Of a stretch of DNA of 64,000 nt, positions 1-64,000 are shown in pieces. This stretch comes from Thermoplasmatota archaeon (GTDB lineage: Archaea > Thermoplasmatota > Thermoplasmata > UBA10834). A program made the translations under genes and the position numbers. Within the stretch, counting starts at the first letter, position 1. Every line of letters begins with the position of its first letter. The stretch covers positions 1 through 64,000 of the forward strand of contig JAHIRF010000006.1 of assembly GCA_018818785.1 (NCBI GenBank). Direction: 5' to 3'. The notes under the pieces are model-generated. The model did not search any database and was not told where the DNA came from. It saw nothing but the letters and a program-made list of their open reading frames with translations.

Positions 1-279
1 GTGCTCAAGCGCGCTTTCCTGGTCATAGACGACTGGGAGCAGGCCAGCCATTCGGGCGAGATCAACGTGCCCCTCACGAAGGGAGAGCTGACCCGTGAGG
101 ATGTCAATGCCGAGATAGGTGAGGTCGTCGCCGGACTCAAGACGGGAAGGGCGAACGACGAGCAGGTGACCGTATTCTGCTCGACTGGCCTCGGTGTGCA
201 GGATTCCCTGACCGCGAAGATCGTCTACGACATCGCGAAGAAGCAGGGGATCGGCAAGTCGATGCAACTGGTGCTCTAG
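1..279 (+). CDS. Ornithine cyclodeaminase / mu-crystallin family protein, C-terminal part
   Basis: The reading frame is open from base 1, so this is the 3' end of a gene that begins before the window. The residues DDWEQASHSGEINVPL followed by an IGEVVAG block and VFCSTGLGVQD are characteristic of the C-terminal part of the ornithine cyclodeaminase/archaeal alanine dehydrogenase family, which uses NAD(P) to act on amino acids or imines. The GTG at base 1 is not a credible start because the family is usually about 310-340 residues. Only about 92 residues are visible, so the substrate (ornithine, alanine, or another amino acid) cannot be assigned. Confidence 0.82.
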   Translation: MLKRAFLVIDDWEQASHSGEINVPLTKGELTREDVNAEIGEVVAGLKTGRANDEQVTVFCSTGLGVQDSLTAKIVYDIAKKQGIGKSMQLVL

Positions 280-510
280 ATTAGTCATCGGAGCGCATTT
301 GTGGCGTGCCACCAAACCCTGACAATCATCCTTTCCCCATTTTTGATCATCCGAGGCTCGATCAAGCATACTGACCGTCCTAGCATTTTCATGAATGAAC
401 TATAAGTCTAAAATGCTAGACACGCGATGTGGGGGTGGCCCGGTCTTTCGAGAAGGTCAGTATCATGCTCGAGATCGGGCGATCGATATCGGAACTAGGG
501 GGAGTAATAC

Positions 511-1662
511 CTGAGAAAGATAGCATTGGCATCATTGATGGCCGTGTTGATCATGGTACCCGTCATGCTAGCCGCCGCGCCCGCACGCGCGGACACGGTC
601 GCGGACAGCTGGACGGTCATGGTCTACATGGACGGCGACAACAACGTGGAATCATACGCGCTTAGGGACCTCGAGGAGCTGAAATTGACAGGGTCGAGCG
701 ACAATGTGAACTATGTGGTCCTGCTGGACACGCTTGAAGGTCCCGCGGACCTCCTGTACGTGAACGAGGGCACGACGACGATCATAGAGGCATGGGGAGA
801 GGTCGCAATGGACGACCCGGCGACCTTGACGGAATTCATCGACACCGTCGAAGGACTGTACCCGGCAACGAACTACTGCCTGGACATATGGGACCATGGT
901 GGTGGCATCGCAGGGATATGCTGGGACGACACGTCCGGAATGAGCCAGTGCCTGACGATGCCCGAGCTCAGAACGGCCCTGGTCGATGCGGATTGCGTGT
1001 TCGATTCGATCGTCCTGAACGCATGCGTGATGGCACAGGCAGAGGTCGCGCACCAAGTGAACGGATACGCCGATTACGTGGTCTTCAGCCAGCAGAACAT
1101 GTACGCGCTCGGTTGGCCCTACGACTTGGTAGCAGAGAACCTGAACGCCGAGCCGACTATGGACGGCAGGGCGTTCTCGTTGATGATGGTGGAAGAATAC
1201 ACCTCGTACTACCAGGCGATAGGCTACAAGGGTGTCACCATCAGCGTGTTCGACATGGCATGTCTCGGAGTACTCGCGGACGCGGTCAAGGACTTCGCGA
1301 ACTCACAGATCGCGGTCATGGGCACATACCAGAAGGGGTTCAAGTTCGCCAGGATGGACACCGCATCTGCGTCTAACGCAGCTGACATCATAGGGTATGC
1401 CGAGAACGTCATCGCGAGCGAGAGGATCTCTGACCAGAACGTGAAGAACGCGGCTCAAGCGGTCATATACGCCGTCGATGCGGCCATCATAGCCGAATGG
1501 CACAGCGCAGACGTCGAAGGCATGAATGGTCTGGGCATCTGGTTCCCGACCAAGTCCGTGACATACTACTGGGGCGCGACCTACGAGGCCAGGTACAGGG
1601 CCCTGACATGGGACGCAGCCACCGGCTGGGCAGACTTCCTGGACGCGTATTACGCGAAGTAA
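511..1662 (+). CDS. Secreted clostripain-like cysteine protease (family C11)
   Basis: About 383 residues. The N-terminus RKIALASLMAVLIMVPVML ending AAAPARA is a signal peptide, followed by SWTVMVYMDGDNN, the usual opening of peptidase family C11. The catalytic His lies in IWDHGGG (about residue 129) and the catalytic Cys in VLNACVMAQAEV (about residue 172). The conventional start is TTG at 526, but that removes the positively charged n-region. A CTG at 511 lies 6 nt after GGGGGAG (498-504) and gives L/M-R-K-I-A, so I prefer 511. C11 enzymes cleave after Arg or Lys; the role is probably degradation of external protein. Two paralogues lie at 41206 and 63447. Confidence 0.88.
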   Translation: MRKIALASLMAVLIMVPVMLAAAPARADTVADSWTVMVYMDGDNNVESYALRDLEELKLTGSSDNVNYVVLLDTLEGPADLLYVNEGTTTIIEAWGEVAMDDPATLTEFIDTVEGLYPATNYCLDIWDHGGGIAGICWDDTSGMSQCLTMPELRTALVDADCVFDSIVLNACVMAQAEVAHQVNGYADYVVFSQQNMYALGWPYDLVAENLNAEPTMDGRAFSLMMVEEYTSYYQAIGYKGVTISVFDMACLGVLADAVKDFANSQIAVMGTYQKGFKFARMDTASASNAADIIGYAENVIASERISDQNVKNAAQAVIYAVDAAIIAEWHSADVEGMNGLGIWFPTKSVTYYWGATYEARYRALTWDAATGWADFLDAYYAK

Positions 1663-1713
1663 GGTCCGGATCGCTACGGAACAAACCCTTTTCCAAAACC
1701 TATTCTCCCACCA

Positions 1714-1724
1714 TACTATTTTTA
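1714..1724 (+). promoter_or_regulatory. TATA-like box of the Kae1 gene
   Basis: The T-rich element TACTATTTTTA is centred about 28 nt before the ATG at 1747. This spacing places transcription initiation at or next to the start codon, so the mRNA is probably leaderless. No Shine-Dalgarno sequence is visible before this ATG. Confidence 0.5.
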
Positions 1725-1725
1725 G

Positions 1726-2739
<1,014 letters not shown>

Positions 2740-2763
2740 CTCATCGATTCTCCGATTCACATA

Positions 2764-3942
2764 TCATGCGTTCCGTACCTTCCTTCTGAAGCGGTCTGAG
2801 GGGACGCGTATCTCGAACCTGACGCCTTCGCCCGTTCGACCGTTCTCGGATATTGTTATGCCAGTCATCCCCAGTATCTCCCTGATCAGAAAAAGCCCGT
2901 AGCCGGTGTGTAGACCAGCGCCATGCTCGAAGAGCTTAGGTCGGATAGCCTCGGATATGCCCGAACCGTCATCCTCGTATATGATGTGCAGACCATCGGA
3001 AGATTCGTGGTTGCTCATCTTGACTCGGGTTGCATTTTTTCCATGCCTGATCGTATTGTCCACAAGGTTGTGGAACACCTTTCCGAAGAGTGGGTCCGCG
3101 TACACCTCGTACTCACCCAAATCCGAATCGAGCGTGATTCCTGAGGGCTTCAGGATTCCTCGTTCGACCTCGACCAATCCATTCAGATCGAGCCAGGCGG
3201 GCATCTTAGCCCCGAAATCCTCGTAGGACTTCGTGAACTCCATCTCATGTGTGATCATCTTGACAGTGGTTCTGAGATGCTCGAAGAAAGGCTTCTGATT
3301 CTCATCGGTGGCGAGCTCCTCCGCCAGACCTCCGAAACCCTGCAAGACGACTAACTGGTTCAGGACATCGTGCCTGGTTGCAGAGGTCATCATCTTCAAC
3401 TTCTTGTTGGCTTCCTCAAGCGCTGTGACGACCTTGCTGTTCCACAGGGAAATGGCTGCGAGGCTGGCGAACATTGTCGCGAGGTTCGCATCATTCTCGG
3501 TGAACCTGCCATCCTTGTTAGCCAGCCCGAGGAGTCCGACCGCACGGCCTTCGAGGATGAGAGGAGCGAACAGGACGTTCACGAGAGGTGCATGCCCAGG
3601 GGGCATGAACCTGGCCCATTCGCTGTTGTCGAAGTCGTTGTCGTAGACGACCTTCATTTTCTTGTATGCCTCGGCTCTGAGACCTCTTATCGGCATCGGA
3701 AGCAGAGGATCGACCGCGCACTGCGCGCCGCCCGCGTCCAGGAACAGCACCTCGTTCTCAGCGCCGTCGTTGCTCAGAAGAGCAACATATCCCGCGGTGG
3801 CACCCAGAGCATGCTTGCAACTGTCGAATATCGCTCTGGCCGCAAGTGGGAAGTCCTTCAACGTCAGTATGGACCATGCGCCCTTGAGCACTTCGTCCAT
3901 TTCTCTTTGACTATAGGTGATCTCAGAAACCATCCTCGACAC
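2764..3942 (-). CDS. Soluble GAF-domain sensor histidine kinase
   Basis: 392 residues, no membrane segment. A GAF-like sensor domain covers about residues 20-170. The phospho-acceptor region carries RHDVLNQLVVLQGF with His191, the H-box type common in archaeal kinases. The ATPase domain follows: HNLVDNTIRHG (N box, 291-301), EDDGSGI (G1) and HTGYGLFLIREIL (G2). It probably senses a cytoplasmic signal and phosphorylates a response regulator, but no regulator gene is adjacent. It is the last gene of the minus-strand block after the DHH nuclease, 81 nt downstream. The start is GTG at 3942; ATG at 3933 is the alternative. Confidence 0.88.
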   Translation of the reverse strand: MSRMVSEITYSQREMDEVLKGAWSILTLKDFPLAARAIFDSCKHALGATAGYVALLSNDGAENEVLFLDAGGAQCAVDPLLPMPIRGLRAEAYKKMKVVYDNDFDNSEWARFMPPGHAPLVNVLFAPLILEGRAVGLLGLANKDGRFTENDANLATMFASLAAISLWNSKVVTALEEANKKLKMMTSATRHDVLNQLVVLQGFGGLAEELATDENQKPFFEHLRTTVKMITHEMEFTKSYEDFGAKMPAWLDLNGLVEVERGILKPSGITLDSDLGEYEVYADPLFGKVFHNLVDNTIRHGKNATRVKMSNHESSDGLHIIYEDDGSGISEAIRPKLFEHGAGLHTGYGLFLIREILGMTGITISENGRTGEGVRFEIRVPSDRFRRKVRNA

Positions 3943-4023
3943 CCGATTCCATATGAGGAAGGTTCAGCACTTCTAAAAATATTATCCCATACGGATTTCG
4001 GATGGTCCGCGGATGTCCGTTCC

Positions 4024-5367
4024 TCAGGCCAGCTGTTTTCCGACGGTCTCGTCCACGCACTTCAGGAACTCTTCTTCCTTGCCCTTGGGCACGGTAGCTC
4101 CGGATGCGACCGAGTGTCCGCCCCCGTTGCCGCCCACACCCTCAGCGGCCTTCTTGAGTGCGGCCGACAGGTCCAGCCCCTTCGATATCAGATACTTGGT
4201 GCCCCTGCTGGACACCTTCACCTTCTCCTTCACGGTGGACAATGCAAGGGTCGGCCTCGACTGGTCGAGTATGTACTGCATCGCCAGCCCGCACTCGGCA
4301 CCTGCGAGCGATGAGTCGGGGGCCGTGAAATATTGTATGTGTTCGAGCTCTTCGACCCCGTCTGATTCGATGCTCATGAGCTTCTCGAGGATGTTCTTGT
4401 TGTACTCGGTCCTGAGCTCATCCGCCTTCTCGATGGAATCCTTGTCACCCATGGACAGCGCGACGCCCAAGCCCTCGTGGTCCATACGTCCACAGGCGTT
4501 CAGAAGGTCCGCCAGGTCCGCGGCTCCAAGATCCAGGGACGGTATCCAGTAGACATCGGATACCAACTCCTCGACCGTCTCCGGCCTGCAGCCCTGGCCC
4601 ATCAGCCTGAGCGAGAGCATCGATGTGAGCTTCCTGCGGAAGATGTCCTCCAGGGCGCCCATCGACGACGTCGGGTTCAGGCCGATCGATTCCAGGAAAG
4701 CGATGGCGTTCTCCTCTCGCCCGGAAAGGCCGACGAAATATGGGTCGACCGACTTCGCGATCGCGTCGAGTATTGTCTTCCCTTTGAGGTTGAGCCCTCG
4801 TTGGACGCTTATGATCTTGTTCTCAACGGCGTGATCGAGCACCTGCAGGTTCACGCCCTTCATGCCGCCCATGTGCTGCCTGTCGCCGATCATGCCTGCG
4901 ATGGCGACCGGCGCGAGGTCCCAGTTCTTGGGGTCGAGCACTGCGGCGAGGAGCAGGCTCACGGTGGCTCCGCACGCTTCGGTCATCCCGTCCATGCCGT
5001 AGAAGTGAGGGTTGACCTGTATGACCTTCTTGGATTTCCTTATAGGTTTGTGATGGTCCAGGACGACGACCTTCGCATCGAGCTTCTCCAGGCCGTCGAT
5101 CTGACCGCAACCCATGTCCAGGAACAGGATGGTCCCGCTGCCTTCCTTGGATATGCGCTCGATGGCCTCGGGATCGAGGCCTTTTATCATTGACAGATGG
5201 AACTGCTTGTTCGCACGCTTGAGTGCGCTGGCCATGACTGATGCGGCGGATAGTCCGTCCGCGTCGTAGTGTGAGATGACCCGCAGATGATCAGCAGCGT
5301 TGATAGCTCTGACTGCCTGTTTGAGCGCTTCTGAGAAATCCGCCGGGAGTGTCACGCTCCCGCTCAT
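4024..5367 (-). CDS. DHH-family phosphoesterase, archaeal RecJ/GAN-like nuclease
   Basis: 447 residues. The N-terminal DHH domain has SHYDADGLSAA with Asp35 and Asp37, FLDMGCG, and the family signature VVLDHHKP (Asp104, His105, His106). A GMIGDRQH motif follows, and the C-terminal DHHA1 substrate-binding motif GGGHSVASGA lies near residue 415. Archaeal proteins of this type include GAN, the GINS-associated 5'-3' exonuclease of the replisome, and related RNA-acting nucleases. It begins 7 nt after the S15 gene; S15 followed by a DHH gene is a recurring archaeal arrangement. The choice between DNA and RNA substrates cannot be made from sequence alone. Confidence 0.92.
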   Translation of the reverse strand: MSGSVTLPADFSEALKQAVRAINAADHLRVISHYDADGLSAASVMASALKRANKQFHLSMIKGLDPEAIERISKEGSGTILFLDMGCGQIDGLEKLDAKVVVLDHHKPIRKSKKVIQVNPHFYGMDGMTEACGATVSLLLAAVLDPKNWDLAPVAIAGMIGDRQHMGGMKGVNLQVLDHAVENKIISVQRGLNLKGKTILDAIAKSVDPYFVGLSGREENAIAFLESIGLNPTSSMGALEDIFRRKLTSMLSLRLMGQGCRPETVEELVSDVYWIPSLDLGAADLADLLNACGRMDHEGLGVALSMGDKDSIEKADELRTEYNKNILEKLMSIESDGVEELEHIQYFTAPDSSLAGAECGLAMQYILDQSRPTLALSTVKEKVKVSSRGTKYLISKGLDLSAALKKAAEGVGGNGGGHSVASGATVPKGKEEEFLKCVDETVGKQLA

Positions 5368-5374
5368 CGAAGCA

Positions 5375-5830
5375 TCACTCGACCTGGAGCGCAGCCTTTG
5401 AGAGTGAGTAGTACCACGTCTCTGGGATAACGCCTTCCCGCTTGTAATACTTCACGAGTCTGCGTATCTTCGATTCTATGAGCATCAATCCTCGGGCGTT
5501 GTGAAGGTCCTTCTTGTTGGTCTTCAAGTGCCCGCTGAGAGAGACCGCCCCGCGCATCAAGCAGGTCAGATCCTCTGGGAAATCGAACTTGATGCCCTTG
5601 CTATCGCAGATCTCCTTCATGCTCATCCCGGTCGCGAGTCTGATGTTCGGTATGGCGTGCTGGTCCCTGAGAATAAGGCCGATCTTGGCCATGGTCACGC
5701 CTTCGTTCGCCATCTTAGCCACAAGTTCCTTGATCTCCTCTGGTGTCTGCTGAACCCATGTGGGATTCTTTGCCATCACGGGGCGCTTCGAACCCGAAGA
5801 CCCCCTTCTGCTGCTGTGCATTCTTGACAT
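5375..5830 (-). CDS. rps15: 30S ribosomal protein S15 (archaeal, uS15)
   Basis: 151 residues, the size of archaeal/eukaryotic-type S15 with its N-terminal extension. The N-terminus MSRMHSSRRGSSGSKRP and the blocks NEGVTMAKIGLILRDQHAIP, HLKTNKKDLHNARGL and SKIRRLVKYYKREG are diagnostic. It binds the central domain of 16S rRNA. The preceding NUDIX gene ends 16 nt upstream, and a TATA-like box inside that gene's 3' end suggests S15 also has its own promoter. The DHH gene follows 7 nt later, so they are probably co-transcribed. Confidence 0.97.
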   Translation of the reverse strand: MSRMHSSRRGSSGSKRPVMAKNPTWVQQTPEEIKELVAKMANEGVTMAKIGLILRDQHAIPNIRLATGMSMKEICDSKGIKFDFPEDLTCLMRGAVSLSGHLKTNKKDLHNARGLMLIESKIRRLVKYYKREGVIPETWYYSLSKAALQVE

Positions 5831-5846
5831 CGTCGATCTACTCCGA

Positions 5847-6254
5847 TTATGGTTTGACCTGTGGCGAGGCAGTGCCGTTTATACCCTTCATTCTTTTAAA
5901 GCTTTCTACAACAGCATGACCAATGGCCACCATCTTCCTGTACTCCACCTCTGGGAACGACAGGTCGTTTGGAAGCTCCTCGAAAGTCCTCACCTCGATT
6001 ATCTCATGCGGCCGGTTGCATGTGGACTTTCCATCGGCGATGCCTGCGAACACGGTGCCTCCGTCGACCGCGATCGCACCAGCGATGGTCAGAGACATGC
6101 CGGTCTCCTCAAGGAACTCGCGTATGGCCGCAGCCTCCGGGGTCTCGTCCGGTTCTATCCTCCCTCCGGGCATCTCCCATGCCCGTCGGCGGTGCCGTAC
6201 CATGACGAACGAATCGTCGATGAACGCGATGACATATACGAAGGGTTCCGCCAA
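5847..6254 (-). CDS. NUDIX hydrolase
   Basis: 135 residues. The full Nudix box is seen at about residues 30-52, GGRIEPDETPEAAAI then REFLEETG, matching G-x5-E-x7-RE-x2-EE-x-G. The family hydrolyses nucleoside diphosphates linked to another group; the substrate here is unknown (8-oxo-dGTP, NADH, ADP-ribose and others are possible). The start is TTG at 6254, only 6 nt after the fibrillarin stop codon, indicating an operon with the rRNA methyltransferase and, downstream, S15. Confidence 0.92.
   Translation of the reverse strand: MAEPFVYVIAFIDDSFVMVRHRRRAWEMPGGRIEPDETPEAAAIREFLEETGMSLTIAGAIAVDGGTVFAGIADGKSTCNRPHEIIEVRTFEELPNDLSFPEVEYRKMVAIGHAVVESFKRMKGINGTASPQVKP
5878..5883 (-). promoter_or_regulatory. 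TATA box for the S15-DHH genes
   Basis: On the minus strand GGGTATAAACGG lies inside the 3' end of the NUDIX gene, about 48 nt before the S15 start codon. Initiation about 25 nt downstream would give a leader of roughly 20-25 nt. This would let S15 be expressed more strongly than the fibrillarin-NUDIX pair. Confidence 0.45.
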
Positions 6255-6260
6255 AGGATA

Positions 6261-6935
6261 TCACGCCTCTACGATGAACACCGCGTGATCCTTGGAATAT
6301 TCATCGAGTCTCATCGTGGCCTTCACCGTCATGCCTTTTGACACGAGCTCCTTCCGCACCTCATCGTAGACAGACACAGGGTCCCTGTTGACATCCACGC
6401 TCCTGGACTTCAGCATCAGCATACCCCGCTTCGCGCCGAAGTGCTTCATGTTGCGCACGAATATCTCCGCCTGGTCCCTCTGCGCGATATCCTGGTACAC
6501 GAAGTCCACGCCCTCGACCATGTGTGCATAATCCTCGGGCCGGGAAGCGTCCGCCATGATGGGCACCATGTTCTTCCTCGACTCGCACACGCCAACCAAG
6601 TCCCTGAACGACCGCGGGGAGACCTCCACGCAGAACACGAACCCGTCTTTCACGATATCGGAGACATGCGAAGCCGTGGTCCCGGACGCCGCCCCGAGAT
6701 AGAGCACCCTGCTGGATCCGTCGATCCCGAAGTCCTTCGCTCCGAGCAGGATCATGGCAGCCAGCTTGGAGCGCTCAGGGTCCCATGCCCGGTACTGGAT
6801 GCCCCCGAACTCCACCAATCGCTCGCCGTATACGTTCTTGTCCGGCGCGCCGTTGATGGTCACGAGGGTCCTGCCAGTGGTGAATGTTCCGGGAACGCCG
6901 TCGATCGATCTGAAAGGATTCTGGAAGGTGGCCAT
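6261..6935 (-). CDS. flpA: Fibrillarin-like rRNA/tRNA 2'-O-methyltransferase (FlpA)
   Basis: 224 residues from the ATG at 6935, the usual size. It is the methyltransferase subunit of box C/D sRNPs with Nop5 and L7Ae. Visible are YRAWDPERSKLAA, the SAM motif I VLYLGAASGTTASHV, VEVSPRSFRDL, MADASRPEDYAHMV and YQDIAQRDQAEIF, all fibrillarin signatures. A longer frame would start at 6977, but a TATA-like element on the minus strand at about 6954-6964 lies 20-30 nt before 6935, supporting the shorter protein and a leaderless mRNA. Nop5, its usual neighbour in many archaea, is not in the window. Confidence 0.95.
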   Translation of the reverse strand: MATFQNPFRSIDGVPGTFTTGRTLVTINGAPDKNVYGERLVEFGGIQYRAWDPERSKLAAMILLGAKDFGIDGSSRVLYLGAASGTTASHVSDIVKDGFVFCVEVSPRSFRDLVGVCESRKNMVPIMADASRPEDYAHMVEGVDFVYQDIAQRDQAEIFVRNMKHFGAKRGMLMLKSRSVDVNRDPVSVYDEVRKELVSKGMTVKATMRLDEYSKDHAVFIVEA

Positions 6936-6995
6936 GCAAGGGTCTATACACTCCCAAATAAAAGAGTTATATGCCAAACATCATACAAACTCGCG
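6936..6995. promoter_or_regulatory. Divergent promoter region of fibrillarin and winged-helix regulator genes
   Basis: The 60 bp between the two start codons holds the AT-rich stretch around 6954-6973. Read on the plus strand it contains AATAAAAGAGTTATATG, centred about 30 nt before the ATG at 6996. Read on the minus strand it contains CTTTTATTTGG, 20-30 nt before the ATG at 6935. Both genes are therefore likely leaderless, and their TATA elements overlap or abut. Confidence 0.5.
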
Positions 6996-7478
6996 ATGGC
7001 GGAGGATGAGCTCAAGGAACAGATAGCCTCGCTCTCCGATAAGATGGAGAGCCTCGAGGAGTCGATGAGGATGGTCGCCGGACCGTACTCTCAGCTGTTG
7101 GAGTACATAGAGCGGTTCCAGAAGATCTCCTCGAGCTACTTCCGCCTTATAGACCTCTATCAACGGTACGGCGAGATATCCCCCGACCTGCTGGTGCCTG
7201 GGGTGAAGGATTCGATATCGAAGGAGGTCGTCAAGATACTCTTCGAGAAGGACGGACAGAACATCTCTCAGATAACCGAGAAGCTCAAGGACCGGAGGGG
7301 CAGCTCCTCGCGCAGGATCGTGAGGGAACGTCTGAAGATGCTGGAGGAGAGGGGAGTCGTCACGGTCAAGGGGAGCTCGAGAGCGAAGACATACTGGCTC
7401 ACGGAGGAGTATGTGAAGAAGTGGTACGAGCTCCTGGGCGTCGGGACAAGCAAGCCAATCGGCCTCAAGAAGGACTGA
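6996..7478 (+). CDS. Coiled-coil plus winged-helix transcription regulator-like protein
   Basis: 160 residues from the ATG at 6996, chosen because a TATA-like box lies about 30 nt upstream. Residues 1-30 (MAEDELKEQIASLSDKMESL and on) look like a coiled coil. About residues 75-145 form a winged helix: VVKILFEKDGQNISQITEKL, then RRIVRERLKMLEERGVV and a wing with KGSSRAKTYWLT. It probably binds DNA as a dimer. It is divergent from fibrillarin, which it could regulate, but no target is shown by the sequence. Confidence 0.75.
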   Translation: MAEDELKEQIASLSDKMESLEESMRMVAGPYSQLLEYIERFQKISSSYFRLIDLYQRYGEISPDLLVPGVKDSISKEVVKILFEKDGQNISQITEKLKDRRGSSSRRIVRERLKMLEERGVVTVKGSSRAKTYWLTEEYVKKWYELLGVGTSKPIGLKKD

Positions 7479-7570
7479 GTGTCGGCCACTTCTTTCCAGT
7501 CGCGTATTATACTGATGCCAATCATATTAGACCACAGTGGGCAGAAGAGTGCCCAGGATTGGTGACAGAA

Positions 7571-7852
7571 ATGGGAGATGACATGAAGCCGCAGGAGATC
7601 AAGGAGCTCTTGCAGGTAGTAGGGACGGAGATACCGAAGCTGGTTGAATCGATCATGAAGACCATGTACAACGCGGAAAACGCTGAAAGCATGGCGAAGG
7701 GCGTGGCGCAGTTCTACAAGTCCATGAAGGATGCTGGTATGGACGAAAAGCAGGCGTACGACCTCACTCAGCAATTCATGGCCAGCTTCAGTCTAGGCGG
7801 CATCATATCGAAGGCGGTCGCCGGCAGGGGCAGCAGAGACGATTGCGACTAG
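7571..7852 (+). CDS. Conserved-looking small helical protein
   Basis: 93 residues from ATG 7571 (GTG at 7562 is in frame). The protein is all-helical in character: MKPQEIKELLQVVGTEIPKL, then MKTMYNAENAESMAKGVAQF and a glycine-rich end FSLGGIISKAVAGRG. I do not recognise a family. It lies 92 nt after the winged-helix gene and 36 nt before another small gene on the same strand, and may be co-transcribed with it. Confidence 0.6.
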   Translation: MGDDMKPQEIKELLQVVGTEIPKLVESIMKTMYNAENAESMAKGVAQFYKSMKDAGMDEKQAYDLTQQFMASFSLGGIISKAVAGRGSRDDCD

Positions 7853-7888
7853 ATAATCCAAGGATGAAATAGCGGAAGGCGGACGAAG

Positions 7889-8167
7889 ATGACTGAGACA
7901 GGAGATGAGCGGAAGGACCTGCCTAGGATAATAGGCGCGGTCGGCGTCCATATCCCGGGCCTGGTATTCAGGCTCGGGATCACGTATCTGAAGTTGAAGA
8001 GGAATTCGAACAGGGCCTCGAAGCAGTTCACCAGCAGGTTGGAGCGCGAGGGCGTGCCACCAGAGCTGGCGAAGAGTCTCGGCGAGGCCTACGGCTCAGA
8101 GCTGAGCATCAGGAAGGTGCTCTCTGGCAAGGGCATCTCCATCGTCAAGAACATCAAGCAATGGTAA
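7889..8167 (+). CDS. Small basic hypothetical protein
   Basis: 92 residues, no known family recognised. The sequence has a short hydrophobic stretch (IIGAVGVHIPGLVFRLGITY), a basic middle (LKLKRNSNRASKQFTSRLER) and a motif GVPPELAKSLGEAYGSELS. The hydrophobic part is too weak and interrupted to call a membrane segment firmly. It stands between the preceding small gene and the IMPase gene, 39 nt upstream of the latter, which suggests a shared transcript. Confidence 0.6.
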   Translation: MTETGDERKDLPRIIGAVGVHIPGLVFRLGITYLKLKRNSNRASKQFTSRLEREGVPPELAKSLGEAYGSELSIRKVLSGKGISIVKNIKQW

Positions 8168-8206
8168 TCGAGCCAGGAAAATAATATAGTCGTAGCATCT
8201 GATACG

Positions 8207-8986
8207 ATGGCTGTGAAGGCCGTCCTGAACAAGATCGCGAACGAGATCATGGATAAGTACCGCGGACTGCCCAAGGATTTCGCAGGGCACATAGCGGTCG
8301 GCAAGGGTGCGAGCGGTTCAGACACATCCAAGATAGACAAGTTCGCAGAGGACGCCGTCCTGGAGTTCCTGGACAGAGAGGACGTGAAAATCAACGTGCT
8401 CAGCGAGGAGATAGGGTTCGTCGACAGGGGCGCCGATAAGGTGCTCATACTGGACCCGATAGACGGCACGGTTAACTGCGTCAGAGGAATCCCATTCTTT
8501 TCGATATCGATGGCCGTCGCCACGAAATCCATGAGCGATGCGGATCACGGGCTCGTGAAGAACCTGTACACGGGCGACACATACTACGCACGCAGAGGCG
8601 GAGGCGCGGAGCTGAACGGACACAGGATAACCGTCTCGAAGTACAACAGGGACGATTCCGTGTTCCTCATGTTCGACGGCAGGGACACAGCGCCTGAGTC
8701 GGCCAAGGTTAGAGAGCTGGCTACAAGGGTACGTACGATGGGCTGCGCGTCCCTGGAGATGTGTCTCGTAGCACAGGGCGCGGTCCAGGCGCATTACATG
8801 AACTGCTTGAGACACGACCGTAAGATCAGGATAGTGGACATCGCGGCTAGCACGCTCATACTGCGCGAAGCTGGCGGAGAAGTGTGCGACCTGAAGGGCA
8901 AGAGGTTGGATATGGAGCTGACCCTGGACGACAGGAGGAACTTCCTGGCGTACGGGGATCCGAGCATCAAGGAGTTGGTCTTGTGA
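8207..8986 (+). CDS. Inositol-monophosphatase-family phosphatase (possible NADP or fructose-1,6-bisphosphatase)
   Basis: 259 residues. The Mg-dependent phosphatase fold is shown by LSEEIG (Glu67/68), the metal-binding LDPIDGTVN (Asp83, Asp86) and IVDIAASTLILREAGG, matching the WDxAAG region but with I-V before the Asp. Archaeal members hydrolyse inositol-1-phosphate, fructose-1,6-bisphosphate or NADP. The stop codon overlaps the start of the NAD kinase gene, and in Methanocaldococcus the two activities are fused in one NADP phosphatase/NAD kinase. The neighbourhood therefore favours a role in NADP balance, though the substrate is not provable from sequence. Confidence 0.87.
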   Translation: MAVKAVLNKIANEIMDKYRGLPKDFAGHIAVGKGASGSDTSKIDKFAEDAVLEFLDREDVKINVLSEEIGFVDRGADKVLILDPIDGTVNCVRGIPFFSISMAVATKSMSDADHGLVKNLYTGDTYYARRGGGAELNGHRITVSKYNRDDSVFLMFDGRDTAPESAKVRELATRVRTMGCASLEMCLVAQGAVQAHYMNCLRHDRKIRIVDIAASTLILREAGGEVCDLKGKRLDMELTLDDRRNFLAYGDPSIKELVL

Positions 8987-9810
8987 GGATCGGTATTGTA
9001 GGCACTCCCGAACTGGAGAATTTCAAGGGCGTGGCGGTGAAGGTGTTGAAGGAGCTCAAGGGCCAAGACATCGTGTTCGAGGAGAACACCGCGAAGGCTC
9101 TGGGAAAGAAAGGGATACCGCTGGGCATAATCGATGCCGACTTCCTCATATCCATAGGCGGGGACGGCACCATATTGCGGACGCTGCAGAGGAGCAGCCT
9201 GCCCATACTGGGCGTGAACGCGGGCGTGCTCGGCTTCCTGACAGAGGTGGAACCCAATGAGATACCGGCATCGTTCAAGCAGCTGCTCAAGGGAGAGTTC
9301 ACGGTCGAGAAGAGGTCGAAGCTGAAGGTCGTGTGCAACGGCAAGAGGCTCATGGACGCGACGAACGAGGCCGTCATACATACCGCACATATCGCGAAGA
9401 TGCGGCAGTTCGTCATATCCGTTGACGGGATGCCCGCGACGAGCATGCGAGCGGACGGCATCATAATCGCCACCGCCACGGGCTCGACCTGTTACGCGAT
9501 GAGCGTCGGCTCGTCCATCATAGACCCGAGGGTGCAGGCGCTCGTGATAGCCCCTATCGCGCCGTTCAGATTATCCGCCCGACCGCTGGTGGTGCCCGCC
9601 AAGAGCCATGTGGTGGTGACTATCCATGACCCCATGCCTTGCATCATGGTGCTGGACGGGCAGGAGGAGCAGATGCTGACGGGCAATGAGAAGATGACTT
9701 TCACATCGTCCGAGCACAAAGCGAAGTTCGTGATACTCAGGAGCGAGTTCTACAAGACGCTCGAGGAGAAGCTGATGGCATCCTCGCCACTTGTGGGGCA
9801 CAGGCACTGA
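8983..9810 (+). CDS. nadK: NAD(+) kinase
   Basis: 275 residues from the GTG at 8983, which overlaps the upstream TGA by 3 nt (GTGA). The ATP/NAD-binding signature ISIGGDGTILRT is at about 57-68, TNEAVI follows near 127, and IIATATGSTCYAMSVGSSII corresponds to the conserved TPTGSTAY region. It phosphorylates NAD to NADP using ATP or polyphosphate. Translational coupling with the IMPase-family gene suggests opposing activities on the same cofactor pool. An upstream in-frame extension inside the IMPase gene is not plausible because it would create a 33-residue overlap without family similarity. Confidence 0.93.
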   Translation: MRIGIVGTPELENFKGVAVKVLKELKGQDIVFEENTAKALGKKGIPLGIIDADFLISIGGDGTILRTLQRSSLPILGVNAGVLGFLTEVEPNEIPASFKQLLKGEFTVEKRSKLKVVCNGKRLMDATNEAVIHTAHIAKMRQFVISVDGMPATSMRADGIIIATATGSTCYAMSVGSSIIDPRVQALVIAPIAPFRLSARPLVVPAKSHVVVTIHDPMPCIMVLDGQEEQMLTGNEKMTFTSSEHKAKFVILRSEFYKTLEEKLMASSPLVGHRH

Positions 9811-9822
9811 AGATCGTACAGA

Positions 9823-10371
9823 GTGGTTCATGACATGCATACGCTAGCAGTGACCGCCAATAAGTTGCCATATCCCAAGACATGGTTCGTCATCAGCACG
9901 ATCGTGATCGCGGTCATCGTATCGGCCATGATCTATCTGGCATTCGATTCGCTCGAGACGTTCGCGAGGTACTTCTGGATGGTCGTAGCGGTACTGGTAG
10001 GCGTACCGCTCTTCCTGTTGAACATCCCACCGATATTCACGGACCACTACCAAGGCGAGAAAGGATTGAGGCTCAGGATGGGGCTGCTGATGAACTCCAC
10101 GGTACCGTACGAGTGGATCATAGGGGTCACGGACGCCTCGGTCAGGTTCGGGAGCGTGAGGATAGGCATCGGGGTGAAGTACGCCCCGAAGCTGAAGACC
10201 GTGTTCGTCACATCATCTTTCAACGACCTCGTCACCCTGCATCTCGACGGCCCGAGGAACCTCGGAGGCATCATGAAGCCGGATGTGGAGAAGATAACCT
10301 TGAGCGTCAAGGACAAGGAGCATTTCGTTTCATCGGTGAAGGCCAGGGCGGGGATAGTCGAGGAGGAATGA
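9823..10371 (+). CDS. Membrane protein with two N-terminal helices and PH-like domain
   Basis: 182 residues. Two membrane segments are evident: TWFVISTIVIAVIVSAMIYL and FWMVVAVLVGVPLFLLNI. The remainder is beta-rich (RMGLLMNSTVPYEWIIGVTD and VRIGIGVKYAPKLKTVFVT) and resembles a membrane-anchored bacterial-PH-like domain. The start may be GTG 9823 or ATG 9835. The last 4 nt overlap the JAMM gene (ATGA), so the two are translationally coupled. No function is assigned. Confidence 0.7.
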   Translation: MVHDMHTLAVTANKLPYPKTWFVISTIVIAVIVSAMIYLAFDSLETFARYFWMVVAVLVGVPLFLLNIPPIFTDHYQGEKGLRLRMGLLMNSTVPYEWIIGVTDASVRFGSVRIGIGVKYAPKLKTVFVTSSFNDLVTLHLDGPRNLGGIMKPDVEKITLSVKDKEHFVSSVKARAGIVEEE

Positions 10372-10775
10372 GCACGCCACTGTTCGATTTCACCAAGAAC
10401 AGACCGCAGGTCACGGCCATCAGGAAGCGTACCCTCAAGATGTTGCTCGAAGCGTCCAAGTCCAGCTATCCTAACGAGTTCGGAGGGATATTGAGGGAGG
10501 AGAAAGGCGTCATCACCGAGCTCATACTCCTACCAGGCACGATATCTGGTGAGCGGTCCGCGCTGTTCAAGCTGCACATGCTGCCCGTTGATTCCTCGGT
10601 GGTGGGCACCGTGCATTCGCACCCATCTGGTAGCTGCAGGCCGTCGGATGCGGACCTGGATCTGTTCAGAAGTTTCGGCTACTGCCATATAATCGTGTGC
10701 GAGCCGTATGATCTGAAGAGCTGGGCGTGCTACGACGGCTTCGGAGAGAGAAGACCTCTGGAAATCGTCAAGTGA
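10368..10775 (+). CDS. JAMM/MPN-domain metalloprotease (Mov34/JAB1 family)
   Basis: 135 residues, a minimal stand-alone JAMM domain. The zinc site is complete: Glu37 in NEFGGIL and TVHSHPSGSCRPSDADL with His83, His85, Ser93 and Asp96, matching E...HxH-x7-SxxD. Archaeal members remove ubiquitin-like SAMP modifiers or process sulfur carriers, so a desampylase role is possible. No SAMP or E1 gene is nearby. ATG 10368 overlaps the upstream stop, with AGGAGGA just before it serving as Shine-Dalgarno sequence inside the upstream gene. Confidence 0.9.
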   Translation: MSTPLFDFTKNRPQVTAIRKRTLKMLLEASKSSYPNEFGGILREEKGVITELILLPGTISGERSALFKLHMLPVDSSVVGTVHSHPSGSCRPSDADLDLFRSFGYCHIIVCEPYDLKSWACYDGFGERRPLEIVK

Positions 10776-10787
10776 TCTTGATTCGTA

Positions 10788-11297
10788 TCATGCCTGGTGC
10801 TTGAAGAAGTAGTTCAGCATCAGATATCGGTCCGGCTTCTTGGTGTTGACAAGCACCCGGACTTCTTCCCCGATGGATATCTTCTTCTTATACAAGGGCA
10901 GCAATCCAGAAATCGTCTTGGTCGTCGTTATCTCCTGGCCTTCGCAGGTGTATGCGATCTTCAGAGACACAATTTCTCCTTCTGTCTCGATATCAACCAC
11001 TCGTCCGCGGAGCTCGATGCCGTTGCTCAAGAGCCTTGACCATAGCCTATATCGCCATGCCAAAAAACCGACCTGTGCTATGCTCATGAGCGAGAATACG
11101 AGCCCAATATATTCGAGATCCTCAGACGTCATCTGTTCTTCAACAGGTAACGCTGGATCGTCAGTGACCCAGCTCGACATCACCAAGAACAATACCCAGA
11201 TCATGATGAGCGCGCCGATGACCGAGATTATGAATATATCCCTTAACATCAAACTGCTCAGCTTCAGCTCTCTGCCACCCAGGTAATTCAACTGCAA
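10788..11297 (-). CDS. Two-helix membrane protein, DUF3592-like
   Basis: 169 residues starting at TTG 11297. Two membrane segments are seen: IFIISVIGALIMIWVLFLVM and the region LEYIGLVFSLMSIAQVGFLA. The extramembrane C-terminal part (GIELRGRVVDIETEGEIVSL, then VRVLVNTKKPDRYLML) has the pattern of DUF3592-type domains, where a beta barrel-like domain follows a membrane segment. It is convergent with the JAMM gene. No catalytic residue is visible and no function can be given. Confidence 0.6.
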   Translation of the reverse strand: MQLNYLGGRELKLSSLMLRDIFIISVIGALIMIWVLFLVMSSWVTDDPALPVEEQMTSEDLEYIGLVFSLMSIAQVGFLAWRYRLWSRLLSNGIELRGRVVDIETEGEIVSLKIAYTCEGQEITTTKTISGLLPLYKKKISIGEEVRVLVNTKKPDRYLMLNYFFKHQA

Positions 11298-11376
11298 TCG
11301 AACCTACCCACCTGTGCTCTGGAAGGAATTGGTGAATGTAATAATATACTTCGCTCAAAGCCTAGAATATCTTGCC

Positions 11377-12603
11377 TCAGAACACCTTGCTCCGGGGAGA
11401 TATGGTACCCCTCGCGTTGGCGCCCATGCCAAGGAACGAGTTCTCGCCGATGATTGTGCCCGCATCGATGGTGGCGTTGATGCCGGTCTTGACATCGTCT
11501 CCCATGATGACGCCTAGCTTCCTCCTGCCTGAGCCGACCTTCTTGCCGTCGATGACCACGTACACTTCCTTCTCGTCAAGCCTTAGGTTCGCGACCTTGG
11601 TGCCCGCGCCGAAGTTGCACCGCTCGCCTATGACGCTGTCGCCGACATAGCTCAGGTGCGGTATCTTCGTGGAATTCATGATGACGGAGTTCTTGACCTC
11701 GGCGGAGTTGCCCACCTTGCACCCATCGCCTATGGAAGTACTGGGCCTCAGATACGCGTTCGGACCGATTATCGTGTTCTCACCGATGACGACAGGACCG
11801 ACCACATAGCTGCCGGCGAGTATCTTGCTCCCTGCACCGATCTGCAACGGGCCTTCCACGGTCGCCTTCTTGGACACTTCACCCTTGATCTTCGTCGCGA
11901 GACCTTCCATCAGTATACGGTTGGCCTCCAGTATGTCCCAGGGTCTCGCGACATCTATCCAATCGCCCTTGAGCATATGTGTATAGATATGACTCTTTGA
12001 CATGAGTATCCTGAAGGAGTCAGTTATCTCGTATTCACCGCGCACGGACTTCTTCGTCTCGGCTATGGCATCGAATATCTGCGGCTCCAGTATGTACGCG
12101 CCCGCGTTGACCATGTTCCCCTCGGGCACCTCTGGCTTCTCCACGATGTCCATGACGACGCCGTCCTCGACCCTGATGCACCCGTAGCGTCTCGGGTCAG
12201 ACACTGACGTCAGAGCCATCACGGAACCCTTGACCTTGAGATGATGTTCCATGAGCCCCTTGACCGATTCCTTCGTCAGCACTACATCCCCGTACAGGCA
12301 GAAGAACGCGGAATCGACCTTGTCCTTGATCATGCCTATGGCATGGGCCGTGCCGAGACGCTCCTTCTGCTCGACATACTCCACACGTATGCCGAATTCG
12401 GAACCGTCCCCGAAATGCTCCCTGATCCTTCCGGCCTTCCAGCCTATGAGCAGTATGATGTCCTTGATGCCTGCGCTCTTGAGCGCGTCTATGTTGTGCT
12501 CCAGGAACGGCTTCCCTGCGACTGGCAGCAAAGGCTTCGGAATGTTCGATGTGAGCGGGCGCATGCGCATACCCTCGCCCGCGGCTAGTATGTATCCTTT
12601 CAC
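11377..12603 (-). CDS. glmU: Bifunctional sugar-1-phosphate nucleotidyltransferase/acetyltransferase, archaeal GlmU type
   Basis: 408 residues. The N-terminal nucleotidyltransferase domain has GYILAAGEGMRMRPLT and the lysine in PKPLLPVAGKPF. The C-terminal third is a left-handed beta-helix with hexapeptide repeats (IGENTIIGPNAYLRP, IGDGCKVGNSAEVKNSVIMN, IGERCNFGAGTKVANLRLDE). It is expected to acetylate glucosamine-1-phosphate and form UDP-GlcNAc. The GTG at 12603 overlaps the stop of the mutase gene (GTGA) and gives the normal MKGYILAAG start; a GTG at 12612 would add three residues. Coupling to the GlmM-like gene makes a complete route from GlcN-6-P to UDP-GlcNAc. Confidence 0.93.
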   Translation of the reverse strand: MKGYILAAGEGMRMRPLTSNIPKPLLPVAGKPFLEHNIDALKSAGIKDIILLIGWKAGRIREHFGDGSEFGIRVEYVEQKERLGTAHAIGMIKDKVDSAFFCLYGDVVLTKESVKGLMEHHLKVKGSVMALTSVSDPRRYGCIRVEDGVVMDIVEKPEVPEGNMVNAGAYILEPQIFDAIAETKKSVRGEYEITDSFRILMSKSHIYTHMLKGDWIDVARPWDILEANRILMEGLATKIKGEVSKKATVEGPLQIGAGSKILAGSYVVGPVVIGENTIIGPNAYLRPSTSIGDGCKVGNSAEVKNSVIMNSTKIPHLSYVGDSVIGERCNFGAGTKVANLRLDEKEVYVVIDGKKVGSGRRKLGVIMGDDVKTGINATIDAGTIIGENSFLGMGANARGTISPRSKVF

Positions 12604-13904
12604 TTCACACACCTCTTGACGGCATCGGTTATGACCTTCATTATCTCAGCGGCCCTTTCGGCCTTCCGAGCCTCCGCGAGCATGCGTATCTTGGGCTCGG
12701 TGCCCGATGGGCGTACCAACGCCCATCCGTCCTCGAACTGCAATCGGAAGCCGTCCACGGTAAGGAGTTCGTCGCACTCGATCACGCGCATCTCCTTGGA
12801 CAGACACGATATCACGGAGGCCTTCTGACCTGCCTCGAAATCGACTGCTTTCCTGAGGGTAGGATACGTGGGTATGGATTTCCTCAACTCGGACAGCTTC
12901 TTCTTGGAGGCCATCTCCACTATCTTCGCAGCCGCCAGTATGCCGTCGGGACAGTAGGATTGCTCGGGGAATATCCATGTGCCCGAAGGTTCGCCCCCGA
13001 AGTCCGCCCTGATACGCTTGACCTCCTCGCTCACGAACACGTCGCCCACGCGCACGCGCGTTATCTTGGCAGAGATGTAATCGTCGATAGCCATCGACGC
13101 ATCGACCGTGACGACCGCCTTCTTCTTCGCGTACCGTTTGGCGAACAGGGCCAGGAGATGATCCCCGCCCAGGAACACGCCCTTGTCATCTATCGCGACC
13201 ATCCGGTCAGCATCCCCGTCGTGAGCGATGCCGAGGTCGGACTTGGTCGATATTACCGTGTTCTTGAGATCCGTCAGGTTCTCATCGGTAGGTTCAGGCA
13301 TCCTTCCAGGAAAATGACCGTCAGGGTTGGAATTCATGGTGACGACCTTGCATCCCATGCGCTGGAGCACGAGAGGAGTTATGTTGAATGAAGGACCGTT
13401 CGCGCAATCGACCACGACCTTCAGCTTCGCGTGACCGACGCCCGCCAGTATCCTCTCGAGATGCCTATCGACGGCGTCCATCATGATATGGCTCGTGCCG
13501 ACCTTGTCCCATGGTCGAGCCTTGAACCTGTTGCTCGCGACTAGCTTCTCGATCTTCTTCGACTGCTCGAGCCCGAACCCCATGCCGTCCGGGTTCCACA
13601 GCTTTATGCCCGCATACTCGGGTGGATTGTGACTAGCAGTCAGCATCACCCCACAGCTCATCTCGCGCGCAGCCTCCGCCAATGTCGGCGTGGACACGAT
13701 TCCTGCGGAATATACTTCGCACCCGCAGGCCATCAGACCGCTCGAGACCGCAGCCTCCATCATAGGGCCAGAAGTGCGCGAATCCCTTCCTATCACTGCG
13801 CACTCGGCATCGGAACCGACTGCCATACCTATCGCCATGGCGAGCTCTGGAGTCATTTGACTGTTGACCAGACCTCGCACGCCAGATGAGCCAAAGAGCG
13901 ACAT
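12600..13904 (-). CDS. glmM: Phosphoglucosamine mutase / phosphohexomutase (GlmM-like)
   Basis: 434 residues from ATG 13904. The alpha-D-phosphohexomutase fold is clear: SLFGSSGVRG at the N-terminus, the phosphoserine loop MLTASHNPPEYAGIKLW with Ser91, the metal loop AHDGDADRM, FGGEPSGTWIFPE for sugar binding, and the C-terminal VRPSGTEPKIRML. It converts GlcN-6-P to GlcN-1-P, the substrate of the coupled downstream GlmU-like enzyme. An upstream extension to 14039 has no family similarity. A TATA-like box and a perfect palindrome precede the start. Mannose or glucose substrates cannot be excluded. Confidence 0.93.
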   Translation of the reverse strand: MSLFGSSGVRGLVNSQMTPELAMAIGMAVGSDAECAVIGRDSRTSGPMMEAAVSSGLMACGCEVYSAGIVSTPTLAEAAREMSCGVMLTASHNPPEYAGIKLWNPDGMGFGLEQSKKIEKLVASNRFKARPWDKVGTSHIMMDAVDRHLERILAGVGHAKLKVVVDCANGPSFNITPLVLQRMGCKVVTMNSNPDGHFPGRMPEPTDENLTDLKNTVISTKSDLGIAHDGDADRMVAIDDKGVFLGGDHLLALFAKRYAKKKAVVTVDASMAIDDYISAKITRVRVGDVFVSEEVKRIRADFGGEPSGTWIFPEQSYCPDGILAAAKIVEMASKKKLSELRKSIPTYPTLRKAVDFEAGQKASVISCLSKEMRVIECDELLTVDGFRLQFEDGWALVRPSGTEPKIRMLAEARKAERAAEIMKVITDAVKRCVK

Positions 13905-13920
13905 AGGACCCTCTCGTTGT

Positions 13921-13946
13921 CCGAATGATGTATTCGGATATATTAC
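13921..13946 (-). promoter_or_regulatory. Promoter and palindromic operator candidate upstream of glmM-glmU
   Basis: CCGAAT-GATGT-ATTCGG (13921-13937) is a perfect 6-5-6 inverted repeat. On the minus strand it immediately follows the TATA-like AATATATCC (about 13938-13946). It therefore covers the expected transcription start, about 17-33 nt before the glmM ATG at 13904. This is the position expected for a repressor site controlling UDP-GlcNAc synthesis. No regulator can be named. Confidence 0.45.
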
Positions 13947-14001
13947 AGGTACGTACCATCGCTGATGTCCAGCGGATGTGATCGTGGGTTCCAGACCGCG
14001 A

Positions 14002-16137
14002 TCATTCCTCCGGTGGCTCCTTGTCCGATGTATCGTCATTCACGTCCGCGGCATTCTTGCGAATGCGCAGGTACATGACCGACATCAGGACGGCCAATAC
14101 CGCGAACACGGCAAGGGCCACTATCAGCATAAGGTTCTGTGATTGGGCATCGTCCAGGTCCTCTTCGGTTCCCGCCAACTCGTCCTGGGCGGTATCGAGT
14201 TCGTCCTGGAGTGCGGTTATTTCGTCGAGTGCATCCGCCAGCTCCTCCTCTGCGGCGGTCAGGTTGAGCAGAGCAGCATCCAGCTGTTCCTGGAGAATAT
14301 CTCCGTCGCTAAGGGCGTCCGCCAGCTGCGTCTCGGCAGATGCCAGATTCGCAAGGGCTTGGTCAAGCAGATCCTGAGCAGCTTCCAGCGATGCAAGGGC
14401 ATCGTCAAGGTCGTCCTGGACATCAGCGAGTTCGGCTAGAGTCGCGTCCAACTCATTCTGGACGGAAGTGAGGTTCGCAAGGGCGTCATCCAATTGGTCC
14501 TGCAGAACCGCCAGTTGCTCCTCCAGGGCCGGAACAGGATCGACGTACGTCACACTGATCGACACGCTCGCAGAGTTGTTCGCGGCATCGGTCGCAATCG
14601 CAGTGATCATGTTCGTGCCTTCGACCAGGGCGACAGTGCAGACGAACGAACCATTGGACTCGACCCCGATGAGCAGGCCATTCACGCGAAGAGACACACC
14701 CGGCTCTGTAACACCCGATACAAGCACGTTTCCCGTCTGTGTCGTGAGCCCGTCAGAAGGGCTGTCGATAGTGATGATCGGTGGCGTGATGTCGGGAGAT
14801 AGGTACTGGTTTGCCCATATGTTGCTCCGGATACCGTCATACTGTGCCCATACGGCGAAGACGTTGCCTAGCCCGTCCACAACAACCCTCTCGTACGATG
14901 CGGACTCCGTTTCGCTGGATGAGACCGCCTCGGCAGCTCCCCAGCCTTCTCCTACGACGTACCTGCTCGAAGATACGAAGTTGCGCACGCCATCCGATTG
15001 CAGCCACAAGGCGGTGGCGTTACCCGAATGGTCGACTGCCAGCATGGGAATCCAGGCACTCAACTCGTCAGTCTCGACCAGCTCAGGAACTCCCCAGCCC
15101 TCGCCGACGACGTATCTGTTGGACCATACGTCATAGACGGATCCGACCGATTGCATCCACACGACCAACGCGTTCCCGTACCCGTCATTCCCCACTCGAG
15201 GCCCGGTTGAATCTCCCGAGTCATAGTCCTCCATCAGCACAGCGGTTCCCCAGCCCTCGCCGACTACGTATCGGTTCGACCACACGTCGTAGAAGCTACC
15301 GCCCCATTGATACCACACTGCTGTCGCGTTACCCGATGAGTCTATGGCTACATTGGCTTGTTCAGCGGGGCCCAAGTCGCTGTTCGAAATGATCTCTGCC
15401 GTGCCCCAGCCATCTCCGACGACATAGCGGTTGGAGGATATGTTGTACTGCACCCCTTCCCACTGGGACCATACGGCGACCACTTCGCCGTTGTCGTTGG
15501 CGGCCAGGTCTATCGAGAAAGCGTCTTCCACATAGGACTCTATCTCTTCAGCCGCTCCCCAGCCTTCGTCGACGACGTATCGGTTGGACCATATGTGGTT
15601 GTGGCCGCTGTCCCACTGCTCCCACACAGCGGTCGCGTTGCCTGATGCATCGACGACCACTTTCGGGAGGCCCGCCTCCTCGGATTGCTCCTCGATCAGC
15701 TCCGCGGTCCCCCAACCCTCACCGACGACGTATCGGTTAGACCATACATCGTTCCTGAAGTTGGAGCTGTCCCACTGCTGCCACACGGCGACTGCGTTGC
15801 CCGACCCATCGACCCCCACTTGAGGGTTGGAGGTCTGTTCGGTATCGGTGGAATCGAGGCGCTCAGCATGTCCCCAACCCTCATCGAGGACGTATCGGTT
15901 CGACCATACGCTATGCCTGAAGCCGTCCCATTGCTCCCACACGGCGAATGCATCACCGTTAGGGCCAGCGGCTATCTGAGGCGGTTCGGAGCCTCCAGCG
16001 TCATTGTACTCGATCAACTCGGCGTCGCCCCAGCCCTCGTTCGGATCGGCCCCCAGGCCGTACTGAGACGCAACGCTCACAGATATCAGACACAAGCCGA
16101 TGAAGACGCAGTAGATCATTCCAAGAACACTTCTCAT
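14002..16137 (-). CDS. Cell-surface lollipop protein: 8 repeats, Ig-like domain, coiled-coil stalk, C-terminal anchor
   Basis: 711 residues from ATG 16137 (8 nt after GGGAG; a GTG at 16146 is weaker). A signal peptide (VLGMIYCVFIGLCLISVSVA) is followed by eight repeats of about 52 residues, each with GWG-AELIE, VDxSGNATAVWxQ and WSNRYVV motifs, probably an eight-bladed propeller. An Ig-like domain (TPPIITIDSPSDGLTTQTG to NNSASVSISVTYV) comes next, then about 130 residues of Leu/Asp/Glu heptads (LQDQLDDALANLTSVQNEL). The end is a membrane helix (LMLIVALAVFAVLAVLMSVM) and a short charged tail. It should be anchored outside the cell on a stalk. A paralogue is at 42736. Confidence 0.85.
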   Translation of the reverse strand: MRSVLGMIYCVFIGLCLISVSVASQYGLGADPNEGWGDAELIEYNDAGGSEPPQIAAGPNGDAFAVWEQWDGFRHSVWSNRYVLDEGWGHAERLDSTDTEQTSNPQVGVDGSGNAVAVWQQWDSSNFRNDVWSNRYVVGEGWGTAELIEEQSEEAGLPKVVVDASGNATAVWEQWDSGHNHIWSNRYVVDEGWGAAEEIESYVEDAFSIDLAANDNGEVVAVWSQWEGVQYNISSNRYVVGDGWGTAEIISNSDLGPAEQANVAIDSSGNATAVWYQWGGSFYDVWSNRYVVGEGWGTAVLMEDYDSGDSTGPRVGNDGYGNALVVWMQSVGSVYDVWSNRYVVGEGWGVPELVETDELSAWIPMLAVDHSGNATALWLQSDGVRNFVSSSRYVVGEGWGAAEAVSSSETESASYERVVVDGLGNVFAVWAQYDGIRSNIWANQYLSPDITPPIITIDSPSDGLTTQTGNVLVSGVTEPGVSLRVNGLLIGVESNGSFVCTVALVEGTNMITAIATDAANNSASVSISVTYVDPVPALEEQLAVLQDQLDDALANLTSVQNELDATLAELADVQDDLDDALASLEAAQDLLDQALANLASAETQLADALSDGDILQEQLDAALLNLTAAEEELADALDEITALQDELDTAQDELAGTEEDLDDAQSQNLMLIVALAVFAVLAVLMSVMYLRIRKNAADVNDDTSDKEPPEE

Positions 16138-16290
16138 TCGAATCACTCCCGTTCATTCCAACAATCACCAGAGCCGACCGTCAAGTGCCCCGGATACAAG
16201 ACGCAATCGCAATCAGGTGTGATGAACCTTTGCGCCGTCAGTAGCGCTCTGCTACCCCCGCGACAGAGGTTCGAACATCATCCGAAAGAG

Positions 16291-16333
16291 TGCCCGAGAA
16301 AGGGCAGAAACAGAGCCAGATTTGCTGGCTCTG
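16291..16333. other. Two adjacent hairpins in a divergent intergenic region
   Basis: The 341 bp between the surface protein and the small basic protein holds TGCCC-GAGAAA-GGGCA (16291-16306) and the perfect 9-bp stem CAGAGCCAG-ATTTG-CTGGCTCTG (16311-16333). The rest of the gap shows no convincing coding sequence. The hairpins may belong to an unrecognised RNA or to a regulatory site. I could not match them to RNase P, SRP RNA or box C/D sRNA features. Confidence 0.35.
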
Positions 16334-16398
16334 CGAGGCAACATCGTCAAATCCCGGTGAGCCAGATAGTCCCGTTTGACGAGCCAGCATGCGCAAAG

Positions 16399-16410
16399 TG
16401 TTATATATCG
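16399..16410 (+). promoter_or_regulatory. TATA box of the 16479 gene
   Basis: TGTTATATATCG is a strong TATA-like element. Initiation about 25 nt downstream (around 16428-16432) would produce a leader of about 50 nt that begins with the hairpin at 16428-16455. Confidence 0.5.
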
Positions 16411-16427
16411 CAGATTATGATACATAT

Positions 16428-16455
16428 CTGGACTATGCCTGGACGGCATATCCAG
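16428..16455 (+). promoter_or_regulatory. 5' leader hairpin upstream of the 16479 gene
   Basis: CTGGACTATGCC, loop TGGAC, GGCATATCCAG form an 11-bp stem with a single bulged C. The hairpin ends 10 nt before the Shine-Dalgarno sequence AGGAGG (16464-16469) and lies downstream of the TATA box, so it should be at the very 5' end of the mRNA. Such a structure could affect translation or RNA stability. Confidence 0.45.
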
Positions 16456-16478
16456 AAAGGACAAGGAGGAACACACAC

Positions 16479-16712
16479 ATGGTTATGGAGCCCATAAGTG
16501 TCGACAAAGCGATGGAAATCGCGAAGAAGAAGGGTATCAAGCCCGGCCGTGTCAAGGACACAAAGGGAGTTCAGTTTACAAAGGGTAGGAACCCCCGCCT
16601 CGAGATCATCGACTGGGATGAGTTCAAGGCAACACTCTCGAAGAGGAAGCTCGCAGTGTTTGAGAGTGGCGGCTGGATGAAGATAATGAAGGCGCCGAAG
16701 GGCAAGAGGTAA
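16479..16712 (+). CDS. Small basic protein of unknown function
   Basis: 77 residues from ATG 16479, chosen because AAGGAGGA lies 8 nt upstream; a longer frame to 16389 would run through the leader hairpin. The protein is rich in Lys and Arg (MEIAKKKGIKPGRVKDTKGV, QFTKGRNPRLEIIDWDEF, ending MKAPKGKR) and may bind nucleic acid. I recognise no family. Compact leader, strong TATA box and good Shine-Dalgarno suggest it is well expressed. Confidence 0.7.
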   Translation: MVMEPISVDKAMEIAKKKGIKPGRVKDTKGVQFTKGRNPRLEIIDWDEFKATLSKRKLAVFESGGWMKIMKAPKGKR

Positions 16713-16880
16713 TCTTCTAGCGATTCCAGCGGTAAACCCCTTTCAAACCACATTCTGTTTTCACATGACGCGGACGGGATGGAACGCCCTCCCGTGCCCC
16801 TCATACATCAGTATTCCACGGCATGACTTATATAGCACAGCGCCGGTTTTCAATAAGACCATATCTGGGGGAATTGACGA

Positions 16881-19800
16881 ATGAGGAAGTCAGTCATAGC
16901 TGTCATTATAGCGTTGGCGATGGTGAGCGTTGCGATCTTCGCTGCGATTGGAGCGAGCGCGGGTGGATCCGAGACGGGCATGTTCCCGAACAGGATTTTC
17001 GAGGTTAGCAAGTCCACACTGGGTTCTTCAGACAGAGCAATCTACATAACGTCTATACAGCCCACAGCGGACTGCACCTGGCGAGTAGAACTGATAGACC
17101 TGGGGGGCTCCGCTGTCGAGGTCACGGTCCATGAGATCCGCGAGAATGATCAGGTGAAAGTGTCGAAATCCGAGGTGACCGAGGTTGGACAGTTGTCAGA
17201 GGAGGTTCCGCTCAAGGAAGGCTTCGATTACTACGCCACTTTCCGATACATCGGGAAGCCTGGGACGTCGATCCTCGCTGAGCGCGTAAACGGTTCGATT
17301 CCGGTGGAATACACCCTGCGCGAACCGATCTCCATAGCATCCGACGACGAGTTCACTGAGGAGAACGGCGTGATTGGAGGCTCCGGCACAGAAGGGGATC
17401 CGTACGTGATCTCTGGGTGGGAGATTTACTCCACAACGACTCACTGCATCCAGATCTACGGGACGAACGCCCAGTTCGTGATCAGGGACTGCTTCCTCCA
17501 TGGGGACCTCGAGGGCGATGACAATTACTACCATGGCATCTGCAACATCAAGATCACATACTGCACCTACGCAGCCATCGAGCGTGTGACGGCCGTCAGA
17601 AACGATATCGGACTCAACATTGAGTCCAGCTCCGACGTCCAGGTATCTGCGTCGGACTTCTCAGGCAACTGGTACGGCGTGCACTCGAGGAACACACCCG
17701 GCCTCACAATCGGCGGGTCGACCGCATGTGAATGCAAATATGTAGGCATCTATATCGGCGAGGCCAGCTACTTCTCTGTTGTCGACTGCAATCTGAATTC
17801 GAACAGGCAGCAGGGCATTATCGTCTACAGCTCTGGTTTCGGGGTCATATCTGATAACATAGTCGCGGACAATGGCGAAGCGGGCGTATTGCTACTTGAT
17901 TGCGGGATGGAGATCGAGATGTATAGGAACTCCATGGATTCAGATGGGGTGTACCTTCTCAACTGCGGGCCCGAATGCTACGACACGCTGACGCTCGACG
18001 AGAGCAACACCGTCAACGGCCTTCCCGTGAAGTTCTACAAGCACGAATCAGGCCTCCTGGTGGAGGACATCGCCGCGGGCCAGATCATCATCGCGCTGTG
18101 CGACGACGTGACGGTGCGAGGCCTGACGCTCTCGGACTGCGATGTAGGCATCGCCGTCGCATACTCCTCGACGTGCTTCATCATGGACTGCGTCTTCTCG
18201 GACAACGACTACTATGGCGTAAATGCAGTGCACTCGGACCTCGTAAACATCTCCTTCTGCCAGGCCTCAAGCAACGCGGCTGCCGTTGGCGTCCGTGATT
18301 GCACGGACTTGCACCTATCCATGAACGTGTTCACCGGCTCATCCAACGATGCGGTAAGCATCGCCAACAGCTACGGAGGAACGATCATGTCGTGCCAGCT
18401 GAGGGACAGCAACATCGGCCTGGGCATGTTCGGGGGTTCGGACTTCACGATCGCATTCAACCAGATCAGCAACAATGAGGCCATCGGCGCGAACCTCGAT
18501 AGCACGAGCGAGTGTCTCATCTACCACAACGACTTCATCGGGTTCGGGACTCTGGCCCAGGACAACGGGTACAACAACCGCTGGGACAACGGCTACCCGG
18601 TCGGCGGCAACTACTGGGCGAACTACCTCGGGATCGACGAGGACGGAGACGGGATAGGGGACGAACCCAGGACCGTCCCGCAGAACGGCGTCGACATGTA
18701 TCCACTCATGGAGCCGTGCTTCGGAACGACTCCGACGCCATACACCCTCAGGTCACCGATCGTAATCAGCGGAGACGACGACTTCACCGAGCAAAACGGG
18801 GTCGTCTCAGGGGACGGCACGTGGAGTTCCCCCTACCTGATATCAGGATGGGAGATCGAACTGTCAGGGAACCAGGCCAACGCGTGCATACGGATCGAGC
18901 ACACAACTGCGATCTTCGTAATCATGGACTGCTACGTTCATGACACCTATGACGAGTCAGTTGTACGCTCTGGCATATCGCTTTACGATGTGGGTCCCGC
19001 GACGATCAAGCACGTACTCGCAGAGAGATGTGCCCCGGCAATCCATGTGTCTCAGTGCCAGATGCTGTCCGTAGATGAGTGCGTGATCAATGACTGCGCA
19101 GGTGGCGTGCGACTATTCGAAGTCACAGGAGGGAGTTCGGTATGGGGCTGTACGATCGCCGACGTGCCCCTGCTGCCCATCGGCATCGGAGGAACGGGCG
19201 TGTCCGTGTGGAACTGCGAGAACTTATCCGTAGGCAATAACGTAGTGCGCAACGCTGGCTCCATTGGCTTGTTCGCAGCCGAGTCCAACGAGGTGCGTTT
19301 CAGCCAGAACTCTATCTCACAGTGCGTGCGTGAAGGCATACGCCTCCAGGACAACATGACGAACTGCGAGATCACAGGCAACTCGATATCCGACTGCGGG
19401 AACGGCGTGAGCCTGTGGGTCAATTCGTACTACTACTCGCCAGATGGCGTGACGTTCTACCTCTGCGACTGGTACAGCATGGACTCCATATTCATCGGCT
19501 GGAACGACATCACCGGGTGTGCTGGCCCTGCGATAGGGACCGTCGTGTCGACCGAACGCGACACACCCATCACTGGTCTGACCGTCACGGGCAACCAGAT
19601 ATGGGACAACCCGGGCTCGGCGATACTGCTTGAGAAGGTAGGCAGTTCCGAGGTCTTGCTCAACGAACTGAACACGAACGGGGCGGGCGTCGTCCTCTAC
19701 TGGTGCGGCAACGTCAAGGTGTATCATAACAACATAATGCACAACTCCATCCAAGCCTACGACGACGGCGACAACCTGTGGGACGACGGGTACCCGAGCG

Positions 19801-19919
19801 GCGGCAACTACTGGTCCGACTACGAAGGCATCGATGCGAACATGGACGGGATAGGAGATACGCCATACCTCTTCGATGCGGGTGCGCAGGACTCCTACCC
19901 GTTGATGACGCCGTATTAG
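16881..19919 (+). CDS. Secreted right-handed beta-helix protein with two NosD-like modules
   Basis: 1012 residues. A signal peptide (MRKSVIAVIIALAMVSVAIF) leads to two copies of a module that opens with YTLREPISIASDDEF (residue 144) or YTLRSPIVISGDDDF (621), contains -PYVISGWEI- and many short parallel-beta-helix turns, and closes with GNYWANYLGIDEDGDGIGD (575) or GNYWSDYEGIDANMDGIGD (974). This architecture is typical of archaeal NosD/CASH-domain surface proteins that bind or cleave polysaccharide. No catalytic residues are certain and no membrane anchor is seen. GGGGGAA lies 7 nt before the ATG. Confidence 0.88.
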   Translation: MRKSVIAVIIALAMVSVAIFAAIGASAGGSETGMFPNRIFEVSKSTLGSSDRAIYITSIQPTADCTWRVELIDLGGSAVEVTVHEIRENDQVKVSKSEVTEVGQLSEEVPLKEGFDYYATFRYIGKPGTSILAERVNGSIPVEYTLREPISIASDDEFTEENGVIGGSGTEGDPYVISGWEIYSTTTHCIQIYGTNAQFVIRDCFLHGDLEGDDNYYHGICNIKITYCTYAAIERVTAVRNDIGLNIESSSDVQVSASDFSGNWYGVHSRNTPGLTIGGSTACECKYVGIYIGEASYFSVVDCNLNSNRQQGIIVYSSGFGVISDNIVADNGEAGVLLLDCGMEIEMYRNSMDSDGVYLLNCGPECYDTLTLDESNTVNGLPVKFYKHESGLLVEDIAAGQIIIALCDDVTVRGLTLSDCDVGIAVAYSSTCFIMDCVFSDNDYYGVNAVHSDLVNISFCQASSNAAAVGVRDCTDLHLSMNVFTGSSNDAVSIANSYGGTIMSCQLRDSNIGLGMFGGSDFTIAFNQISNNEAIGANLDSTSECLIYHNDFIGFGTLAQDNGYNNRWDNGYPVGGNYWANYLGIDEDGDGIGDEPRTVPQNGVDMYPLMEPCFGTTPTPYTLRSPIVISGDDDFTEQNGVVSGDGTWSSPYLISGWEIELSGNQANACIRIEHTTAIFVIMDCYVHDTYDESVVRSGISLYDVGPATIKHVLAERCAPAIHVSQCQMLSVDECVINDCAGGVRLFEVTGGSSVWGCTIADVPLLPIGIGGTGVSVWNCENLSVGNNVVRNAGSIGLFAAESNEVRFSQNSISQCVREGIRLQDNMTNCEITGNSISDCGNGVSLWVNSYYYSPDGVTFYLCDWYSMDSIFIGWNDITGCAGPAIGTVVSTERDTPITGLTVTGNQIWDNPGSAILLEKVGSSEVLLNELNTNGAGVVLYWCGNVKVYHNNIMHNSIQAYDDGDNLWDDGYPSGGNYWSDYEGIDANMDGIGDTPYLFDAGAQDSYPLMTPY

Positions 19920-20030
19920 GTCACGGACCTCTGAGCTAAGGCTAGTAATCGGGGCGCATGCCCACCGCCTGACTACTCGCTAGACTGTCGTCCGAGAACC
20001 TTTTTCCTCTCGGTAGACAATTCGCCGGGC

Positions 20031-21275
20031 ATGAGCGCGGTCATCAGTGAGCATCAGGTTTCTAAGAGGATATCAGATCCGGCATACTCGAAGTGGGTCT
20101 CGAAGACATTCCCTGCGCTGAAGGGGAATATCTTCCTTGGCTCTGCGGGGAGAGGTCCCATGCCCATCACCACCGTGGTAGCGATGGAAAAGCTCGTGAA
20201 GAGCTGGAGGATGAGCATCACCAGGGACAAGACCGAGGACGAGATCACCGCGGACTTCAAGAAAGAGGCCTCGCTCCTGATAGGAGCGCAGACGAACGAG
20301 GTGGCGTTCGTTCCGAGCACCACTTTCGGCATCAACATGTTCGCAGGCGCGGTCAGGTGGAAGAAGGGGGACGAGATAGTCATATGCGATGTCGAGTACC
20401 CCGCGAACGTGTTCCCATGGGCGCTCGCGGCGAGCCTGGGAGGCGCGAAGCTCGTCACTGTCAAGTCTAAAGATGGCATCGTCGACGAGAAGGACATAGA
20501 GAAGGCGATCACAGACAAGACTCGCCTGGTCACCCTGAGTCACGTGCAGTTCGGTACCGGGCAGAAGATGCAGGTCGATCGTGTGGCAGAAGCTTGCGAG
20601 AAGCACGATGCGATGCTGTTCCTCGATTCCATCCAAGCACTTGGATCGATGAAGTTCAATGTCAAGAGGAAGAATGTCGCAGGCATGTGCGCAGGTGGCT
20701 ACAAGTGGATGCTGGGACCGGTAGGCTCTGGGATACTGTACATTTCGAAGGATACGGCGACACAGATGAAACCTCAGTGCGTATCGTGGACCGCCCTGGA
20801 CGCCGAGCAGAGGAAGGAGGCGTGGCAGAAGGTCGTGCTCGGAGGAGACCAGTCTGAGAGACGCATCAGCCTTGGCAAGGATATAAGCGTGTTCGAGGCT
20901 GCGAACGAGTGCATGGTGCCTGAGAAGGGGTTGACGGAGTCCGTCAAGTTCCTGAGGTCGCTAGGACTGGGGAACATCGAGGGAAGGATCCACGCTTTGA
21001 ACGATCATCTGCTTGAGCAGCTCGATTCGAAAGGGTTCGATGTCGTTACTCCGAGGAGCCGCTCACGGAGAGCGGGCATAACTGCGTTCTGTGGGAAGAA
21101 GAAGTTTGATTCCATGGATGACGAGGTTCAGATGCTCAAAGAGCTTGACAATGTCAAGGTAGCCATAAGGCAGGGTGTGTTCAGGACGGGCGTGCACTTC
21201 TTCAACTGCAAGGAAGACATAGATAAGGCCGTCTCGAAATTGTCGAAGATATGCCAGAAGAGGGGTCTAATTTAG
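20031..21275 (+). CDS. PLP-dependent class V aminotransferase-fold enzyme
   Basis: 414 residues. The class V fold (cysteine desulfurase, isopenicillin-N epimerase) is shown by GNIFLGSAGRGPMP, EVAFVPSTTFGINMFAG, DVEYPANVFPW, LVTLSHVQFGTGQKM, FLDSIQALG and the PLP-lysine site CAGGYKWMLGPVGSG. The C-terminal RQGVFRTGVHFFNCKEDID aligns with the region where SufS enzymes have RxGHHCA, but the desulfurase cysteine is absent. It is therefore more likely an epimerase, lyase or aminotransferase than a sulfur donor. It stands alone before the tRNA-Leu gene. Confidence 0.85.
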   Translation: MSAVISEHQVSKRISDPAYSKWVSKTFPALKGNIFLGSAGRGPMPITTVVAMEKLVKSWRMSITRDKTEDEITADFKKEASLLIGAQTNEVAFVPSTTFGINMFAGAVRWKKGDEIVICDVEYPANVFPWALAASLGGAKLVTVKSKDGIVDEKDIEKAITDKTRLVTLSHVQFGTGQKMQVDRVAEACEKHDAMLFLDSIQALGSMKFNVKRKNVAGMCAGGYKWMLGPVGSGILYISKDTATQMKPQCVSWTALDAEQRKEAWQKVVLGGDQSERRISLGKDISVFEAANECMVPEKGLTESVKFLRSLGLGNIEGRIHALNDHLLEQLDSKGFDVVTPRSRSRRAGITAFCGKKKFDSMDDEVQMLKELDNVKVAIRQGVFRTGVHFFNCKEDIDKAVSKLSKICQKRGLI

Positions 21276-21344
21276 GATTTGTAGAATTCATCGAGACCAG
21301 ATGGCTCTGTTTCCTGCAAGACCTTGCCATTGAGGTGCAGACAG

Positions 21345-21356
21345 AGTTATTTATAC
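21345..21356 (+). promoter_or_regulatory. TATA box of tRNA-Leu
   Basis: GTTATTTATACG lies about 30 nt upstream of the first base of the tRNA, the expected position for an archaeal tRNA promoter. Confidence 0.5.
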
Positions 21357-21382
21357 GGCAACCATAATCACATCTTCCCAAA

Positions 21383-21467
21383 GCAGGGATAGCCAAGCCT
21401 GGTCAACGGCGCTAGATTCAGGGTCTAGTCGTGAAGGCGTTCGCCGGTTCAAATCCGGCTCCCTGCA
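21383..21467 (+). tRNA. tRNA-Leu (anticodon CAG)
   Basis: The 85-nt sequence folds as a class II tRNA. The acceptor stem pairs GCAGGGA with TCCCTGC, the D arm is GCC...GGC, the anticodon stem CTAGA/TCTAG encloses TTCAGGG with CAG at 21419-21421, a long variable arm (TCGTGAAGGCGTTC) follows, and the T arm is GCCGG-TTCAAAT-CCGGC. The discriminator base is A and CCA is not encoded. No intron is seen. Its 3' end is the insertion site of the element that follows. Confidence 0.96.
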
Positions 21468-21468
21468 C
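21447..21468 (+). repeat. attL: 3' end of tRNA-Leu
   Basis: This 22-bp segment covers the 3' half of the T arm, the acceptor strand, the discriminator base and one further base. It is identical to 36614-36635. The integrated element restores a complete tRNA, the standard outcome for tyrosine integrases that use tRNA 3' ends. Confidence 0.85.
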
Positions 21469-21501
21469 TTCGCCGATACTGGCTACTTTTCAATTCAGGG
21501 G

Positions 21502-22728
21502 TTATAGAAAAGACAGGTTCTTCGTGTTGTCGAAGTCCGAAAACGCATTCTCCAACTCTCTGAAAGCATGGTCCGTTCGGATACGGGTGTAGTACAGTTC
21601 TGTGGTCTTCGTTGTCTTATGACGCAGAGCTTTCGACACAGACTCAATCCCAACGCCTCTATCCTTGCATATCTGTCCGAAAGTCGCTCGCAGCTGCTGT
21701 ATCTTGAACTTGATTCGAGAATGCGTCTCAGCCATCGCCTTGGCCTTCCCCCACATCCCGTCCGACCAGTAATCTAGTCTTCCACTGTCCGATATGAACG
21801 GAAATAGGGGTTCGCATTCTGTGAATCCATACTTCTCAAGATACTCTTTTCGCTCTGCAAGGAAGTCGAGCAACGGTTGACGAGCCGGAGGCAGGATTGG
21901 GGCAAGAGCCTCGGCAGCCCACTTGTTCATTCCTTTTGGATGGGCAACGAGTATCTGCCAGGTCTCTGTGTTCACATCCTGCAGCCTAGCAAGTCTGAGC
22001 TCCGAACGTCTGAGGCCTGAATAGAGATAGATAGCTATCATGGCCCTGGCCACACAGCCTTCCCATTCAGGCATAGTCTCCAAGGAATCGACGAGCTGCC
22101 TAGCCATAGTCTCCGACAGAACCTTCACCTCTGGAGAGACCTTCTGTGGAAGACGAACATGGTTGAGCATCTTCATACGGTCAATGACCGGATTCTCGAC
22201 CCATCTCAGAAGGTTGGTCAGGTAACCTATGTAGTTCGCCTGTGTTGCTGGACGAAGACCAATACCACGAATGGTCTTGCGATTCTTCATCCATTCAAGA
22301 AAGGCCTCGACGTCTTTCATCGCCATTTTCTTAGGGTTAGCGGTGGATGCTCTGCCACATTCATGTAGCTCATCAAACGCCAGCCCAATTATCTTCAAGC
22401 CTCTCTCAATCGTCTTCAGCGTCTTCTCTCCATAGTAAGGCTTCACAGCGTCTAGGTAGGCAATAGTGCAGGATTTCCAGGGGTAACGCCCCATGGACCT
22501 TGCCCTCCTTGGACGACCGCGTCTATGTTTGCCTGTCTTTTGCACCGAAGGGCTCTGATACCGATTCTCGTTGTCTTCAGCATCTGAGACCGCTCCAAAG
22601 ACAAGTTGCTGCGAACAATGGTCGCATATCCTTGTCTCAGAAAGGATATCATCATCCTCAGACGTAAATGTATCGATAGGGCGAATGACGCCTGGAAGAC
22701 CAGGCCCAGACGCTGGAACCACCACCAT
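21502..22728 (-). CDS. int: Tyrosine recombinase (integrase)
   Basis: 408 residues. The catalytic domain has Arg240 in LYSGLRRSEL, a Lys in HPKGMNKW (265), Arg347 in QQLRATFGQIC, His370 in KALRHKTTKTTELYY and the tyrosine nucleophile at 379 or 380. The first His of the usual HxxR motif is Gln here. A core-binding SAM-like domain (about 85-180) precedes it, and an N-terminal CDHC may bind metal. It lies 34 nt from the tRNA 3' end, as expected for the enzyme that inserted the element. The upstream gene at 22729 abuts its start (TAG then ATG), so they are probably co-transcribed. Confidence 0.93.
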   Translation of the reverse strand: MVVVPASGPGLPGVIRPIDTFTSEDDDILSETRICDHCSQQLVFGAVSDAEDNENRYQSPSVQKTGKHRRGRPRRARSMGRYPWKSCTIAYLDAVKPYYGEKTLKTIERGLKIIGLAFDELHECGRASTANPKKMAMKDVEAFLEWMKNRKTIRGIGLRPATQANYIGYLTNLLRWVENPVIDRMKMLNHVRLPQKVSPEVKVLSETMARQLVDSLETMPEWEGCVARAMIAIYLYSGLRRSELRLARLQDVNTETWQILVAHPKGMNKWAAEALAPILPPARQPLLDFLAERKEYLEKYGFTECEPLFPFISDSGRLDYWSDGMWGKAKAMAETHSRIKFKIQQLRATFGQICKDRGVGIESVSKALRHKTTKTTELYYTRIRTDHAFRELENAFSDFDNTKNLSFL

Positions 22729-23166
22729 CTATTCACTGCCTGGCTTTCTCTTTGAGACGAATAGTATGTTGCGTTTGGGGCCCGCGCCAACGACGAACTC
22801 CCCGTTGACTTTGGACACATCGACTTGGATGTCAGCATTCTTGAGCTTCGACAGTTCGAGCTCCAATAGAATCCGTCCCGGGTGTTCAAGCGTATCATCA
22901 TCAACTTCAATGGGATAGCCGACCCACATCCAAGCCTCATAGGCATAACCTATCTTGCCGTTCCTCAGCCATAGTCTGCCGAGAGAAGCCTCAGCGTTGA
23001 AAACCAAGACTTCGTCGGCGGGTTGACGAAGCGGTATTTCGCCAAATAGCTTCTTGAGTTCCCACTGCTTCCACGGGGTCTTCTTCGTTCGCGGCTCCGT
23101 ACTTATCTTCTTCACAGTCGCTTCTATGTTGCATGCCTTCATGACATCTGACTCCCAAACCCGCAA
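22729..23166 (-). CDS. Hypothetical protein upstream of the integrase
   Basis: 145 residues, no family recognised. It begins MRVWESDVMKACNIEATVKK and has a mixed alpha/beta pattern (VLVFNAEASLGRLWLRNGKI, RILLELELSKLKNADIQVDV). Its stop codon is followed without any gap by the integrase ATG, so it is likely to serve the integrase, for example as a directionality factor or as a regulator, but nothing in the sequence proves this. ATG at about residue 9 is an alternative start. Confidence 0.65.
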   Translation of the reverse strand: MRVWESDVMKACNIEATVKKISTEPRTKKTPWKQWELKKLFGEIPLRQPADEVLVFNAEASLGRLWLRNGKIGYAYEAWMWVGYPIEVDDDTLEHPGRILLELELSKLKNADIQVDVSKVNGEFVVGAGPKRNILFVSKRKPGSE

Positions 23167-23593
23167 ATGACCGAGAAGAATGACAGAGCCAAGGCTCTGA
23201 TTCCATCAGTCATTGGCTCCTCAGGGGGTCCACTTCCCTCGGTTCGCATACAAGCAAAAGGCTCAGGACGCCACTCTAGCCAGTCTGCATGTTTCTGCAG
23301 ACCTAATGGGTTTCCAAACCAATATGGTAATGTTGATATATAAATCTGTTTTCGATTATTATCCAAATAGACATCAACCATTTTGGACTTCCGTCATTGT
23401 TCGTGTGGCTTCCACGTACATATTCCAATCTTTGACCCTCGATTTAGAACCAAATTCTGTGGAGCCAGCATGAGCCAGGCTCGAGACCTATGTCTGAGAC
23501 ATCTTCACGAATAACTCCCCTAATCGAATCTCAGCGCAATCTAGAAAGAAAATCCTAGACAATGAACAATCACATAGCTAGTAAGTAAGAAGC

Positions 23594-23676
23594 GATAGAT
23601 AGACAGATAGCAGGGCTTTGGATAGATAGCTGGATAGATAGATAGATAGATAGATAGATTGATTGATTGATTGATT
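23594..23676 (+). repeat. GATA/GATT tetranucleotide microsatellite
   Basis: Interrupted GATA units begin at 23594. A clean run of six GATA units (23633-23656) changes into five GATT units (23657-23676). Simple tetranucleotide repeats are uncommon in archaea; slippage of this tract could be variable between cells. It is in a non-coding part of the island. Confidence 0.85.
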
Positions 23677-24005
23677 AATAGACACTCAGGTCATTGATGA
23701 CCATTGAAGGAACGCACGAATGCTGCCACCCCGGGGCTTCGCTTGCTCGTCGACCCCCCTCCTAGGGCTGGTAACCTCAGAGAGAGATTTTGGGCGACCT
23801 CAAAACTAAGACAACAACAAGAACTACCAATAGAACCACCAACAACACACCCGTCTTACTGTGTGCAGGTAGCTGTATCATGTGGCTATCTGTTGTACGA
23901 TGAGTTCGTGACTATTGTATAGTATAGCTATAGCTTCATGCGGCGAGGAGTAACCAGTATTATATTCACCCACCCATATTAAAAGCATTTAGATTCGATT
24001 CTGGA

Positions 24006-24030
24006 AATCAGGGTGTAAGTACACCGGATT
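24006..24030. repeat. Imperfect palindrome in island non-coding region
   Basis: GGTGTA-AG-TACACC is a perfect 6-2-6 core, and outer AATC/GATT arms extend it with one mismatched step. It could be an operator or a small hairpin. It lies about 290 bp upstream of the nuclease-like gene at 24322. Confidence 0.4.
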
Positions 24031-24321
24031 CTGGATTGAACGCCGTAAACGCAAAGGAAATGGCCTTTAAAGCGATATTTAGAGCCACTCACGGACAGAT
24101 ATAATTATCAACTGATATAAATTAGGTTCAACCTTACTGGCGACCGCATCAAGCAGGTAGTGTCTCGGCGACTCCCGGAAATTATAAAAATGGCCCATTT
24201 CCCCTAGTTACTAGGGTGAACCAAAGGTATCCTCAGAGATTCGTGAGTCAATCATATATGTCGAGAAATGACCTGGAATCATAGGCTGCCAATATCTATT
24301 ACATCTCCAACACAATAGCGG

Positions 24322-25884
24322 GTGCGGAGTCGTGGGAATTTGGGAGAGATTCGCTTCGAAGAGAATGTCAAGAATCACATCAAGAGAAGTGGGTTCCCCT
24401 TGGAATTGAGAGTCATTAGAGAATGCAGCAAAGTGGCTGAAATTGCTTTGCCGAATAGACATTACATGGTTGATGGGGTACTAAAGGAGATAGATGTCCA
24501 TGCAACCTACTATACTGCAGTTCCAGACAGAGAACGACACAATCAGGTGACAAGAACGAATCTTGTCATTGAATGCAAGAAGGCGCATTCAAGTTCATGG
24601 GTATTCTTCTCAAGCAGGAATACTGAGGAGATGTATGGCCCGATTGGAGTGAAATACAAGAGCACCTTCGATGATTACCTGAAGAAATCCGCGCGAACTG
24701 CATATGACGAGAGACTGATATTCAAATACCCGATTTGCAGCAAGAATCATCATTTTGACCATATAGCACCACAATGCATCTCATATGACGAGGTCTTTGG
24801 TGAGACAAAAGGGAAGAACAAGAAGAAAGAGCCTTCAATATTCGAGGCAATTCAATCAGTAACGCTCTATATACAATTTCTAATGCAGAGGTGGGATAAA
24901 TTCAGACCCCACTCATTCGATGCTACAACGGATATCTATTGCCCTGTTGTTGTGCTGGATGGGCAAATGTTTGAAGCCAGATTGGGACCAGATGATGATG
25001 TTGAACTAATTAGACAGCATCATATTCAGCTGATGGTCGAACGTGAGGAAATCAATGCAAAATTCTATGATTCGACTTGTTGGATTGATTTCATCACTGA
25101 AGACTACCTCCCCGAATTTCTTCGAAGAATTAGAACGGAGCATGATGATACTGTTGATGCGATTGAAAATCTGCCATTTCCAAAGAGCTACTGGGATGAA
25201 GTTTCAATCCGCTTTGGAAATACTCAATTTAAGGAAAGCAGCGTCATAGACATGTTAAATGTAAGAGAGAACATGCAACTTAAGATACTCTTCGATGCGT
25301 TCGCTTCTGCGAAAACGACCGATGAACGTGATACATATATCAATCAGTTCGCATACCTCAGGGACCTATTTGGATTTGACCGATTCTATGGGAATCCTGC
25401 CATCATAAAATGGACATATTCAATCCTTGATGAATATGTCCGAAGAGATATGCCCCATGAATTCATTGGACGACCATTCTTTGAACATCTTGAGGCAATG
25501 ATAATTCATAACTGCAATTTGCGTGACTATTCGGTGCTTGAAGATAAAATCCTGCGAGATTCATTGGCGAAGATTGTCCGTGCACACAATGCCCCACAGT
25601 ATTCAAGAGAGAATTCAATCAGATGTCTGATTCGCCTTTCATCATCCCTGGGAGAACCGAGCATATTTTTGCCAGTAATGGACCTTGCACGTGATGAAGA
25701 GCTTACCGACAATGAGTTCAATGTTCTCAAGATGCCCGATGCGTTCAAAAACTATGTCTTTTTAGTATATAGCAGGGGTGATGTGCCGAAGTTGGTATTA
25801 GATTTCATCCTATCTCCTCCAACAACGACGCCTCATGTGAGAATGAGAATCCATAATTTGAAGAAATTACTGAATAGATTGTGA
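24322..25884 (+). CDS. Large protein with N-terminal PD-(D/E)XK-like nuclease motif
   Basis: 520 residues from a GTG start. The N-terminal 100 residues contain VLKEIDVHATYY (Glu56, Asp58) and, after a strand, NLVIECKKAHSS (Glu84, Lys86), the D...ExK pattern of restriction-endonuclease-like folds. The remaining 400 residues are mostly helical, with repeated short helices after about residue 310 that resemble a HEAT-like or scaffold region; I recognise no family there. It is the first plus-strand gene of the island and is AT-rich. A defence or mobile-element nuclease role is inferred from motif and context only. Confidence 0.7.
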   Translation: MRSRGNLGEIRFEENVKNHIKRSGFPLELRVIRECSKVAEIALPNRHYMVDGVLKEIDVHATYYTAVPDRERHNQVTRTNLVIECKKAHSSSWVFFSSRNTEEMYGPIGVKYKSTFDDYLKKSARTAYDERLIFKYPICSKNHHFDHIAPQCISYDEVFGETKGKNKKKEPSIFEAIQSVTLYIQFLMQRWDKFRPHSFDATTDIYCPVVVLDGQMFEARLGPDDDVELIRQHHIQLMVEREEINAKFYDSTCWIDFITEDYLPEFLRRIRTEHDDTVDAIENLPFPKSYWDEVSIRFGNTQFKESSVIDMLNVRENMQLKILFDAFASAKTTDERDTYINQFAYLRDLFGFDRFYGNPAIIKWTYSILDEYVRRDMPHEFIGRPFFEHLEAMIIHNCNLRDYSVLEDKILRDSLAKIVRAHNAPQYSRENSIRCLIRLSSSLGEPSIFLPVMDLARDEELTDNEFNVLKMPDAFKNYVFLVYSRGDVPKLVLDFILSPPTTTPHVRMRIHNLKKLLNRL

Positions 25885-25971
25885 CCATACCTGCGTGATT
25901 CTAATGGGGAGGATATCAGGAAAAAAACTATGAAACATTATATTGGCATTGCTACATGAATTCTAGAGCCT

Positions 25972-26520
25972 TTGGGTCTGATGCGAAGATTCAATACCCC
26001 AGACTTAATTGACATGGGTGGCGAGGATATGGAGCTAGAGCGAATGGAATGTTCAGAGTGTGGTTCAGTCATCTTCCAGATACCAAACCAAGCGAAGAAT
26101 GAGTTGAGTCCTTGTCTTCAATGCAACTCAACAAAGCGAAGCAAGAGTTCTCAATCATCAGAACTCATCGAATCGAAGGAGAATGCATATCTGAAGAACC
26201 AATCAGCGAATATGGACGGGCGCAGATATGCAATGCTTGGAATATGGATTACGGTCTACATATCTACATATTTCACACTCTTATCCCAAGATGATGTATC
26301 CAGCACGAGAATGAACATGGTCTATGCTTCAATATCTGCACTTTTTGGTCTAATGATATTGGCACTTTTCAGGAATAGGAAGTCCCGAATGGCTCTGTTC
26401 AACTATTTTGACTGGGCACTGGGAGAACGGAAGACAGATGCCAAGGCAATGGTTGTCCCAATTGTATTTGCAATTGTCCTCATAATCACGATTCTTGAAT
26501 ACATTATACTGGACCCATAA
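25972..26520 (+). CDS. Zinc-ribbon membrane protein
   Basis: 182 residues. A zinc ribbon lies near the N-terminus (ECSECGSVIF... with SPCLQCNS). Three hydrophobic segments follow: YAMLGIWITVYISTYFTLL, MVYASISALFGLMILALF and VVPIVFAIVLIITILEYIIL. The true start may be an internal ATG such as the one giving MGGEDMELERMECSEC. No catalytic motif is visible. Within a defence-type island such proteins can be membrane effectors, but this is speculation. Confidence 0.65.
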   Translation: MGLMRRFNTPDLIDMGGEDMELERMECSECGSVIFQIPNQAKNELSPCLQCNSTKRSKSSQSSELIESKENAYLKNQSANMDGRRYAMLGIWITVYISTYFTLLSQDDVSSTRMNMVYASISALFGLMILALFRNRKSRMALFNYFDWALGERKTDAKAMVVPIVFAIVLIITILEYIILDP

Positions 26521-26546
26521 TCCTTCTTCATTGAATCTGCATATAT

Positions 26547-27281
26547 ATGCATAGGAATTGCACACTTCCTTTAAAATTTCATCTGGAAAAACCTAAAGTC
26601 ATCGAGAGCGATTCGGACTACGGGCGGTGGATATTCGTGGAGTCTGTGAGTATGCCAGTCGAGCACGCGAGAGAGGGTTGTGAAAAGATTGCTCAAAACG
26701 TGATTGAGTTGGTGCGAAGTGCATCGTACCTGCTCAACATGAACGATGAGACTGCTCACCGACGACAGGCTTACGTACTCATCATCCACGCAATAGACGA
26801 GGCGGGCAAGATGATTCGGATAATCAAGGAGATGATAGCGGCAGAATCCAATGGCTGCAAGGCAATCACCATCACGGGATTCTACAGCCATAAACGCAAA
26901 GGTTCGGAAGCTGCTGCAATCGGACTTGTAGCTATTGATTGGTTTGATGAGTTATTGAAGACACGGACTGCTGAATTCGAGGAATCGGAGGATAAGGATT
27001 CTCTCGAACGATATAGGTCCCACCTGGAAACACTCCGAAGAGAATTCGATGGAGAACGGGAGCGGGTTTTATACGTCGACTATGAGAATGGAAAGTGGCT
27101 TCAGCCTATTTCAGCAAATGAAGTCGACATAATCCTTGATGCGCATCTGTTATCTCTGACGGCTATTATCGTGCAAAGTAGCCTGAAAGCAGGCAAGACA
27201 TTCCGTGAGGTAAGCGATACCATTCAGCAGGTTCAGGATTCTATGAAGAAGTTCTTCAGGGAATATGCGGACACAACATAG
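26547..27281 (+). CDS. HEPN-like protein, possibly AbiV-type abortive infection
   Basis: 244 residues, all-helical in character. The region VRSASYLLNMNDETAHRRQA, then AYVLIIHAIDEAGKMIRIIK and FYSHKRKG follows the pattern of the AbiV family of HEPN proteins (a helix with E-x-GK followed by a conserved H-K pair). Archaeal relatives occur in defence islands. AbiV in lactococci blocks phage protein synthesis. The match is by eye, and only part of the domain is clear. ATG 26547 is used; an ATG giving MPVEHAREG lies further in. Confidence 0.5.
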   Translation: MHRNCTLPLKFHLEKPKVIESDSDYGRWIFVESVSMPVEHAREGCEKIAQNVIELVRSASYLLNMNDETAHRRQAYVLIIHAIDEAGKMIRIIKEMIAAESNGCKAITITGFYSHKRKGSEAAAIGLVAIDWFDELLKTRTAEFEESEDKDSLERYRSHLETLRREFDGERERVLYVDYENGKWLQPISANEVDIILDAHLLSLTAIIVQSSLKAGKTFREVSDTIQQVQDSMKKFFREYADTT

Positions 27282-27291
27282 AGGAGAAGTC

Positions 27292-27304
27292 CTTAAGCCA
27301 TCGA
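27292..27304 (+). promoter_or_regulatory. CTTAAGCCAT promoter-like element, copy 1
   Basis: CTTAAGCCATCGA begins 26 nt before the GTG at 27318, the spacing of a leaderless archaeal promoter. The same CTTAAGCCAT core, each time preceded by an AAGY-rich sequence and followed by a GA-rich, ATTC-like stretch, recurs at 36202 and 45760. Confidence 0.4.
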
Positions 27305-27317
27305 AATCGATTCGGAA

Positions 27318-27587
27318 TTGGTGATTAGGATTCAATCAACACCAATCAATCCAACAGAGGTCACAAATCAACAGTTGATGACAAAGCTTGAAAAGATGGA
27401 AAAACAGAATAAGAGCTGGATTCTTGTATCGTCCGCCTTCGTATTTGTTGCACTAGCATTTAGCATGTTGAGCGTGACGGGGTTCAAAGTTGAGAATAAG
27501 ATACTGGTCTATGTCTACCTCATAGCTGCATTCATAATGGGTTGCTTAAGTCTGTATCTTCTTTACAGGGTGAGCAAGATACAATGA
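27318..27587 (+). CDS. Small two-helix membrane protein
   Basis: 89 residues from GTG 27318. A short coiled-coil-like N-terminus (QQLMTKLEKMEKQNK) precedes two membrane helices: WILVSSAFVFVALAFSMLSV and ILVYVYLIAAFIMGCLSLYL. I recognise no family. The start is supported by the promoter-like element 26 nt upstream. It follows the HEPN-like gene at a distance of 36 nt but appears to have its own promoter. Confidence 0.6.
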   Translation: MVIRIQSTPINPTEVTNQQLMTKLEKMEKQNKSWILVSSAFVFVALAFSMLSVTGFKVENKILVYVYLIAAFIMGCLSLYLLYRVSKIQ

Positions 27588-27749
27588 TGGCATAACGTCA
27601 CATTGTCGCTCAGACATTGACGTACAGTTACGTACGTCACATCCGGAGCGCTTCGGTCTCAATTCTACACATTGATGCCATAAAGCTTAATAGGAACAAA
27701 TGTTGTTGTTGTGATAATAGTATTAGTAGTAATACTGGTGGTGTTAGCG

Positions 27750-27887
27750 GTGGCATACCCCGAGCCGATTCCTGCGCTGAAAGCGAAAGATGCAAAGCAG
27801 TTTGTGAAGCAGCTTGAGAGCTTTGAATTGAATCCTGCGCAGAAGAAGATTTACACACAGGCCAGGGAACGATTCCCACCGGAATAG
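27750..27887 (+). CDS. Small putative antitoxin upstream of GNAT gene
   Basis: 45 residues from GTG 27750: AYPEPIPALKAKDAKQF, then VKQLESFELNPAQKKI and YTQARERFPPE. GGTGGTG lies just before the start. An in-frame GTG at 27711 would add a hydrophobic 13-residue head and remains possible. The basic and helical sequence with an LKAKDAKQF motif resembles small proteins encoded just ahead of archaeal GNAT genes. It ends 21 nt before the GNAT start, a typical antitoxin-toxin order. Function is inferred from size and position. Confidence 0.5.
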   Translation: MAYPEPIPALKAKDAKQFVKQLESFELNPAQKKIYTQARERFPPE

Positions 27888-27908
27888 CCTATTTGAGGAG
27901 GAATCGAC

Positions 27909-28490
27909 ATTTCTGGCTCGAACTTCGATGAGCCGGATTTTGAAATAGAGAGACTCAAGTTTGAACCATTCAAAGCTGATACTGCCGAAGTAAAGTCCTT
28001 TGATTGTGGAATCGCAGAATTGAATGATTTCCTATGCAGCGATGAAGTTGCTACATACGAGAAGCAGAAAGTTGGTAGGACAACTTTGGTATATCACCAA
28101 GGTAGGCTCGTCGCATACTATACAATAAGCAATGACCAGCTTAGAACCGAATACGTCAAGAAACACACCGGTTTCTCATTGCCAAACGAAATGCGACTTG
28201 AGGGCATACCTGCAATAACAATAGGTCGACTAGCGGTCAGCAAGGAATGGCAAAAAAGGGGACTCGGCACGGCAATCATTCAGAAGATAGCCATGTATGC
28301 GCTTCACTGCTCCACTCAATCCGGAATAAGACTCCTTCTAGTTCGAGCAAAGAAAAATGCCTTTGGATTCTACGAGAAGATGGGCTTCCAGTACGTAATT
28401 GAAACAAGGAGAGAAAAACAGAGAATTCAGAATTACGGGACTAAGACAATGTTCTTTGACCTCAAAACTCTCAGCGACCTAGAGAGTTAG
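27909..28490 (+). CDS. GNAT acetyltransferase, probable toxin of a toxin-antitoxin pair
   Basis: About 193 residues if translation starts at the ATT at 27909, which lies 7 nt after GAGGAGG. The first conventional start (TTG 28020) would delete the N-terminal strand with KFEPFKADTAEVKSFDCGIA, a conserved part of TacT-like GNAT proteins (the FDCG...LNDFL pattern), so the upstream start is preferred. The acetyl-CoA motif A is ITIGRLAVSKEWQKRGLGTA, followed by LLVRAKKNAFGFYEKMGF. Toxins of this class acetylate aminoacyl-tRNA. The small gene directly upstream could encode the antidote. Confidence 0.75.
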   Translation: MSGSNFDEPDFEIERLKFEPFKADTAEVKSFDCGIAELNDFLCSDEVATYEKQKVGRTTLVYHQGRLVAYYTISNDQLRTEYVKKHTGFSLPNEMRLEGIPAITIGRLAVSKEWQKRGLGTAIIQKIAMYALHCSTQSGIRLLLVRAKKNAFGFYEKMGFQYVIETRREKQRIQNYGTKTMFFDLKTLSDLES

Positions 28491-28516
28491 CCTTGATTTC
28501 AATGGATTTCAACCAG

Positions 28517-28819
28517 CTATCTGTCGGGGAATGGATATTGTGGTGGCTCATCATCGCCAAGCCAATAATGTTGAATTCCTTGGTCAAGGCATGCTCCGAG
28601 GAAGACAATGACAACGCCAATGATGACCATGAGAATCTGTTGTTCCCAGGTCTTAGCGATTCCTATGTGCGATGGAGCAAGCAGAATCACAATGACGCCA
28701 ACGCAGACAACGCCAGCCCAAGGATGCTTCTCTATCAAGAAGTAGTACATAGCAACTACAAGACAGAGAACAATAGCCATACCTGGCACAATCCTTATGT
28801 TCACAGTTACACCAGACAA
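28517..28819 (-). CDS. Small multi-pass membrane protein
   Basis: About 100 residues. Three hydrophobic segments are visible: PGMAIVLCLVVAMYYFLI, WAGVVCVGVIVILLA and QQILMVIIGVVIVFLGACL. The start codon is uncertain (TTG 28819, GTG 28804 or ATG about 28780). An overlapping plus-strand frame of 126 residues (28493-28873) has a low-complexity Asn/Asp/His composition typical of the reverse of hydrophobic codons, so I take the minus strand as coding. It is convergent with the GNAT gene. No family recognised. Confidence 0.5.
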   Translation of the reverse strand: MSGVTVNIRIVPGMAIVLCLVVAMYYFLIEKHPWAGVVCVGVIVILLAPSHIGIAKTWEQQILMVIIGVVIVFLGACLDQGIQHYWLGDDEPPQYPFPDR

Positions 28820-28916
28820 GAAGCCATATTGCTCCGACGCTATCTTTGTTTCGCACTATTCGGGAGCCAATAGTCAAATTGCGGGATGAGAAATGGAGTC
28901 TGAGCCAGTTCCACGT

Positions 28917-28945
28917 CTGATTGAAATCAGAAAAAGGACGTCTGG
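28917..28945 (+). repeat. 29-bp island repeat, copy 1
   Basis: Begins with the palindrome CTGATT-GA-AATCAG, then AAAAAGGAC and TCTGG. A copy at 30070-30098 matches at 28 of 29 positions. This copy lies about 40 nt before the start of the HEPN-type gene at 28987 and may act as its regulatory region. Confidence 0.65.
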
Positions 28946-28986
28946 GCGAATGAAAGGATTTAGAGCAGCGAAGGCAATCGGGGTAT

Positions 28987-29961
28987 GTGCAAGCTGGCGA
29001 AGTATCTGAGGGAAGCGGAACTCATGCCCATATGGGGCGCTCCGCAGCGAATTGGAGTGTTACCTGTATCTGGCTGGATGACCCAAAACACAAGAACGCT
29101 GCTCACAGCTGGAGTATACCCTACGCTACCGACCCTGAAATGGAGAAGAACCCATTCGCTCGGTCCATCGAGTGTAATGTATGCCGCAAAGAGTTCAGCC
29201 TCTTTGAGGGAGTGAAAGAATCATTCAAGTCTGAGAATCCATTTGTAATGCGCGATTTTGAGTTCAATGCCCGCGCCATTGGTACGACGACCATTGTTGC
29301 TGGTTTGAAGAAGGACTTCAGACTTCAGGATAAGTTTGCTGGTCGTCCTGAGGTGTACTTGACACCGCAGAGCCCTGTAATTGTCGCTCCGGCGCTGATT
29401 CATGCATCTGGATTCTCGATACTGAGTTCTTCTGCTGGAGAAGCACATACTTCAGCTAATCACACCATCAATTGGCTGGTGTATGGTAACTACGATGACC
29501 TATCTGTTCCATTATGGAGAAGACTTCTCTCAGACTCGAAGTCTCATCAAGCCAGAGGAGAACACAGGTCTGAGATTGTTGCCCTTGAATCAGGAGTCGA
29601 GTTGTTCATCTCCGAACACCTTCAACATGCCCTGCAAGCGAAAGGAGTGCATCAGACAACCATAGACTGGGTTCAGAGGCGCGGCATTGAGGAGAAATGC
29701 TCAATATGGTTAAGAGAAGCGAATGGGAAGTCCCTCTCGGATGTTGACCAGAAGCTGCACAGCCGATGGATTAAGGATTTGAAAAAGGTCAGAGACGCGG
29801 TTGTCCATAAAGGGAAGGAAGTCTCTAGTGAAGAAGCGATTAAGGCACGTGATGCCGCGATTAGCGTAATCGTCAATGTCTGCCCAAAGGCGCTACTTCA
29901 CTTCCGTATCGGTCAGGTGGAAAGACGTATTGAGGCGGAAAGTTCAGATAAGACCGATTGA
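28987..29961 (+). CDS. HEPN-type putative RNase with N-terminal CxxC
   Basis: 324 residues from GTG 28987. The N-terminal part carries a single CxxC (ECNVCRKEF, about residues 62-70) and several His/Trp residues. The C-terminal 130 residues are helical. Within them KKVRDAVVHKGKE gives Arg269-x4-His274, the RNase motif of HEPN domains, followed by SSEEAIKARDAAISVI. HEPN proteins with this motif act in toxin and abortive-infection systems. The middle domain is beta-rich and unassigned. The exact start is uncertain, since few alternatives exist in frame. Confidence 0.6.
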   Translation: MQAGEVSEGSGTHAHMGRSAANWSVTCIWLDDPKHKNAAHSWSIPYATDPEMEKNPFARSIECNVCRKEFSLFEGVKESFKSENPFVMRDFEFNARAIGTTTIVAGLKKDFRLQDKFAGRPEVYLTPQSPVIVAPALIHASGFSILSSSAGEAHTSANHTINWLVYGNYDDLSVPLWRRLLSDSKSHQARGEHRSEIVALESGVELFISEHLQHALQAKGVHQTTIDWVQRRGIEEKCSIWLREANGKSLSDVDQKLHSRWIKDLKKVRDAVVHKGKEVSSEEAIKARDAAISVIVNVCPKALLHFRIGQVERRIEAESSDKTD

Positions 29962-30348
29962 AGAGTTCGCTGCATTCTTCCCGAACCCCTTGACACTGAT
30001 GGGAGTTGACCCGCATTATGACTTCGAATTCGATAGAGTTTCAACGCCGTTTGACGCTTCATTTCCATTCTGATTGAAATCAGAAAAAGGACTTCTGGCT
30101 AAACAAGGTCAAGACCCCACAGGGTCCACACCAATCACCAATAATATCGAGCAAAGAAGTCATCGGAACGGGTTCACAGTCCTCTGGATGTACCTAATAG
30201 ACACAGTGAGAAAGGTCATACCACAGGGCAATGACACTGACAAGATGGAGTGTTCGCGGAGGATACCAAACCCTGCAGTGTATGCAATCCCCCTGAACAT
30301 GAACAGTATATATGACCGAAGTGCAATCAACTCGACGGTTGCAAGCGG
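29962..30348. other. 387-bp gap within the island
   Basis: No convincing gene. It contains the second copy of the 29-bp repeat at 30070-30098. A short plus-strand frame over 29876-30073 overlaps the HEPN gene and is not supported. AT-rich segments around 30305-30315 (AGTATATATG) may be the promoter of the restriction-methylation gene. Confidence 0.4.
30070..30098 (+). repeat. 29-bp island repeat, copy 2
   Basis: Same sequence as 28917-28945 apart from one base (T for G at position 24). It starts with the CTGATTGAAATCAG palindrome. It lies about 250 nt before the restriction-methylation gene. Confidence 0.65.
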
Positions 30349-33300
30349 ATGGTTCATGACGAAGCCAAGATAATGGATGGCCTGAATAGGCTCTTTGAGA
30401 AAACGCGAGCCAGGACGGACAAGCTTACCGAAGAGGAACTGAGGAGCATTTTTAAAGAGACCGTTATCCTCGGCACACTAGGTTACAAAGATATAGGCAG
30501 AGACATTCGGCTGGAAAAGACGCTTCGAACATCTGGTAGAAGAACAGATATACAGTGCTCTGATGACCTTGGAAGAATCACATTTGTCGTGGAATTCAAG
30601 AAACCAAGTGACCCAACTGAATTAAAGAGCCATTTGAGCCAACTTTGGGAGGGATACGTTCTACCATTGAGAGCAAGATATGGCATTCTCATAAATGGCC
30701 TTCACATAGTCGTATATGAGAGGATAGGAAGAAATCACCACACGATTCTCGACCGAGACCTGCACGACATCAATGAGGATGATTGTTCGAAATTACTGAA
30801 GAAACTGAGAAAGCCCAAACACAACCTGACTTCCACGCATGAAGTGCAGGAATACCTTAAACAAATCTCAGACCCTGACGAGAAAATGACTCTGTCCAAT
30901 GAACTGTCACGTGAAATGTTTCTCGAAGATTTCAGACTTGGTGAACCATCACCATTCTCAGACCTGCTCAAAGGGTGCATCGACCTTTTTGATATGCAGT
31001 ATGGCGATTCGCGTTTCTTGACAAGTGCTTTCGATTTCTGGATGAAGTCATATGCAAAGAAACCGTACAGAATACCTGATAACTGGGGGCGGATTCTTAA
31101 GTCATTTGGCTTGACTAGAAAGGAAAGTGACCTCCAAAAATTCATGTTTTGCCTCGAGACCACTTATGCCCTCTTCACTAGACTGATACTTGCGAAAGCT
31201 TGCGAGGATTACGAATTCCCACACATCAAATTTGATGACTTCCTATCAGGCATGAGAGAGCATTCGTTTAGAGGAGATATCCCCCTGGCAGCATGGGGAA
31301 TTCTTGCGACAGAATGGATTGAGGCCCTTCGTGATAGTCTTGTCGAATCTGTATTCGAGGAAGACATATTCTACTGGTGGACTGACAAGTTCATGCAAAT
31401 GAAGGATTGGCCAACAAAAGACCTCTTTTCGGACAGAATCGAAGTTGGACTCCTTCCATTCTGCAAGGCTCTATCGAAACTGCTATTTGTTATGTATAGA
31501 TATGATTTCTCGAAGATTGCAGGAGACCCGCTTGGCGACCTTTACCAGAACTATTTTGACAAGGAAACAAGAAAAGCACTCGGAGAATTCTATACCCCAC
31601 CCGAGGTTGTGAACTATATTCTCGACGAGGTTGGTTATGATGGGCAATTCATCCTTAGCAAGAGGCTGCTTGACCCAGCTTGTGGCTCGGGGACTTTCGT
31701 AGTTGAAGCACTCCGAAGATACCTTCACGCCATGGAGCAGCGTGCCAAAGACCGCGGCTGGGGAGAGGTTCTGAAGAATCTATGCAACGAGTATCACATA
31801 GTCGGCTTCGATATACATCCGTTTGCCACGATTATGGCACAGATTCATTTCATGCTTGTGCTCATTCCATATTATAAGAAGGCCGTACAAGAAGAGAAGG
31901 ACTTTGTTCTGAGAAGAATCCCGATATTCAGAACAGATTCTCTGATGGACGAACGAAGAGATATGAAACCGGATATCACTACATTTTATGAGAATCCCGA
32001 CAACATCCAGCTCAGAATCACCTTGCCAGTCAGAAAAGAAGTCGGAGGAGGAGAGTTTGTCGAGATTGAAGTCGGAATGCCAAACCCTAGTGCAGTTTGG
32101 AGAAAGACGAGTCTCAGTAGCATACCAGACTACTTTTGCGCTCTTCAAGCGCTATTCGATGCGGTTAAATCTCGAGCAAGAGAGGAGCAGTATTCGATTA
32201 ACAAGGATGAACTAGCAACTAGACTCAAGGAGTATCTCGAGGATAAAGAATGGAGCGACATTGTCACCCTCTTCGAGCCGTATGGAAATACTCTTCTAGC
32301 CACGATAAGAACTCTAAAATATCAATTCGGAGACGGAAGATTGGTGAAATCCGTCGAAGACGTAATGCTTGCCGGTCTTCTCAAGAACTATGTAGAATTG
32401 GAAAACGGGTATGATTTTGTCGTTGGCAATCCACCATGGGGTGGCATTCTCAAAGGGAAGAAAGGAACTCTCCAGGATGACCGAACGAAGGAATTGTATT
32501 CGGAATACTATATGTCTGCAAGAGGGAAATATGACATATATGTGCTCTTCATCGAGCGCTCAATAAGGTGGCTCAGGGACGGAGGAAAGCTTGGATTCAT
32601 TGTCCAAAACCGATTCCTAAAGGTAGCTTATGGATTTGAACTTCGTAGGCTAATACAAGACAGAACTGCAATGAAGACTATAGTTGATTTTGGGGATTCG
32701 AAAGTCTTCCGAGACGCCACAAACTATCCATGCATTCTCGTGTTGGAAAAGAGCGGAAGACGTGGAAGCAAGCTCAGATACTTTGAGTTAACTCGACTTG
32801 CAGAAAACTTAGGACTTCAAGATATCCTTGATAGAATTGCCAACCATGAAGAAGGAGATAACTCGAGCGCGAGTTATTATTCAATTTACAGTGTTGAACA
32901 AGATGAACTCAGTCCACTATCATGGGTTCCCAAGAGCGATGTCGGAGAAGAGGTTTTCAGCTTAATATCTGCCCATGACACACTGGCCCAATATACGGAA
33001 GAGATAATGCAAGGAGTCACAATAGGTGGGGAAGGCGGAGAGAACATCTTCTGTATAGACAAACGGGCTATGAATGAATTTGGCATTGAACAGGACACTC
33101 TAAAGAGAGTTCTCAAGGGCAGGGACATAGACAGATGGCATATCGAATGGTCGGGTAGATACCTAGTCTACCCGTACTCAGATAGTGGACAAGTCCTGAA
33201 CATGGATGAGCATCCCAGACTCAAAGGATACTTGGAACCACATAAGAGACTTCTTGAATCAAGAATCCTTGATGGAAAGAACATTGCTGATTGGAACAAG

Positions 33301-34104
33301 CCATGGTACTCACTCTGGAGACAAAGGTCGCCCAGAATTCTCAATAGTCCGAAGATTGTAGTGCCGAGGATTGCTCTCACCAATAGCTTTGCATTGGATT
33401 CTGGAGGCGACTTTTTTATTATGGATTCGGCCATCGCAATCATTCCAAAGAAGAATATCTCAGTCTTATTCCTTCTAGGAATACTGAACTCGGAGCTCAT
33501 CAATTATTTCATCTCTAAGACTAGCCCATTCGTTCAGAACAGATATTTCAGCTTCACGAGAACTTACATTGAAAGGATACCAATCAAGAACCCTGATTCG
33601 CCCAGAGATAAAAAACTCGCCCAGGGTATTGAAGATGCGACATCCTTGATTATTGAAACGAAAGAAATTGAGCACCGCACTCTGAATTTCCCCAAAGGGT
33701 ATCTCGCAGATTGTCCGGGAATAGAACTTGAAGAACTCTGTTTCACACCTGGACACGATGTGAAGCTACTGGAACTGATTTCGACAAAAAACCTCTCAGA
33801 AGGAGTTGCCATCAATGACCAGAGTGGAGAACTCAATATCACGGTTGAAAATCAGAAACAGGCTGAATATGTTGTCACGTGCCTCAGGAATCGGAGATTT
33901 AAGAAGGGAGAGAAAGTACGACTTCTCATGCCAAGAAGCCAGGACGAAATCGATATAATCATGCGTAAATACAAAGAGGACCTAAAAGAGATGGAGAAAA
34001 GAGATATCGAGAACCTCGAACTCAAAATCAACGAACTCGTATTCGAATTCTATGGCGTGGATGAGAAACTGAGGGCGTTCATAAGGTCTCGTTTGGCTGA
34101 ATAG
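30349..34104 (+). CDS. Type IIG-like restriction-modification protein (nuclease, m6A methyltransferase and specificity domain)
   Basis: 1251 residues. The N-terminus has a nuclease-like D...ExK pattern: SGRRTDIQCSDDLG followed by TFVVEFKKPSD (about residues 62-86). A helical connector leads to the N6-adenine methyltransferase: GEFYTPPEVVNYI (about 410), motif I LLDPACGSGTFVVEAL (about 439) and motif IV VVGNPPWGG (about 692). The last 400 residues, with IPKKNISVLFLLGILNS and RTYIERIPIK, resemble the target-recognition region of such enzymes. One polypeptide should both methylate and cut, with S-adenosylmethionine as cofactor. No separate specificity or restriction subunit is adjacent. ATG 30373 is an alternative start. 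Confidence 0.88.
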   Translation: MVHDEAKIMDGLNRLFEKTRARTDKLTEEELRSIFKETVILGTLGYKDIGRDIRLEKTLRTSGRRTDIQCSDDLGRITFVVEFKKPSDPTELKSHLSQLWEGYVLPLRARYGILINGLHIVVYERIGRNHHTILDRDLHDINEDDCSKLLKKLRKPKHNLTSTHEVQEYLKQISDPDEKMTLSNELSREMFLEDFRLGEPSPFSDLLKGCIDLFDMQYGDSRFLTSAFDFWMKSYAKKPYRIPDNWGRILKSFGLTRKESDLQKFMFCLETTYALFTRLILAKACEDYEFPHIKFDDFLSGMREHSFRGDIPLAAWGILATEWIEALRDSLVESVFEEDIFYWWTDKFMQMKDWPTKDLFSDRIEVGLLPFCKALSKLLFVMYRYDFSKIAGDPLGDLYQNYFDKETRKALGEFYTPPEVVNYILDEVGYDGQFILSKRLLDPACGSGTFVVEALRRYLHAMEQRAKDRGWGEVLKNLCNEYHIVGFDIHPFATIMAQIHFMLVLIPYYKKAVQEEKDFVLRRIPIFRTDSLMDERRDMKPDITTFYENPDNIQLRITLPVRKEVGGGEFVEIEVGMPNPSAVWRKTSLSSIPDYFCALQALFDAVKSRAREEQYSINKDELATRLKEYLEDKEWSDIVTLFEPYGNTLLATIRTLKYQFGDGRLVKSVEDVMLAGLLKNYVELENGYDFVVGNPPWGGILKGKKGTLQDDRTKELYSEYYMSARGKYDIYVLFIERSIRWLRDGGKLGFIVQNRFLKVAYGFELRRLIQDRTAMKTIVDFGDSKVFRDATNYPCILVLEKSGRRGSKLRYFELTRLAENLGLQDILDRIANHEEGDNSSASYYSIYSVEQDELSPLSWVPKSDVGEEVFSLISAHDTLAQYTEEIMQGVTIGGEGGENIFCIDKRAMNEFGIEQDTLKRVLKGRDIDRWHIEWSGRYLVYPYSDSGQVLNMDEHPRLKGYLEPHKRLLESRILDGKNIADWNKPWYSLWRQRSPRILNSPKIVVPRIALTNSFALDSGGDFFIMDSAIAIIPKKNISVLFLLGILNSELINYFISKTSPFVQNRYFSFTRTYIERIPIKNPDSPRDKKLAQGIEDATSLIIETKEIEHRTLNFPKGYLADCPGIELEELCFTPGHDVKLLELISTKNLSEGVAINDQSGELNITVENQKQAEYVVTCLRNRRFKKGEKVRLLMPRSQDEIDIIMRKYKEDLKEMEKRDIENLELKINELVFEFYGVDEKLRAFIRSRLAE

Positions 34105-34180
34105 GAGACCATCACGCGTTTCGCTTGCAGATATTTCGCGAGAAAGACCTTATCATTTCAATGCAGTATGCGGATTTGCC

Positions 34181-34969
34181 TTGAATCTCGCGCTTGACCC
34201 AAGAATCGGTGGACTATATCACAGCCCTTCCCAACAAGCCCGTGTAATCACGGAAGCATGGGTTGAGAATGAAATGTACTGTCCATCGTGCAGTTCAAAT
34301 TCTCTGGATAGGCTTGAACACGGAACAAAAGTCTTGGATTTCAAATGCGGCAAATGTGATGAAGGATATCAATGCAAGAGTCTTTCGAAACCCATTGGAC
34401 ATAAGATTCTAGATTCTGCGTACGAAGCAATGATAACGGCTATCAAGACTGACAATGCACCTAATCTCCTGATTCTTCATTACTCGAAGGAGGAGTGGAT
34501 AGTTCAGAATCTGCTCATCATACCTCGTCATTTACTCACAGTCTCAGCAATTGAGGAGAGGAAGCCTTTGAGTCCTTCTGCAAGAAGAGCCGGATGGATT
34601 GGCTGCAATATCATCCTTGACCGAATGCCAACATCTGGACGGATATTCGCCGTGAAAGACTCGATGCTATTGAAACCTTCGGAAGTAAGAGCTGAGTGGA
34701 GGCAATTAGCCTTTCTGAGGGACCTTGCACCTGAATCCAGAGGATGGCTTGTGGATGTCCTTTCGTGCATTCAGTCCCTCGATAAGCACCAGTTCACACT
34801 TGCAGAGGCCTACAAGTTTGAGAGAGAGCTCTGTGCACTTCACCCAGAAAACAGACATATCAAACCCAAAATACGGCAACAGCTTCAGATACTGAGGGAT
34901 AGAGGAATTCTCAAATTTGCCGCAAGAGGACAATACGAATTCGTGGCTGCTAAATTGGATAGTGCTTGA
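34181..34969 (+). CDS. dpnI: DpnI-family methyl-directed restriction endonuclease
   Basis: 262 residues, near the length of DpnI. Homology to R.DpnI is strong: YHSPSQQARVITEAWV, MYCPSCSSN with FKCGKC for zinc (Cys34, 37, 56, 59), RKPLSPSARRAGWIGCNI, and the C-terminal winged helix with IRQQLQILRDRG. DpnI cuts Gm6ATC. Its catalytic residues, as I recall D53, E64 and K66, correspond here to Asp53, Gln64 and Lys66, so the acidic residue is Gln. QxK variants occur in other nuclease families such as Mrr, so activity is not excluded. The start is TTG 34181 or an unidentified upstream codon. The gene lies 76 nt after the m6A methyltransferase gene. Confidence 0.93.
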   Translation: MNLALDPRIGGLYHSPSQQARVITEAWVENEMYCPSCSSNSLDRLEHGTKVLDFKCGKCDEGYQCKSLSKPIGHKILDSAYEAMITAIKTDNAPNLLILHYSKEEWIVQNLLIIPRHLLTVSAIEERKPLSPSARRAGWIGCNIILDRMPTSGRIFAVKDSMLLKPSEVRAEWRQLAFLRDLAPESRGWLVDVLSCIQSLDKHQFTLAEAYKFERELCALHPENRHIKPKIRQQLQILRDRGILKFAARGQYEFVAAKLDSA

Positions 34970-35101
34970 CAACCCGAGACGCAGGACAATCACTGCATAT
35001 CCAAGCTATCATTGAATGGATGCCCTAACGTCAGAACTGATGCATGGCACAATCGAGGATAATATAAGTACCTCAGTCAGACTTCTAGATGTGGTGGTCA
35101 A

Positions 35102-36058
35102 GTGAAGATACTGGAGATGAATGGAGAACTTTTCTATCCGCACAAATACAAAGATGAAGCAGAACTGCAGGATTATGTGGAAAGGAATTTCGAGCTCATT
35201 TTTGGAGATGAGGCGGTATGGTTTCCAGGAAGGAGAATAGGAGCGGGTAGGGGGGAAACAGGCGCAAAGGGAATTCCTGATGGCTTCGTCATATTATTAG
35301 ACCAGAAGAAATGGATAATCGTGGAGGTCGAACTAGCTTCTCATTCCCTTCATGACCATGTCAACCCTCAGGTAAGTAAATTCTCGCAAGCCTGGAAGAA
35401 GAATAGGAAGGATTTTGCTGACCGGCTATTCAAGAAGTGTGAGCAATCCAAAGAGATTCTTGAGAAGTTCAAATCGCATCGCATTGTCTCGAATTACTAC
35501 AAATTCATAGCTGACATAGTCGAGAATAAACCAGACATCGCCATCATAATCGATGAATATTCAGAAGAGCTAGATGATTTGAAGGACGAGTGGAACTTCA
35601 ACCTCAATTGGTCAATATTCAGAGCCTATGTCTCCAAAGATGGGGGTCGGAATAGAATAATCTTCGACATGGATGTCATTGAGGAACCACCTCGCTTTAG
35701 GAAGACTCGACCAGGAAGGATGGCTTCATCTGCAAGACCGGTCAGGAAACTTGTGTTTCTTGGAGGAATGGCTCCATTCGAAAAGTCCAGTCAGATTCCA
35801 GCGATTGTCGCCAACGAGCTCATCAAACGAGGCAATTTAACCAAAAACAAGATTCCTTGGGGGCCCGGCAAGAAGCGTTATTTAGTCAGCATGCAGCCAA
35901 TACATCCGAGAGGAAATGAATTCTTCATGCCTGAACAACTCAACAACGGATGGTGGGTGGAGAAGCATGCGAGCGAGAGGAGACAGGTGAGTTTGGCTTC
36001 ACGATTAATCAAGCACTGTGGCCTGAGTAACGACGAAATTCGTATCGAATCAATGTGA
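35102..36058 (+). CDS. Putative nuclease-fold protein with C-terminal domain
   Basis: 318 residues from GTG 35102, about 40 nt after a TATA-like GATAATATAAG. The N-terminal 100 residues follow the DUF91/NucS-like pattern: AELQDYVERNFELIFG, then GIPDGFVILLDQKKWIIVEV (Asp60, Glu75, Glu77), and HVNPQVSKFSQA. The usual ExK lysine is Glu here, so the site is ExE. The C-terminal part (RKLVFLGGMAPFEKSSQIPA to VEKHASERRQ) is not recognised. It lies at the right end of the island, 133 nt after the DpnI gene. Confidence 0.65.
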   Translation: MKILEMNGELFYPHKYKDEAELQDYVERNFELIFGDEAVWFPGRRIGAGRGETGAKGIPDGFVILLDQKKWIIVEVELASHSLHDHVNPQVSKFSQAWKKNRKDFADRLFKKCEQSKEILEKFKSHRIVSNYYKFIADIVENKPDIAIIIDEYSEELDDLKDEWNFNLNWSIFRAYVSKDGGRNRIIFDMDVIEEPPRFRKTRPGRMASSARPVRKLVFLGGMAPFEKSSQIPAIVANELIKRGNLTKNKIPWGPGKKRYLVSMQPIHPRGNEFFMPEQLNNGWWVEKHASERRQVSLASRLIKHCGLSNDEIRIESM

Positions 36059-36201
36059 TTCATAACGCGTCCGCAGGGCACGCATTAGCCCGAACAAACT
36101 TAAAAGATGAACCATGTATGAACTCGTCCCCAGCCGATTCCCTAACGAAATCGTATCTTGAACGCCGACCCAGGCAACGAAATGGTCCTTTGAGACAAGC
36201 T

Positions 36202-36214
36202 CTTAAGCCATCGA
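36202..36214 (+). promoter_or_regulatory. CTTAAGCCAT promoter-like element, copy 2
   Basis: CTTAAGCCATCGA lies 41 nt before the TTG start at 36243. The sequence matches the elements at 27292 and 45760. Confidence 0.4.
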
Positions 36215-36242
36215 CTTCAATTCAGGACCGAGGGAACATACG

Positions 36243-36482
36243 TTGAAGTGTCCGAAATGTGGAGAGAATCTCGTCTGGAACCTGAAGCACTCGCGATATT
36301 ACTGCACCGAATGTGAGGATTTCCCGATGCTCAGAGATGAATCCGAGCGGCAATTTATTGAATCCGTTCCCAGGGAGCTCAAGCGGATAGGTGACGCACT
36401 CTGGACAGTCATATACATAGCAATAGCCATGTCAGTCTTAAGTGTCATCGTCGCTATGGCAGTCTTCATGAATGCCTTCTAG
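36243..36482 (+). CDS. Zinc-ribbon small membrane protein
   Basis: 79 residues from TTG 36243. The zinc ribbon is KCPKCGENLVWNLKHSRYYC then TECEDFP. A membrane helix follows (ALWTVIYIAIAMSVLSVIVA). It is the last gene of the integrated element, about 130 bp before the right attachment site. Function unknown. Confidence 0.65.
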   Translation: MKCPKCGENLVWNLKHSRYYCTECEDFPMLRDESERQFIESVPRELKRIGDALWTVIYIAIAMSVLSVIVAMAVFMNAF

Positions 36483-36595
36483 AACTTGGCTAGAATCAGA
36501 GTCCTGGAACACATCATCGCAGACTATGAGGATATAAATGAGAAAAAGGAAGAGGTTTGTGCCCTTCGTGCAAATTCTATGAACCTCTGATTGAA

Positions 36596-36635
36596 ATATA
36601 GCCAGTCTTCTGAGTTCAAATCCGGCTCCCTGCAC
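36596..36635 (+). repeat. attR of the island, with repeat-family sequence on its left side
   Basis: Positions 36614-36635 are identical to the tRNA-Leu 3' end (21447-21468) over 22 bp. The preceding CTGATTGAAATATAGCCAGT and the following CTTCTGA resemble the dispersed repeat found at 41075, 42617 and 46181. There is no tRNA here: the 5' half, D arm and anticodon arm are absent. Confidence 0.85.
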
Positions 36636-36683
36636 GGCTCCCGCCTGGTGTTTTTCATGTCGGATTTTCAGGATGCGGGTTCA

Positions 36684-37070
36684 TCATTTTTCGGTGAAAT
36701 TTGAGAATGCGTTTTCGAGTTCACGAAATGCATACTCCGCCCTGATTCTTGCATAGTATAGCTCGGTGGTTCGACTTGTCATGTGTCGGAGTGCTCGTGA
36801 GACGGATTCCATCTTTGCCCCTCTATCCTTGCACATCTGCGCGAAGGCGGCCCTGAATTCTGTATACGGAAAACGATTCCAGGCCATTCTGACATCCGCC
36901 TTCACTTTCCCCCACATTCCATCGGTACAGTAGCTGATCGCCCCGGTCCTCGTTATGTGGAGAACGATGACCTCACATTCAGTGATGCTGGTGGTGGCCA
37001 AGTACTCCCTCATCTCCTGAAATAACCGCAGAACCGCGTCCCGAACAGTGCGGCGCTCTTGGGGAACCAC
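36684..37070 (-). pseudogene. 5'-truncated tyrosine integrase
   Basis: About 128 codons that align with the last 115 residues of the intact integrase: CTDGMWGKVKADVRMAWNRF matches its WSDGMWGKAKA region, then FRAAFAQMCKDRG, SVSRALRHMTSRTTELYYAR and AFRELENAFSNF. The Arg of box I and the whole core-binding domain are missing. Upstream sequence shows no continuation. It is inactive but marks a previous integration event by a related element. Confidence 0.85.
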
Positions 37071-37135
37071 CAGGCCTGCTTATGAACACAGGTGTAGCCG
37101 TTCGGGCAAGGAGGGGGCGCGGGAGGCTGGACCCT

Positions 37136-39838
37136 TCAGGCTGTGCTGCCACGCCTGCTGCCCTTCTTGCCGAGCCTCTCTCTCCGCCTCATCACGTACT
37201 TCTCGACCTCTACCACGAAGAATACGGAGCTCGCGATTGCAAGGGCGATGACCCAATCCACGAGGGCCAATGCCTCCGTGTGGAACATCTTGTTGAGCGG
37301 GGCGAAGTACGTCACCAGGAGCTGGGACGCGAAGCACGCGACGACCCCGACTGTGATCCACGGGTTCGACCGCACGCTGACCTTGTGCGCTGGCTCCGTG
37401 AGCGACCGGCTGTTGAACAGATAGACCATCTCGAAGAACACGAGCGTATTGAGCGCGACGGTCCTCGCCAGCTCGATGGACTCCCCCCTGTGCTCGTATG
37501 TGTAGAATATGCCGAAGGTGCCTATGACCATCAGGACGGAGACGATCACGAACTTCCTGATCAGGGTGTTTGTTAAGAGCCTCTCGGCGGGCGGCCTGGG
37601 CGGCTTCGTCAGCAGCCCTTCCTCCTTCGGCTCGAACGCGAGCGGAATCGCGAGGGCGATTGCGGTCACGAGGTTGATCCACAGGATCTGGAGCGGCATC
37701 AGCGGCAGCACGATGCCGAGCGTGATAGCGATGATGAGCATCAGCGCCTCGCCGATGTTGGTAGGGATGGCCCACGCGATTATCCTCTGGACCTTGCTGT
37801 AGACGTCCCGGCCCTCCTCCACCGCTGCGACGATGGTAGCGAAGTTGTCGTCCTTGAGAACTATGTCCGCAGTCTCCTTCGCGGCGTCCGTGCCGCTCAC
37901 GCCCATTGCGATCCCTATGCTCGCGGACTTCAGCGCAGGGGTGTCGTTCACCCCGTCGCCAGTCATCGCGACAACCTCACCCTGGGAGACCAGCTCCTTC
38001 GCGATCTTCAGCTTGTGCTCGGGGGACGTCCTGGCGAATATGTCAGACTCCTTGACCGCCTTCGCGAGGTCCTGGTCGCTCATTCCCTCGATCTCCTGGC
38101 CGGTGACGACCCTGGTCCTCTCATTCATGAGCCCCAGTTCCTTCCCTATCGCCGTGGCGGTGGCCGCGTGGTCGCCCGTGATCATGAGCACGCGTATCCC
38201 CGCCTCCTGACAGGACAAGATAGCCTGCTTCGCCTCCGGCCTGGGGGGATCGAGCATCCCCACGAGCCCCAGGAACGTGAGACCCTCGATGTCCTTCTGC
38301 TCCAGGGTGGTTTTCGTGGAAGGCACCTCCTTCATAGCGACTGCGAGGACTCTGAGTGCCTCTCCCGCCATCTCGTGCGCCTTCGCGAAGAGAGCGGCCT
38401 TGTCCAAGGCGGCTTCCTCGCCGCCTCTCAGTGCGCGCGCGCAACTGCGAATGACCGTCTCAGGGGCGCCCTTGACGAAGATGACGTTGTTCCCGACCTC
38501 GTGGTGGAGCGTCGCCATGTACCCGATTGTCGTCTCGAACGGAATCTCCTCGATCCTCTGCAGCCTCACCTGCACCCCCGTCGAGTTCGCTGCCATGATG
38601 AGCGCGGTCTCGGTCGGGTCGCCTTCCGCCTTCCCGTCCTTTATCACGGCGTCGTTGCACATCATGCCCGCGGCCAGGGTGTCGTACAGGTCGGGCTCGG
38701 TGCCAGGCGAGACTTTCCCCGGGTAGTCGCAGTGCCTCACGCATGAGTAGTCCGGCGGGTCCGCGTCGTAGTCCTTCCCTCCGGCGTGGACCTTCACGAC
38801 GGTCATCACGTTCATGGTGAGAGTGCCAGTCTTGTCCGAGCATATCACGGTGGTGCTGCCGAGCGCCTCGACGGCCGGGAGGCTCCGGACAATCGCGTTC
38901 CTCTTCGCCATGAACCGCACCCCAGCGGCGAGGACCACCGTGACGAGCGCGGGCAGGCCCTCGGGGATGGCGGCCACTGCCAGGGCAACGGAGGCCCTGA
39001 ACATGTAGATCGTCTCATACCCTCTGACGACCCCTATCGCGAATGTGAATATGGCAGCGACCGCGACCATGATCGAGATGACCTTGGCGAGCTCGTTTAT
39101 CCTGCTTATCATCGGGAACGAGGCCTTCTTGGTCTCCTTCAGGTCCAGGGAGATCTTGCTTATCTCGGTGGCTGGTCCGGTCGCGACGACGACCCCTTCC
39201 CCTCTGCCCCTGGTCAGGATGGTCCCCGAAAACCCCATGTTCACCTGGTCCGCTGGAACGAGCCATTCGTTCTTGAGAGGGTCGACCTTCTTCAGTACGG
39301 TTTGGGACTCCCCCGTGAAGATGGACTCGTCGACGAAGACGTCCTTCACGTATGTGAACCTCATGTCCGCCGGGAGCATGTCCCCAGCCTGCACGATCAC
39401 TATGTCCCCTGGCACCAAGTCCTTCGCGGATAGGGAGGCCTGCACTCCACCCCTCCTCACCTTGGCCGTGGTCACGGAGAACTTCAGCAGCTCCTCGATC
39501 GCACGCCCGGCCTTGCTCTCCTGGACGAAACCCATGGCCGCGTTCGCAACAACGACAGCGATTATGACCGCGGTGTCAATCCACTCCTCGAGGTACGAAG
39601 TGACAACAGCGGCCACCAGGAGGACGTATATCAGGGGCTGATTGACCTGCTTCAGCACGTAGTAGAAGGTCCCTTTGGGCTTCTCGCGGACGGCCTCGTT
39701 AGGGCCGTATCGTTCGAGCCTCTTCGCGGCCTCCTCCGATGAAAGGCCTTGGGGCGAGCTCCCGAGGTCGGAGAACACCTCGTCCCTGCTTCGTGAGTAC
39801 CATCTCCTTTCGTCAGTCGAAGGGGTCGCGGCTGACAT
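37136..39838 (-). CDS. P2-type cation-transporting ATPase
   Basis: 900 residues with the full P-type architecture. The N-terminal cation-ATPase domain is followed by membrane pairs, TGES (175-178) in the actuator domain, IPEGLP (291-296) in M4, the phosphorylated Asp335 in CSDKTGTLTMN, KGAPE in the nucleotide domain, TGDGVNDTPALK in the hinge and about ten membrane helices. M6 reads NLVTAIALAIPLAFEP. The IPEGLP motif suggests a Ca2+ or Na+/K+-like P2 pump, but the ion cannot be fixed. It is more GC-rich than the genes of the neighbouring island and was probably cargo of the decayed second element. Confidence 0.95.
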   Translation of the reverse strand: MSAATPSTDERRWYSRSRDEVFSDLGSSPQGLSSEEAAKRLERYGPNEAVREKPKGTFYYVLKQVNQPLIYVLLVAAVVTSYLEEWIDTAVIIAVVVANAAMGFVQESKAGRAIEELLKFSVTTAKVRRGGVQASLSAKDLVPGDIVIVQAGDMLPADMRFTYVKDVFVDESIFTGESQTVLKKVDPLKNEWLVPADQVNMGFSGTILTRGRGEGVVVATGPATEISKISLDLKETKKASFPMISRINELAKVISIMVAVAAIFTFAIGVVRGYETIYMFRASVALAVAAIPEGLPALVTVVLAAGVRFMAKRNAIVRSLPAVEALGSTTVICSDKTGTLTMNVMTVVKVHAGGKDYDADPPDYSCVRHCDYPGKVSPGTEPDLYDTLAAGMMCNDAVIKDGKAEGDPTETALIMAANSTGVQVRLQRIEEIPFETTIGYMATLHHEVGNNVIFVKGAPETVIRSCARALRGGEEAALDKAALFAKAHEMAGEALRVLAVAMKEVPSTKTTLEQKDIEGLTFLGLVGMLDPPRPEAKQAILSCQEAGIRVLMITGDHAATATAIGKELGLMNERTRVVTGQEIEGMSDQDLAKAVKESDIFARTSPEHKLKIAKELVSQGEVVAMTGDGVNDTPALKSASIGIAMGVSGTDAAKETADIVLKDDNFATIVAAVEEGRDVYSKVQRIIAWAIPTNIGEALMLIIAITLGIVLPLMPLQILWINLVTAIALAIPLAFEPKEEGLLTKPPRPPAERLLTNTLIRKFVIVSVLMVIGTFGIFYTYEHRGESIELARTVALNTLVFFEMVYLFNSRSLTEPAHKVSVRSNPWITVGVVACFASQLLVTYFAPLNKMFHTEALALVDWVIALAIASSVFFVVEVEKYVMRRRERLGKKGSRRGSTA

Positions 39839-40174
39839 GGGATGCCTGTAAGGTTTGGGACCCTAACATCTTTTCCCCGGAACCCCAAGGGCATGGGTGT
39901 GGCGCATGGAACATACACGATGACCGTATAGGCAGATGGGTACGAAACGAAGTCCATCAGAATGACGCTGGATGGCTATGATGAATATCAGAACGTCCAT
40001 CTAGTGTCCACTGAAAATGGCAACTCAGAATCAGGGGAGCGTATCGAAGTGATGAATCAAGATTCCTTCGGAGAGGTTTGCATATTCAGTCATTCAAAGT
40101 CCCCTCCAGGGCGTAACATCGCATTGTGACTAGAGAGATAGACAAGAGGGGCCCAATCGAGGCATAATGATCAT

Positions 40175-40232
40175 CTGAACGAGAAATGGCCAGCGTTCCA
40201 GTTTCATCCAATTGCTCCCTGCACTTCGCCGA
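40175..40232 (+). repeat. Dispersed repeat copy ending in an att-like sequence
   Basis: The left part contains GAGAAATGGCCAGCGTTCCAG, of which the GAAATGGCCAGCG core fits the family pattern. The right part, 40214-40232, is identical over 19 bp to 21458-21476, the tRNA-Leu 3' end plus eight bases beyond the discriminator-adjacent C. It could be the right attachment site of the second element. Confidence 0.6.
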
Positions 40233-40369
40233 AACGACGAGACCATCCCAATAGAAGAACCCACATGAATACCACTCGAGAGGGAAATCCGGTCCGAGGT
40301 GTATTATCATTCTTGGCTTTCGACGAGGAAGTGGGAGATATGCGGTCGGTTTGCCAACCCTCTGATCGA

Positions 40370-40411
40370 AATGAGCTAGCGTTCAAGTATGCACAAGGCT
40401 CGTAGGAGGAG
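40370..40411 (+). repeat. Degenerate dispersed repeat copy
   Basis: CTCTGATCGAAATGAGCTAG followed by GTTCAAGTATGCACAAGGCTC. It resembles the left side of attR (CTCTGATTGAAAT-AGCCAG, then GTTCAAA) but lacks the CCCTGCAC tail. Confidence 0.4.
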
Positions 40412-40489
40412 AATATGGGTAGAGAATGGAGAAAAGGAAAGAGTTTAATGGAATATTCCACGCAGTGCTTGCACCAGCTGGGCAAGCGT

Positions 40490-40951
40490 TCACGGTGGCA
40501 CCAACACCATTGTGCCTTCAGCAGTAAATGGGTCTCCCGAGAAGGGGTCCGAAGTGTCACCCTTCCCATGAGTCTTCCACCCCACCAGATAGTCCCAAGC
40601 GTCGTCTTCGCCCGTCACTTTCGTCACCAGGCCTGTGTACTTGAACTCAAGAGTCCCAGAGTTCCAAACGCCCCTGTTCGGTCCCTCTATGGTATACTCT
40701 CCGATCGTGATTACGAAGTCCTCGAAGTAGTGCTGAATTGGACCAATCCAGATTGCCGGCCGTTCAATGAGCTGCAGCTCTCCATTGATGTCACCGGTGA
40801 TGGTCCCTTCCCATGCGGTGCCTGAAAATTCCAGGTCTATGGTGCATTTAAGAGCCTCACCGCAACACGGTCCAGCAATTGCCGGGGCGGACAACATTGA
40901 CATGAGTGCGAGCATACAAGCAGTGAGCGATGCGAATACAAGTTTTCTCAC
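40490..40951 (-). CDS. Small secreted protein
   Basis: 153 residues from GTG 40951, selected because GAGGAGG lies 8 nt upstream and it opens with a signal peptide (VRKLVFASLTACMLALMSML, cleavage near APAIA). A longer frame to 41134 has no support. The mature part has a Cys pair (GPCCGEALKC) and a beta-rich body with FSGTAWEGTITGDINGEL and YTIEGPNRGVWNSGTLEF. No family recognised. It lacks a membrane anchor and is probably released or wall-bound. Confidence 0.65.
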   Translation of the reverse strand: MRKLVFASLTACMLALMSMLSAPAIAGPCCGEALKCTIDLEFSGTAWEGTITGDINGELQLIERPAIWIGPIQHYFEDFVITIGEYTIEGPNRGVWNSGTLEFKYTGLVTKVTGEDDAWDYLVGWKTHGKGDTSDPFSGDPFTAEGTMVLVPP

Positions 40952-41074
40952 TCTTTTCACCTCCTCCTCGAACCACCCTCGAGGCGTTAGTGTAATTGAC
41001 TTCACGGTACTTCCATCTTGCTCGGGAGCTTGACGACAGATGCCGAAGAATTGGAGAGAAGAGAGGCTGACAGA

Positions 41075-41152
41075 GAGTTTAGCTCGGCGCCAATTTCCTG
41101 CGATGGAAACTGGCCAGTCAATCGAGTTCTGCATGCGTTATCCTGCACTTCA
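41075..41152 (+). repeat. Dispersed repeat, best-preserved copy
   Basis: GAGTTTAGCTCGGCGCCAAT, then TTCCTGCGATGGAAAC, TGGCCAGTCAATCGAGTTC, TGCATGCGTTATCCTGCACT. Other copies lie at 42617, 46050, 46181 and 49280. The tail CCTGCACTTC resembles the tRNA-Leu 3' end that serves as attachment site. It lies between a secreted-protein gene and a C11 protease gene. Confidence 0.6.
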
Positions 41153-41205
41153 GCAACCCAGGACTTGGGAAAGGCGAAAGGGGTTTCATGTGTCTTGCCG
41201 TGATT

Positions 41206-42468
41206 CTAGGCAACGCCCCAATAGGTCTCCAGGAACGGCCACCAGCCCATGTTCGGGAATTCGAAGGTGATATAGATGTTGAATCCGCCCCACTCCGACT
41301 CGGCGTATGGCACCGTGTAGGAGTTGTGGCTCGCGGGGAACAGTATGCCCATGCCCTGGTATCCATAATTCTCGCTGTTCTTGGTGATGCCCATCCCGAG
41401 CATAGTCTCGAAATACGCGTCCATCACCGCCTCGCACGCCTTGTAGACCGAGCTGTCCCCATCCACGTTCTCCATGACATAGTCAACGAACGTAGGCAGG
41501 TCTATCCAGCTCTCCAGACGCGCACCCCAGGGGATAATGGAGTTCAGCTGGGCCTTCTTGACGATGTCACGACAGGAATCGATGTCCTCCGCCAGGGCAG
41601 TTGCCATGGCGGTCACGGCGTTCCCGAGCGGGATGATCTTCGACATGTCGAACACCGACTGCGTTGTGAGGATCTCGCTCTTGAACGGCGCCACGCTGAA
41701 CAGGTTGGTGAACTCCTCGACGATGGCCATGCTCAGCTCGAGCGCATCCATGTCCGGGTCGAGGACCAGCCTCTGATGGATCTTGTCGTACGAGAACCCG
41801 CGCCATCCGATGTAGCTCTCGCTGGCGACGACGTAGTCGACGTCGAGCCCCTTGGATGCGTACTCGTAGAGGGTCTCCATCTGACCTATGGAACACTCGT
41901 CGCACGCGATGATGTCCAGGTGGTGTCCGGCGAGGGCGGATATCATCTCGTGGTGGGACAACCAGTCCCAGTCACTCCCAGGCTCGCTTCCAGGGAGCGT
42001 CGTGTCGACGCCGACGCCGCCTGTCGGCGTGCCGTGGTCCCAGAAGTAGAGCAGCATGTGCTCCGCCGGGAAGTTGGTGTCGCTGTACTCGACGAACCAC
42101 TTCAGGGTCTCAGGGTCTCCCATGTTGACCTCGCCAAGGCTCTCGAGCTCCACCATTTCGTTGTCCTTGATGTAGTATAGATACGCCTCATCGTACAGTC
42201 TGTCGACCAGTATCAGAACGTTGACAGAGTCGCTCGAGCCTCCGTCCTTGAGCTCCTGGAAGTCCTCCTCTGTGTACTGGTCGAGGTCGTTGTCCGCGAC
42301 GAGGTACACGAGCACCGACCATTTGGCGACCTGTCTTGTCTCCTCATCCACGCTCTCCACGGACACTTCCTCCGTCTTCCCCGTCGTCACGCCGGTAAGC
42401 AGAGACAGGACGAAGACGGCGGCCACTGATATGCTGATCAGAACCTTCGGTATCGGATATCGGTGAAT
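41206..42468 (-). CDS. Secreted clostripain-like cysteine protease (family C11), second copy
   Basis: About 420 residues if translation begins at the ATT at 42468, which lies 7 nt after GGGGAG (42481-42476). The extension HRYPIPKVLISISVAA completes a signal peptide; the first conventional start, GTG 42426, leaves it without a charged n-region. KWSVLVYLVADNDLDQYTEE opens the C11 domain. The catalytic His is in YFWDHGTPTGG and the Cys in IIACDECSIGQMETLYE (the second Cys of that stretch). It ends without an anchor. Paralogues lie at 511 and 63447; sequence divergence shows these are old duplicates. Confidence 0.87.
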   Translation of the reverse strand: MHRYPIPKVLISISVAAVFVLSLLTGVTTGKTEEVSVESVDEETRQVAKWSVLVYLVADNDLDQYTEEDFQELKDGGSSDSVNVLILVDRLYDEAYLYYIKDNEMVELESLGEVNMGDPETLKWFVEYSDTNFPAEHMLLYFWDHGTPTGGVGVDTTLPGSEPGSDWDWLSHHEMISALAGHHLDIIACDECSIGQMETLYEYASKGLDVDYVVASESYIGWRGFSYDKIHQRLVLDPDMDALELSMAIVEEFTNLFSVAPFKSEILTTQSVFDMSKIIPLGNAVTAMATALAEDIDSCRDIVKKAQLNSIIPWGARLESWIDLPTFVDYVMENVDGDSSVYKACEAVMDAYFETMLGMGITKNSENYGYQGMGILFPASHNSYTVPYAESEWGGFNIYITFEFPNMGWWPFLETYWGVA

Positions 42469-42616
42469 ACGCTCACTCCCCTAGAATCCGAGACGGTTAA
42501 GCGCCGTCATCGGCCTTAACCCTTTAGGTATACTGACTATATATACGAAGAGTGCTCCCGAAAACTTCGACGCAACGGCCGAGAGCAGGGGATGGCAGCC
42601 GTATGATCGGTCGAGA

Positions 42617-42682
42617 ATGAGTTCAGCTCGGTGCCAATTCCTCATGATAGAGTTGGCCCAGTCAACCGGGTTTGCATGTCGC
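42617..42682 (+). repeat. Dispersed repeat copy
   Basis: GAATGAGTTCAGCTCGGTGC, CAATTCCTCATGATAGAG, TTGGCCCAGTCAACCGGG, TTTGCATGTCGCCAG. It aligns with 41075-41140 over most of its length, but the CCTGCAC tail is not preserved. Confidence 0.55.
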
Positions 42683-42735
42683 CAGAACCAACCGCAGATT
42701 TCACGAGGAAAGGGTTTGAAATCGCAGTGCCTCGA

Positions 42736-44655
42736 TCAGTTCTGAGGCGGTGGACGCTCCCCCTCAACTACGGATTTCTTGTCCATGCCTGCAATCTTCT
42801 TCCGAAGACTAAGGAACATGACCAACATCACGACAGCAAGGATCGCGATTACTCCGAGCAGCGCCATTAGCACGAGGTTCAGAGATTTCATGGCATCGAG
42901 GTCATCGCTCGTACCACTCAGCTCTTCATCGGTGGCGTCCAAGTCAATCTGAGTCGCATCCAGCTCATCCTCGAGGGCGGCTAGATCATCCTGTGTTGCG
43001 TCAAGCTCGTCAATGGCATCATTCAACTCTTCCTCGAGCGCATGGATGGGATTGATGTAGGTCACGTTAACCGAGGTTGACGCAGAATTATCGGATGCAT
43101 CGGTTGCTGTCACTGTAATGGTGTTGTTCCCTTCGAAAAGGGCGATTTCACACGCGAATGAACCGTCGGATTCGACCACGACAGATATTCCGTTGATACC
43201 CAAGGTCACGCCGATCTCTGTCGTTCCCGATACTGTCACCGTCGAAGTCTCAGTCGTGATGCCGTCAGCAGGGTCATCGAGAGACAGCGATGGTGGAGTG
43301 ACGTCCGGTGCGACAAAGCGGTTCACCCAGACGTTATAATGATCTCCGTCGGATTGGTGCCATATGACAGTTGCATCGCCCGAGCAATCAATAGCGATCT
43401 GGGGATAGTAGGCACTACCCGCATTATCTGTTTCTATGAGCGTCGCCGTCCCCCAACCAGTCCCGACTACATATCGGTTTGAGTGGATGTTGACGCGAGT
43501 ACCGTCATATTGACCCCACACGGCAACTGCGTTGCCTGACCCATCAATAGCTATCTGAGGATCGTGAGCAGATCTGAGATCTTCGGTCTCCACGAGTGTC
43601 TCTGTACCCCAGCCAGTTCCGACTACATAGCGGTTCGACCATATGCTATAGATTGCACCGTCGAATTGTTCCCACACGACCATAGCGTTACCTGAATCGT
43701 CAACGACCACTTGAGGATCTCCAACTCCTTCCGCGTCATCAGTCTCGACGAGTGTCACGGTGCCCCAACCGGTTCCGACTACATAGCGATTCGAATAGAC
43801 GTCATAGTTGACACCGTTGGATTGGTACCATACCGCAATCGCATCACCGAGACCATCAATTGCAATCTGTGGATAGTAGGCATTGCCCATATCATCGGTC
43901 TCTAAGAGCGTAGCCATTCCCCAGCCGGTTCCTACAAAGTAGCGGTTCGTATAGATGTTATTGTGAGCGCCGTCATATTGGTACCACACTGCAATCGCAT
44001 TGCCTGAGTCGTCGACAGCTACCTGGGGATCGTATGCATTCCCCAAATCAGAGGTTTCGATGGGCGTAACCGCCCCCCAGCCTGTCCCGACTACATATCG
44101 GTTCGAATAGATGCTATAGCAAGAGGCGTCGTCTTGGTACCATACTGCAATCGCATTGCCTGACTCGTCAACGGCCACCTCCGGATGGTATGCACTTCCC
44201 ACATCGTCCGTTTCCACGAGAGTAGCTCCGACCCAGCCTGAGCCTATAACATATCGGTTCGACCAGATGTTATATCGAACGCCGTCTGATTGCTGCCACA
44301 CAGCAGTCGCATTGCCTGAATCATCAAGGGCTACCTTGGGATAGTGTGCAGTTTCAGAATCCAATTCGATATACATCGGCGTTCCCCAGCCCGTCCCGAC
44401 TACATATCGACTCGATAAGATGTTATTGCGGATGCCATCGTCTTGCTCCCAGACAGCAATCGCATTGCCTGACGCGTCAACCGCAACATCTGGGAATTGA
44501 GCATCTCCTGCATCGTCGATTTCGATAAGTGTCGCGATCCCCCAGCCTGAATCCGCAGAAATAGCTTCGGACGCGCCACTCGCACATATGAGGCATCCAA
44601 CGATTGCTATGCAAAGAGTTCCTGTCAATATTGACCGCACAATCATTCTGCTCAT
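42736..44655 (-). CDS. Cell-surface lollipop protein, short-stalk paralogue
   Basis: 639 residues from ATG 44655. Same layout as the protein at 14002: signal peptide (SILTGTLCIAIVGCLICASG), eight repeats of about 52 residues with GWG-ATLIE, VDDSGNAIAVWYQ and YSNRYVVGTGWG motifs, an Ig-like domain (TPPSLSLDDPADGITTETST and on), a Leu/Asp heptad stalk of only about 55 residues (LDATQDDLAALEDELDATQ), a membrane helix (LNLVLMALLGVIAILAVVML) and a short tail. It is the same type of stalked surface receptor or adhesin with a shorter stalk. No ligand can be named. Confidence 0.85.
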   Translation of the reverse strand: MSRMIVRSILTGTLCIAIVGCLICASGASEAISADSGWGIATLIEIDDAGDAQFPDVAVDASGNAIAVWEQDDGIRNNILSSRYVVGTGWGTPMYIELDSETAHYPKVALDDSGNATAVWQQSDGVRYNIWSNRYVIGSGWVGATLVETDDVGSAYHPEVAVDESGNAIAVWYQDDASCYSIYSNRYVVGTGWGAVTPIETSDLGNAYDPQVAVDDSGNAIAVWYQYDGAHNNIYTNRYFVGTGWGMATLLETDDMGNAYYPQIAIDGLGDAIAVWYQSNGVNYDVYSNRYVVGTGWGTVTLVETDDAEGVGDPQVVVDDSGNAMVVWEQFDGAIYSIWSNRYVVGTGWGTETLVETEDLRSAHDPQIAIDGSGNAVAVWGQYDGTRVNIHSNRYVVGTGWGTATLIETDNAGSAYYPQIAIDCSGDATVIWHQSDGDHYNVWVNRFVAPDVTPPSLSLDDPADGITTETSTVTVSGTTEIGVTLGINGISVVVESDGSFACEIALFEGNNTITVTATDASDNSASTSVNVTYINPIHALEEELNDAIDELDATQDDLAALEDELDATQIDLDATDEELSGTSDDLDAMKSLNLVLMALLGVIAILAVVMLVMFLSLRKKIAGMDKKSVVEGERPPPQN

Positions 44656-44819
44656 ATCAGCCACAACCTCAGATAATTCATCAACAATGTGACAGTATAT
44701 GAGCCATTCGGAATCTGCATATGAGGAAGAGACTTTTGACGCATCAGGCCAGATATCGAAAGGTGCACCCGAGAAGGACGAGTCATCTCGGTTCAGAGTT
44801 GGCGCAGATAAAGAGAAGG

Positions 44820-45059
44820 CTAGGACACATGTGAGTCATTAGGACGAAGAATACAACCATTTCGCCCGACCATGTTGATGATCCTGGCGTATCCCGGGAA
44901 CGCCATTCTCGTGCTCATGCCCATCTGGTCACGAGAGACAGTTGCGTTAGGAACCCCTTCATCAGAAGCGGAAGATGGCTGGAGTTTGGCTCCGCACTCA
45001 GGACAAAACTTCGGATTTACGACAGGCAGTTCCGATCCATGCTCAGGACAGAATTTCAT
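44820..45059 (-). CDS. Small zinc-ribbon protein
   Basis: 79 residues from the ATG at 45059: MKFCPEHGSELPVVNPKFC then PECGAKLQPSS. One ribbon-like C-x2-H plus C-x2-C site is visible, followed by a polar, probably disordered C-terminus. A longer frame to 45155 lacks support. Function unknown. The upstream gene at 45146 runs in the opposite direction. Confidence 0.5.
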   Translation of the reverse strand: MKFCPEHGSELPVVNPKFCPECGAKLQPSSASDEGVPNATVSRDQMGMSTRMAFPGYARIINMVGRNGCILRPNDSHVS

Positions 45060-45145
45060 GCCGACCCACAAATCATGATTGTAGAGAGGATATATGGGCT
45101 TGCCGTTGAGAAAAGGCCATAGAGGCGGAAGAGGATAGAGGTGCG

Positions 45146-45676
45146 TTGAAATCAATCAATGAGCCAATCACACTCTCCTACAGCATAATGTGGAAAGCAA
45201 CTCCTGGAGGTGTCCTACTAATCTGGCTTGTCATATTCTTCTCGATAGGCCTATTCATCAACCCAGAGCCAGTAAGCGGTCCAGACGGGACAATGATCTT
45301 CGCAGGGCTGTTATTCTTCAGTGCAGGTCTCTCGTGGATACTCTACATCGAAGCCGTCGGCACACATGTTCGAGCAGACAATGTGGGGGTTCACATTCGG
45401 TCGCTCTGGAGGCCAGGACGTACTGTGGAATGGTACGACATCAAGACAATTCGCTACAACGCCCTCGGAGACTCATTAGTAATAATCGGAAGCGGCCGTA
45501 GAATAAAGTTCCATTTGGCTATGTCAGATAGGGAGCACTGGGTAGCGTTCTTAAGGCGGCTACATGAGAGAGTATCTCTGGATAAGGTTCATGATGAGGA
45601 TATTCGAAAAGGCATCCTAAAAGCAGTTGCTGAAGGATCATCTGAACCTTCGTCGACAGATACTGGCACACTATAA
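45146..45676 (+). CDS. Membrane-anchored PH-like domain protein
   Basis: 176 residues from TTG 45146 with GAGGTGC just upstream. Two membrane helices (GGVLLIWLVIFFSIGLFI and GTMIFAGLLFFSAGLSWILY) are followed by a beta-rich domain (VGVHIRSLWRPGRTVEWYDI, SLVIIGSGRRIKFHLAM, DREHWVAFLRRLHERV) of the bacterial PH-like type. The organisation is the same as that of the protein at 9823, although they are not close in sequence. Function unknown. Confidence 0.65.
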   Translation: MKSINEPITLSYSIMWKATPGGVLLIWLVIFFSIGLFINPEPVSGPDGTMIFAGLLFFSAGLSWILYIEAVGTHVRADNVGVHIRSLWRPGRTVEWYDIKTIRYNALGDSLVIIGSGRRIKFHLAMSDREHWVAFLRRLHERVSLDKVHDEDIRKGILKAVAEGSSEPSSTDTGTL

Positions 45677-45759
45677 TCGATTCATGATGAATCTAGCCGA
45701 ATGGATCACTCCATGCTGCGGGCATCTGCGAGGTTTCAAAGGGGCCACTGAGAGAAGCC

Positions 45760-45772
45760 CTTAAGCCATGGA
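45760..45772 (+). promoter_or_regulatory. CTTAAGCCAT promoter-like element, copy 3
   Basis: CTTAAGCCATGGA lies about 90 nt before the small membrane-protein gene at 45851, and 39 nt before a 12-codon frame (45799-45837). It matches elements at 27292 and 36202 inside the island, yet this copy lies outside it. Confidence 0.4.
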
Positions 45773-45850
45773 ATTCAATCAGATACTCAGGGAATGGCAT
45801 GAAGAAGGTCATAAGGACGGAATTGCCTTTGCTCTGAGGAGATGGACTGA

Positions 45851-46042
45851 ATGGCATTGACTATCACGAACGAATTGTTGTTAGTCATCATTCTGGTGAT
45901 CATCGCGGTCGTAATGATTACTGGTTTGCGGACCATTGCCATTGTTCAGAAGAAGAACGAAAATCTGACCTTCGTTCTGATGATCCTAGTTGTTCTTGCG
46001 GTTGGATTCCTGACCGGTCAGATATTGCTCTTGGTGATATAG
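45851..46042 (+). CDS. Small two-helix membrane protein
   Basis: 63 residues, almost entirely two hydrophobic helices: LLLVIILVIIAVVMITGL and LTFVLMILVVLAVGFLTGQI with a short charged link (VQKKNEN). GAGGAGATGG lies about 10 nt upstream and is overlapped by the stop codon of a 12-codon frame at 45799-45837, which could be a leader peptide. No family recognised. Confidence 0.55.
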   Translation: MALTITNELLLVIILVIIAVVMITGLRTIAIVQKKNENLTFVLMILVVLAVGFLTGQILLLVI

Positions 46043-46049
46043 AAATGAA

Positions 46050-46110
46050 AGGGGTTTAGCTCCCGCCAATTCCCCACTGATTGAATCCGAGTTCTGACAT
46101 ACTGGCACCT
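46050..46110 (+). repeat. Dispersed repeat copy (degenerate)
   Basis: GGGGTTTAGCTCCCGCCAAT, TCCCCACTGATTGAATCCGA, GTTCTGACATACTGGCACCT. It keeps the AGCTC...GCCAATT and GAGTTCTG elements of the family but lacks the GGCCAGTC block. Confidence 0.45.
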
Positions 46111-46180
46111 CAGTGGTTAAAATCCCCTTCGGTCCACCCATGAATTCATCCTGTAGCAATAGCAGGAAAAGAAGCTGAGA

Positions 46181-46255
46181 GGGGGTCAGACTCGGCATCA
46201 ATTTCCCGCGAAAGAAATCAGCCAGTCTATTGGGTTCTGCATGCGTTACAATCTG
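46181..46255 (+). repeat. Dispersed repeat copy
   Basis: GGGGGTCAGACTCGGCATCA, ATTTCCCGCGAAAGAAATCA, GCCAGTCTATTGGGTTC, TGCATGCGTTACAATCTG. The segment GAAATCAGCCAGTC is very close to the left side of attR at 36600, and TTCTGCATGCGTTA is identical to the copy at 41075. Confidence 0.6.
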
Positions 46256-46407
46256 AACCATTGATTCCACGAGGAAAGATGATTAAAAGGTTCATATCCC
46301 GCACAAGAACCCTCAGAAGAACCTGATCTGAGATGCGAACCTTATGTGGCCACATTGGTTGGATAATCATTGCGGGATTGCGAATATCGATCAGGATGAG
46401 AGAGAAC

Positions 46408-46896
46408 TCACGCCGAGCCGAGTATGGCGGTTGCGAACTCGTCCGTCTTTCCCTGCCATCCCTCTTTCAGATGTCCTCTCATCTGCTCTCCAGAGACCAG
46501 GAATATCTTGTCCGCGACCTTCACCAGTCCTTTCCCCTTCAGAATCTCGTCCATGATGGGTAGAGTCCTCCTCCAGCGACTGAGCTCCTCATCTGTCGGC
46601 AACTTTCCGGTCTTCTTGTTAGGCACTGCGTCACCGTGTGTGGCGAATAGAGCATACCTTGTCCCCGATGGAAGGGTGGCTTTCTTGAGGAACCTGCGCA
46701 TGCTCCCTATGGGCTTGCCGATCCTTGTGGGGGACCCGAACACATACAGTTCTGCTGGGAGCAGCTCCTTGGGCTTTGATGCTTTGATATGACGTACTTC
46801 GGCCTGGTGGCCCTTCCCCTCAATGACCTTGCGCAACTCCTCCGCCACCTTCGCTCCATTCCCAAATTTCGAGGCGTGATATATCACGATCTTCAT
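46408..46896 (-). CDS. Flavodoxin-fold protein
   Basis: 162 residues from ATG 46896 (MKIVIYHASKFGNGAKVAEE). The phosphate-binding loop of flavodoxins is recognisable at the N-terminus, followed by VFGSPTRIGKPIGSMRRFLK and YALFATHGDAVP, the FMN isoalloxazine loops. It should bind FMN and carry electrons or reduce a quinone. It is monocistronic. The upstream in-frame ATG at 46911 is less likely. Confidence 0.82.
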   Translation of the reverse strand: MKIVIYHASKFGNGAKVAEELRKVIEGKGHQAEVRHIKASKPKELLPAELYVFGSPTRIGKPIGSMRRFLKKATLPSGTRYALFATHGDAVPNKKTGKLPTDEELSRWRRTLPIMDEILKGKGLVKVADKIFLVSGEQMRGHLKEGWQGKTDEFATAILGSA

Positions 46897-47099
46897 GAGA
46901 ATCCCTGTCAAAGGAAAATGAAGTGATCATTTATAATGGTGTCTTGATGGCTCAAGAAATGGGGAGATGAAACCACGGATTGGAATAGGATCTCGGTTCA
47001 TATCCATTCAGTCAAAGGGACCTGTCGCCTTGACCAGTATTCCTAGCAGGCAATGGCTTGGGCGCAAATAGTGAAATATCCTAGATACAATCTCGAGAC

Positions 47100-47750
47100 A
47101 TGGTTCGAGCATCGATGAAGGCGGGCAGGAACGGGCAGCGAAGGCCCGTCAAAGGAGGCACCGCACTCGCCATCCTTGTGATCGTTAGCCTTATCGTCTT
47201 TTTCCTTTTTGGCGCAGAACAAGATAGTATGCATGCAGATGACCCTCTCGCCAGTGCACTAGTGTTCGTCTTCGTTCCAAAGGCTCTGATTCTGGAGGAT
47301 AATGCCAGTATTGGTCTCTACGCAATCTTCGTGGCATGCACTGTAATTGCGCTGGTGAGCGCGTTCTATGCAGTCACCAGGAAAGAATGGACTCTTGCAT
47401 GGATCGGTTCGTTGTTCGGCACTGCTTTCGGTCCCTTCACGCTTGTGCCGATCTTGATGATTGGCACTTCGGACTTATTCTTCCAGCAGGATTCAATATC
47501 GGAGAGACTCCAAAATCGTATGGGGCATCAATTCGTGAAAAAGGACCCGTTTCTAGGTGTAATTGCAGCAGTCGTTGTTGCCTTCCTTGGTGGAACATCC
47601 CTAGTTGTGATACTGGACGCCATAACGAACAATCTAGCCCTGTCGATTCTGCTCCAAGTCGGCATTCTGATAGTGATATTCTGGTCGATCACGTCGGTAC
47701 GATCGATTCTTGATCAGAAGAAGAAAGCGATAATCTTAGAATCGGATTGA
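47100..47750 (+). CDS. Integral membrane protein, unknown function
   Basis: 216 residues with about five membrane helices: ALAILVIVSLIVFFLFGA, GLYAIFVACTVIALVSAFYA, LFGTAFGPFTLVPILMIG, GVIAAVVVAFLGGTSLVVIL and SILLQVGILIVIFWSITS. The N-terminus is basic. No family recognised. It precedes the radical SAM gene by 38 nt on the same strand and may be co-transcribed. Confidence 0.65.
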   Translation: MVRASMKAGRNGQRRPVKGGTALAILVIVSLIVFFLFGAEQDSMHADDPLASALVFVFVPKALILEDNASIGLYAIFVACTVIALVSAFYAVTRKEWTLAWIGSLFGTAFGPFTLVPILMIGTSDLFFQQDSISERLQNRMGHQFVKKDPFLGVIAAVVVAFLGGTSLVVILDAITNNLALSILLQVGILIVIFWSITSVRSILDQKKKAIILESD

Positions 47751-47788
47751 TTTGGTGAATGCTGCCGACGGAGGTCAAATAACCTATC

Positions 47789-48730
47789 ATGCGCTTCCGC
47801 TCCATGGTCTGTCAGATGTCCTCCGTCGAACTGTCCGGTGTCCACATCCTGCTCACGTACAAATGCCTCTACGAGTGCGACCACTGCTTCGTATGGAGCA
47901 GTCCTGGCGCCAAGGGCACGATGACCCTCGCCCAGGTCGAGAACATCATCGAGCAGGCACTCGACATACCTACCGTCACGCGCGTGTACTTCGAGGGAGG
48001 GGAACCATTCCTCTTCTATCCCCTGCTGCGAAGAGGGATCGAACTCGCAAGGAAGCACTCACTGGAAGTGGGCGTGGTCACCAACGCGTACTTCGCCACT
48101 GACGACGGGGCGGCCGACCTTTGGCTCAGGCCGTTGAGTGAGATGGGGATATCGGACCTTAGTCTCAGCACGGACGCCCATCACGGCACCGGAGATGAGA
48201 AGGACATGGTATCGAGGGCGAGGACAGCTGCCGAGAAGCTAGGGATACCGACGGGAGTGATAGAGATCGAAGGGGTCGAACAGCTCTCGTGCCCAGGACC
48301 AAAAGACGGATCGAAGGGACAGCTATGCTTCAGGGGCAGGGCTGCTGAGAAGCTCGCGGGAAAGGTCAAGAAGAAACCCTGGAAGACCTTCGATGCCTGC
48401 CCCGAGGAGCCACCAGCGATCGGCAGAGTCCATGTCGACCCTTACGGTAATGTGCTGTTCTGTCAAGGGATATCCATCGGCAATGCATGGAAGAAGCCGC
48501 TCAAGAAGATCATGGCGGAATTGGATCCCGAGAAGCACCCGATCATCGGTCCTCTGATGAAAGGTGGACCGGCGGAACTGGCGAGCCGATTTGGCGTGAC
48601 TCCAAAGAGGACCTACGCGGACGCGTGTCACATGTGCTATGAGGTCAGGCGTGTGCTGAGAGACAGACAGGCAGTCAAGGGGATTCTAGTGCCCGACCAG
48701 CTGTATGGCATTACGTCTGAGAGCAGATAG
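47789..48730 (+). CDS. Radical SAM protein
   Basis: 313 residues. The iron-sulfur motif is YKCLYECDHCF (Cys26, Cys30, Cys33; CxxxCxxC), followed by RVYFEGGEPFLFYP and SLSTDAHHG of the radical SAM barrel. The C-terminal half has VHVDPYGNVLFCQGISIGN, as in SPASM-type enzymes that modify peptides or proteins, and DACHMCYEVRR near the end. The substrate is unknown and no precursor peptide gene is evident next to it, although the membrane-protein gene upstream may belong to the same transcript. Confidence 0.87.
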   Translation: MRFRSMVCQMSSVELSGVHILLTYKCLYECDHCFVWSSPGAKGTMTLAQVENIIEQALDIPTVTRVYFEGGEPFLFYPLLRRGIELARKHSLEVGVVTNAYFATDDGAADLWLRPLSEMGISDLSLSTDAHHGTGDEKDMVSRARTAAEKLGIPTGVIEIEGVEQLSCPGPKDGSKGQLCFRGRAAEKLAGKVKKKPWKTFDACPEEPPAIGRVHVDPYGNVLFCQGISIGNAWKKPLKKIMAELDPEKHPIIGPLMKGGPAELASRFGVTPKRTYADACHMCYEVRRVLRDRQAVKGILVPDQLYGITSESR

Positions 48731-48803
48731 CGTTCTCTGAATATCGGAAGGGGGCAATACTTCGACAGAGCCTTCGACCTTGAAGAAGTCATTAGAGATA
48801 CGC

Positions 48804-48861
48804 AGTCGACTTCGTTAGCTATAGAAACGGCTAGTCGTTCCGTTTCAAAGTCGACTAGCCG
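48804..48861. other. Overlapping, mutually exclusive hairpins between convergent genes
   Basis: Three inverted repeats share bases. AGTCGACTT (48804-48812) can pair with AAGTCGACT (48848-48856). GAAACGG (48824-48830) can pair with CCGTTTC (48840-48846). CGGCTAGTCG (48828-48837) can pair with CGACTAGCCG (48852-48861), a perfect 10-bp stem. They lie in the gap between the radical SAM gene and the minus-strand GYD gene and could be a bidirectional terminator or a switching RNA. Confidence 0.55.
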
Positions 48862-48926
48862 CACACAGCCATAGCTGGGACAGAATCGAACACCTGACAA
48901 GATGGACGAGCAGATTATCAGAAAGT

Positions 48927-49223
48927 CTATGACTTGAACCCGGTCAGAAAGTCCTCTATGGGGATTGCCGATAGGGTGTTCGTCTCCAGGGTTCCGCGGG
49001 AACCCAGGTCCACCATGACCTTTGATATTGTGACATTGTCCTGTGCTTCCAGAATGGTGAGGAAATCGTACTCGCCGAGAAGTGCGAACTGGTGCAAAAC
49101 TCGTGCGCCCATCTTCGAGATCTCCTCGTTCACTTCCTTGACGCGTTCTGGCTTGGCCTTGAGTGTCTTTCGCCCTTCATCCGTCAATTTCGACAATACT
49201 ACGTATACCGCCACTTCAACCAC
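48927..49223 (-). CDS. GYD-domain protein
   Basis: 98 residues, the size of the family. It is a ferredoxin-like alpha/beta fold: VYVVLSKLTDEGRKTLKAKP, MGARVLHQFALLGEYDFLTI with the GEYD signature, and SRGTLETNTLSAIPIEDF. The family's biochemical role is not known; it may bind small ligands. The start is GTG 49223, with GTG 49214 as alternative. Confidence 0.82.
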   Translation of the reverse strand: MVEVAVYVVLSKLTDEGRKTLKAKPERVKEVNEEISKMGARVLHQFALLGEYDFLTILEAQDNVTISKVMVDLGSRGTLETNTLSAIPIEDFLTGFKS

Positions 49224-49279
49224 CTACACGACTGCATGAAAATCGTCCCTCATATCTCTTTTGCCGATTAGGTAGGAGC

Positions 49280-49315
49280 CATCGGCCCGAGTCTGCATGT
49301 ATCGCACCCTGCACT
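49280..49315 (+). repeat. Partial dispersed repeat with att-like tail
   Basis: GAGTCTGCATGTATCGCACC followed by CTGCACTCTGCG. It corresponds to the last third of the copy at 41075 (GAGTTCTGCATGCGTTATC, then CTGCACTTC). Confidence 0.4.
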
Positions 49316-49388
49316 CTGCGATGTGAGCACTCGAGCCATTAAGCTGCGCGCAGCAGTCTTGAAATAACTTCATTCTCATTCCCATCCG

Positions 49389-50021
49389 GTGGGTATAGTG
49401 GGGAAGTGCATCTATTGCGGCAAAGAGAATGAGTTCAACGCTGAAAGGTGCGTCAAATGCGGCCGTCATCTGGGAAGGGATCGGGAATGCCCCAAATGCG
49501 GAATCAAGAACTCGCAGGAAGCAAAGATATGCAGAATATGCGGGGCGAACCTCGACGGAATGAATTCGATACCAGAAGGTCGTCCAACAGAGAGGCCAGG
49601 ATATCGGCCCCGCGTGAGTACATGTAAGAAATGCGGGCGGACATATGATAGCAACCTGATTGCATGCCCGGTCTGTGATGCAAGCGCCATCGTATACGAT
49701 CGGACCGCGAGCAGGTCCAGCATCCCACTGGCTGCAGGCACCCTTCTTGCAATCGCGGGCTTCCTCAATATCTTCAACGGCCTAGTGCTCGGTATGTTGA
49801 TGGAATATTTCGAAGCTTTCGCCTACTGCGGACTCATCGAGATCCTATTCGGTGCAGTCGCACTCTTCGCGTGGGTTTTCTGCATGCGGAGGGCACACCG
49901 AGCATTCGTCGTCGTCGCGTGCATAATCACGATAATCAGCATCGGGCCGTTCTTCCTCAGCACGCTACTAGGGATTCTGGCGTTGATCCTGGTCCTGGTG
50001 AGCTGGAAGGAATTCGGCTAG
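49389..50021 (+). CDS. Multi-zinc-ribbon membrane protein
   Basis: 210 residues. The N-terminal half has three zinc ribbons: KCIYCGKENEFNAERCVKCG, ECPKCGIKNSQEAKICRICG and TCKKCGRTYDSNLIACPVCD. The C-terminal half has about four membrane helices, including PLAAGTLLAIAGFLNIFNGL and AFVVVACIITIISIGPFFL. Zinc ribbons are probably cytoplasmic. No family function known. The start is GTG 49389 or GTG 49398. Confidence 0.7.
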   Translation: MGIVGKCIYCGKENEFNAERCVKCGRHLGRDRECPKCGIKNSQEAKICRICGANLDGMNSIPEGRPTERPGYRPRVSTCKKCGRTYDSNLIACPVCDASAIVYDRTASRSSIPLAAGTLLAIAGFLNIFNGLVLGMLMEYFEAFAYCGLIEILFGAVALFAWVFCMRRAHRAFVVVACIITIISIGPFFLSTLLGILALILVLVSWKEFG

Positions 50022-50182
50022 GCATCAGCCTCGTTTCATCCACGGCTTGCGCCCGAAAGAATCGGTCTGAGGAGAGGTATAGACAATTCTCAAAGGTCCC
50101 TCCGAAGGCCTTATGGCACGCCATCACCGCGTCGCGGTCGACCCGCTCAGTGACAAGCAGGAAGAGACGCACACGGTCACCG

Positions 50183-51010
50183 CTACGACGACAGTTCGAG
50201 TATGAACTCGTATGCCTCCAGTCCGAGCGCAGTGTCGGATCCCATAAGAGCGGATACAGCTCCATCAGTGTCTCCATCAGCTATCGCCTCGGCAGCAATC
50301 GCTTCAGCTTCCGCGCTCTTCTCGAAGGCCCCGGATTCCCACTCGGTCAGCACTGGTGCGAGATCTATCCATGCCTCGAACGTCCCCTCCCTGAGCTTAT
50401 CTATCCCCCACACACCGGGATGCACACCGACCTCGGGCTCGAGTCCGCACGCCTGGAAGATTGACCTCAGCTTCCTGCCGACCAGTGGATCGCCTCCTTC
50501 GCCTCTGACACCTTCTTCGGCTATCCTGCCCAGAGATAAGAGCTCCTCTGGGAAGTCTATTCGAGCGCCGAGGTCGGGCTCCGCGAGGCATACTACCCAT
50601 TGCCTAGATACGCGGGTCATCTCTGACAATACCTTCGCAGGATCGTCGACCCAGAGCAGAAGGAATGAACAATAGATCATGTCGAAGGAATTGTCCTTGA
50701 ACGGTAGCGAGTGCGCATCCGCCTCGCGAATTTCAAAACCCCTTCTTCTGCCCTCAGCAACTGCCACAGGATCGATGTCTATTCCCTGAACATCGAACAT
50801 ATGAGCGAGCAATTCCATGACGAACCCGGGTCCGCACCCAACATCCAGAGCGGTCGGTCGGCCTCGCCCGTTCCAATTCCTCAGCACCCGCTGCTCCAGT
50901 AGCCATATCCAGGACTCCCTGAGCCAGACGGACTGTCTCGAGAGCTGCGTATCCATGTCCTTCGTAGACCAGGGCATCGGACATGAAGAGGCGTCCATGA
51001 GAGAAATCAT
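50183..51010 (-). CDS. Class I SAM-dependent methyltransferase
   Basis: About 275 residues from ATG 51010 (ATG 50998 and a start at 51055 are alternatives). Motif I is ALDVGCGPGFVMELLA, followed by VQGIDIDPVAVAEG (motif II), FEIREADAHSLPFKDNSFDM and FLLLWVDDPAKVLSEMTRV, the layout of the Methyltransf_11/25 type. The C-terminal part is helical and Ala/Glu-rich. The substrate is not identifiable. Confidence 0.87.
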   Translation of the reverse strand: MISLMDASSCPMPWSTKDMDTQLSRQSVWLRESWIWLLEQRVLRNWNGRGRPTALDVGCGPGFVMELLAHMFDVQGIDIDPVAVAEGRRRGFEIREADAHSLPFKDNSFDMIYCSFLLLWVDDPAKVLSEMTRVSRQWVVCLAEPDLGARIDFPEELLSLGRIAEEGVRGEGGDPLVGRKLRSIFQACGLEPEVGVHPGVWGIDKLREGTFEAWIDLAPVLTEWESGAFEKSAEAEAIAAEAIADGDTDGAVSALMGSDTALGLEAYEFILELSS

Positions 51011-51191
51011 TTGTGGCAATCTTGGTCTATCGAATTGGCTTGGACCATCTCTCAATCATGACCCTGATCGTCTTCGTACCCTTCGTCTACTGACAAGCTC
51101 AGACTCGAGGTCTCTAGTTTATGATAGAAGACATCTATCTTGGTAGATGTGGAAAACCTGTTCATGACAAAATCCGTAGCGAAGGACAGGC

Positions 51192-51416
51192 ATGCCAAAG
51201 CTGAGAGGAATGATGATGAAGTGCAATAACTGCGGCTCAGAGAACCCTGAGGGGCAGAAGTTCTGTGGCGACTGCGGCAAAGAGATGGCAGTAGCTACTG
51301 CGGCAGCCGATGATGATTCAATGAGAAAATGCAGTTCTTGTGGCCGCACCCTGACCATGGAGACCAACGTCTGCCCTTATTGCGGACGATGGGTAAAACG
51401 ATCCATGTTCGGATGA
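51192..51416 (+). CDS. Small protein with two zinc ribbons
   Basis: 74 residues. Ribbon 1 is KCNNCGSENPEGQKFCGDCG, ribbon 2 is KCSSCGRTLTMETNVCPYCG. A short Ala/Asp linker joins them. It is wholly cytoplasmic. GAAGGAC lies upstream of ATG 51192; ATG 51210 is the alternative. Double zinc ribbons of this type often mediate protein contacts, but nothing more specific can be said. Confidence 0.68.
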   Translation: MPKLRGMMMKCNNCGSENPEGQKFCGDCGKEMAVATAAADDDSMRKCSSCGRTLTMETNVCPYCGRWVKRSMFG

Positions 51417-51444
51417 TCGATCTTTTGCAGATTCGATATGGCCC

Positions 51445-52194
51445 TCATGGTATAGCCATGCTCGAGACCATGTATTCCAGCCTGCAGTCGGGGTCGTCCG
51501 TGTCCCCCTCCCCGCAATAAGTCCATGTACAGCAGCAGGGAAGGCCGACTATCTGGTCTTCTGCCATGAGCCCGTCCAGGGGCACATAATCCAAAATCTC
51601 GAAGTCCACGATCTCGTTGTTGTCCACGTCCCAAACGTCATAGACGATTATCGAGAACCTCACGCACTCGGCATCGTCCCTCAAATCGATGTCAGCTTCG
51701 AAGAAATATTCGAGGTAATCTTGACCGTAGAATACCTCACTCTGGAAAACGGCATCGAAATCGCCGTCATTGTCGGTGTCGACTCTGATCTCGAACCAAG
51801 GGTCCGGGCTGTACTTTGTACGGTGGCAGCTCGTCGTATATCCCTCGAATTCGAATTTGATGAGCGATATCTTCACTCCACCGTTACCCTCGTCCATGAA
51901 GTCGAGGAAATCGCCGATTCCGTCTCCATCGGAGTCACGGGTCTCGTTCGGATCATCTGGGAATGCGTCATTCGTGTCACCAACTCCGTCGCCATCGGAG
52001 TCCTTCCATTCAGTCGGGTCCGCAGGGAAGGTATCCAAGCTGTCGGGCACACCGTCAGCGTCGAGGTCCGCGACCGATGTCAGAGGTGAAATCGCAGGGC
52101 TGAGGATCGAGAATGACAGAAGCAATATCAGCGATGTCAGGAGCACGCCTGAGGTGACAAGGAGTCTACTTCCATCAAGTGCAATCTTAGCCAT
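51445..52194 (-). CDS. Secreted thrombospondin-type-3-repeat protein
   Basis: 249 residues. A signal peptide or signal anchor (LLVTSGVLLTSLILLLSFSI) precedes three calcium-binding type-3 repeats: DLDADGVPDSLDTFPADPTE, KDSDGDGVGDTNDAFPDDPN and RDSDGDGIGDFLDF. A beta-rich domain (about 105-249) follows with VDTDNDGDFDAVFQSEVFYG and a Cys cluster (LPCCCTWTYCGEGDTDDPDC). GGGGGAG lies 6 nt before the ATG. It should be stabilised by calcium outside the cell. Confidence 0.8.
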   Translation of the reverse strand: MAKIALDGSRLLVTSGVLLTSLILLLSFSILSPAISPLTSVADLDADGVPDSLDTFPADPTEWKDSDGDGVGDTNDAFPDDPNETRDSDGDGIGDFLDFMDEGNGGVKISLIKFEFEGYTTSCHRTKYSPDPWFEIRVDTDNDGDFDAVFQSEVFYGQDYLEYFFEADIDLRDDAECVRFSIIVYDVWDVDNNEIVDFEILDYVPLDGLMAEDQIVGLPCCCTWTYCGEGDTDDPDCRLEYMVSSMAIP

Positions 52195-52399
52195 GTGCGT
52201 CTCCCCCTATCGGATCAGAGTCAGAATGATATCATTCCGCGCCACGTTAAAATCCTTTTCTACTCGGAGGACGGATCGTTTTATATACTGGATAGAACGC
52301 GTGGATCATACTGACTTGATTCCGACACTCGCAGACAGCCGATGACTATAGATGTCCGCTCGGGAAATGTAAAATATCGCCACCTGTGATACATCGCCT

Positions 52400-52912
52400 G
52401 TGAATGCAAGAACGCTTCAGTTCGTTTTTTCTGCAGTCTCAGCTTGCATCTCCTCGGCAATATTCGTCATGGCACTGGCTGCCGCAGTGCAGTCAGGCGA
52501 TGGGGTCAGCATGGACTTCTCTCGGAACAGAGGTTTGGTAGCCGCTATCTCCATCGTGTTCCTGGCGGCATCAGTGTACATCCTCGTACGTTCAATCCCG
52601 GAGCGCCCGCGGGTCGTACCCGATGACCCCTCAGACAGAGTCGATATCGGCCTGACAGACCAAGAGGCTCACGAACCTGTGGCAGAGCCTAAGGGTCACG
52701 ACGAGGCAGTCCTGCAGACGCTTGAAGCAGACGAGCTGCGGCTCTATGAGATGATACGGGACGCCGGGGGCGAGCTCCTACAGATGCATGTGGTCTCCTC
52801 GAAGACATTCTCCAAGGCGAAGGTCACGAGGCTTCTGGACAAGTTGGAGAAGCGCGGACTCGTCAGAAGGGAGCGGCGCGGGATGACCAACCGGATTCGT
52901 ATCATCAAGTAG
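52400..52912 (+). CDS. Membrane-anchored winged-helix regulator
   Basis: 170 residues from GTG 52400. Two N-terminal membrane helices (FVFSAVSACISSAIFVMALA and GLVAAISIVFLAASVYILV) are joined by an acidic linker to a winged helix (DELRLYEMIRDAGGELLQMH, SKAKVTRLLDKLEKRGLVRR, ERRGMTNRIRIIK). The pattern is common in archaea for membrane-bound MarR/IclR-like regulators. It may respond to the membrane state and act on nearby secreted-protein genes. Confidence 0.8.
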   Translation: MNARTLQFVFSAVSACISSAIFVMALAAAVQSGDGVSMDFSRNRGLVAAISIVFLAASVYILVRSIPERPRVVPDDPSDRVDIGLTDQEAHEPVAEPKGHDEAVLQTLEADELRLYEMIRDAGGELLQMHVVSSKTFSKAKVTRLLDKLEKRGLVRRERRGMTNRIRIIK

Positions 52913-53060
52913 CGAAGTTCGTGGATTAGCCCTGCGGATCTGACGAGTCTCGTACATCTGAAATTGATTTCATACGAGTGAAGATGTGCTATTTCAGCCA
53001 TTGTTCTCTCTTCCAGTCAGTATGTGAAAACGCATGACTGAGAAATGGGGGAGACAACAA

Positions 53061-53978
53061 ATGAATCCAAAGAGAGTATCAGCAGTGGCGATAGCCGTGC
53101 TGTTCGGGCTAACGTCCTGTGCATGCATGATCTGCGCCCACGAGGATGAAGGCGACCCGATGATAATAACGGCACCGTCGGGGACCACACCCATGTCTTG
53201 CGCCGTGTTCTACGCCGACAACATGGTGTACGCACCACAGTGGCGACTCGATAACTACGTCCGAATCGAGACCATGGTCATCGATATGACCGATTACGAT
53301 TCGGCGAGGGATATCATGGCAACAGACGTCAGCTTGTACCCGGGTGTATTCGAGGACGGTCTCGCGCAGCAGGCGGCCATCATAGCAGATTCTGCGACGA
53401 TCCTGCCCATGACGAAGATGGTGTCAGTCTCGTACATCGAGATCACAATTACCTCGGACGTCTTGGACGAGGACTTGGTCTTCGCAGCCGGTTGGGACCC
53501 GTTGACCGGAGTGAAGGTCATCGAGGAGAGGGGACTGGGACGCGAAGTGAACAAGGCAGGCCATGTGATTTATGGGACGCTATGGGACACGACGGGCCTA
53601 GATGAGGGCGTGTACACGGTAGAGACTCGCCTCGGCTGCGTTGTCAATGGTGTCGGCGTGATCGGACAGTGGTACAGCGTGGACTACGCCATAGCCCACC
53701 TCTACAACCCTGAGGGTGAAGAGGGCGAACTGCTCACTCCCGACCATCCGTTCTCTGACCTCGTCGAGGAAGACAACATCGACTACTCCACATACAAGAT
53801 CGGAGTCGGCGGTGTCGGCGGTGGAGTTGCTTGGATCGTCCTCGGTCCTCTGATCCCGCAGGGCTCAGGCGGAGGCAACGGCGGAGAGAGCGGCGGCAAC
53901 GGTGGCGGCAATGGCAATGGCAACGGCGGTAATGGTGGCAACGACCACGGCAATGGCCATCGCGCCCGCGGAAAGTAG
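53061..53978 (+). CDS. Secreted protein with Gly/Asn-rich C-terminus
   Basis: 305 residues from ATG 53061, chosen because GGGGGAG ends 7 nt upstream; a frame to 53034 is less likely. Signal peptide: PKRVSAVAIAVLFGLTSCAC. The Cys at the end of this segment could be lipidated, though archaeal lipoboxes are loosely defined. The middle domain is beta-rich with VTLSADxx-like strands (ILPMTKMVSVSYIEITITSD). The last 45 residues are GGNGGESGGNGGGNGNG repeats ending HGNGHRARGK. No family recognised. A T9 tract follows. Confidence 0.7.
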   Translation: MNPKRVSAVAIAVLFGLTSCACMICAHEDEGDPMIITAPSGTTPMSCAVFYADNMVYAPQWRLDNYVRIETMVIDMTDYDSARDIMATDVSLYPGVFEDGLAQQAAIIADSATILPMTKMVSVSYIEITITSDVLDEDLVFAAGWDPLTGVKVIEERGLGREVNKAGHVIYGTLWDTTGLDEGVYTVETRLGCVVNGVGVIGQWYSVDYAIAHLYNPEGEEGELLTPDHPFSDLVEEDNIDYSTYKIGVGGVGGGVAWIVLGPLIPQGSGGGNGGESGGNGGGNGNGNGGNGGNDHGNGHRARGK

Positions 53979-54021
53979 GCCAATTGCCCTGATCACGAGA
54001 ATCCACTCGTGACTCAAACTT

Positions 54022-54050
54022 CTTTCACTTTCCTCCTTTGCTTTTTTTTT
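54022..54050 (+). terminator. Pyrimidine/T-rich terminator
   Basis: A pyrimidine-rich stretch runs from 54022 and ends in a run of nine T (54042-54050), 60-70 nt after the stop of the 53061 gene. Archaeal RNA polymerase terminates at such T tracts without needing a hairpin. Confidence 0.6.
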
Positions 54051-54202
54051 CCAACTAGTATCAGACTGCGGAAGTAACACAGAGCGGTGGCACACGCGCT
54101 GCGCTATCGGCATCATCCCGAACACTGGCAGGGACCAGCTCGTGTTCGGGCGGTTCCTGGATCATTGCAGGATCACACGGGAGCAGAGGTCACCGACCAG
54201 CC

Positions 54203-55324
54203 TTATGCAGCGACCTCGACTGCGAAAGACGATGTTCCACCGATCATGTCCAGATAGTCGTACGCTGGATAGTCCTTCCACACATCCAATGACCCTGAGA
54301 CGAGCCCGCTTGCAGTAATGTCGAAACCGTAGGTGCCTTCGTTCTTGCAGGCGCAGAGTTCCCACTCGATTGTGACGGTGTCACCCGCGCTGAAGGTCGT
54401 CAGACCTGTGAGATCTGGAGATTTGCATACGTTGAGACCAGTCGTCGTCTCCAGGACTGCACCGAAGCTCTCGGCAGGGAATGTCGGGAACATGGTCGAA
54501 CCGAAAGGTGCGAGGCACGGGTATGTGATTTCGGCCGTGACCTTGAACTTCTCTCCAGGAACGACTGAAGACGGTGCGCTTATATCTATCTCCCATGGCG
54601 CAACGAACACACCACCATACATCATACCAGGCACGTTCCATCTCGTCGTGTCGCAGGTCCATGTATCCAGGAAGTCCGCGTATTTCCACTTGATCGGTTC
54701 GAACTCGGAGTCCCATGCGTTCGGGTTCGCGGCCTGCGAGGTCGAGCCCTGATAATCGTGGTCGTTCTTGAACTCCCTTGACCACCCGTCGTTGATCAAC
54801 AGCACGCCTTCGGAGTCATCGTAACCTACGACGACGCGATAGTGGTCACCGGAGTACCATTCAGGAAGCCAGTACACGAGCACTATCACAGGATACCCTT
54901 GGTCGAGTATCGCCTTCATCTCGTTCAGCCATGGCACATCGGATGCGTAGTAGAATCCCGCGTATCCCATGTCCCTGGCGGTGTAACCCGTGACGATCGA
55001 GTTCGGCCATCTCACGCCCATAGTCGGGCTCATGGAGCTGAACTGCGCGGCCCTTGCCATATCCGGAAGTGCAGTGCCTCCGCTTCTAGCTGCATTGTAT
55101 ATCTCCCTCTGATCCACGAACTCGCCACAGTAGTCGAACACCATCTGCAGAGATACCGCGCCGCACCCTTTCGCATCTATCTGTTGATAGAGCGGGACAC
55201 CTTCAATAAATGCGCTCCCAGACAAGGCTTGAGTCCCTGCGGCGGGAAGCACCATCATGGCCACGATGCAGACACACACGCTCGAAATAAGAAATCTCAC
55301 ACGCCCAACCAAGCTCTTGCTCAT
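54203..55324 (-). CDS. Secreted C39-like papain-fold peptidase
   Basis: 373 residues from ATG 55324, which lies 7 nt after GGGGGAG. A signal peptide (FLISSVCVCIVAMMVLPAAG) leads to a C39-type domain: VPLYQQIDAKGCGAVSLQMV with the catalytic Cys54 (Gln48 for the oxyanion hole), WYSGDHYRVVVGYDD with His161, and LLINDGWS with Asn178 or Asp179. The C-terminal 120 residues are beta-rich (ISAPSSVVPGEKFKVTAEIT, TTFSAGDTVTIEWEL), an Ig-like domain. It is secreted and probably proteolytic rather than an ABC-linked bacteriocin peptidase. Confidence 0.85.
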   Translation of the reverse strand: MSKSLVGRVRFLISSVCVCIVAMMVLPAAGTQALSGSAFIEGVPLYQQIDAKGCGAVSLQMVFDYCGEFVDQREIYNAARSGGTALPDMARAAQFSSMSPTMGVRWPNSIVTGYTARDMGYAGFYYASDVPWLNEMKAILDQGYPVIVLVYWLPEWYSGDHYRVVVGYDDSEGVLLINDGWSREFKNDHDYQGSTSQAANPNAWDSEFEPIKWKYADFLDTWTCDTTRWNVPGMMYGGVFVAPWEIDISAPSSVVPGEKFKVTAEITYPCLAPFGSTMFPTFPAESFGAVLETTTGLNVCKSPDLTGLTTFSAGDTVTIEWELCACKNEGTYGFDITASGLVSGSLDVWKDYPAYDYLDMIGGTSSFAVEVAA

Positions 55325-55583
55325 GCTTTCTCTCCCCCACTGAACAGGATCCAAGGATTGCCGCTCAGCGTGAGGAGAATCGAACCATTGATTAATAACA
55401 GGTTTGATACAGCGTTAGAAATGTCGATTAGAGCGGGCCAGAATGCTTACTACGAACTACCCACCTGAGGATCGAGAGAAACATTAAGGACCTTGCGTGA
55501 CTCTGGGCGGAACATCAAAGCCGATCATAACGACTGAGGCACATGAACAGATCACATTCTGTCAGTCACCGAGAGTGAATCCA

Positions 55584-56234
55584 ATGAATCTGAGAGAATT
55601 GATGTATTTCTTCGAGGAAGATGAACTCAGGGATGCACTTGATGAATTCGGTCTCCCGACAGAAGGAGAGAAAGCAGATCTCATAGACAGGATCCTGGAT
55701 GAACCTGTATCGGAATCTGAACCTCGATGGGTCATCCTATTCGAACGTCCAGAATCACTAGGTCGCCTGAGATTGAAGCTTGCCTGCGAATCGGCGGGGT
55801 TGCCGGCCGATGGTACGACCAACAGCATGTTGAGTCGATTGGTTGAGCACATGATAGAAGGGGATTGGAGGGCCAGTGCGGGCAAGACCTATTCGATTCA
55901 GCCATCGGTCAGGAATCCAGAAGCTTTCAGACGGTTCCTACAAACCCTCAAATTATCACAATTGCAGACGATCGCTGAATATCTGGGTATCGACCCGGCG
56001 CTCAGTAGAGGTAAACTCGAAAGGGTGCTCCGTCTGAGATCGGAAAAGGCCTCACCAATGGACTTGTATACGATCTGGTATCTTCTGGAGGATATCATTG
56101 CAGTGCACAAGACGTCTCTTCAATCAATCTGCAGAGGAATGCAAATCGATAGCGATGGATGCATGCATGAACTCCAAGATAGAATTCTTGATGAGATCTG
56201 GGAGATACGGCATCTGGATTCGGACATCAATTGA
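55584..56234 (+). CDS. SAP-like repeat protein
   Basis: 216 residues from ATG 55584. The N-terminus MNLRELMYFFEEDELRDALD, then EFGLPTEGEKADLIDRILDE has the SAP-motif pattern (helix, turn with a G, and K-x-x-LIxRI). Two similar segments follow (LRLKLACESAGLPADGTTNS and LQTIAEYLGIDPALSRGKLE). SAP motifs bind DNA or RNA. A longer frame to 55497 is possible but lacks a signal for initiation. It lies upstream of the NYN-LOTUS gene on the same strand. Confidence 0.6.
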   Translation: MNLRELMYFFEEDELRDALDEFGLPTEGEKADLIDRILDEPVSESEPRWVILFERPESLGRLRLKLACESAGLPADGTTNSMLSRLVEHMIEGDWRASAGKTYSIQPSVRNPEAFRRFLQTLKLSQLQTIAEYLGIDPALSRGKLERVLRLRSEKASPMDLYTIWYLLEDIIAVHKTSLQSICRGMQIDSDGCMHELQDRILDEIWEIRHLDSDIN

Positions 56235-56415
56235 TCATCTGAAGAGCCGCCCACATATCCCCCAGTCTTCAATTCGTGATGAAGAACGCATCAACCAAGG
56301 GTATTGAAAAAGAGTCAAATAGATGCGACTTCATCCGATGTCCAGAAAAACAGATTCGGTGGACCTGGAGGAATGAAAGCGAAGCCGAATACGTAGACAC
56401 GAAAAATTCCAGGTG

Positions 56416-57150
56416 ATGACTTTGGGCATTAATACGATCAAGAATTCGACGCAGGACGAAGGGTCTCGTCCACTTGCATTTCTCGTTGATGGCGATAACG
56501 CCTCATTCAAACTCATCGGAGACATGTTGGACGAGGCATCCAAGCACGGCTCTGTGAGAGTCAGACGAGTATACGGAGATTGGACCTCGAAATATATGGA
56601 GAACTGGAAGAAAGCTCTGCATGAACATGCACTCAGTCCCATCCAGCAATTCCCGAACATCCGGGGCAAGAATGCCACGGACAGTGCTCTGATAATAGAC
56701 GCGATGGACCTTCTGCACGCAGGGATCGTACAGGGATTCTGCATAGTCTCCAGTGACAGTGATTATACAAGACTGGCCACCAGGATCAGAGAAGACGGGT
56801 TGTTCGTGATGGCGATAGGTGAAAAGAAGACGCCAGATGCGCTGATGAAAGCATGCGATGTCTTTGTTCTGACAGATAATCTTGAGCCAAGGAAGGGATC
56901 GAAGGGGAAGGCAGGAGTTCCCAGAGAACTGATCCTGAAAGCCTTCGACAATGTCGAGGACGAGGATGGATATGCTGCCATGGCATCGCTCGGCCAGGCG
57001 CTATTGAAGATCGACCCCAGTTTCGATCCCAGGACATATGGCAAGAGCAAGCTGGTCTCCCTCATCGAGAGTCTCCCCGGGGATTTCAAGATAGAGAGAA
57101 GGGGAAATCCAGTGACTGGTGCGGTCTTCTTGAGAAGGACGAAGAAATGA
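56416..57150 (+). CDS. NYN-domain RNase with LOTUS (OST-HTH) domain
   Basis: 244 residues from ATG 56416 (GTG 56413 adjoins). The NYN/PIN-like nuclease has ALFLVDGDN-like AFLVDGDNASFKLI, KNATDSALIIDAMDLL and FCIVSSDSDYTRLA, giving the expected cluster of aspartates. The C-terminal 70 residues, VPRELILKAFDNVEDEDGYA then MASLGQALLKIDPSFDPRTY and KLVSLIESLPGDFKIERR, match an OST-HTH/LOTUS domain. LabA/MARF1-type proteins of this kind act on RNA. A SAP-like gene precedes it. Confidence 0.88.
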   Translation: MTLGINTIKNSTQDEGSRPLAFLVDGDNASFKLIGDMLDEASKHGSVRVRRVYGDWTSKYMENWKKALHEHALSPIQQFPNIRGKNATDSALIIDAMDLLHAGIVQGFCIVSSDSDYTRLATRIREDGLFVMAIGEKKTPDALMKACDVFVLTDNLEPRKGSKGKAGVPRELILKAFDNVEDEDGYAAMASLGQALLKIDPSFDPRTYGKSKLVSLIESLPGDFKIERRGNPVTGAVFLRRTKK

Positions 57151-57233
57151 ATCTACAGTCATGAGTATGTTGATTCCGCAACCTCTCACGGCCACGATCG
57201 TCTCGCGGGCGCCGGGGTCCGTTCAGGAGATGA

Positions 57234-57797
57234 TTAGGGTTCAGATGACTTCGAAGGGTGAGCGTCCAACTCGGGCTCTGACAACCGCTTCTTCACGGCG
57301 AGGTACAGCAGCAAGTTATGGATCGAGAAGATTGCGCTCATCAACACCGCGAAGCCGAGTATCAGTCTCGCAAAAGTCCCTGACACCCAATCGATCAGGA
57401 ATTCCAAGGACCCTGGCAACGGTTCGGCAAAGTGCGCGAAGTTGAACGGGAACACCACGAGCAGATAGAACGATGCTACGAAGGTGACTGCCATACCACC
57501 GGCTTCGAACAACCTGCCAGGGTTCTTCCGACCCGTGAAGAATCTGACTATCACGGGAGGCATACCGGCCAGAAGCTGTCCATACAACAACACTGCAGCG
57601 ACGGTCCCGAACTCATCTGTGAAGAAACCCGTTGGTCTCGTCTGATGTATCGCGACGAATGCGATGAGAAAGAGAAGCCCGACAATCGCGAATGGCTGCC
57701 CCATCCGTTCGGGGAACGATAGCACATCCGCCTTCGCTTCCTTCTCTGCCCTATCCCAGATCCAGGGAAACTCTGATGAGTCTTCCGCGACACCCAT
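57234..57797 (-). CDS. Four-helix membrane protein
   Basis: 187 residues from ATG 57797. Membrane helices are GQPFAIVGLLFLIAFVAIHQ, TVAAVLLYGQLLAGMPPVIV, GGMAVTFVASFYLLVVFPFN and LILGFAVLMSAIFSIHNLLL. The C-terminus is charged (KKRLSEPELDAHPSKSSEP). An upstream in-frame start at 57836 is possible. No family recognised. It is convergent with the NYN-LOTUS gene. Confidence 0.65.
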   Translation of the reverse strand: MGVAEDSSEFPWIWDRAEKEAKADVLSFPERMGQPFAIVGLLFLIAFVAIHQTRPTGFFTDEFGTVAAVLLYGQLLAGMPPVIVRFFTGRKNPGRLFEAGGMAVTFVASFYLLVVFPFNFAHFAEPLPGSLEFLIDWVSGTFARLILGFAVLMSAIFSIHNLLLYLAVKKRLSEPELDAHPSKSSEP

Positions 57798-58167
57798 GAT
57801 GATCCCCAAGGATGTAGGGACGATATTCCTAATCAAATCAACGTCTCACGACAGCTCATTCGATGATACCCATTCGCAACCGCGTGTGCATTAGCAGTCA
57901 TATCAATTGTAGTTCTAAGGTGAAGAAGGACTGGACAAGGGTCCGACACCGGCGACGAATCAGGATGATATAGATCGACCACGAACAAGAGACAAATCGA
58001 AGTGGCGATGGGCATCTCAATGACAATAGGTGGAGAGAACGACATAGGAGAGCAGTCCGGGAGTCTCTCTATCGCGCCAGTTTCAGAAATGTACCATAAA
58101 TGCCTTATCTGCTCCATCCATTCAGCATCCTGGGCCGTATCGATACGGAGAGTGGAGGTCGGAGAGG

Positions 58168-58560
58168 ATGAGACGAGGGACATTGGGAATTATAGCGATG
58201 AGTGTTGTCGCCGTCATGATGATCGGAGCGCAGGGCGCTCTGGCTGGACCTGTCCAGTCAGTGACTGCCTGCCTTAAGACGGTGCCCGGGGAGCCATTGG
58301 GGACAGCTGTTTACTCATGGTGGGACGACGACACCAGCAGGTTGGAGATCGTGGTCGCTGGCGCCGTACCAGGAACATACTGCGTTTTCGTTGACAAGGT
58401 GAAATTGGATGTCAAGTTCACCGTGGACGACGCTGGAGCTGGCGCTTTGAGACTGGACACCAGATGGGGAGATGCAATCCCAATCATAGAGTCCGGATCG
58501 ACCATATCCATGAAGAACTGCGCTGACACGACAATCGTGATCTGTGGCATGTTCAAGTAG
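58168..58560 (+). CDS. Small secreted protein
   Basis: 130 residues. Signal peptide: RRGTLGIIAMSVVAVMMIGA with cleavage near ALAGP. The mature part (about 105 residues) is beta-rich, with Trp pair YSWWDDDTSRLEIVVAGAVP and an even number of Cys, so a disulfide-linked fold is plausible. GGAGAGG precedes the ATG. No anchor and no family recognised. Confidence 0.65.
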   Translation: MRRGTLGIIAMSVVAVMMIGAQGALAGPVQSVTACLKTVPGEPLGTAVYSWWDDDTSRLEIVVAGAVPGTYCVFVDKVKLDVKFTVDDAGAGALRLDTRWGDAIPIIESGSTISMKNCADTTIVICGMFK

Positions 58561-58618
58561 GTCTGGCGTTCGCTACCAAACAATCTAAACTCCTTGCCAT
58601 TATTCTCACTCAACCTGG

Positions 58619-59284
58619 CTACAATTTGGCTCCTTTCTTGAACCCGCACCATGGGCACATGAGAGACCCCTTTGGCCAAGCAGCCTTGCAGCGAGGGCAG
58701 CCCTTGACGAAACCACATCGCTCGCAGAAGAACATCTCAGAGGACATGGGCAGGCCACAGTCAGGGCAATTGCTTAGATCAGGCAGCTTCGGAGGATCAC
58801 CGTATAGGTGCCCTTTGCCCCCGCAACCAGGACAGACCCAGGATCCCGAAGGGCCGGGAATGACGCCGAGGCCGCGACAGGCGGTGCACTTCGCATTTCC
58901 GAGGCATCTGGGGCACTTGCCCGTTCCACCGCAGAACGGGCACGAACTAAAGGAGGAGCCCGATCCAGAACCTCGACAGGCTGAACAGTACCCGTCGATG
59001 CAATGAGAATTATTGCCATAGGCCATGTACGATGTGAAGTCATTGTTTCCGTGTGCGGAAGATGAAACGAACCATGTGCAGTTTCCGGAGCCATGGCACG
59101 CAACGCATATATCGATCCTGCCAAAACCGCCGCAGACCTTGCACTCGACTGAGTGTGATTTGGAGTGGTCGATGATTATCTGCGTTCCGCAGTACAGACA
59201 GTGCGCCCTATCGATATCACCTGGAAGACTCAAATTGGCCCCACAGCTAGGGCATATCGCTGGTATCAGCTCGACCCCGCACAT
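58619..59284 (-). CDS. Cysteine-rich protein with DnaJ-type zinc-finger repeats and zinc ribbons
   Basis: 221 residues. An N-terminal ribbon (ICPSCGANLSLPGDIDRAHC, then LYCG) is followed by repeats of the DnaJ central type CxxCxGxG: CKVCGGFG, CVACHGSG, CSACRGSG, CPFCGGTG, CTACRGLG and CPGCGGKG. Two more ribbons close the protein (NCPDCGLPMSSEMFFCERCG and GCPRCKAAWPKGSLMCPWCG). No J domain or substrate-binding beta domains are present, so this is not a co-chaperone of normal layout. It should bind many zinc ions. Function unknown. Confidence 0.75.
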   Translation of the reverse strand: MCGVELIPAICPSCGANLSLPGDIDRAHCLYCGTQIIIDHSKSHSVECKVCGGFGRIDICVACHGSGNCTWFVSSSAHGNNDFTSYMAYGNNSHCIDGYCSACRGSGSGSSFSSCPFCGGTGKCPRCLGNAKCTACRGLGVIPGPSGSWVCPGCGGKGHLYGDPPKLPDLSNCPDCGLPMSSEMFFCERCGFVKGCPRCKAAWPKGSLMCPWCGFKKGAKL

Positions 59285-59361
59285 TTCCTCATCCTTATGC
59301 GAACAGGATTGACCGGTAGGGATTATATTGTTTTTACAGGGGAATCCAATGAGGGGTCATA

Positions 59362-59589
59362 CTACAGCCGGGGCATTTCCCCGCGGCAGTTCTGACAGAA
59401 CCGCGCGCCCGGGGGATTCTTCGAACCACACCTAGGACAGAACATGGATTGCTCCATAGGAGAGTCCGGCGGTGGCATCCGACGGCTCTTTTCATTGAAG
59501 AGCGCCAAAATACGATCAGACGCATTTCCATCCAGTACTGGCACGCACCTCGTCCTTTTCATGTGGCATACATCATTACTTGTAGTCAA
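59362..59589 (-). CDS. Small protein with C-terminal zinc ribbon
   Basis: 75 residues. The C-terminus MFCPRCGSKNPPGARFCQNC is a clear zinc ribbon. The N-terminal part (MKRTRCVPVLDGNASDRILA) is not recognised. The start is uncertain: 59589 or the internal ATG nine codons on. It lies opposite the upstream side of the 59650 gene. Confidence 0.5.
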   Translation of the reverse strand: MTTSNDVCHMKRTRCVPVLDGNASDRILALFNEKSRRMPPPDSPMEQSMFCPRCGSKNPPGARFCQNCRGEMPRL

Positions 59590-59649
59590 ACCGGCTAGGT
59601 TATTCTGCGATGAGCGCTGCGAGCGCTTTCGCGAAAAGGAGATAAATCA

Positions 59650-59835
59650 ATGAGTTACGGCAATTATGGAGGCGGCAGCCGTAGATACGACTCAGGCCCC
59701 AGAGAGATGCACAAGATAAAGTGCTCTGACTGCGGATCTGAGGCGGAAGTCCCGTTCAAGCCTACGGACGGTAGACCAGTCTACTGCCAGAACTGCTTCC
59801 AGAAGCACCGGCCCCCACGAAGAGATACGTTCTGA
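59650..59835 (+). CDS. Small CxxC-x17-CxxC zinc-binding protein
   Basis: 61 residues. IKCSDCGSEAEVPFKPTDGR then PVYCQNCFQKHRPP matches the widespread CxxC-x17-CxxC zinc-binding domain, with an N-terminal Gly/Tyr/Ser-rich tail (SYGNYGGGSRRYDSG) typical of archaeal copies. AAAGGAGAT lies 5-10 nt upstream. Such proteins are abundant and possibly bind RNA, but no function has been fixed. Confidence 0.85.
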   Translation: MSYGNYGGGSRRYDSGPREMHKIKCSDCGSEAEVPFKPTDGRPVYCQNCFQKHRPPRRDTF

Positions 59836-59975
59836 GCGTCCGGTTCATTTTCATGAATTAATCGTTCAATTCGTTCGAATTCGTAAACCACTTCGAGATT
59901 CTTTTGAGCCCAATCATACCAGATTCTATCATCATTGATCTGAATGCATCTCAGAAGATACTCCGTTTCCCACAT
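59781..59975 (-). CDS. Possible small helical protein (weak)
   Basis: 64 residues: MWETEYLLRCIQINDDRIWY, then DWAQKNLEVVYEFERIERLI. The acidic helical sequence has plausible protein character, but its 3' end overlaps the 3' end of the zinc-binding gene on the other strand and no promoter or Shine-Dalgarno sequence is evident. The rest of the 320-bp gap 59836-60158 contains nothing else I can support. Confidence 0.25.
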   Translation of the reverse strand: MWETEYLLRCIQINDDRIWYDWAQKNLEVVYEFERIERLIHENEPDAQNVSLRGGRCFWKQFWQ

Positions 59976-60158
59976 AAGATTGAGAAGAGAGCGATAGAAG
60001 GGGATCTACGAGAAGATGAACCGCCACTTCCAGAAAAGGAAGATATTCACTGCGATTTCATTAAGGAGTATAACATTTTAATATTGGAGAACCCCATCCA
60101 CGCACCAGATTCCAGGGAATTGGGCGAGTACCCTGTTTCCAGATTGGAGTGGAAAATA

Positions 60159-60395
60159 ATGACGTCGGAGCAACCAGGACAGGCGCCTTCGAGGAGCTGC
60201 GTTTCTTGTGGTCGAGCAATAGCTTGGGATGCAAATGTGTGTCCGTACTGCGGCCATGATTTCCGGCCCGCGATGACGGGACCGCAGGGAACTGGGAAGA
60301 AGGAATTCAAAGGCAGTCTGGCAGTATTGATCGTGTTGATTGTCCTCTGCTGGCCAGCAGGACTCATCTACTTCTTCATGAAAAGGGAGTATTGA
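60159..60395 (+). CDS. Zinc-ribbon small membrane protein
   Basis: 78 residues from ATG 60159. The zinc ribbon is SCVSCGRAIAWDANVCPYCG. One membrane helix follows (SLAVLIVLIVLCWPAGLIYF) with a short charged end. It resembles the single-helix zinc-ribbon proteins common in archaea. An upstream frame to 59904 has no coding character. TAACATTTTAATATTGG at about 60070 may be the promoter. Confidence 0.68.
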   Translation: MTSEQPGQAPSRSCVSCGRAIAWDANVCPYCGHDFRPAMTGPQGTGKKEFKGSLAVLIVLIVLCWPAGLIYFFMKREY

Positions 60396-60530
60396 CCGTT
60401 AGCCGAACGTGTCGATATCCGACGCGCACCATGAATAGCGGGAGCTGGGGCGCAATTCATGGTCATTCGTCTTGTCCAGATAAACAAGTGCGGTCAGCAT
60501 CGAGTCAGATTTCGAATGCACTAGTATGAT

Positions 60531-61049
60531 TCATTCAGATTGGTTCATCGGATATTCGCCCCTCTGAAGGGTTCTAGGACCACAACATGAGGGAAACTCT
60601 CGATACCGTTGGCAACTTCTGCATGTTGAGAACACTCTGCGGCCTTTCAAGAATGAGAATGAGATCGCAACTGCTAGCCCAGCGATGACCACGACCAATT
60701 GTAGACCTTCGGGGGCATAGATTGCGGAGAAAAGAGCGGCACCAAGAGATATTCCGAGACATGCGTTGAATAGTATGGATAATCGATGGTTCTTGCTCAG
60801 AAGCCGCATCAGATTGACTGCGAAGAATGACAATGCGATAGGGAAGGTGATTGCGAATGAGATCGGGCTCACGATCAACAGCAATAGCGCGGTTACGAGT
60901 GCGGATGGATAGACCGTGGCGCAGCCTCTGCAAACGCGTCGTCCCTTTATCTTGAAAACATGGTCGTCAAACCTCCCGCAAAGTGGGTGGTGTGATAGGA
61001 TGATTGGATCACCGTCGATCTTCGACACTATGCGCTTTATCAGACTCAC
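60531..61049 (-). CDS. DUF2085-like membrane protein
   Basis: 172 residues. The N-terminus has LSHHPLCGRFDDHVFKIKGR, then RVCRGCATVYPSALVT, the Cys/His pattern of DUF2085. About three to four membrane helices follow (TALLLLIVSPISFAITFPIA, ALFSAIYAPEGLQLVVVIAG). A second Cys cluster (FSTCRSCQRYREFPSCCG) lies near the C-terminus. It may bind metal at the membrane; function unknown. Confidence 0.68.
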   Translation of the reverse strand: MSLIKRIVSKIDGDPIILSHHPLCGRFDDHVFKIKGRRVCRGCATVYPSALVTALLLLIVSPISFAITFPIALSFFAVNLMRLLSKNHRLSILFNACLGISLGAALFSAIYAPEGLQLVVVIAGLAVAISFSFLKGRRVFSTCRSCQRYREFPSCCGPRTLQRGEYPMNQSE

Positions 61050-61211
61050 GAACCCATGAACTCGATCCAGGTGTAATTAGCTTTGCGATTGCAGATGAAA
61101 TCGTCAATAACATATGATCTGCAGTACAATAGAAGCCAAGACAGCTAGGAGTCGCTGCAAGACGACATCGTACTAATAACCGCGACGACCATAATGCTTG
61201 GGTGAGATACC

Positions 61212-62132
61212 GTGCCAGAGAAACCATTGTTCATCAGACGCCTGGAGAAGAATGGCTGCCAGGGAAGCGTTACCTCAACCACGCATCTCGAAGAACTCGG
61301 AGAAGAGGTACAGTCACTGCACAGGGAGGGGCTGCTTGACAAGGTCTTATACCGCGAGTTTGCGAAATACTATTTCACGCCGGCATTGCCCAAGAGCATT
61401 CCGAATGCGAAATCGATGATCGTCGTTGCTGTACCGCAACCCATGCTGCGGACGACCTTCATTTGGAAGGGCAACAAAGTGCAGGTTATCGTTCCCCCTA
61501 ACTACTATGACGTTAACAAGGTGAGCTGGCGTGCTAGACACGAATTGAAGATGGCTTTCGAACCAAGACAATACAAACTAGTCAGGGCCTTGTTGCCCGT
61601 CAAGCTCCTTGCGGTGAGAAGCGGCCTGGCCAGATATGGCAGGAATAATATCACGTATATCCCGAAATACGGCAGCTTCCATCGCCTGACAGCGTTCTAT
61701 TCAGACTACGAAAGCTCGGTCGATAACTGGCAGGACAAGGAAGCACTCCCATCGTGTGTGAAGTGTAAGGCGTGCATCGATGCCTGCCAGACAGGCGCTA
61801 TCCAGAAGGACAGGTTCTTGATCAGAGCTGAGAGATGTCTTACCTACCGGAACGAAAAGGACTCGAAGCTGGGGTTCCCCGAATGGGTAGGTGCTTCGGT
61901 TCACGACTCCATCATCGGATGCATGCGGTGTCAGAAGGTCTGCCCCTACAACAGAGATGTCGTAGATTGGTGCATCGATAGGGGGGCGTTCAGCGAGAAG
62001 GAGACTGCATATCTTCTAAGAGGCAGGTTCAACGGCGAAAAAGCCGCGAAGATGAACAAGAAGCTCATGAGGATCGGCCTCGACCTTAGCACATTCCCAA
62101 GAAATCTGAAGGTTCTATTGGATATGGAATGA
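61212..62132 (+). CDS. QueG-like iron-sulfur protein
   Basis: 306 residues from GTG 61212. The first 190 residues resemble the N-terminal part of epoxyqueuosine reductase (SMIVVAVPQPMLRTTF, VRSGLARYGRNNITYIPKYG). Two [4Fe-4S] motifs follow: PSCVKCKACIDACQTGAI and GCMRCQKVCPYNRD. Bacterial QueG needs cobalamin; the cobalamin pocket cannot be judged here. Archaea make archaeosine, not queuosine, so a related reductase or dehalogenase-like role is more likely than queuosine synthesis. Confidence 0.8.
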   Translation: MPEKPLFIRRLEKNGCQGSVTSTTHLEELGEEVQSLHREGLLDKVLYREFAKYYFTPALPKSIPNAKSMIVVAVPQPMLRTTFIWKGNKVQVIVPPNYYDVNKVSWRARHELKMAFEPRQYKLVRALLPVKLLAVRSGLARYGRNNITYIPKYGSFHRLTAFYSDYESSVDNWQDKEALPSCVKCKACIDACQTGAIQKDRFLIRAERCLTYRNEKDSKLGFPEWVGASVHDSIIGCMRCQKVCPYNRDVVDWCIDRGAFSEKETAYLLRGRFNGEKAAKMNKKLMRIGLDLSTFPRNLKVLLDME

Positions 62133-62262
62133 TCATCCCGCTCAATCACAGCGTCATCCATCCACACGCAGTTGGAGAAGAAATCACTGGGTAGGTTTAA
62201 TAATCGCCTCGAATATTCACAGGGCGTAGTCCTGGCAACAGTACTATCTGGAGGAACGGGGC

Positions 62263-63090
62263 ATGGGAAAGATTTCACGTGGGTGGCAGCTGACCAAGAT
62301 GAGCTTGAGGATCATACGGAAGGACAAGGAATTGTTGCTCTTTCCAGTTTTGTCAGGAGTCTTCACGATACTGATCATCGTCGGATTCCTAGCAGGCATG
62401 TTCTATTCGATCGGTATCGAAGGAATCTTCGATGTGACGGAAAACTACTCGTTCATAGCGATCTTCGCTGGGCTATACTTCCTGTGCTACTTTGTGACCA
62501 TATTCTTCAATGCAGCAATCGTGGGCTGTGCAATGAAACGACTCGACGGAGGCATACCCAAATTGCGTGACGGGTTCAGAATCGCTAGGGAGAATATTGG
62601 TAGGATCCTCGCATGGACCCTCTTCGCTGCCACGGTCGGTCTGGTCCTGAGAATGATCCAGGAAAGGGCAGGAATCATCGGCAGGATAATCATCGGGTTC
62701 ATAGGCATTGCATGGGCTCTCGGAACATTCTTCGTCGTGCCCGTCCTGATATTCGAGAAGGTCGGTCCCCTGACCGCGATGAAGCGCAGCGCATCGGTTT
62801 TCAAAGGCGTCTGGGGGGAGACACTCGCGGGCAACATAGGCCTGGGGTTCATATTCATCCTTGCTGGCCTGCTAGGTCTGCTGGCAATCATACTGGGTGC
62901 CTTGCTGGGCGGAGTCACGGGACTGATCATCGGACTTGCCATTGCAGTCGGTTACTGGATTGCGCTTGCGGTGGTCGCATCGGCTGCACAGTCCATCCTG
63001 ACAGCAGCTCTGTACAGATACGCCACGACAGGCAAGGTGTCGAGGGAGTTCGGATCGAAGCAGTTGTTCGAGAACCCGTGGAGATACTGA
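62263..63090 (+). CDS. DUF6159-like integral membrane protein
   Basis: 275 residues with about six membrane helices, including LLLFPVLSGVFTILIIVGFL, FIAIFAGLYFLCYFVTIFFN and GFIFILAGLLGLLAIILGAL. The N-terminal WQLTKMSLRIIRKDKELLLF, AAIVGCAMKRLDGG and EKVGPLTAMKRSASVFKGVW are typical of the DUF6159 family of archaeal membrane proteins. Function unknown. GAACGGGGC lies upstream of the ATG. Confidence 0.75.
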   Translation: MGKISRGWQLTKMSLRIIRKDKELLLFPVLSGVFTILIIVGFLAGMFYSIGIEGIFDVTENYSFIAIFAGLYFLCYFVTIFFNAAIVGCAMKRLDGGIPKLRDGFRIARENIGRILAWTLFAATVGLVLRMIQERAGIIGRIIIGFIGIAWALGTFFVVPVLIFEKVGPLTAMKRSASVFKGVWGETLAGNIGLGFIFILAGLLGLLAIILGALLGGVTGLIIGLAIAVGYWIALAVVASAAQSILTAALYRYATTGKVSREFGSKQLFENPWRY

Positions 63091-63446
63091 TGCACAGAAT
63101 CACTTGGGATTGAGCTCGATGAGTCCGACTCGTTTGATCAGCCGTGCGACCTCGAGACAAGCCGCAAAGGAAGTCAATCATAAGATAGTCTACCACAATC
63201 CGTAATAAGGCATCGAACCGCGCGTATGTCATCAAGAAAGAGATAGAAACGCGTCTGACGCAGGGAAGAGATCGCTAGGATGGAGCAGACCATAGATGTT
63301 TCGAAACTCATGCGCTCATCCAGGATCTCCAAGGTTGACACAAAGATAGCGTCAGGGATCAGAATTGACTATTCAGGACGGGCGATGTTCATATAGCATC
63401 ATTGCAATTCCAGGGTTGCGTTTCCGAACGCATGGGGGTTTAATGA
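63091..63446. other. 356-bp gap before the last gene
   Basis: A 38-codon frame (63280-63396; MEQTIDVSKLMRSSRISKVD) is the only candidate and has no good start signal. The gap also contains a TATA-like TTCATATAGC at about 63388-63397, which together with GGGGG (63434-63438) probably forms the promoter and leader of the protease gene at 63447. Confidence 0.4.
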
Positions 63447-64000
63447 ATGGCTTTTAGATCTAAAGGGATATCAGCTTCCCTGACAGTCTTTATCGTGATT
63501 GTATCAGGAACGATGTTAGCGTTTTCCACATCAGCGGCTCATGGGCCACCAGTCGATGATTGGACTGTGGCGTTGTATATAGCAGCTGATAACAACCTGG
63601 AAATTGCATGGGACCATTATACTCTACGAGGGCTTCTGGATATTCCTGACTCAGATGATGTGAACATCGTCGCTATGGTCGATCGACTGAGCACGAACGG
63701 CACTGAATTATTGGAGTTCTCAGGGGACACATACGAAGTAGTGGCGACCTACCCCGAGATGAACACCGGCCTTGGCGAGACCTTCTCGTTCTTCCTCAGC
63801 GAAGTGACGACAATGTATCCGTCTGAGAACCTGTGTGTGATCGCGTGGGACCATGGCGGCTCATGGCTCGGCTTCTGCTCAGATGACTCCCAGGGAGGGC
63901 TCATCGGCATGAACGATTTCAGCTATGCCTTGAATGACGCAGGCGTCTACATCGATGTGTTCGCCTTGGATGCGTGCATCATGTCGACCACAGAGGTGAT
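63447..64000 (+). CDS. Secreted clostripain-like cysteine protease (family C11), third copy, 3' end outside window
   Basis: The frame is open to the window end, giving 184 codons of the N-terminal part. The ATG at 63447 lies 8 nt after GGGGG. A signal peptide (SKGISASLTVFIVIVSGTML) is followed by DDWTVALYIAADNNLEIAW. The catalytic His lies in IAWDHGGSWLGF and the catalytic Cys in FALDACIMSTTEV just before the end. The gene has lower GC than the copy at 511 and is clearly a separate paralogue. The C-terminal part cannot be described. Confidence 0.88.
   Translation, partial: MAFRSKGISASLTVFIVIVSGTMLAFSTSAAHGPPVDDWTVALYIAADNNLEIAWDHYTLRGLLDIPDSDDVNIVAMVDRLSTNGTELLEFSGDTYEVVATYPEMNTGLGETFSFFLSEVTTMYPSENLCVIAWDHGGSWLGFCSDDSQGGLIGMNDFSYALNDAGVYIDVFALDACIMSTTEV

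Follow-up and report, generated by a model that had tools for sequence, protein, structure and literature searches.

The window analysed here is a stretch of 64,000 nucleotides from the 1.97-Mb genome of an archaeon of the phylum Thermoplasmatota (full-length archaeal SSU rRNA, 1491.6 bits). A gene for a DpnI homologue lies in it directly behind a much larger gene with adenine methyltransferase domains, and both sit inside an element inserted in a tRNA-Leu gene. The features are as follows.

21003–36939, no strand: GATC-free run bounded by GATC sites at 21003 and 36936, coinciding with the element
21383–21468, plus strand: tRNA-Leu (CAG), integration target (ARAGORN)
21447–36635, no strand: integrative element of 15,189 bp without GATC (22-bp perfect direct repeats, GATC count)
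21447–21468, plus strand: attL repeat GTTCAAATCCGGCTCCCTGCAC, the 3' end of the tRNA (repeat search)
21502–22728, minus strand: tyrosine recombinase (integrase), adjoining attL (Pfam Phage_integrase 1.9e-9, PHROG integrase 6.4e-21)
24322–25884, plus strand: 520-aa protein with an IECKK motif (no family match)
26547–27281, plus strand: AbiV-family HEPN abortive-infection protein, cargo (TIGR04498 1.3e-11, PF18728 5.6e-11)
28020–28490, plus strand: GNAT acetyltransferase, cargo (PF13508 3e-11)
30349–34104, plus strand: putative single-chain type IIG restriction-modification protein (Eco57I/N6 methyltransferase, TaqI_C, N-terminal HSDR_N-like motif)
34181–34969, plus strand: predicted DpnI-family Gm6ATC-dependent endonuclease, QCK form (Pfam, PDB, AlphaFold model)
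34337–34378, plus strand: its active site Asp53-Gln64-x-Lys66 (D-x10-Q-C-K), codons 53–66 (alignment with DpnI and 36 other relatives)
34868–34888, plus strand: its KIRQQLQ winged-helix motif, for m6A reading in GATC, codons 230–236 (invariant in a 21-sequence alignment)
35102–36058, plus strand: 318-aa protein directly behind the DpnI gene (no significant match)
36614–36635, plus strand: attR repeat, identical 22 bp (repeat search)

The terminal 22 bp of the tRNA-Leu gene recur without mismatch at 36614–36635, and the region 21447–36635 has what marks a tRNA-targeted element, namely a repeat at either end and an integrase next to one of the two. Its GC content is 0.45 between the att repeats versus 0.57 and 0.54 in the flanks. 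The cargo comprises an AbiV-type HEPN protein, a GNAT acetyltransferase, the type IIG enzyme, the DpnI homologue and several proteins without an assigned family, while no capsid or replication gene was recognised in the element, and no relatives of the integrase, the type IIG enzyme or the 520-aa protein were found in viral contigs. The last of these has no match in Pfam, PHROG, PADLOC or the PDB, although its IECKK motif suggests a nuclease of the PD-(D/E)XK type. The region is a defence-bearing integrative element.

The 34181–34969 reading frame starts with TTG and encodes 262 amino acids with the full-length architecture of the DpnI family, a catalytic domain followed by a C-terminal winged helix. 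Residues 1–180, which correspond to the PD-(D/E)XK domain and zinc ribbon, match Pfam DpnI (E 3e-61, 206.7 bits against a cut-off of 26.7), and residues 185–253, the winged helix, match DpnI_C (E 8.9e-30, 103.1 bits against 23), both over their full length. PADLOC assigns the protein to mREase_II (6.5e-87) and a PDB search matches it to R.DpnI (4esj, E 1.7e-69). An AlphaFold model based on 21 relatives (pLDDT 92.4) superposes on 4esj with a TM score of 0.85 and a Z score of 31.2, the next best structural matches being NhoI and Eco15I of the BisI family (Z 9.5–10). The original prediction, made from the letters alone, had named the gene a DpnI homologue that keeps Asp53, Lys66, both zinc Cys pairs (Cys34/37/56/59) and the winged helix, all of which the alignment with DpnI bears out, as it does the Gln said to occupy the position of Glu64. 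The residues that read the target are largely conserved too: those of the m6A pocket (Leu129, Arg135, Trp138 and Gly140) and the GATC contacts Ser17, Gln18 and Arg126 are identical, and only two of the contacts described for DpnI differ, Asn48 being replaced by Gly and Leu65 by Cys. In DpnI, Asn48 makes a minor-groove contact with the proximal guanine, whereas for Leu65 it is the main chain that counts (PMC4117772); Gly or Ser is also found at the position of Asn48 in six relatives. Specificity for Gm6ATC would then be expected.

The same prediction took the Gln as a possible sign of a retuned or inactive enzyme, or of a reader of modified DNA, and this part was not supported. Glu64 ligates the site-1 metal in DpnI (PMC4117772), and this acidic third ligand is indeed absent from the window protein. 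However, among 38 aligned family members (the window protein, DpnI, the gonococcal Drg and 35 relatives), 24 have Gln at this position, 13 have Glu and one has Lys, so that Glu64 is a feature of R.DpnI rather than a defining property of the family. The Gln form is commoner than the Glu form in the host's archaeal phylum, and occurs in a woesearchaeon and an acidobacterium as well. When the tree is built with that column left out, Gln, Glu and Lys require four changes versus a mean of 12 when shuffled, which makes the Gln look like an old inherited alternative, neither degenerate nor unique. That QxK sites exist in active nucleases was correctly stated: Mrr and MspJI are PD-QxK enzymes (PMC12707154), and structures of the BisI family indicate that Asn or Gln are equally suited as metal ligands there, the Gln of the QVK/QIK motifs of NhoI and Eco15I holding Ca2+ and a helix glutamate being necessary alongside QxK (PMC11347163). 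A Glu at position 25, in the first helix, is kept in 22 of the 24 Gln-form DpnI proteins versus 8 of the 13 Glu-form ones.

That the Gln makes the protein catalytically dead, its only role being to read methylated DNA, for instance as a regulator, nevertheless deserves a hearing. The residue replaced is the metal chelator of DpnI, no characterised Gln-form DpnI was found (both characterised enzymes in the alignment, DpnI and Drg, have Glu) and for the related Drg there has been speculation about a role in regulation (PMC4269198). A dead site, however, would have no need of Asp53 and Lys66, which are present in all 24 Gln-form proteins, including those of distant archaea and the acidobacterium; moreover, Gln chelates the metal in the two BisI-family enzymes, and the PADLOC and Pfam matches extend over the full length of the protein. 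We therefore consider an inactive enzyme or mere reader quite unlikely, and the window protein is probably an ordinary, catalytically active cutter of methylated GATC.

The gene upstream (30349–34104) encodes a protein of 1251 amino acids with an NPPW motif and matches to Pfam Eco57I (2.4e-28), N6_Mtase (5.2e-18) and TaqI_C (3.8e-16), and thereby combines an N6-adenine methyltransferase and a specificity domain in one chain, as type IIG enzymes do; its best matches are type II methyltransferases and type IIG enzymes. The m6A methyltransferase originally predicted is therefore there, only not as a bare methyltransferase, because the N-terminus carries an HSDR_N-like PD-(D/E)XK motif (RRTDIQ...FVVEFKKP). 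Pfam HSDR_N_2 scores below its cut-off on this protein (19.2 versus 25 bits, E 0.0014), but it scores above it (26.5 bits) on a full-length relative with 39% identity (L197) in which RTDI...EFKKP is kept, and for this reason the product is most likely a single-chain, self-contained type IIG enzyme.

Could this enzyme and the DpnI homologue be a single functional unit, with the methyltransferase licensing or targeting the nuclease? The two genes lie on the same strand, the first ending 76 bp before the start codon of the second, and in scattered bacterial relatives pieces of methyltransferases are found beside DpnI. Yet among the 389 and 292 genomes sampled from the phylum the two proteins co-occur in the window genome only, the sampled archaeal DpnI loci have no type IIG-like neighbour, the closest full-length relative of the type IIG protein adjoins an integrase without DpnI, and the type IIG protein has a nuclease motif of its own. 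A two-gene system, whether cooperative or in conflict, can be rejected as a conserved arrangement, and a functional link between these two genes seems very improbable; the pair is juxtaposed cargo. The conflict that had been suspected, of a nuclease cutting what its neighbour methylates, is likewise weak. Type IIG enzymes mostly recognise asymmetric sites and typically methylate one strand, while DpnI cuts efficiently only where GATC is fully methylated, and a clash would need such sites. The type IIG enzyme is most likely self-contained and is unpaired with DpnI in the sampled relatives, and the genome yielded no recognisable Dam-type methyltransferase, so that a paradox of self-destruction is not evident, in line with the original caveat that the pair need not be self-destructive.

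The most striking feature of the locus is the total absence of GATC from the whole 15-kb element. No site is present in its 15,189 bp, versus 67–68 expected under a second-order Markov model derived from the element's own trinucleotides, and GATC is the only 4-mer missing, the next most depleted being AATT (83 versus 109). Since the element is AT-richer than its flanks, a compositional artefact of foreign DNA might be thought of, but this is so improbable that we reject it. The expectation of 68 comes from the element's own composition, the 4-mers closest to GATC are plentiful (GATA 105, GATG 97, GATT 125, AATC 110, CATC 84 and TATC 68) and shuffling of synonymous codons in the element's genes gave a mean of 45.5 GATC and a minimum of 30 over 1000 trials; under the same shuffle, four genes outside the element have about as many GATC as expected. 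The next-longest gap between GATC sites in the window is 932 bp. About 992 four-mers of the element are one substitution away from GATC and 1% of neutral divergence would create some three sites, which implies either a recent arrival of the element or continued selection against GATC.

The avoidance stops at the borders of the element. Elsewhere in the host genome, 6186 GATC were counted in 912 kb (observed/expected 0.80), with a longest gap of 1332 bp. GATC is also retained at three other integrase loci in the host and at 12 in its relatives, and a purge common to all integrated elements of this host is thereby rejected. With GATC missing altogether from the element and hardly avoided in the host chromosome, selection seems to act on the element rather than on the cell. 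As to what might methylate or cut GATC in the host, neither MutH nor DpnII was found in its genome, and the absence of MutH rules out MutH nicking as the cause of the purge. A Dam methyltransferase elsewhere in the host was also considered: the only match to a Dam-like D12 protein covers 54 residues inside a protein of the N6_N4 type, while a fifth methyltransferase match resembles a tRNA methyltransferase, leaving three N6/N4-type DNA methyltransferase loci as candidates for GATC methylation. The host appears to lack Gm6ATC.

In relatives, no GATC purge local to DpnI genes was seen, although several DpnI-bearing archaeal genomes are depleted in GATC genome-wide. The median observed/expected ratio is 0.41 in 17 DpnI-bearing genomes versus 0.92 in 20 DpnI-negative ones (p 0.006), a comparison in which lineages are confounded. 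Searches of phage and plasmid collections for DpnI returned only the gonococcal Drg and winged-helix fragments. Viral matches to DpnI are partial, and two of them, limited to the winged helix, are in GATC-depleted sequences (0.24–0.26).

Taken as a whole, the locus is best explained by an active Gln-form DpnI on a GATC-purged tRNA-Leu defence element that also carries an independent type IIG enzyme, a reading in which we have good confidence. The nuclease would be a Gm6ATC-dependent endonuclease of the Gln-bearing subtype dominant in the host's archaeal phylum. In its predicted active site the metal at site 1 would be coordinated by Gln64, which would take over the role of Glu64, with the help of Asp53, the backbone carbonyl of residue 65 and, probably, the first-helix Glu25, while Lys66 would activate the water. 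Such an enzyme could destroy incoming DNA with Dam-type methylation. Both it and the type IIG enzyme, which would methylate a different site, would travel as cargo of the 15.2-kb element, and in a host apparently without Gm6ATC the chromosome and the nuclease could coexist. Selection would have purged the element of GATC, so that neither its own DpnI nor GATC-cutting restriction in other cells could attack it, irrespective of the methylation state of a new host.

Which nuclease drove the purge is a matter of inference, immunity to the element's own DpnI and evasion of nucleases in other cells not being separable here; an element-level purge could also have preceded the acquisition of DpnI. One possibility, which falls only a little short of probable, is that the purge is unrelated to the DpnI that the element carries, which would be coincidental cargo, and was driven by GATC nucleases of the DpnI, Mrr or DpnII type in recipient cells. 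GATC is depleted in 45 of the 46 phages of hosts with DpnI-like enzymes (PMC6286503), and DpnII-family genes, missing from the element's own host, occur in 9 of the 389 sampled genomes. One of these, a partial match, comes from the sister genus, where it shares a contig with the integrase's closest relative, which may mean that GATC-directed restriction is near at hand. Against this, the 3 integrase loci of the host and the 12 of its relatives retain GATC and the one that is purged is the one that carries DpnI; a purge is thus not general to the integrated elements of these hosts, although from a single case cause and coincidence are not separable. The other possibility, which we hold tentatively and short of calling it probable, is that the element shed its GATC to be untouchable by its own DpnI and is a self-immune, methylation-triggered weapon under ongoing selection, which the few sites that 1% of neutral divergence would recreate speaks for. 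If so, it could enter and compete in populations with Dam or DpnII methylation, destroying rivals or a host marked with Gm6ATC and never itself.

Much of this has parallels in known systems. R.DpnI of Streptococcus pneumoniae (4esj, 4kyw; type IIM, PF06044 and PF17726) has the same full-length architecture and fold, the same zinc Cys pairs, Asp53 and Lys66, the same Gln18, Arg126, Leu129, Arg135, Trp138 and Gly140, and the same KIRQQLQ, and its Glu64, Leu65 and Asn48 correspond to Gln, Cys and Gly in the window protein, which, unlike it, is found in an archaeal host, on a GATC-free tRNA-Leu element and beside a type IIG gene. The neisserial Drg/NmeBII (dam-replacing gene) is of the same family and is a Gm6ATC-specific cutter in dam-negative strains (PMC4269198), but its residue 64 is Glu, its methyl pocket is divergent and it takes the place of dam in the leuS locus, whereas the DpnI described here rides an integrative element. 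NhoI, Eco15I, Mrr and MspJI share the PD-QxK site, NhoI and Eco15I combining the Gln ligand with a helper Glu in helix 1 (PMC11347163). However, the BisI family, Mrr and MspJI do not belong to the DpnI family, being directed at modified cytosine or other contexts and lacking the DpnI winged helix. A Gln active site in restriction enzymes is therefore already known, and Gln-form DpnIs would broaden the active-site repertoire of a workhorse enzyme family. The interest lies in the GATC-free element that carries both genes, rather than in a Gln-form DpnI beside an unrelated type IIG enzyme.

Avoidance of GATC, both in haloviruses and in DpnI-bearing genomes, is not new either. The haloviruses PH1, SH1 and HHIV-2 are GATC-free archaeal mobile DNA with a GATC-rich host (PMC3622292), but they are viruses for which the parts of that report considered here mention no DpnI of their own, while the element in the window is integrated and encodes a predicted Gm6ATC nuclease. 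We did not find a description of a DpnI-carrying mobile element without any GATC in a host that retains it. Such an element would offer a way to study why carriers of these enzymes avoid GATC at all, which is a puzzle since DpnI is not expected to harm DNA that lacks methylation. Of 42 genomes encoding DpnI-like enzymes, 38 have GATC under-represented, an avoidance that the authors found surprising, linked tentatively to DNA exchange or mismatch repair and left as an open question (Rusinov 2015, PMC4687349). Depletion in those genomes is partial and genome-wide, whereas here it is total and confined to the element, in a chromosome that is itself barely depleted.

GATC is depleted genome-wide in many DpnI-carrying archaeal genomes of the window's phylum, with observed/expected ratios of 0.18-0.41 in control stretches (G129, G007, G048, G146, G052, G160, G321, G032, G190 and G356; loci L047-L066 and L106-L125), whereas DpnI-negative genomes of this phylum are mostly not depleted (median 0.92), a comparison that is confounded by lineage. 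Two IMG/VR viral contigs, L078 and L079, encode a DpnI-like winged-helix domain, and both are strongly depleted in GATC (18 sites vs 74 expected and 13 vs 51, respectively).

In and around the tRNA-Leu integrative element that carries the window's DpnI gene, and in a relative from a sister genus, three further features were found.

28916-28945 and 30069-30098: two copies of a 30-nt repeat, 97% identical
36684-37070 (-): C-terminal remnant from a second integrase, just outside attR
L182, 2-991 and 2794-3708 (genome G251, contig C51): DpnII-family protein and integrase relative

The repeat, found upstream of a 324-aa ORF and in the gap preceding the type IIG gene, contains the palindrome TCTGATTgaAATCAGA and looks operator-like. 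The remnant is similar to the C-terminus of the element's own integrase and was probably left by a previous integration event at this tRNA-Leu gene. The 4.7-kb contig C51 holds both the relative closest to the element's integrase (55%) and the DpnII-family protein (partial PF04556 match, 55 bits); it is possible that DpnI and DpnII alternate in related elements.

Elsewhere, some DpnI homologues lie beside or between methyltransferase sequences.

L036, 7202-9654 (Chloracidobacterium): DpnI plus tail, flanked by DNA methyltransferase-like fragments
L038, 2305-3810 (Methylomirabilota): DpnI homologue plus MT-A70 part
L039, 7522-8844 (Granulicella): DpnI homologue plus MT-A70 part

In L036, where the Pfam scores are weak, the flanking fragments resemble both ends of another DNA methyltransferase gene, and the tail joined with DpnI resembles the MT-A70 C-terminus of L038. 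In L038 the DpnI homologue precedes a C-terminal MT-A70 part (positions 34-172), in L039 it follows an N-terminal one (positions 1-44), and in both it is adjoined by a small cysteine-rich ORF. An MT-A70 m6A methyltransferase gene is interrupted or partly replaced by a DpnI homologue at these two loci, which recalls the replacement of dam by drg, a DpnI-family gene, in Neisseria.

Follow-up and report, generated by a model that had tools for sequence, protein, structure and literature searches.

AUU starts are known in bacteria from infC and pcnB of E. coli, and near-cognate initiation in eukaryotes uses CUG, ACG, AUU and AUA. Published comparisons, which use annotated starts, contain very few starts outside ATG, GTG and TTG (PMC5622118). 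Among 61,358 ancestral AUG starts, 3 were found to have switched, two to CUG and one to AUU, again on the basis of annotated starts (Belinky et al. 2017, PMC5622118). Non-standard starts are easily missed because the published comparisons rest on annotated starts (PMC5622118).

We analyzed the start of a C11 peptidase gene, the second one in a window of 64,000 nt of archaeal DNA, and our data indicate that its translation very probably begins at an ATT codon. The genome of the window is called G000 here and the genomes of its relatives carry other G numbers. The gene resembles infC and pcnB in that its putative AUU start stands behind a Shine-Dalgarno (SD) sequence and is kept in relatives. 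It differs from them in being archaeal, with aIF1/aIF2 in place of IF3, in encoding a presumably secreted protease without a known tie to initiation-factor autoregulation, and in that its archaeal family also appears to use ACG and CTG to start other genes. It is thus no case of infC-type AUU autoregulation, the product being a C11 peptidase and not an initiation factor. As in the cases of PMC5622118, CUG or AUU takes the place of AUG, GUG or UUG among related prokaryotes, but the archaeal family has several such cases in about 300 compared genes, and ACG and AUA occur there too. The codon set is that of eukaryotic near-cognate initiation, each codon being one mismatch from AUG, with AAG and AGG outside the well-supported cases of the archaeal family. 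Unlike the eukaryotic starts, the archaeal ones would be guided by the SD sequence and not by scanning, and they lack a Kozak context. In the open-licence literature on near-cognate, ACG or unusual archaeal starts we did not find such a case described.

The proposed start site and the protein

The initial annotation had placed GGGGAG, a 7-nt spacer and an ATT start at 42468 before a frame that completes a signal peptide. These positions are exact on the minus strand (Table 1), and the frame from ATT does translate as (I)HRYPIPKVLISISV; an in-frame TAG and a 9-codon upstream ORF had been overlooked. Four codons separate this TAG from the ATT, the fifth of the open frame, and no ATG, GTG or TTG occurs in frame between the TAG and GTG 42426, which lies 14 codons 3' of ATT. 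On the minus strand GGATTC precedes the TAG and GCC follows the GTG. ATT is one base from ATG, and its offset of 7 from the SD sequence is the one most frequent between SD and ATG in G000, whose 16S rRNA 3' tail reads GGATCACCTCCT.

The Pfam match of the protein passes the curated cut-off of PF03415 (129.3 bits vs 25.8), and the translation contains WDHG and ACDEC, which are candidate catalytic His and Cys motifs as read from the letters. The domain match is to peptidase family C11 (clostripain, PF03415), of which the protease is one of 13 paralogous matches in G000. The C11 peptidases are expanded across the family, with 23 matches in G007.

Two side observations concern the leader. The element TATATAGTCAGT, at 42545-42532 in the window, is found 5' of two C11 genes and one other gene for a predicted secreted protein, and a looser version of this motif has 6 matches in 688 kb of G000 vs 2.15 in shuffles. 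The upstream ORF at 42510-42481 could encode a leader peptide or serve translational coupling.

Table 1. Features around the start of the protease gene, start-column leaders in related genes, and related loci. Positions are those of the window unless a contig is given.
Feature	Position	Strand	Remarks
Reading of the start region	42483-42424	-	TAG GGG AGT GAG CGT ATT CAC CGA TAT CCG ATA CCG AAG GTT CTG ATC AGC ATA TCA GTG
C11 (clostripain-type) peptidase gene	41206..42468	-	420 codons from ATT plus stop; Pfam PF03415, E 3.3e-37
Peptidase_C11 match, residues 54-311	41536..42309	-	span includes the WDHG and ACDEC motifs
Signal-peptide-like N terminus	42376..42468	-	n-region HRYPIPK, hydrophobic core VLISISVAAVFVLSLLTGV; read by eye
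Proposed start codon ATT	42466..42468	-	codon column common to orthologues (ATT/ATA/ATG)
Spacer TGAGCGT, 7 nt	42475-42469	-	between GGGGAG and ATT
Shine-Dalgarno GGGGAG, then TGA	42476..42481	-	duplex with 16S tail -11.3 kcal/mol
In-frame stop TAG	42483-42481	-	overlaps the SD
Upstream ORF ATG..TAG, 9 codons	42481..42510	-	in the protease frame; stop overlaps the SD
GTG, first standard start codon	42424..42426	-	internal valine codon if ATT 42468 is the start
GTCAGT element	42532..42537	-	directly 3' of the TATA box
TATA box (TATATATA)	42538..42545	-	TATATAGTCAGT also 5' of the orthologues in G012, G009, G010, G005, G003
Further G000 copy of TATATAGTCAGT	C1:87916		besides window 42545-42532
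Further G000 copy of TATATAGTCAGT	C12:317322	minus	besides window 42545-42532
G000 leader	42468 column		GGGGAGTGAGCGT then ATT
G010 leader	42468 column		GGGGGTGAGGGG then ATT
G012 leader	42468 column		GGGGGGTGAGTGT then ATA
G009 leader	42468 column		GGGGGGTGAGAGT then ATA
G003 leader	42468 column		GGAGGTGAGGGG then ATA
G010 second copy (paralogue) leader	42468 column		GGGGGGTGAGAGG then ATA
G001 leader	42468 column		GGGTGAGGGA then ATG
G000 MCM helicase gene	C12:62219	minus	ACG in the start column

Conservation of the start column

The comparison of orthologues had been set beforehand as the test that could overturn the ATT start. None of the orthologues begins at 42426, and they have ATG, ATT or ATA at or beside the ATT column. 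Identity to the G000 protease is 83 percent in G012 and G009, 73 in G010, 68 in G016, 65 in G005, 64 in G007 and 58 in G003; the G001 orthologue is a 98-codon fragment, 61 percent identical, that includes the start. The start position is conserved as an ATT/ATA/ATG column in seven genes, while G005, G007 and G016 have an ATG one codon off this column, each with its own SD. The ATT could have been a chance triplet behind a G-rich block, but it is not, because SD block and codon column recur in five other genes.

The frame from the ATT column is the same 420 codons with zero indels in G000, G009, G012 and G010, and upstream stops in these four genomes exclude any other 5' standard start. No standard start at SD spacing is present in G010, G009, G012 or G003, which have ATT or ATA in the column. 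The G000 and G009 genes differ at 53/30/140 sites in codon positions 1/2/3, and the protease frame is therefore under purifying selection. For the leaders of the ATT and ATA genes, which carry G-rich/GGTGA SD blocks, the duplex with the 16S tail has -11.3 to -15.9 kcal/mol, the SD of G000 being the weakest among them, and the leaders of the ATG genes pair at -8.4 to -13.1 kcal/mol, with -8.4 for G001. The proposal of ATT 42468 as the start is thus borne out by orthologues with ATT, ATA or ATG in the same column behind an SD, and we consider it very probable that translation of the protease starts there.

Alternative starts

The 9-codon upstream ORF offers another entry point, either with a start at ATG 42510 and read-through or recoding of the TAG, or with translation of the ORF followed by re-initiation at ATT. 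ATG 42510 shares the protease frame and lies about 28 nt 3' of the TATA box, and the pattern of ATG, eight codons and TAG is kept in G012 and G009. The pattern is absent in G010, which keeps ATT in the column with neither the upstream ATG nor the TAG, and in G001 and G005 a stop lies between any upstream start and the protease frame. We reject the read-through on these grounds and consider the two versions together improbable; the re-initiation version would still have ATT as the start.

Translation from GTG 42426 is slightly less probable still. A standard gene finder would pick this GTG, and G012, G009 and G010 also have GTG in its column. It has no SD, and a start there would remove the basic n-region, as the initial annotation had held. 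Conservation, with mainly third-position changes, runs seven codons 5' of it, G005, G007 and G016 have an ATG upstream of its column, and our codon-usage model puts the coding onset 5' of it, at IPKVLISISV. The codons for KVLISISV between ATT and GTG change mostly at the third position, with synonymous or conservative effect, so that GTG 42426 should be internal. We reject it as the start.

About the same slim chance goes to another nearby codon as the true start, namely ATA 42453 or the fifth-codon GTG or ATG of relatives. Four codons after the ATA of the column there is an ATG in G012 and a GTG in G009, but these lie ~19 nt from the G-run, and a standard start at the fifth codon is absent in G000 (which has CCG there), G010 and G003. 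A start codon lost by sequencing error, or a decaying gene, is hardly credible and the error is rejected: G000 is a metagenome assembly (1.97 Mb, 12 contigs), but independent assemblies share ATT or ATA in the column, and the frame, which is intact, shows purifying selection.

Probable near-cognate starts in other genes

The MCM replication helicase (MCM_OB, E 7e-29) appears to start at ACG in several genomes of the family. The aligned first codon is ACG in G000, G003, G004, G006, G008, G011 and G013, after GGGGGG-type SDs, and TGA stands directly before it in 4/7 of these genomes (G004, G006, G008, G013). The G006 gene has no standard start before codon 75, and G009 has GTG in the start column. 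A small membrane protein has CTG in the corresponding column in G009, G010, G016 and G005 and ACG in G007, whereas in G018 and in the two G004 copies the same GGAGGTGA block is followed by ATG; the block 5' of the column is GAGGAGGAGGTGAGAGA or a close variant. These loci were found with a query that is approximate after residue 45, and the columns were read directly from the loci.

Two further sites in the window had been cited as companions of ATT 42468. The one in a GNAT gene reads GAGGAGG, 7 nt and ATT 27909 (window 27896-27911), a possible start, the next standard start being a TTG 37 codons on; a G006 relative has ATC in the column and TTG three codons later. The one at 511 does not hold as ATT: window 511-525, at the first C11 protease, reads GGGGGAG, 6 nt and CTG AGA AAG, and CTG is the probable start there.

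CTG starts are likely for a CDP-alcohol phosphatidyltransferase of both G000 and G010 (preceded by TGA in G010), for the UDP-GlcNAc 2-epimerase of G000, for a DUF92 protein in G000, which has TTG in G009, and for a G010 protein with TTG in G009 and G000. Another G010 protein likely starts at ACG, its G000 counterpart having GTG, and so does a PurF-like frame in G009 whose identity comes from its DECGVF motif. Two more possible cases, C12+26474 and C1-137921, have a GTG three codons 5' of the codon in question.

Extent of putative near-cognate starts

Sequence from G000 (688 kb), G009 (800 kb) and G010 (383 kb) was used. The loose test in G000 (SD score 6.5, in frame vs out of frame) gave no enrichment of ATT, ATA, ATC or CTG, and at SD score 7.5 G000 alone had 12 near-cognates observed vs 12 expected, i.e. 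zero excess. At SD score 8.5, 55 genes of the three genomes together lacked a standard start, and 25 near-cognates were counted among them vs 7 expected out of frame; G000 alone gave 9 vs 3.5. Over the 406 orthologue columns anchored on an SD-backed standard start, the partner also had a standard start in 361. Where the partner retains the SD and lacks an SD-backed standard start elsewhere, near-cognates of ATG make up 8/12 non-standard codons (7/58 expected, p = 1.4e-5), a count that includes related pairs and so is not fully independent, and in which 2/8 (ATC) look internal. The two genomes of a control pair, taken from a different family of this class, shared too few orthologues for such a count, with 18 reciprocal best hits and 3 columns that could be used.

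The suggestion of relaxed start codons for this organism finds limited support, as a trait that the family shows in a minority of its genes; the MCM helicase and the small membrane protein, which are its best examples, and the strict SD test indicate this. It fails as a general change of the code, and the loose test in G000 does not bear it out.

Initiation machinery and a possible mechanism

Loss of aIF1 finds no support as the cause of relaxed starts: SUI1 (aIF1) is matched in G000 and 14/18 family relatives, and the four others are assemblies of 55-87 percent completeness. An alignment of 11 family aIF1 sequences (G000 locus left out) showed no striking departure from the rest of the class. 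The 16S site that we take to be 1338-1339 reads CATGAAG and looks normal. The usual uninterrupted anticodon arm of the initiator tRNA (GGGNTCATAACCC) had no match within a tRNA in any of 19 genomes; the surroundings of its only two matches are not tRNAs. Because both CAU tRNAs seen in G009 contain introns, the initiator tRNA was perhaps missed through an intron. Sulfolobus aIF1 has been reported to favour discrimination against non-canonical starts, according to work cited in PMC6237735.

The simplest reading of the sequences would be that the SD guides initiation and that Met-tRNAi is used on a near-cognate codon. Pairing of GGGGAG(TGA) with the 16S rRNA tail would position the 30S subunit on the protease mRNA, and the initiator Met-tRNA (anticodon CAU) would be accepted in the P site on AUU, paired at two positions and mismatched at the third base. 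We infer initiation with Met, and likewise the rate of initiation at ATT 42468; Met would then be the first residue of the protease, and its signal peptide would be complete. A strong SD may offset the weak start codon, and the pairing energies fit this for the few sequences at hand. Behind a good SD, codons one base from AUG (CUG, ACG, AUU, AUA) may start a small share of the genes of the family.

We speculate, with the chances evenly balanced, that stringency has been lowered in one Thermoplasmata family. About 1-3 percent or more of its genes, that of the replicative helicase among them, would then start stably at ACG, CUG, AUU or AUA, and the cause would be a lineage-specific change of the initiation machinery that is invisible in aIF1 or in the 16S positions examined. 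Gene finders limited to ATG, GTG and TTG cannot call ACG, CTG, ATT or ATA starts, and where a near-cognate start is missed the predicted protein loses its N terminus and signal peptide, and signals further 5' are misread. Conserved ACG, CTG, ATT and ATA starts, including that of MCM, a gene expected to be essential, would if true provide a natural system for the study of start-codon stringency in archaea.
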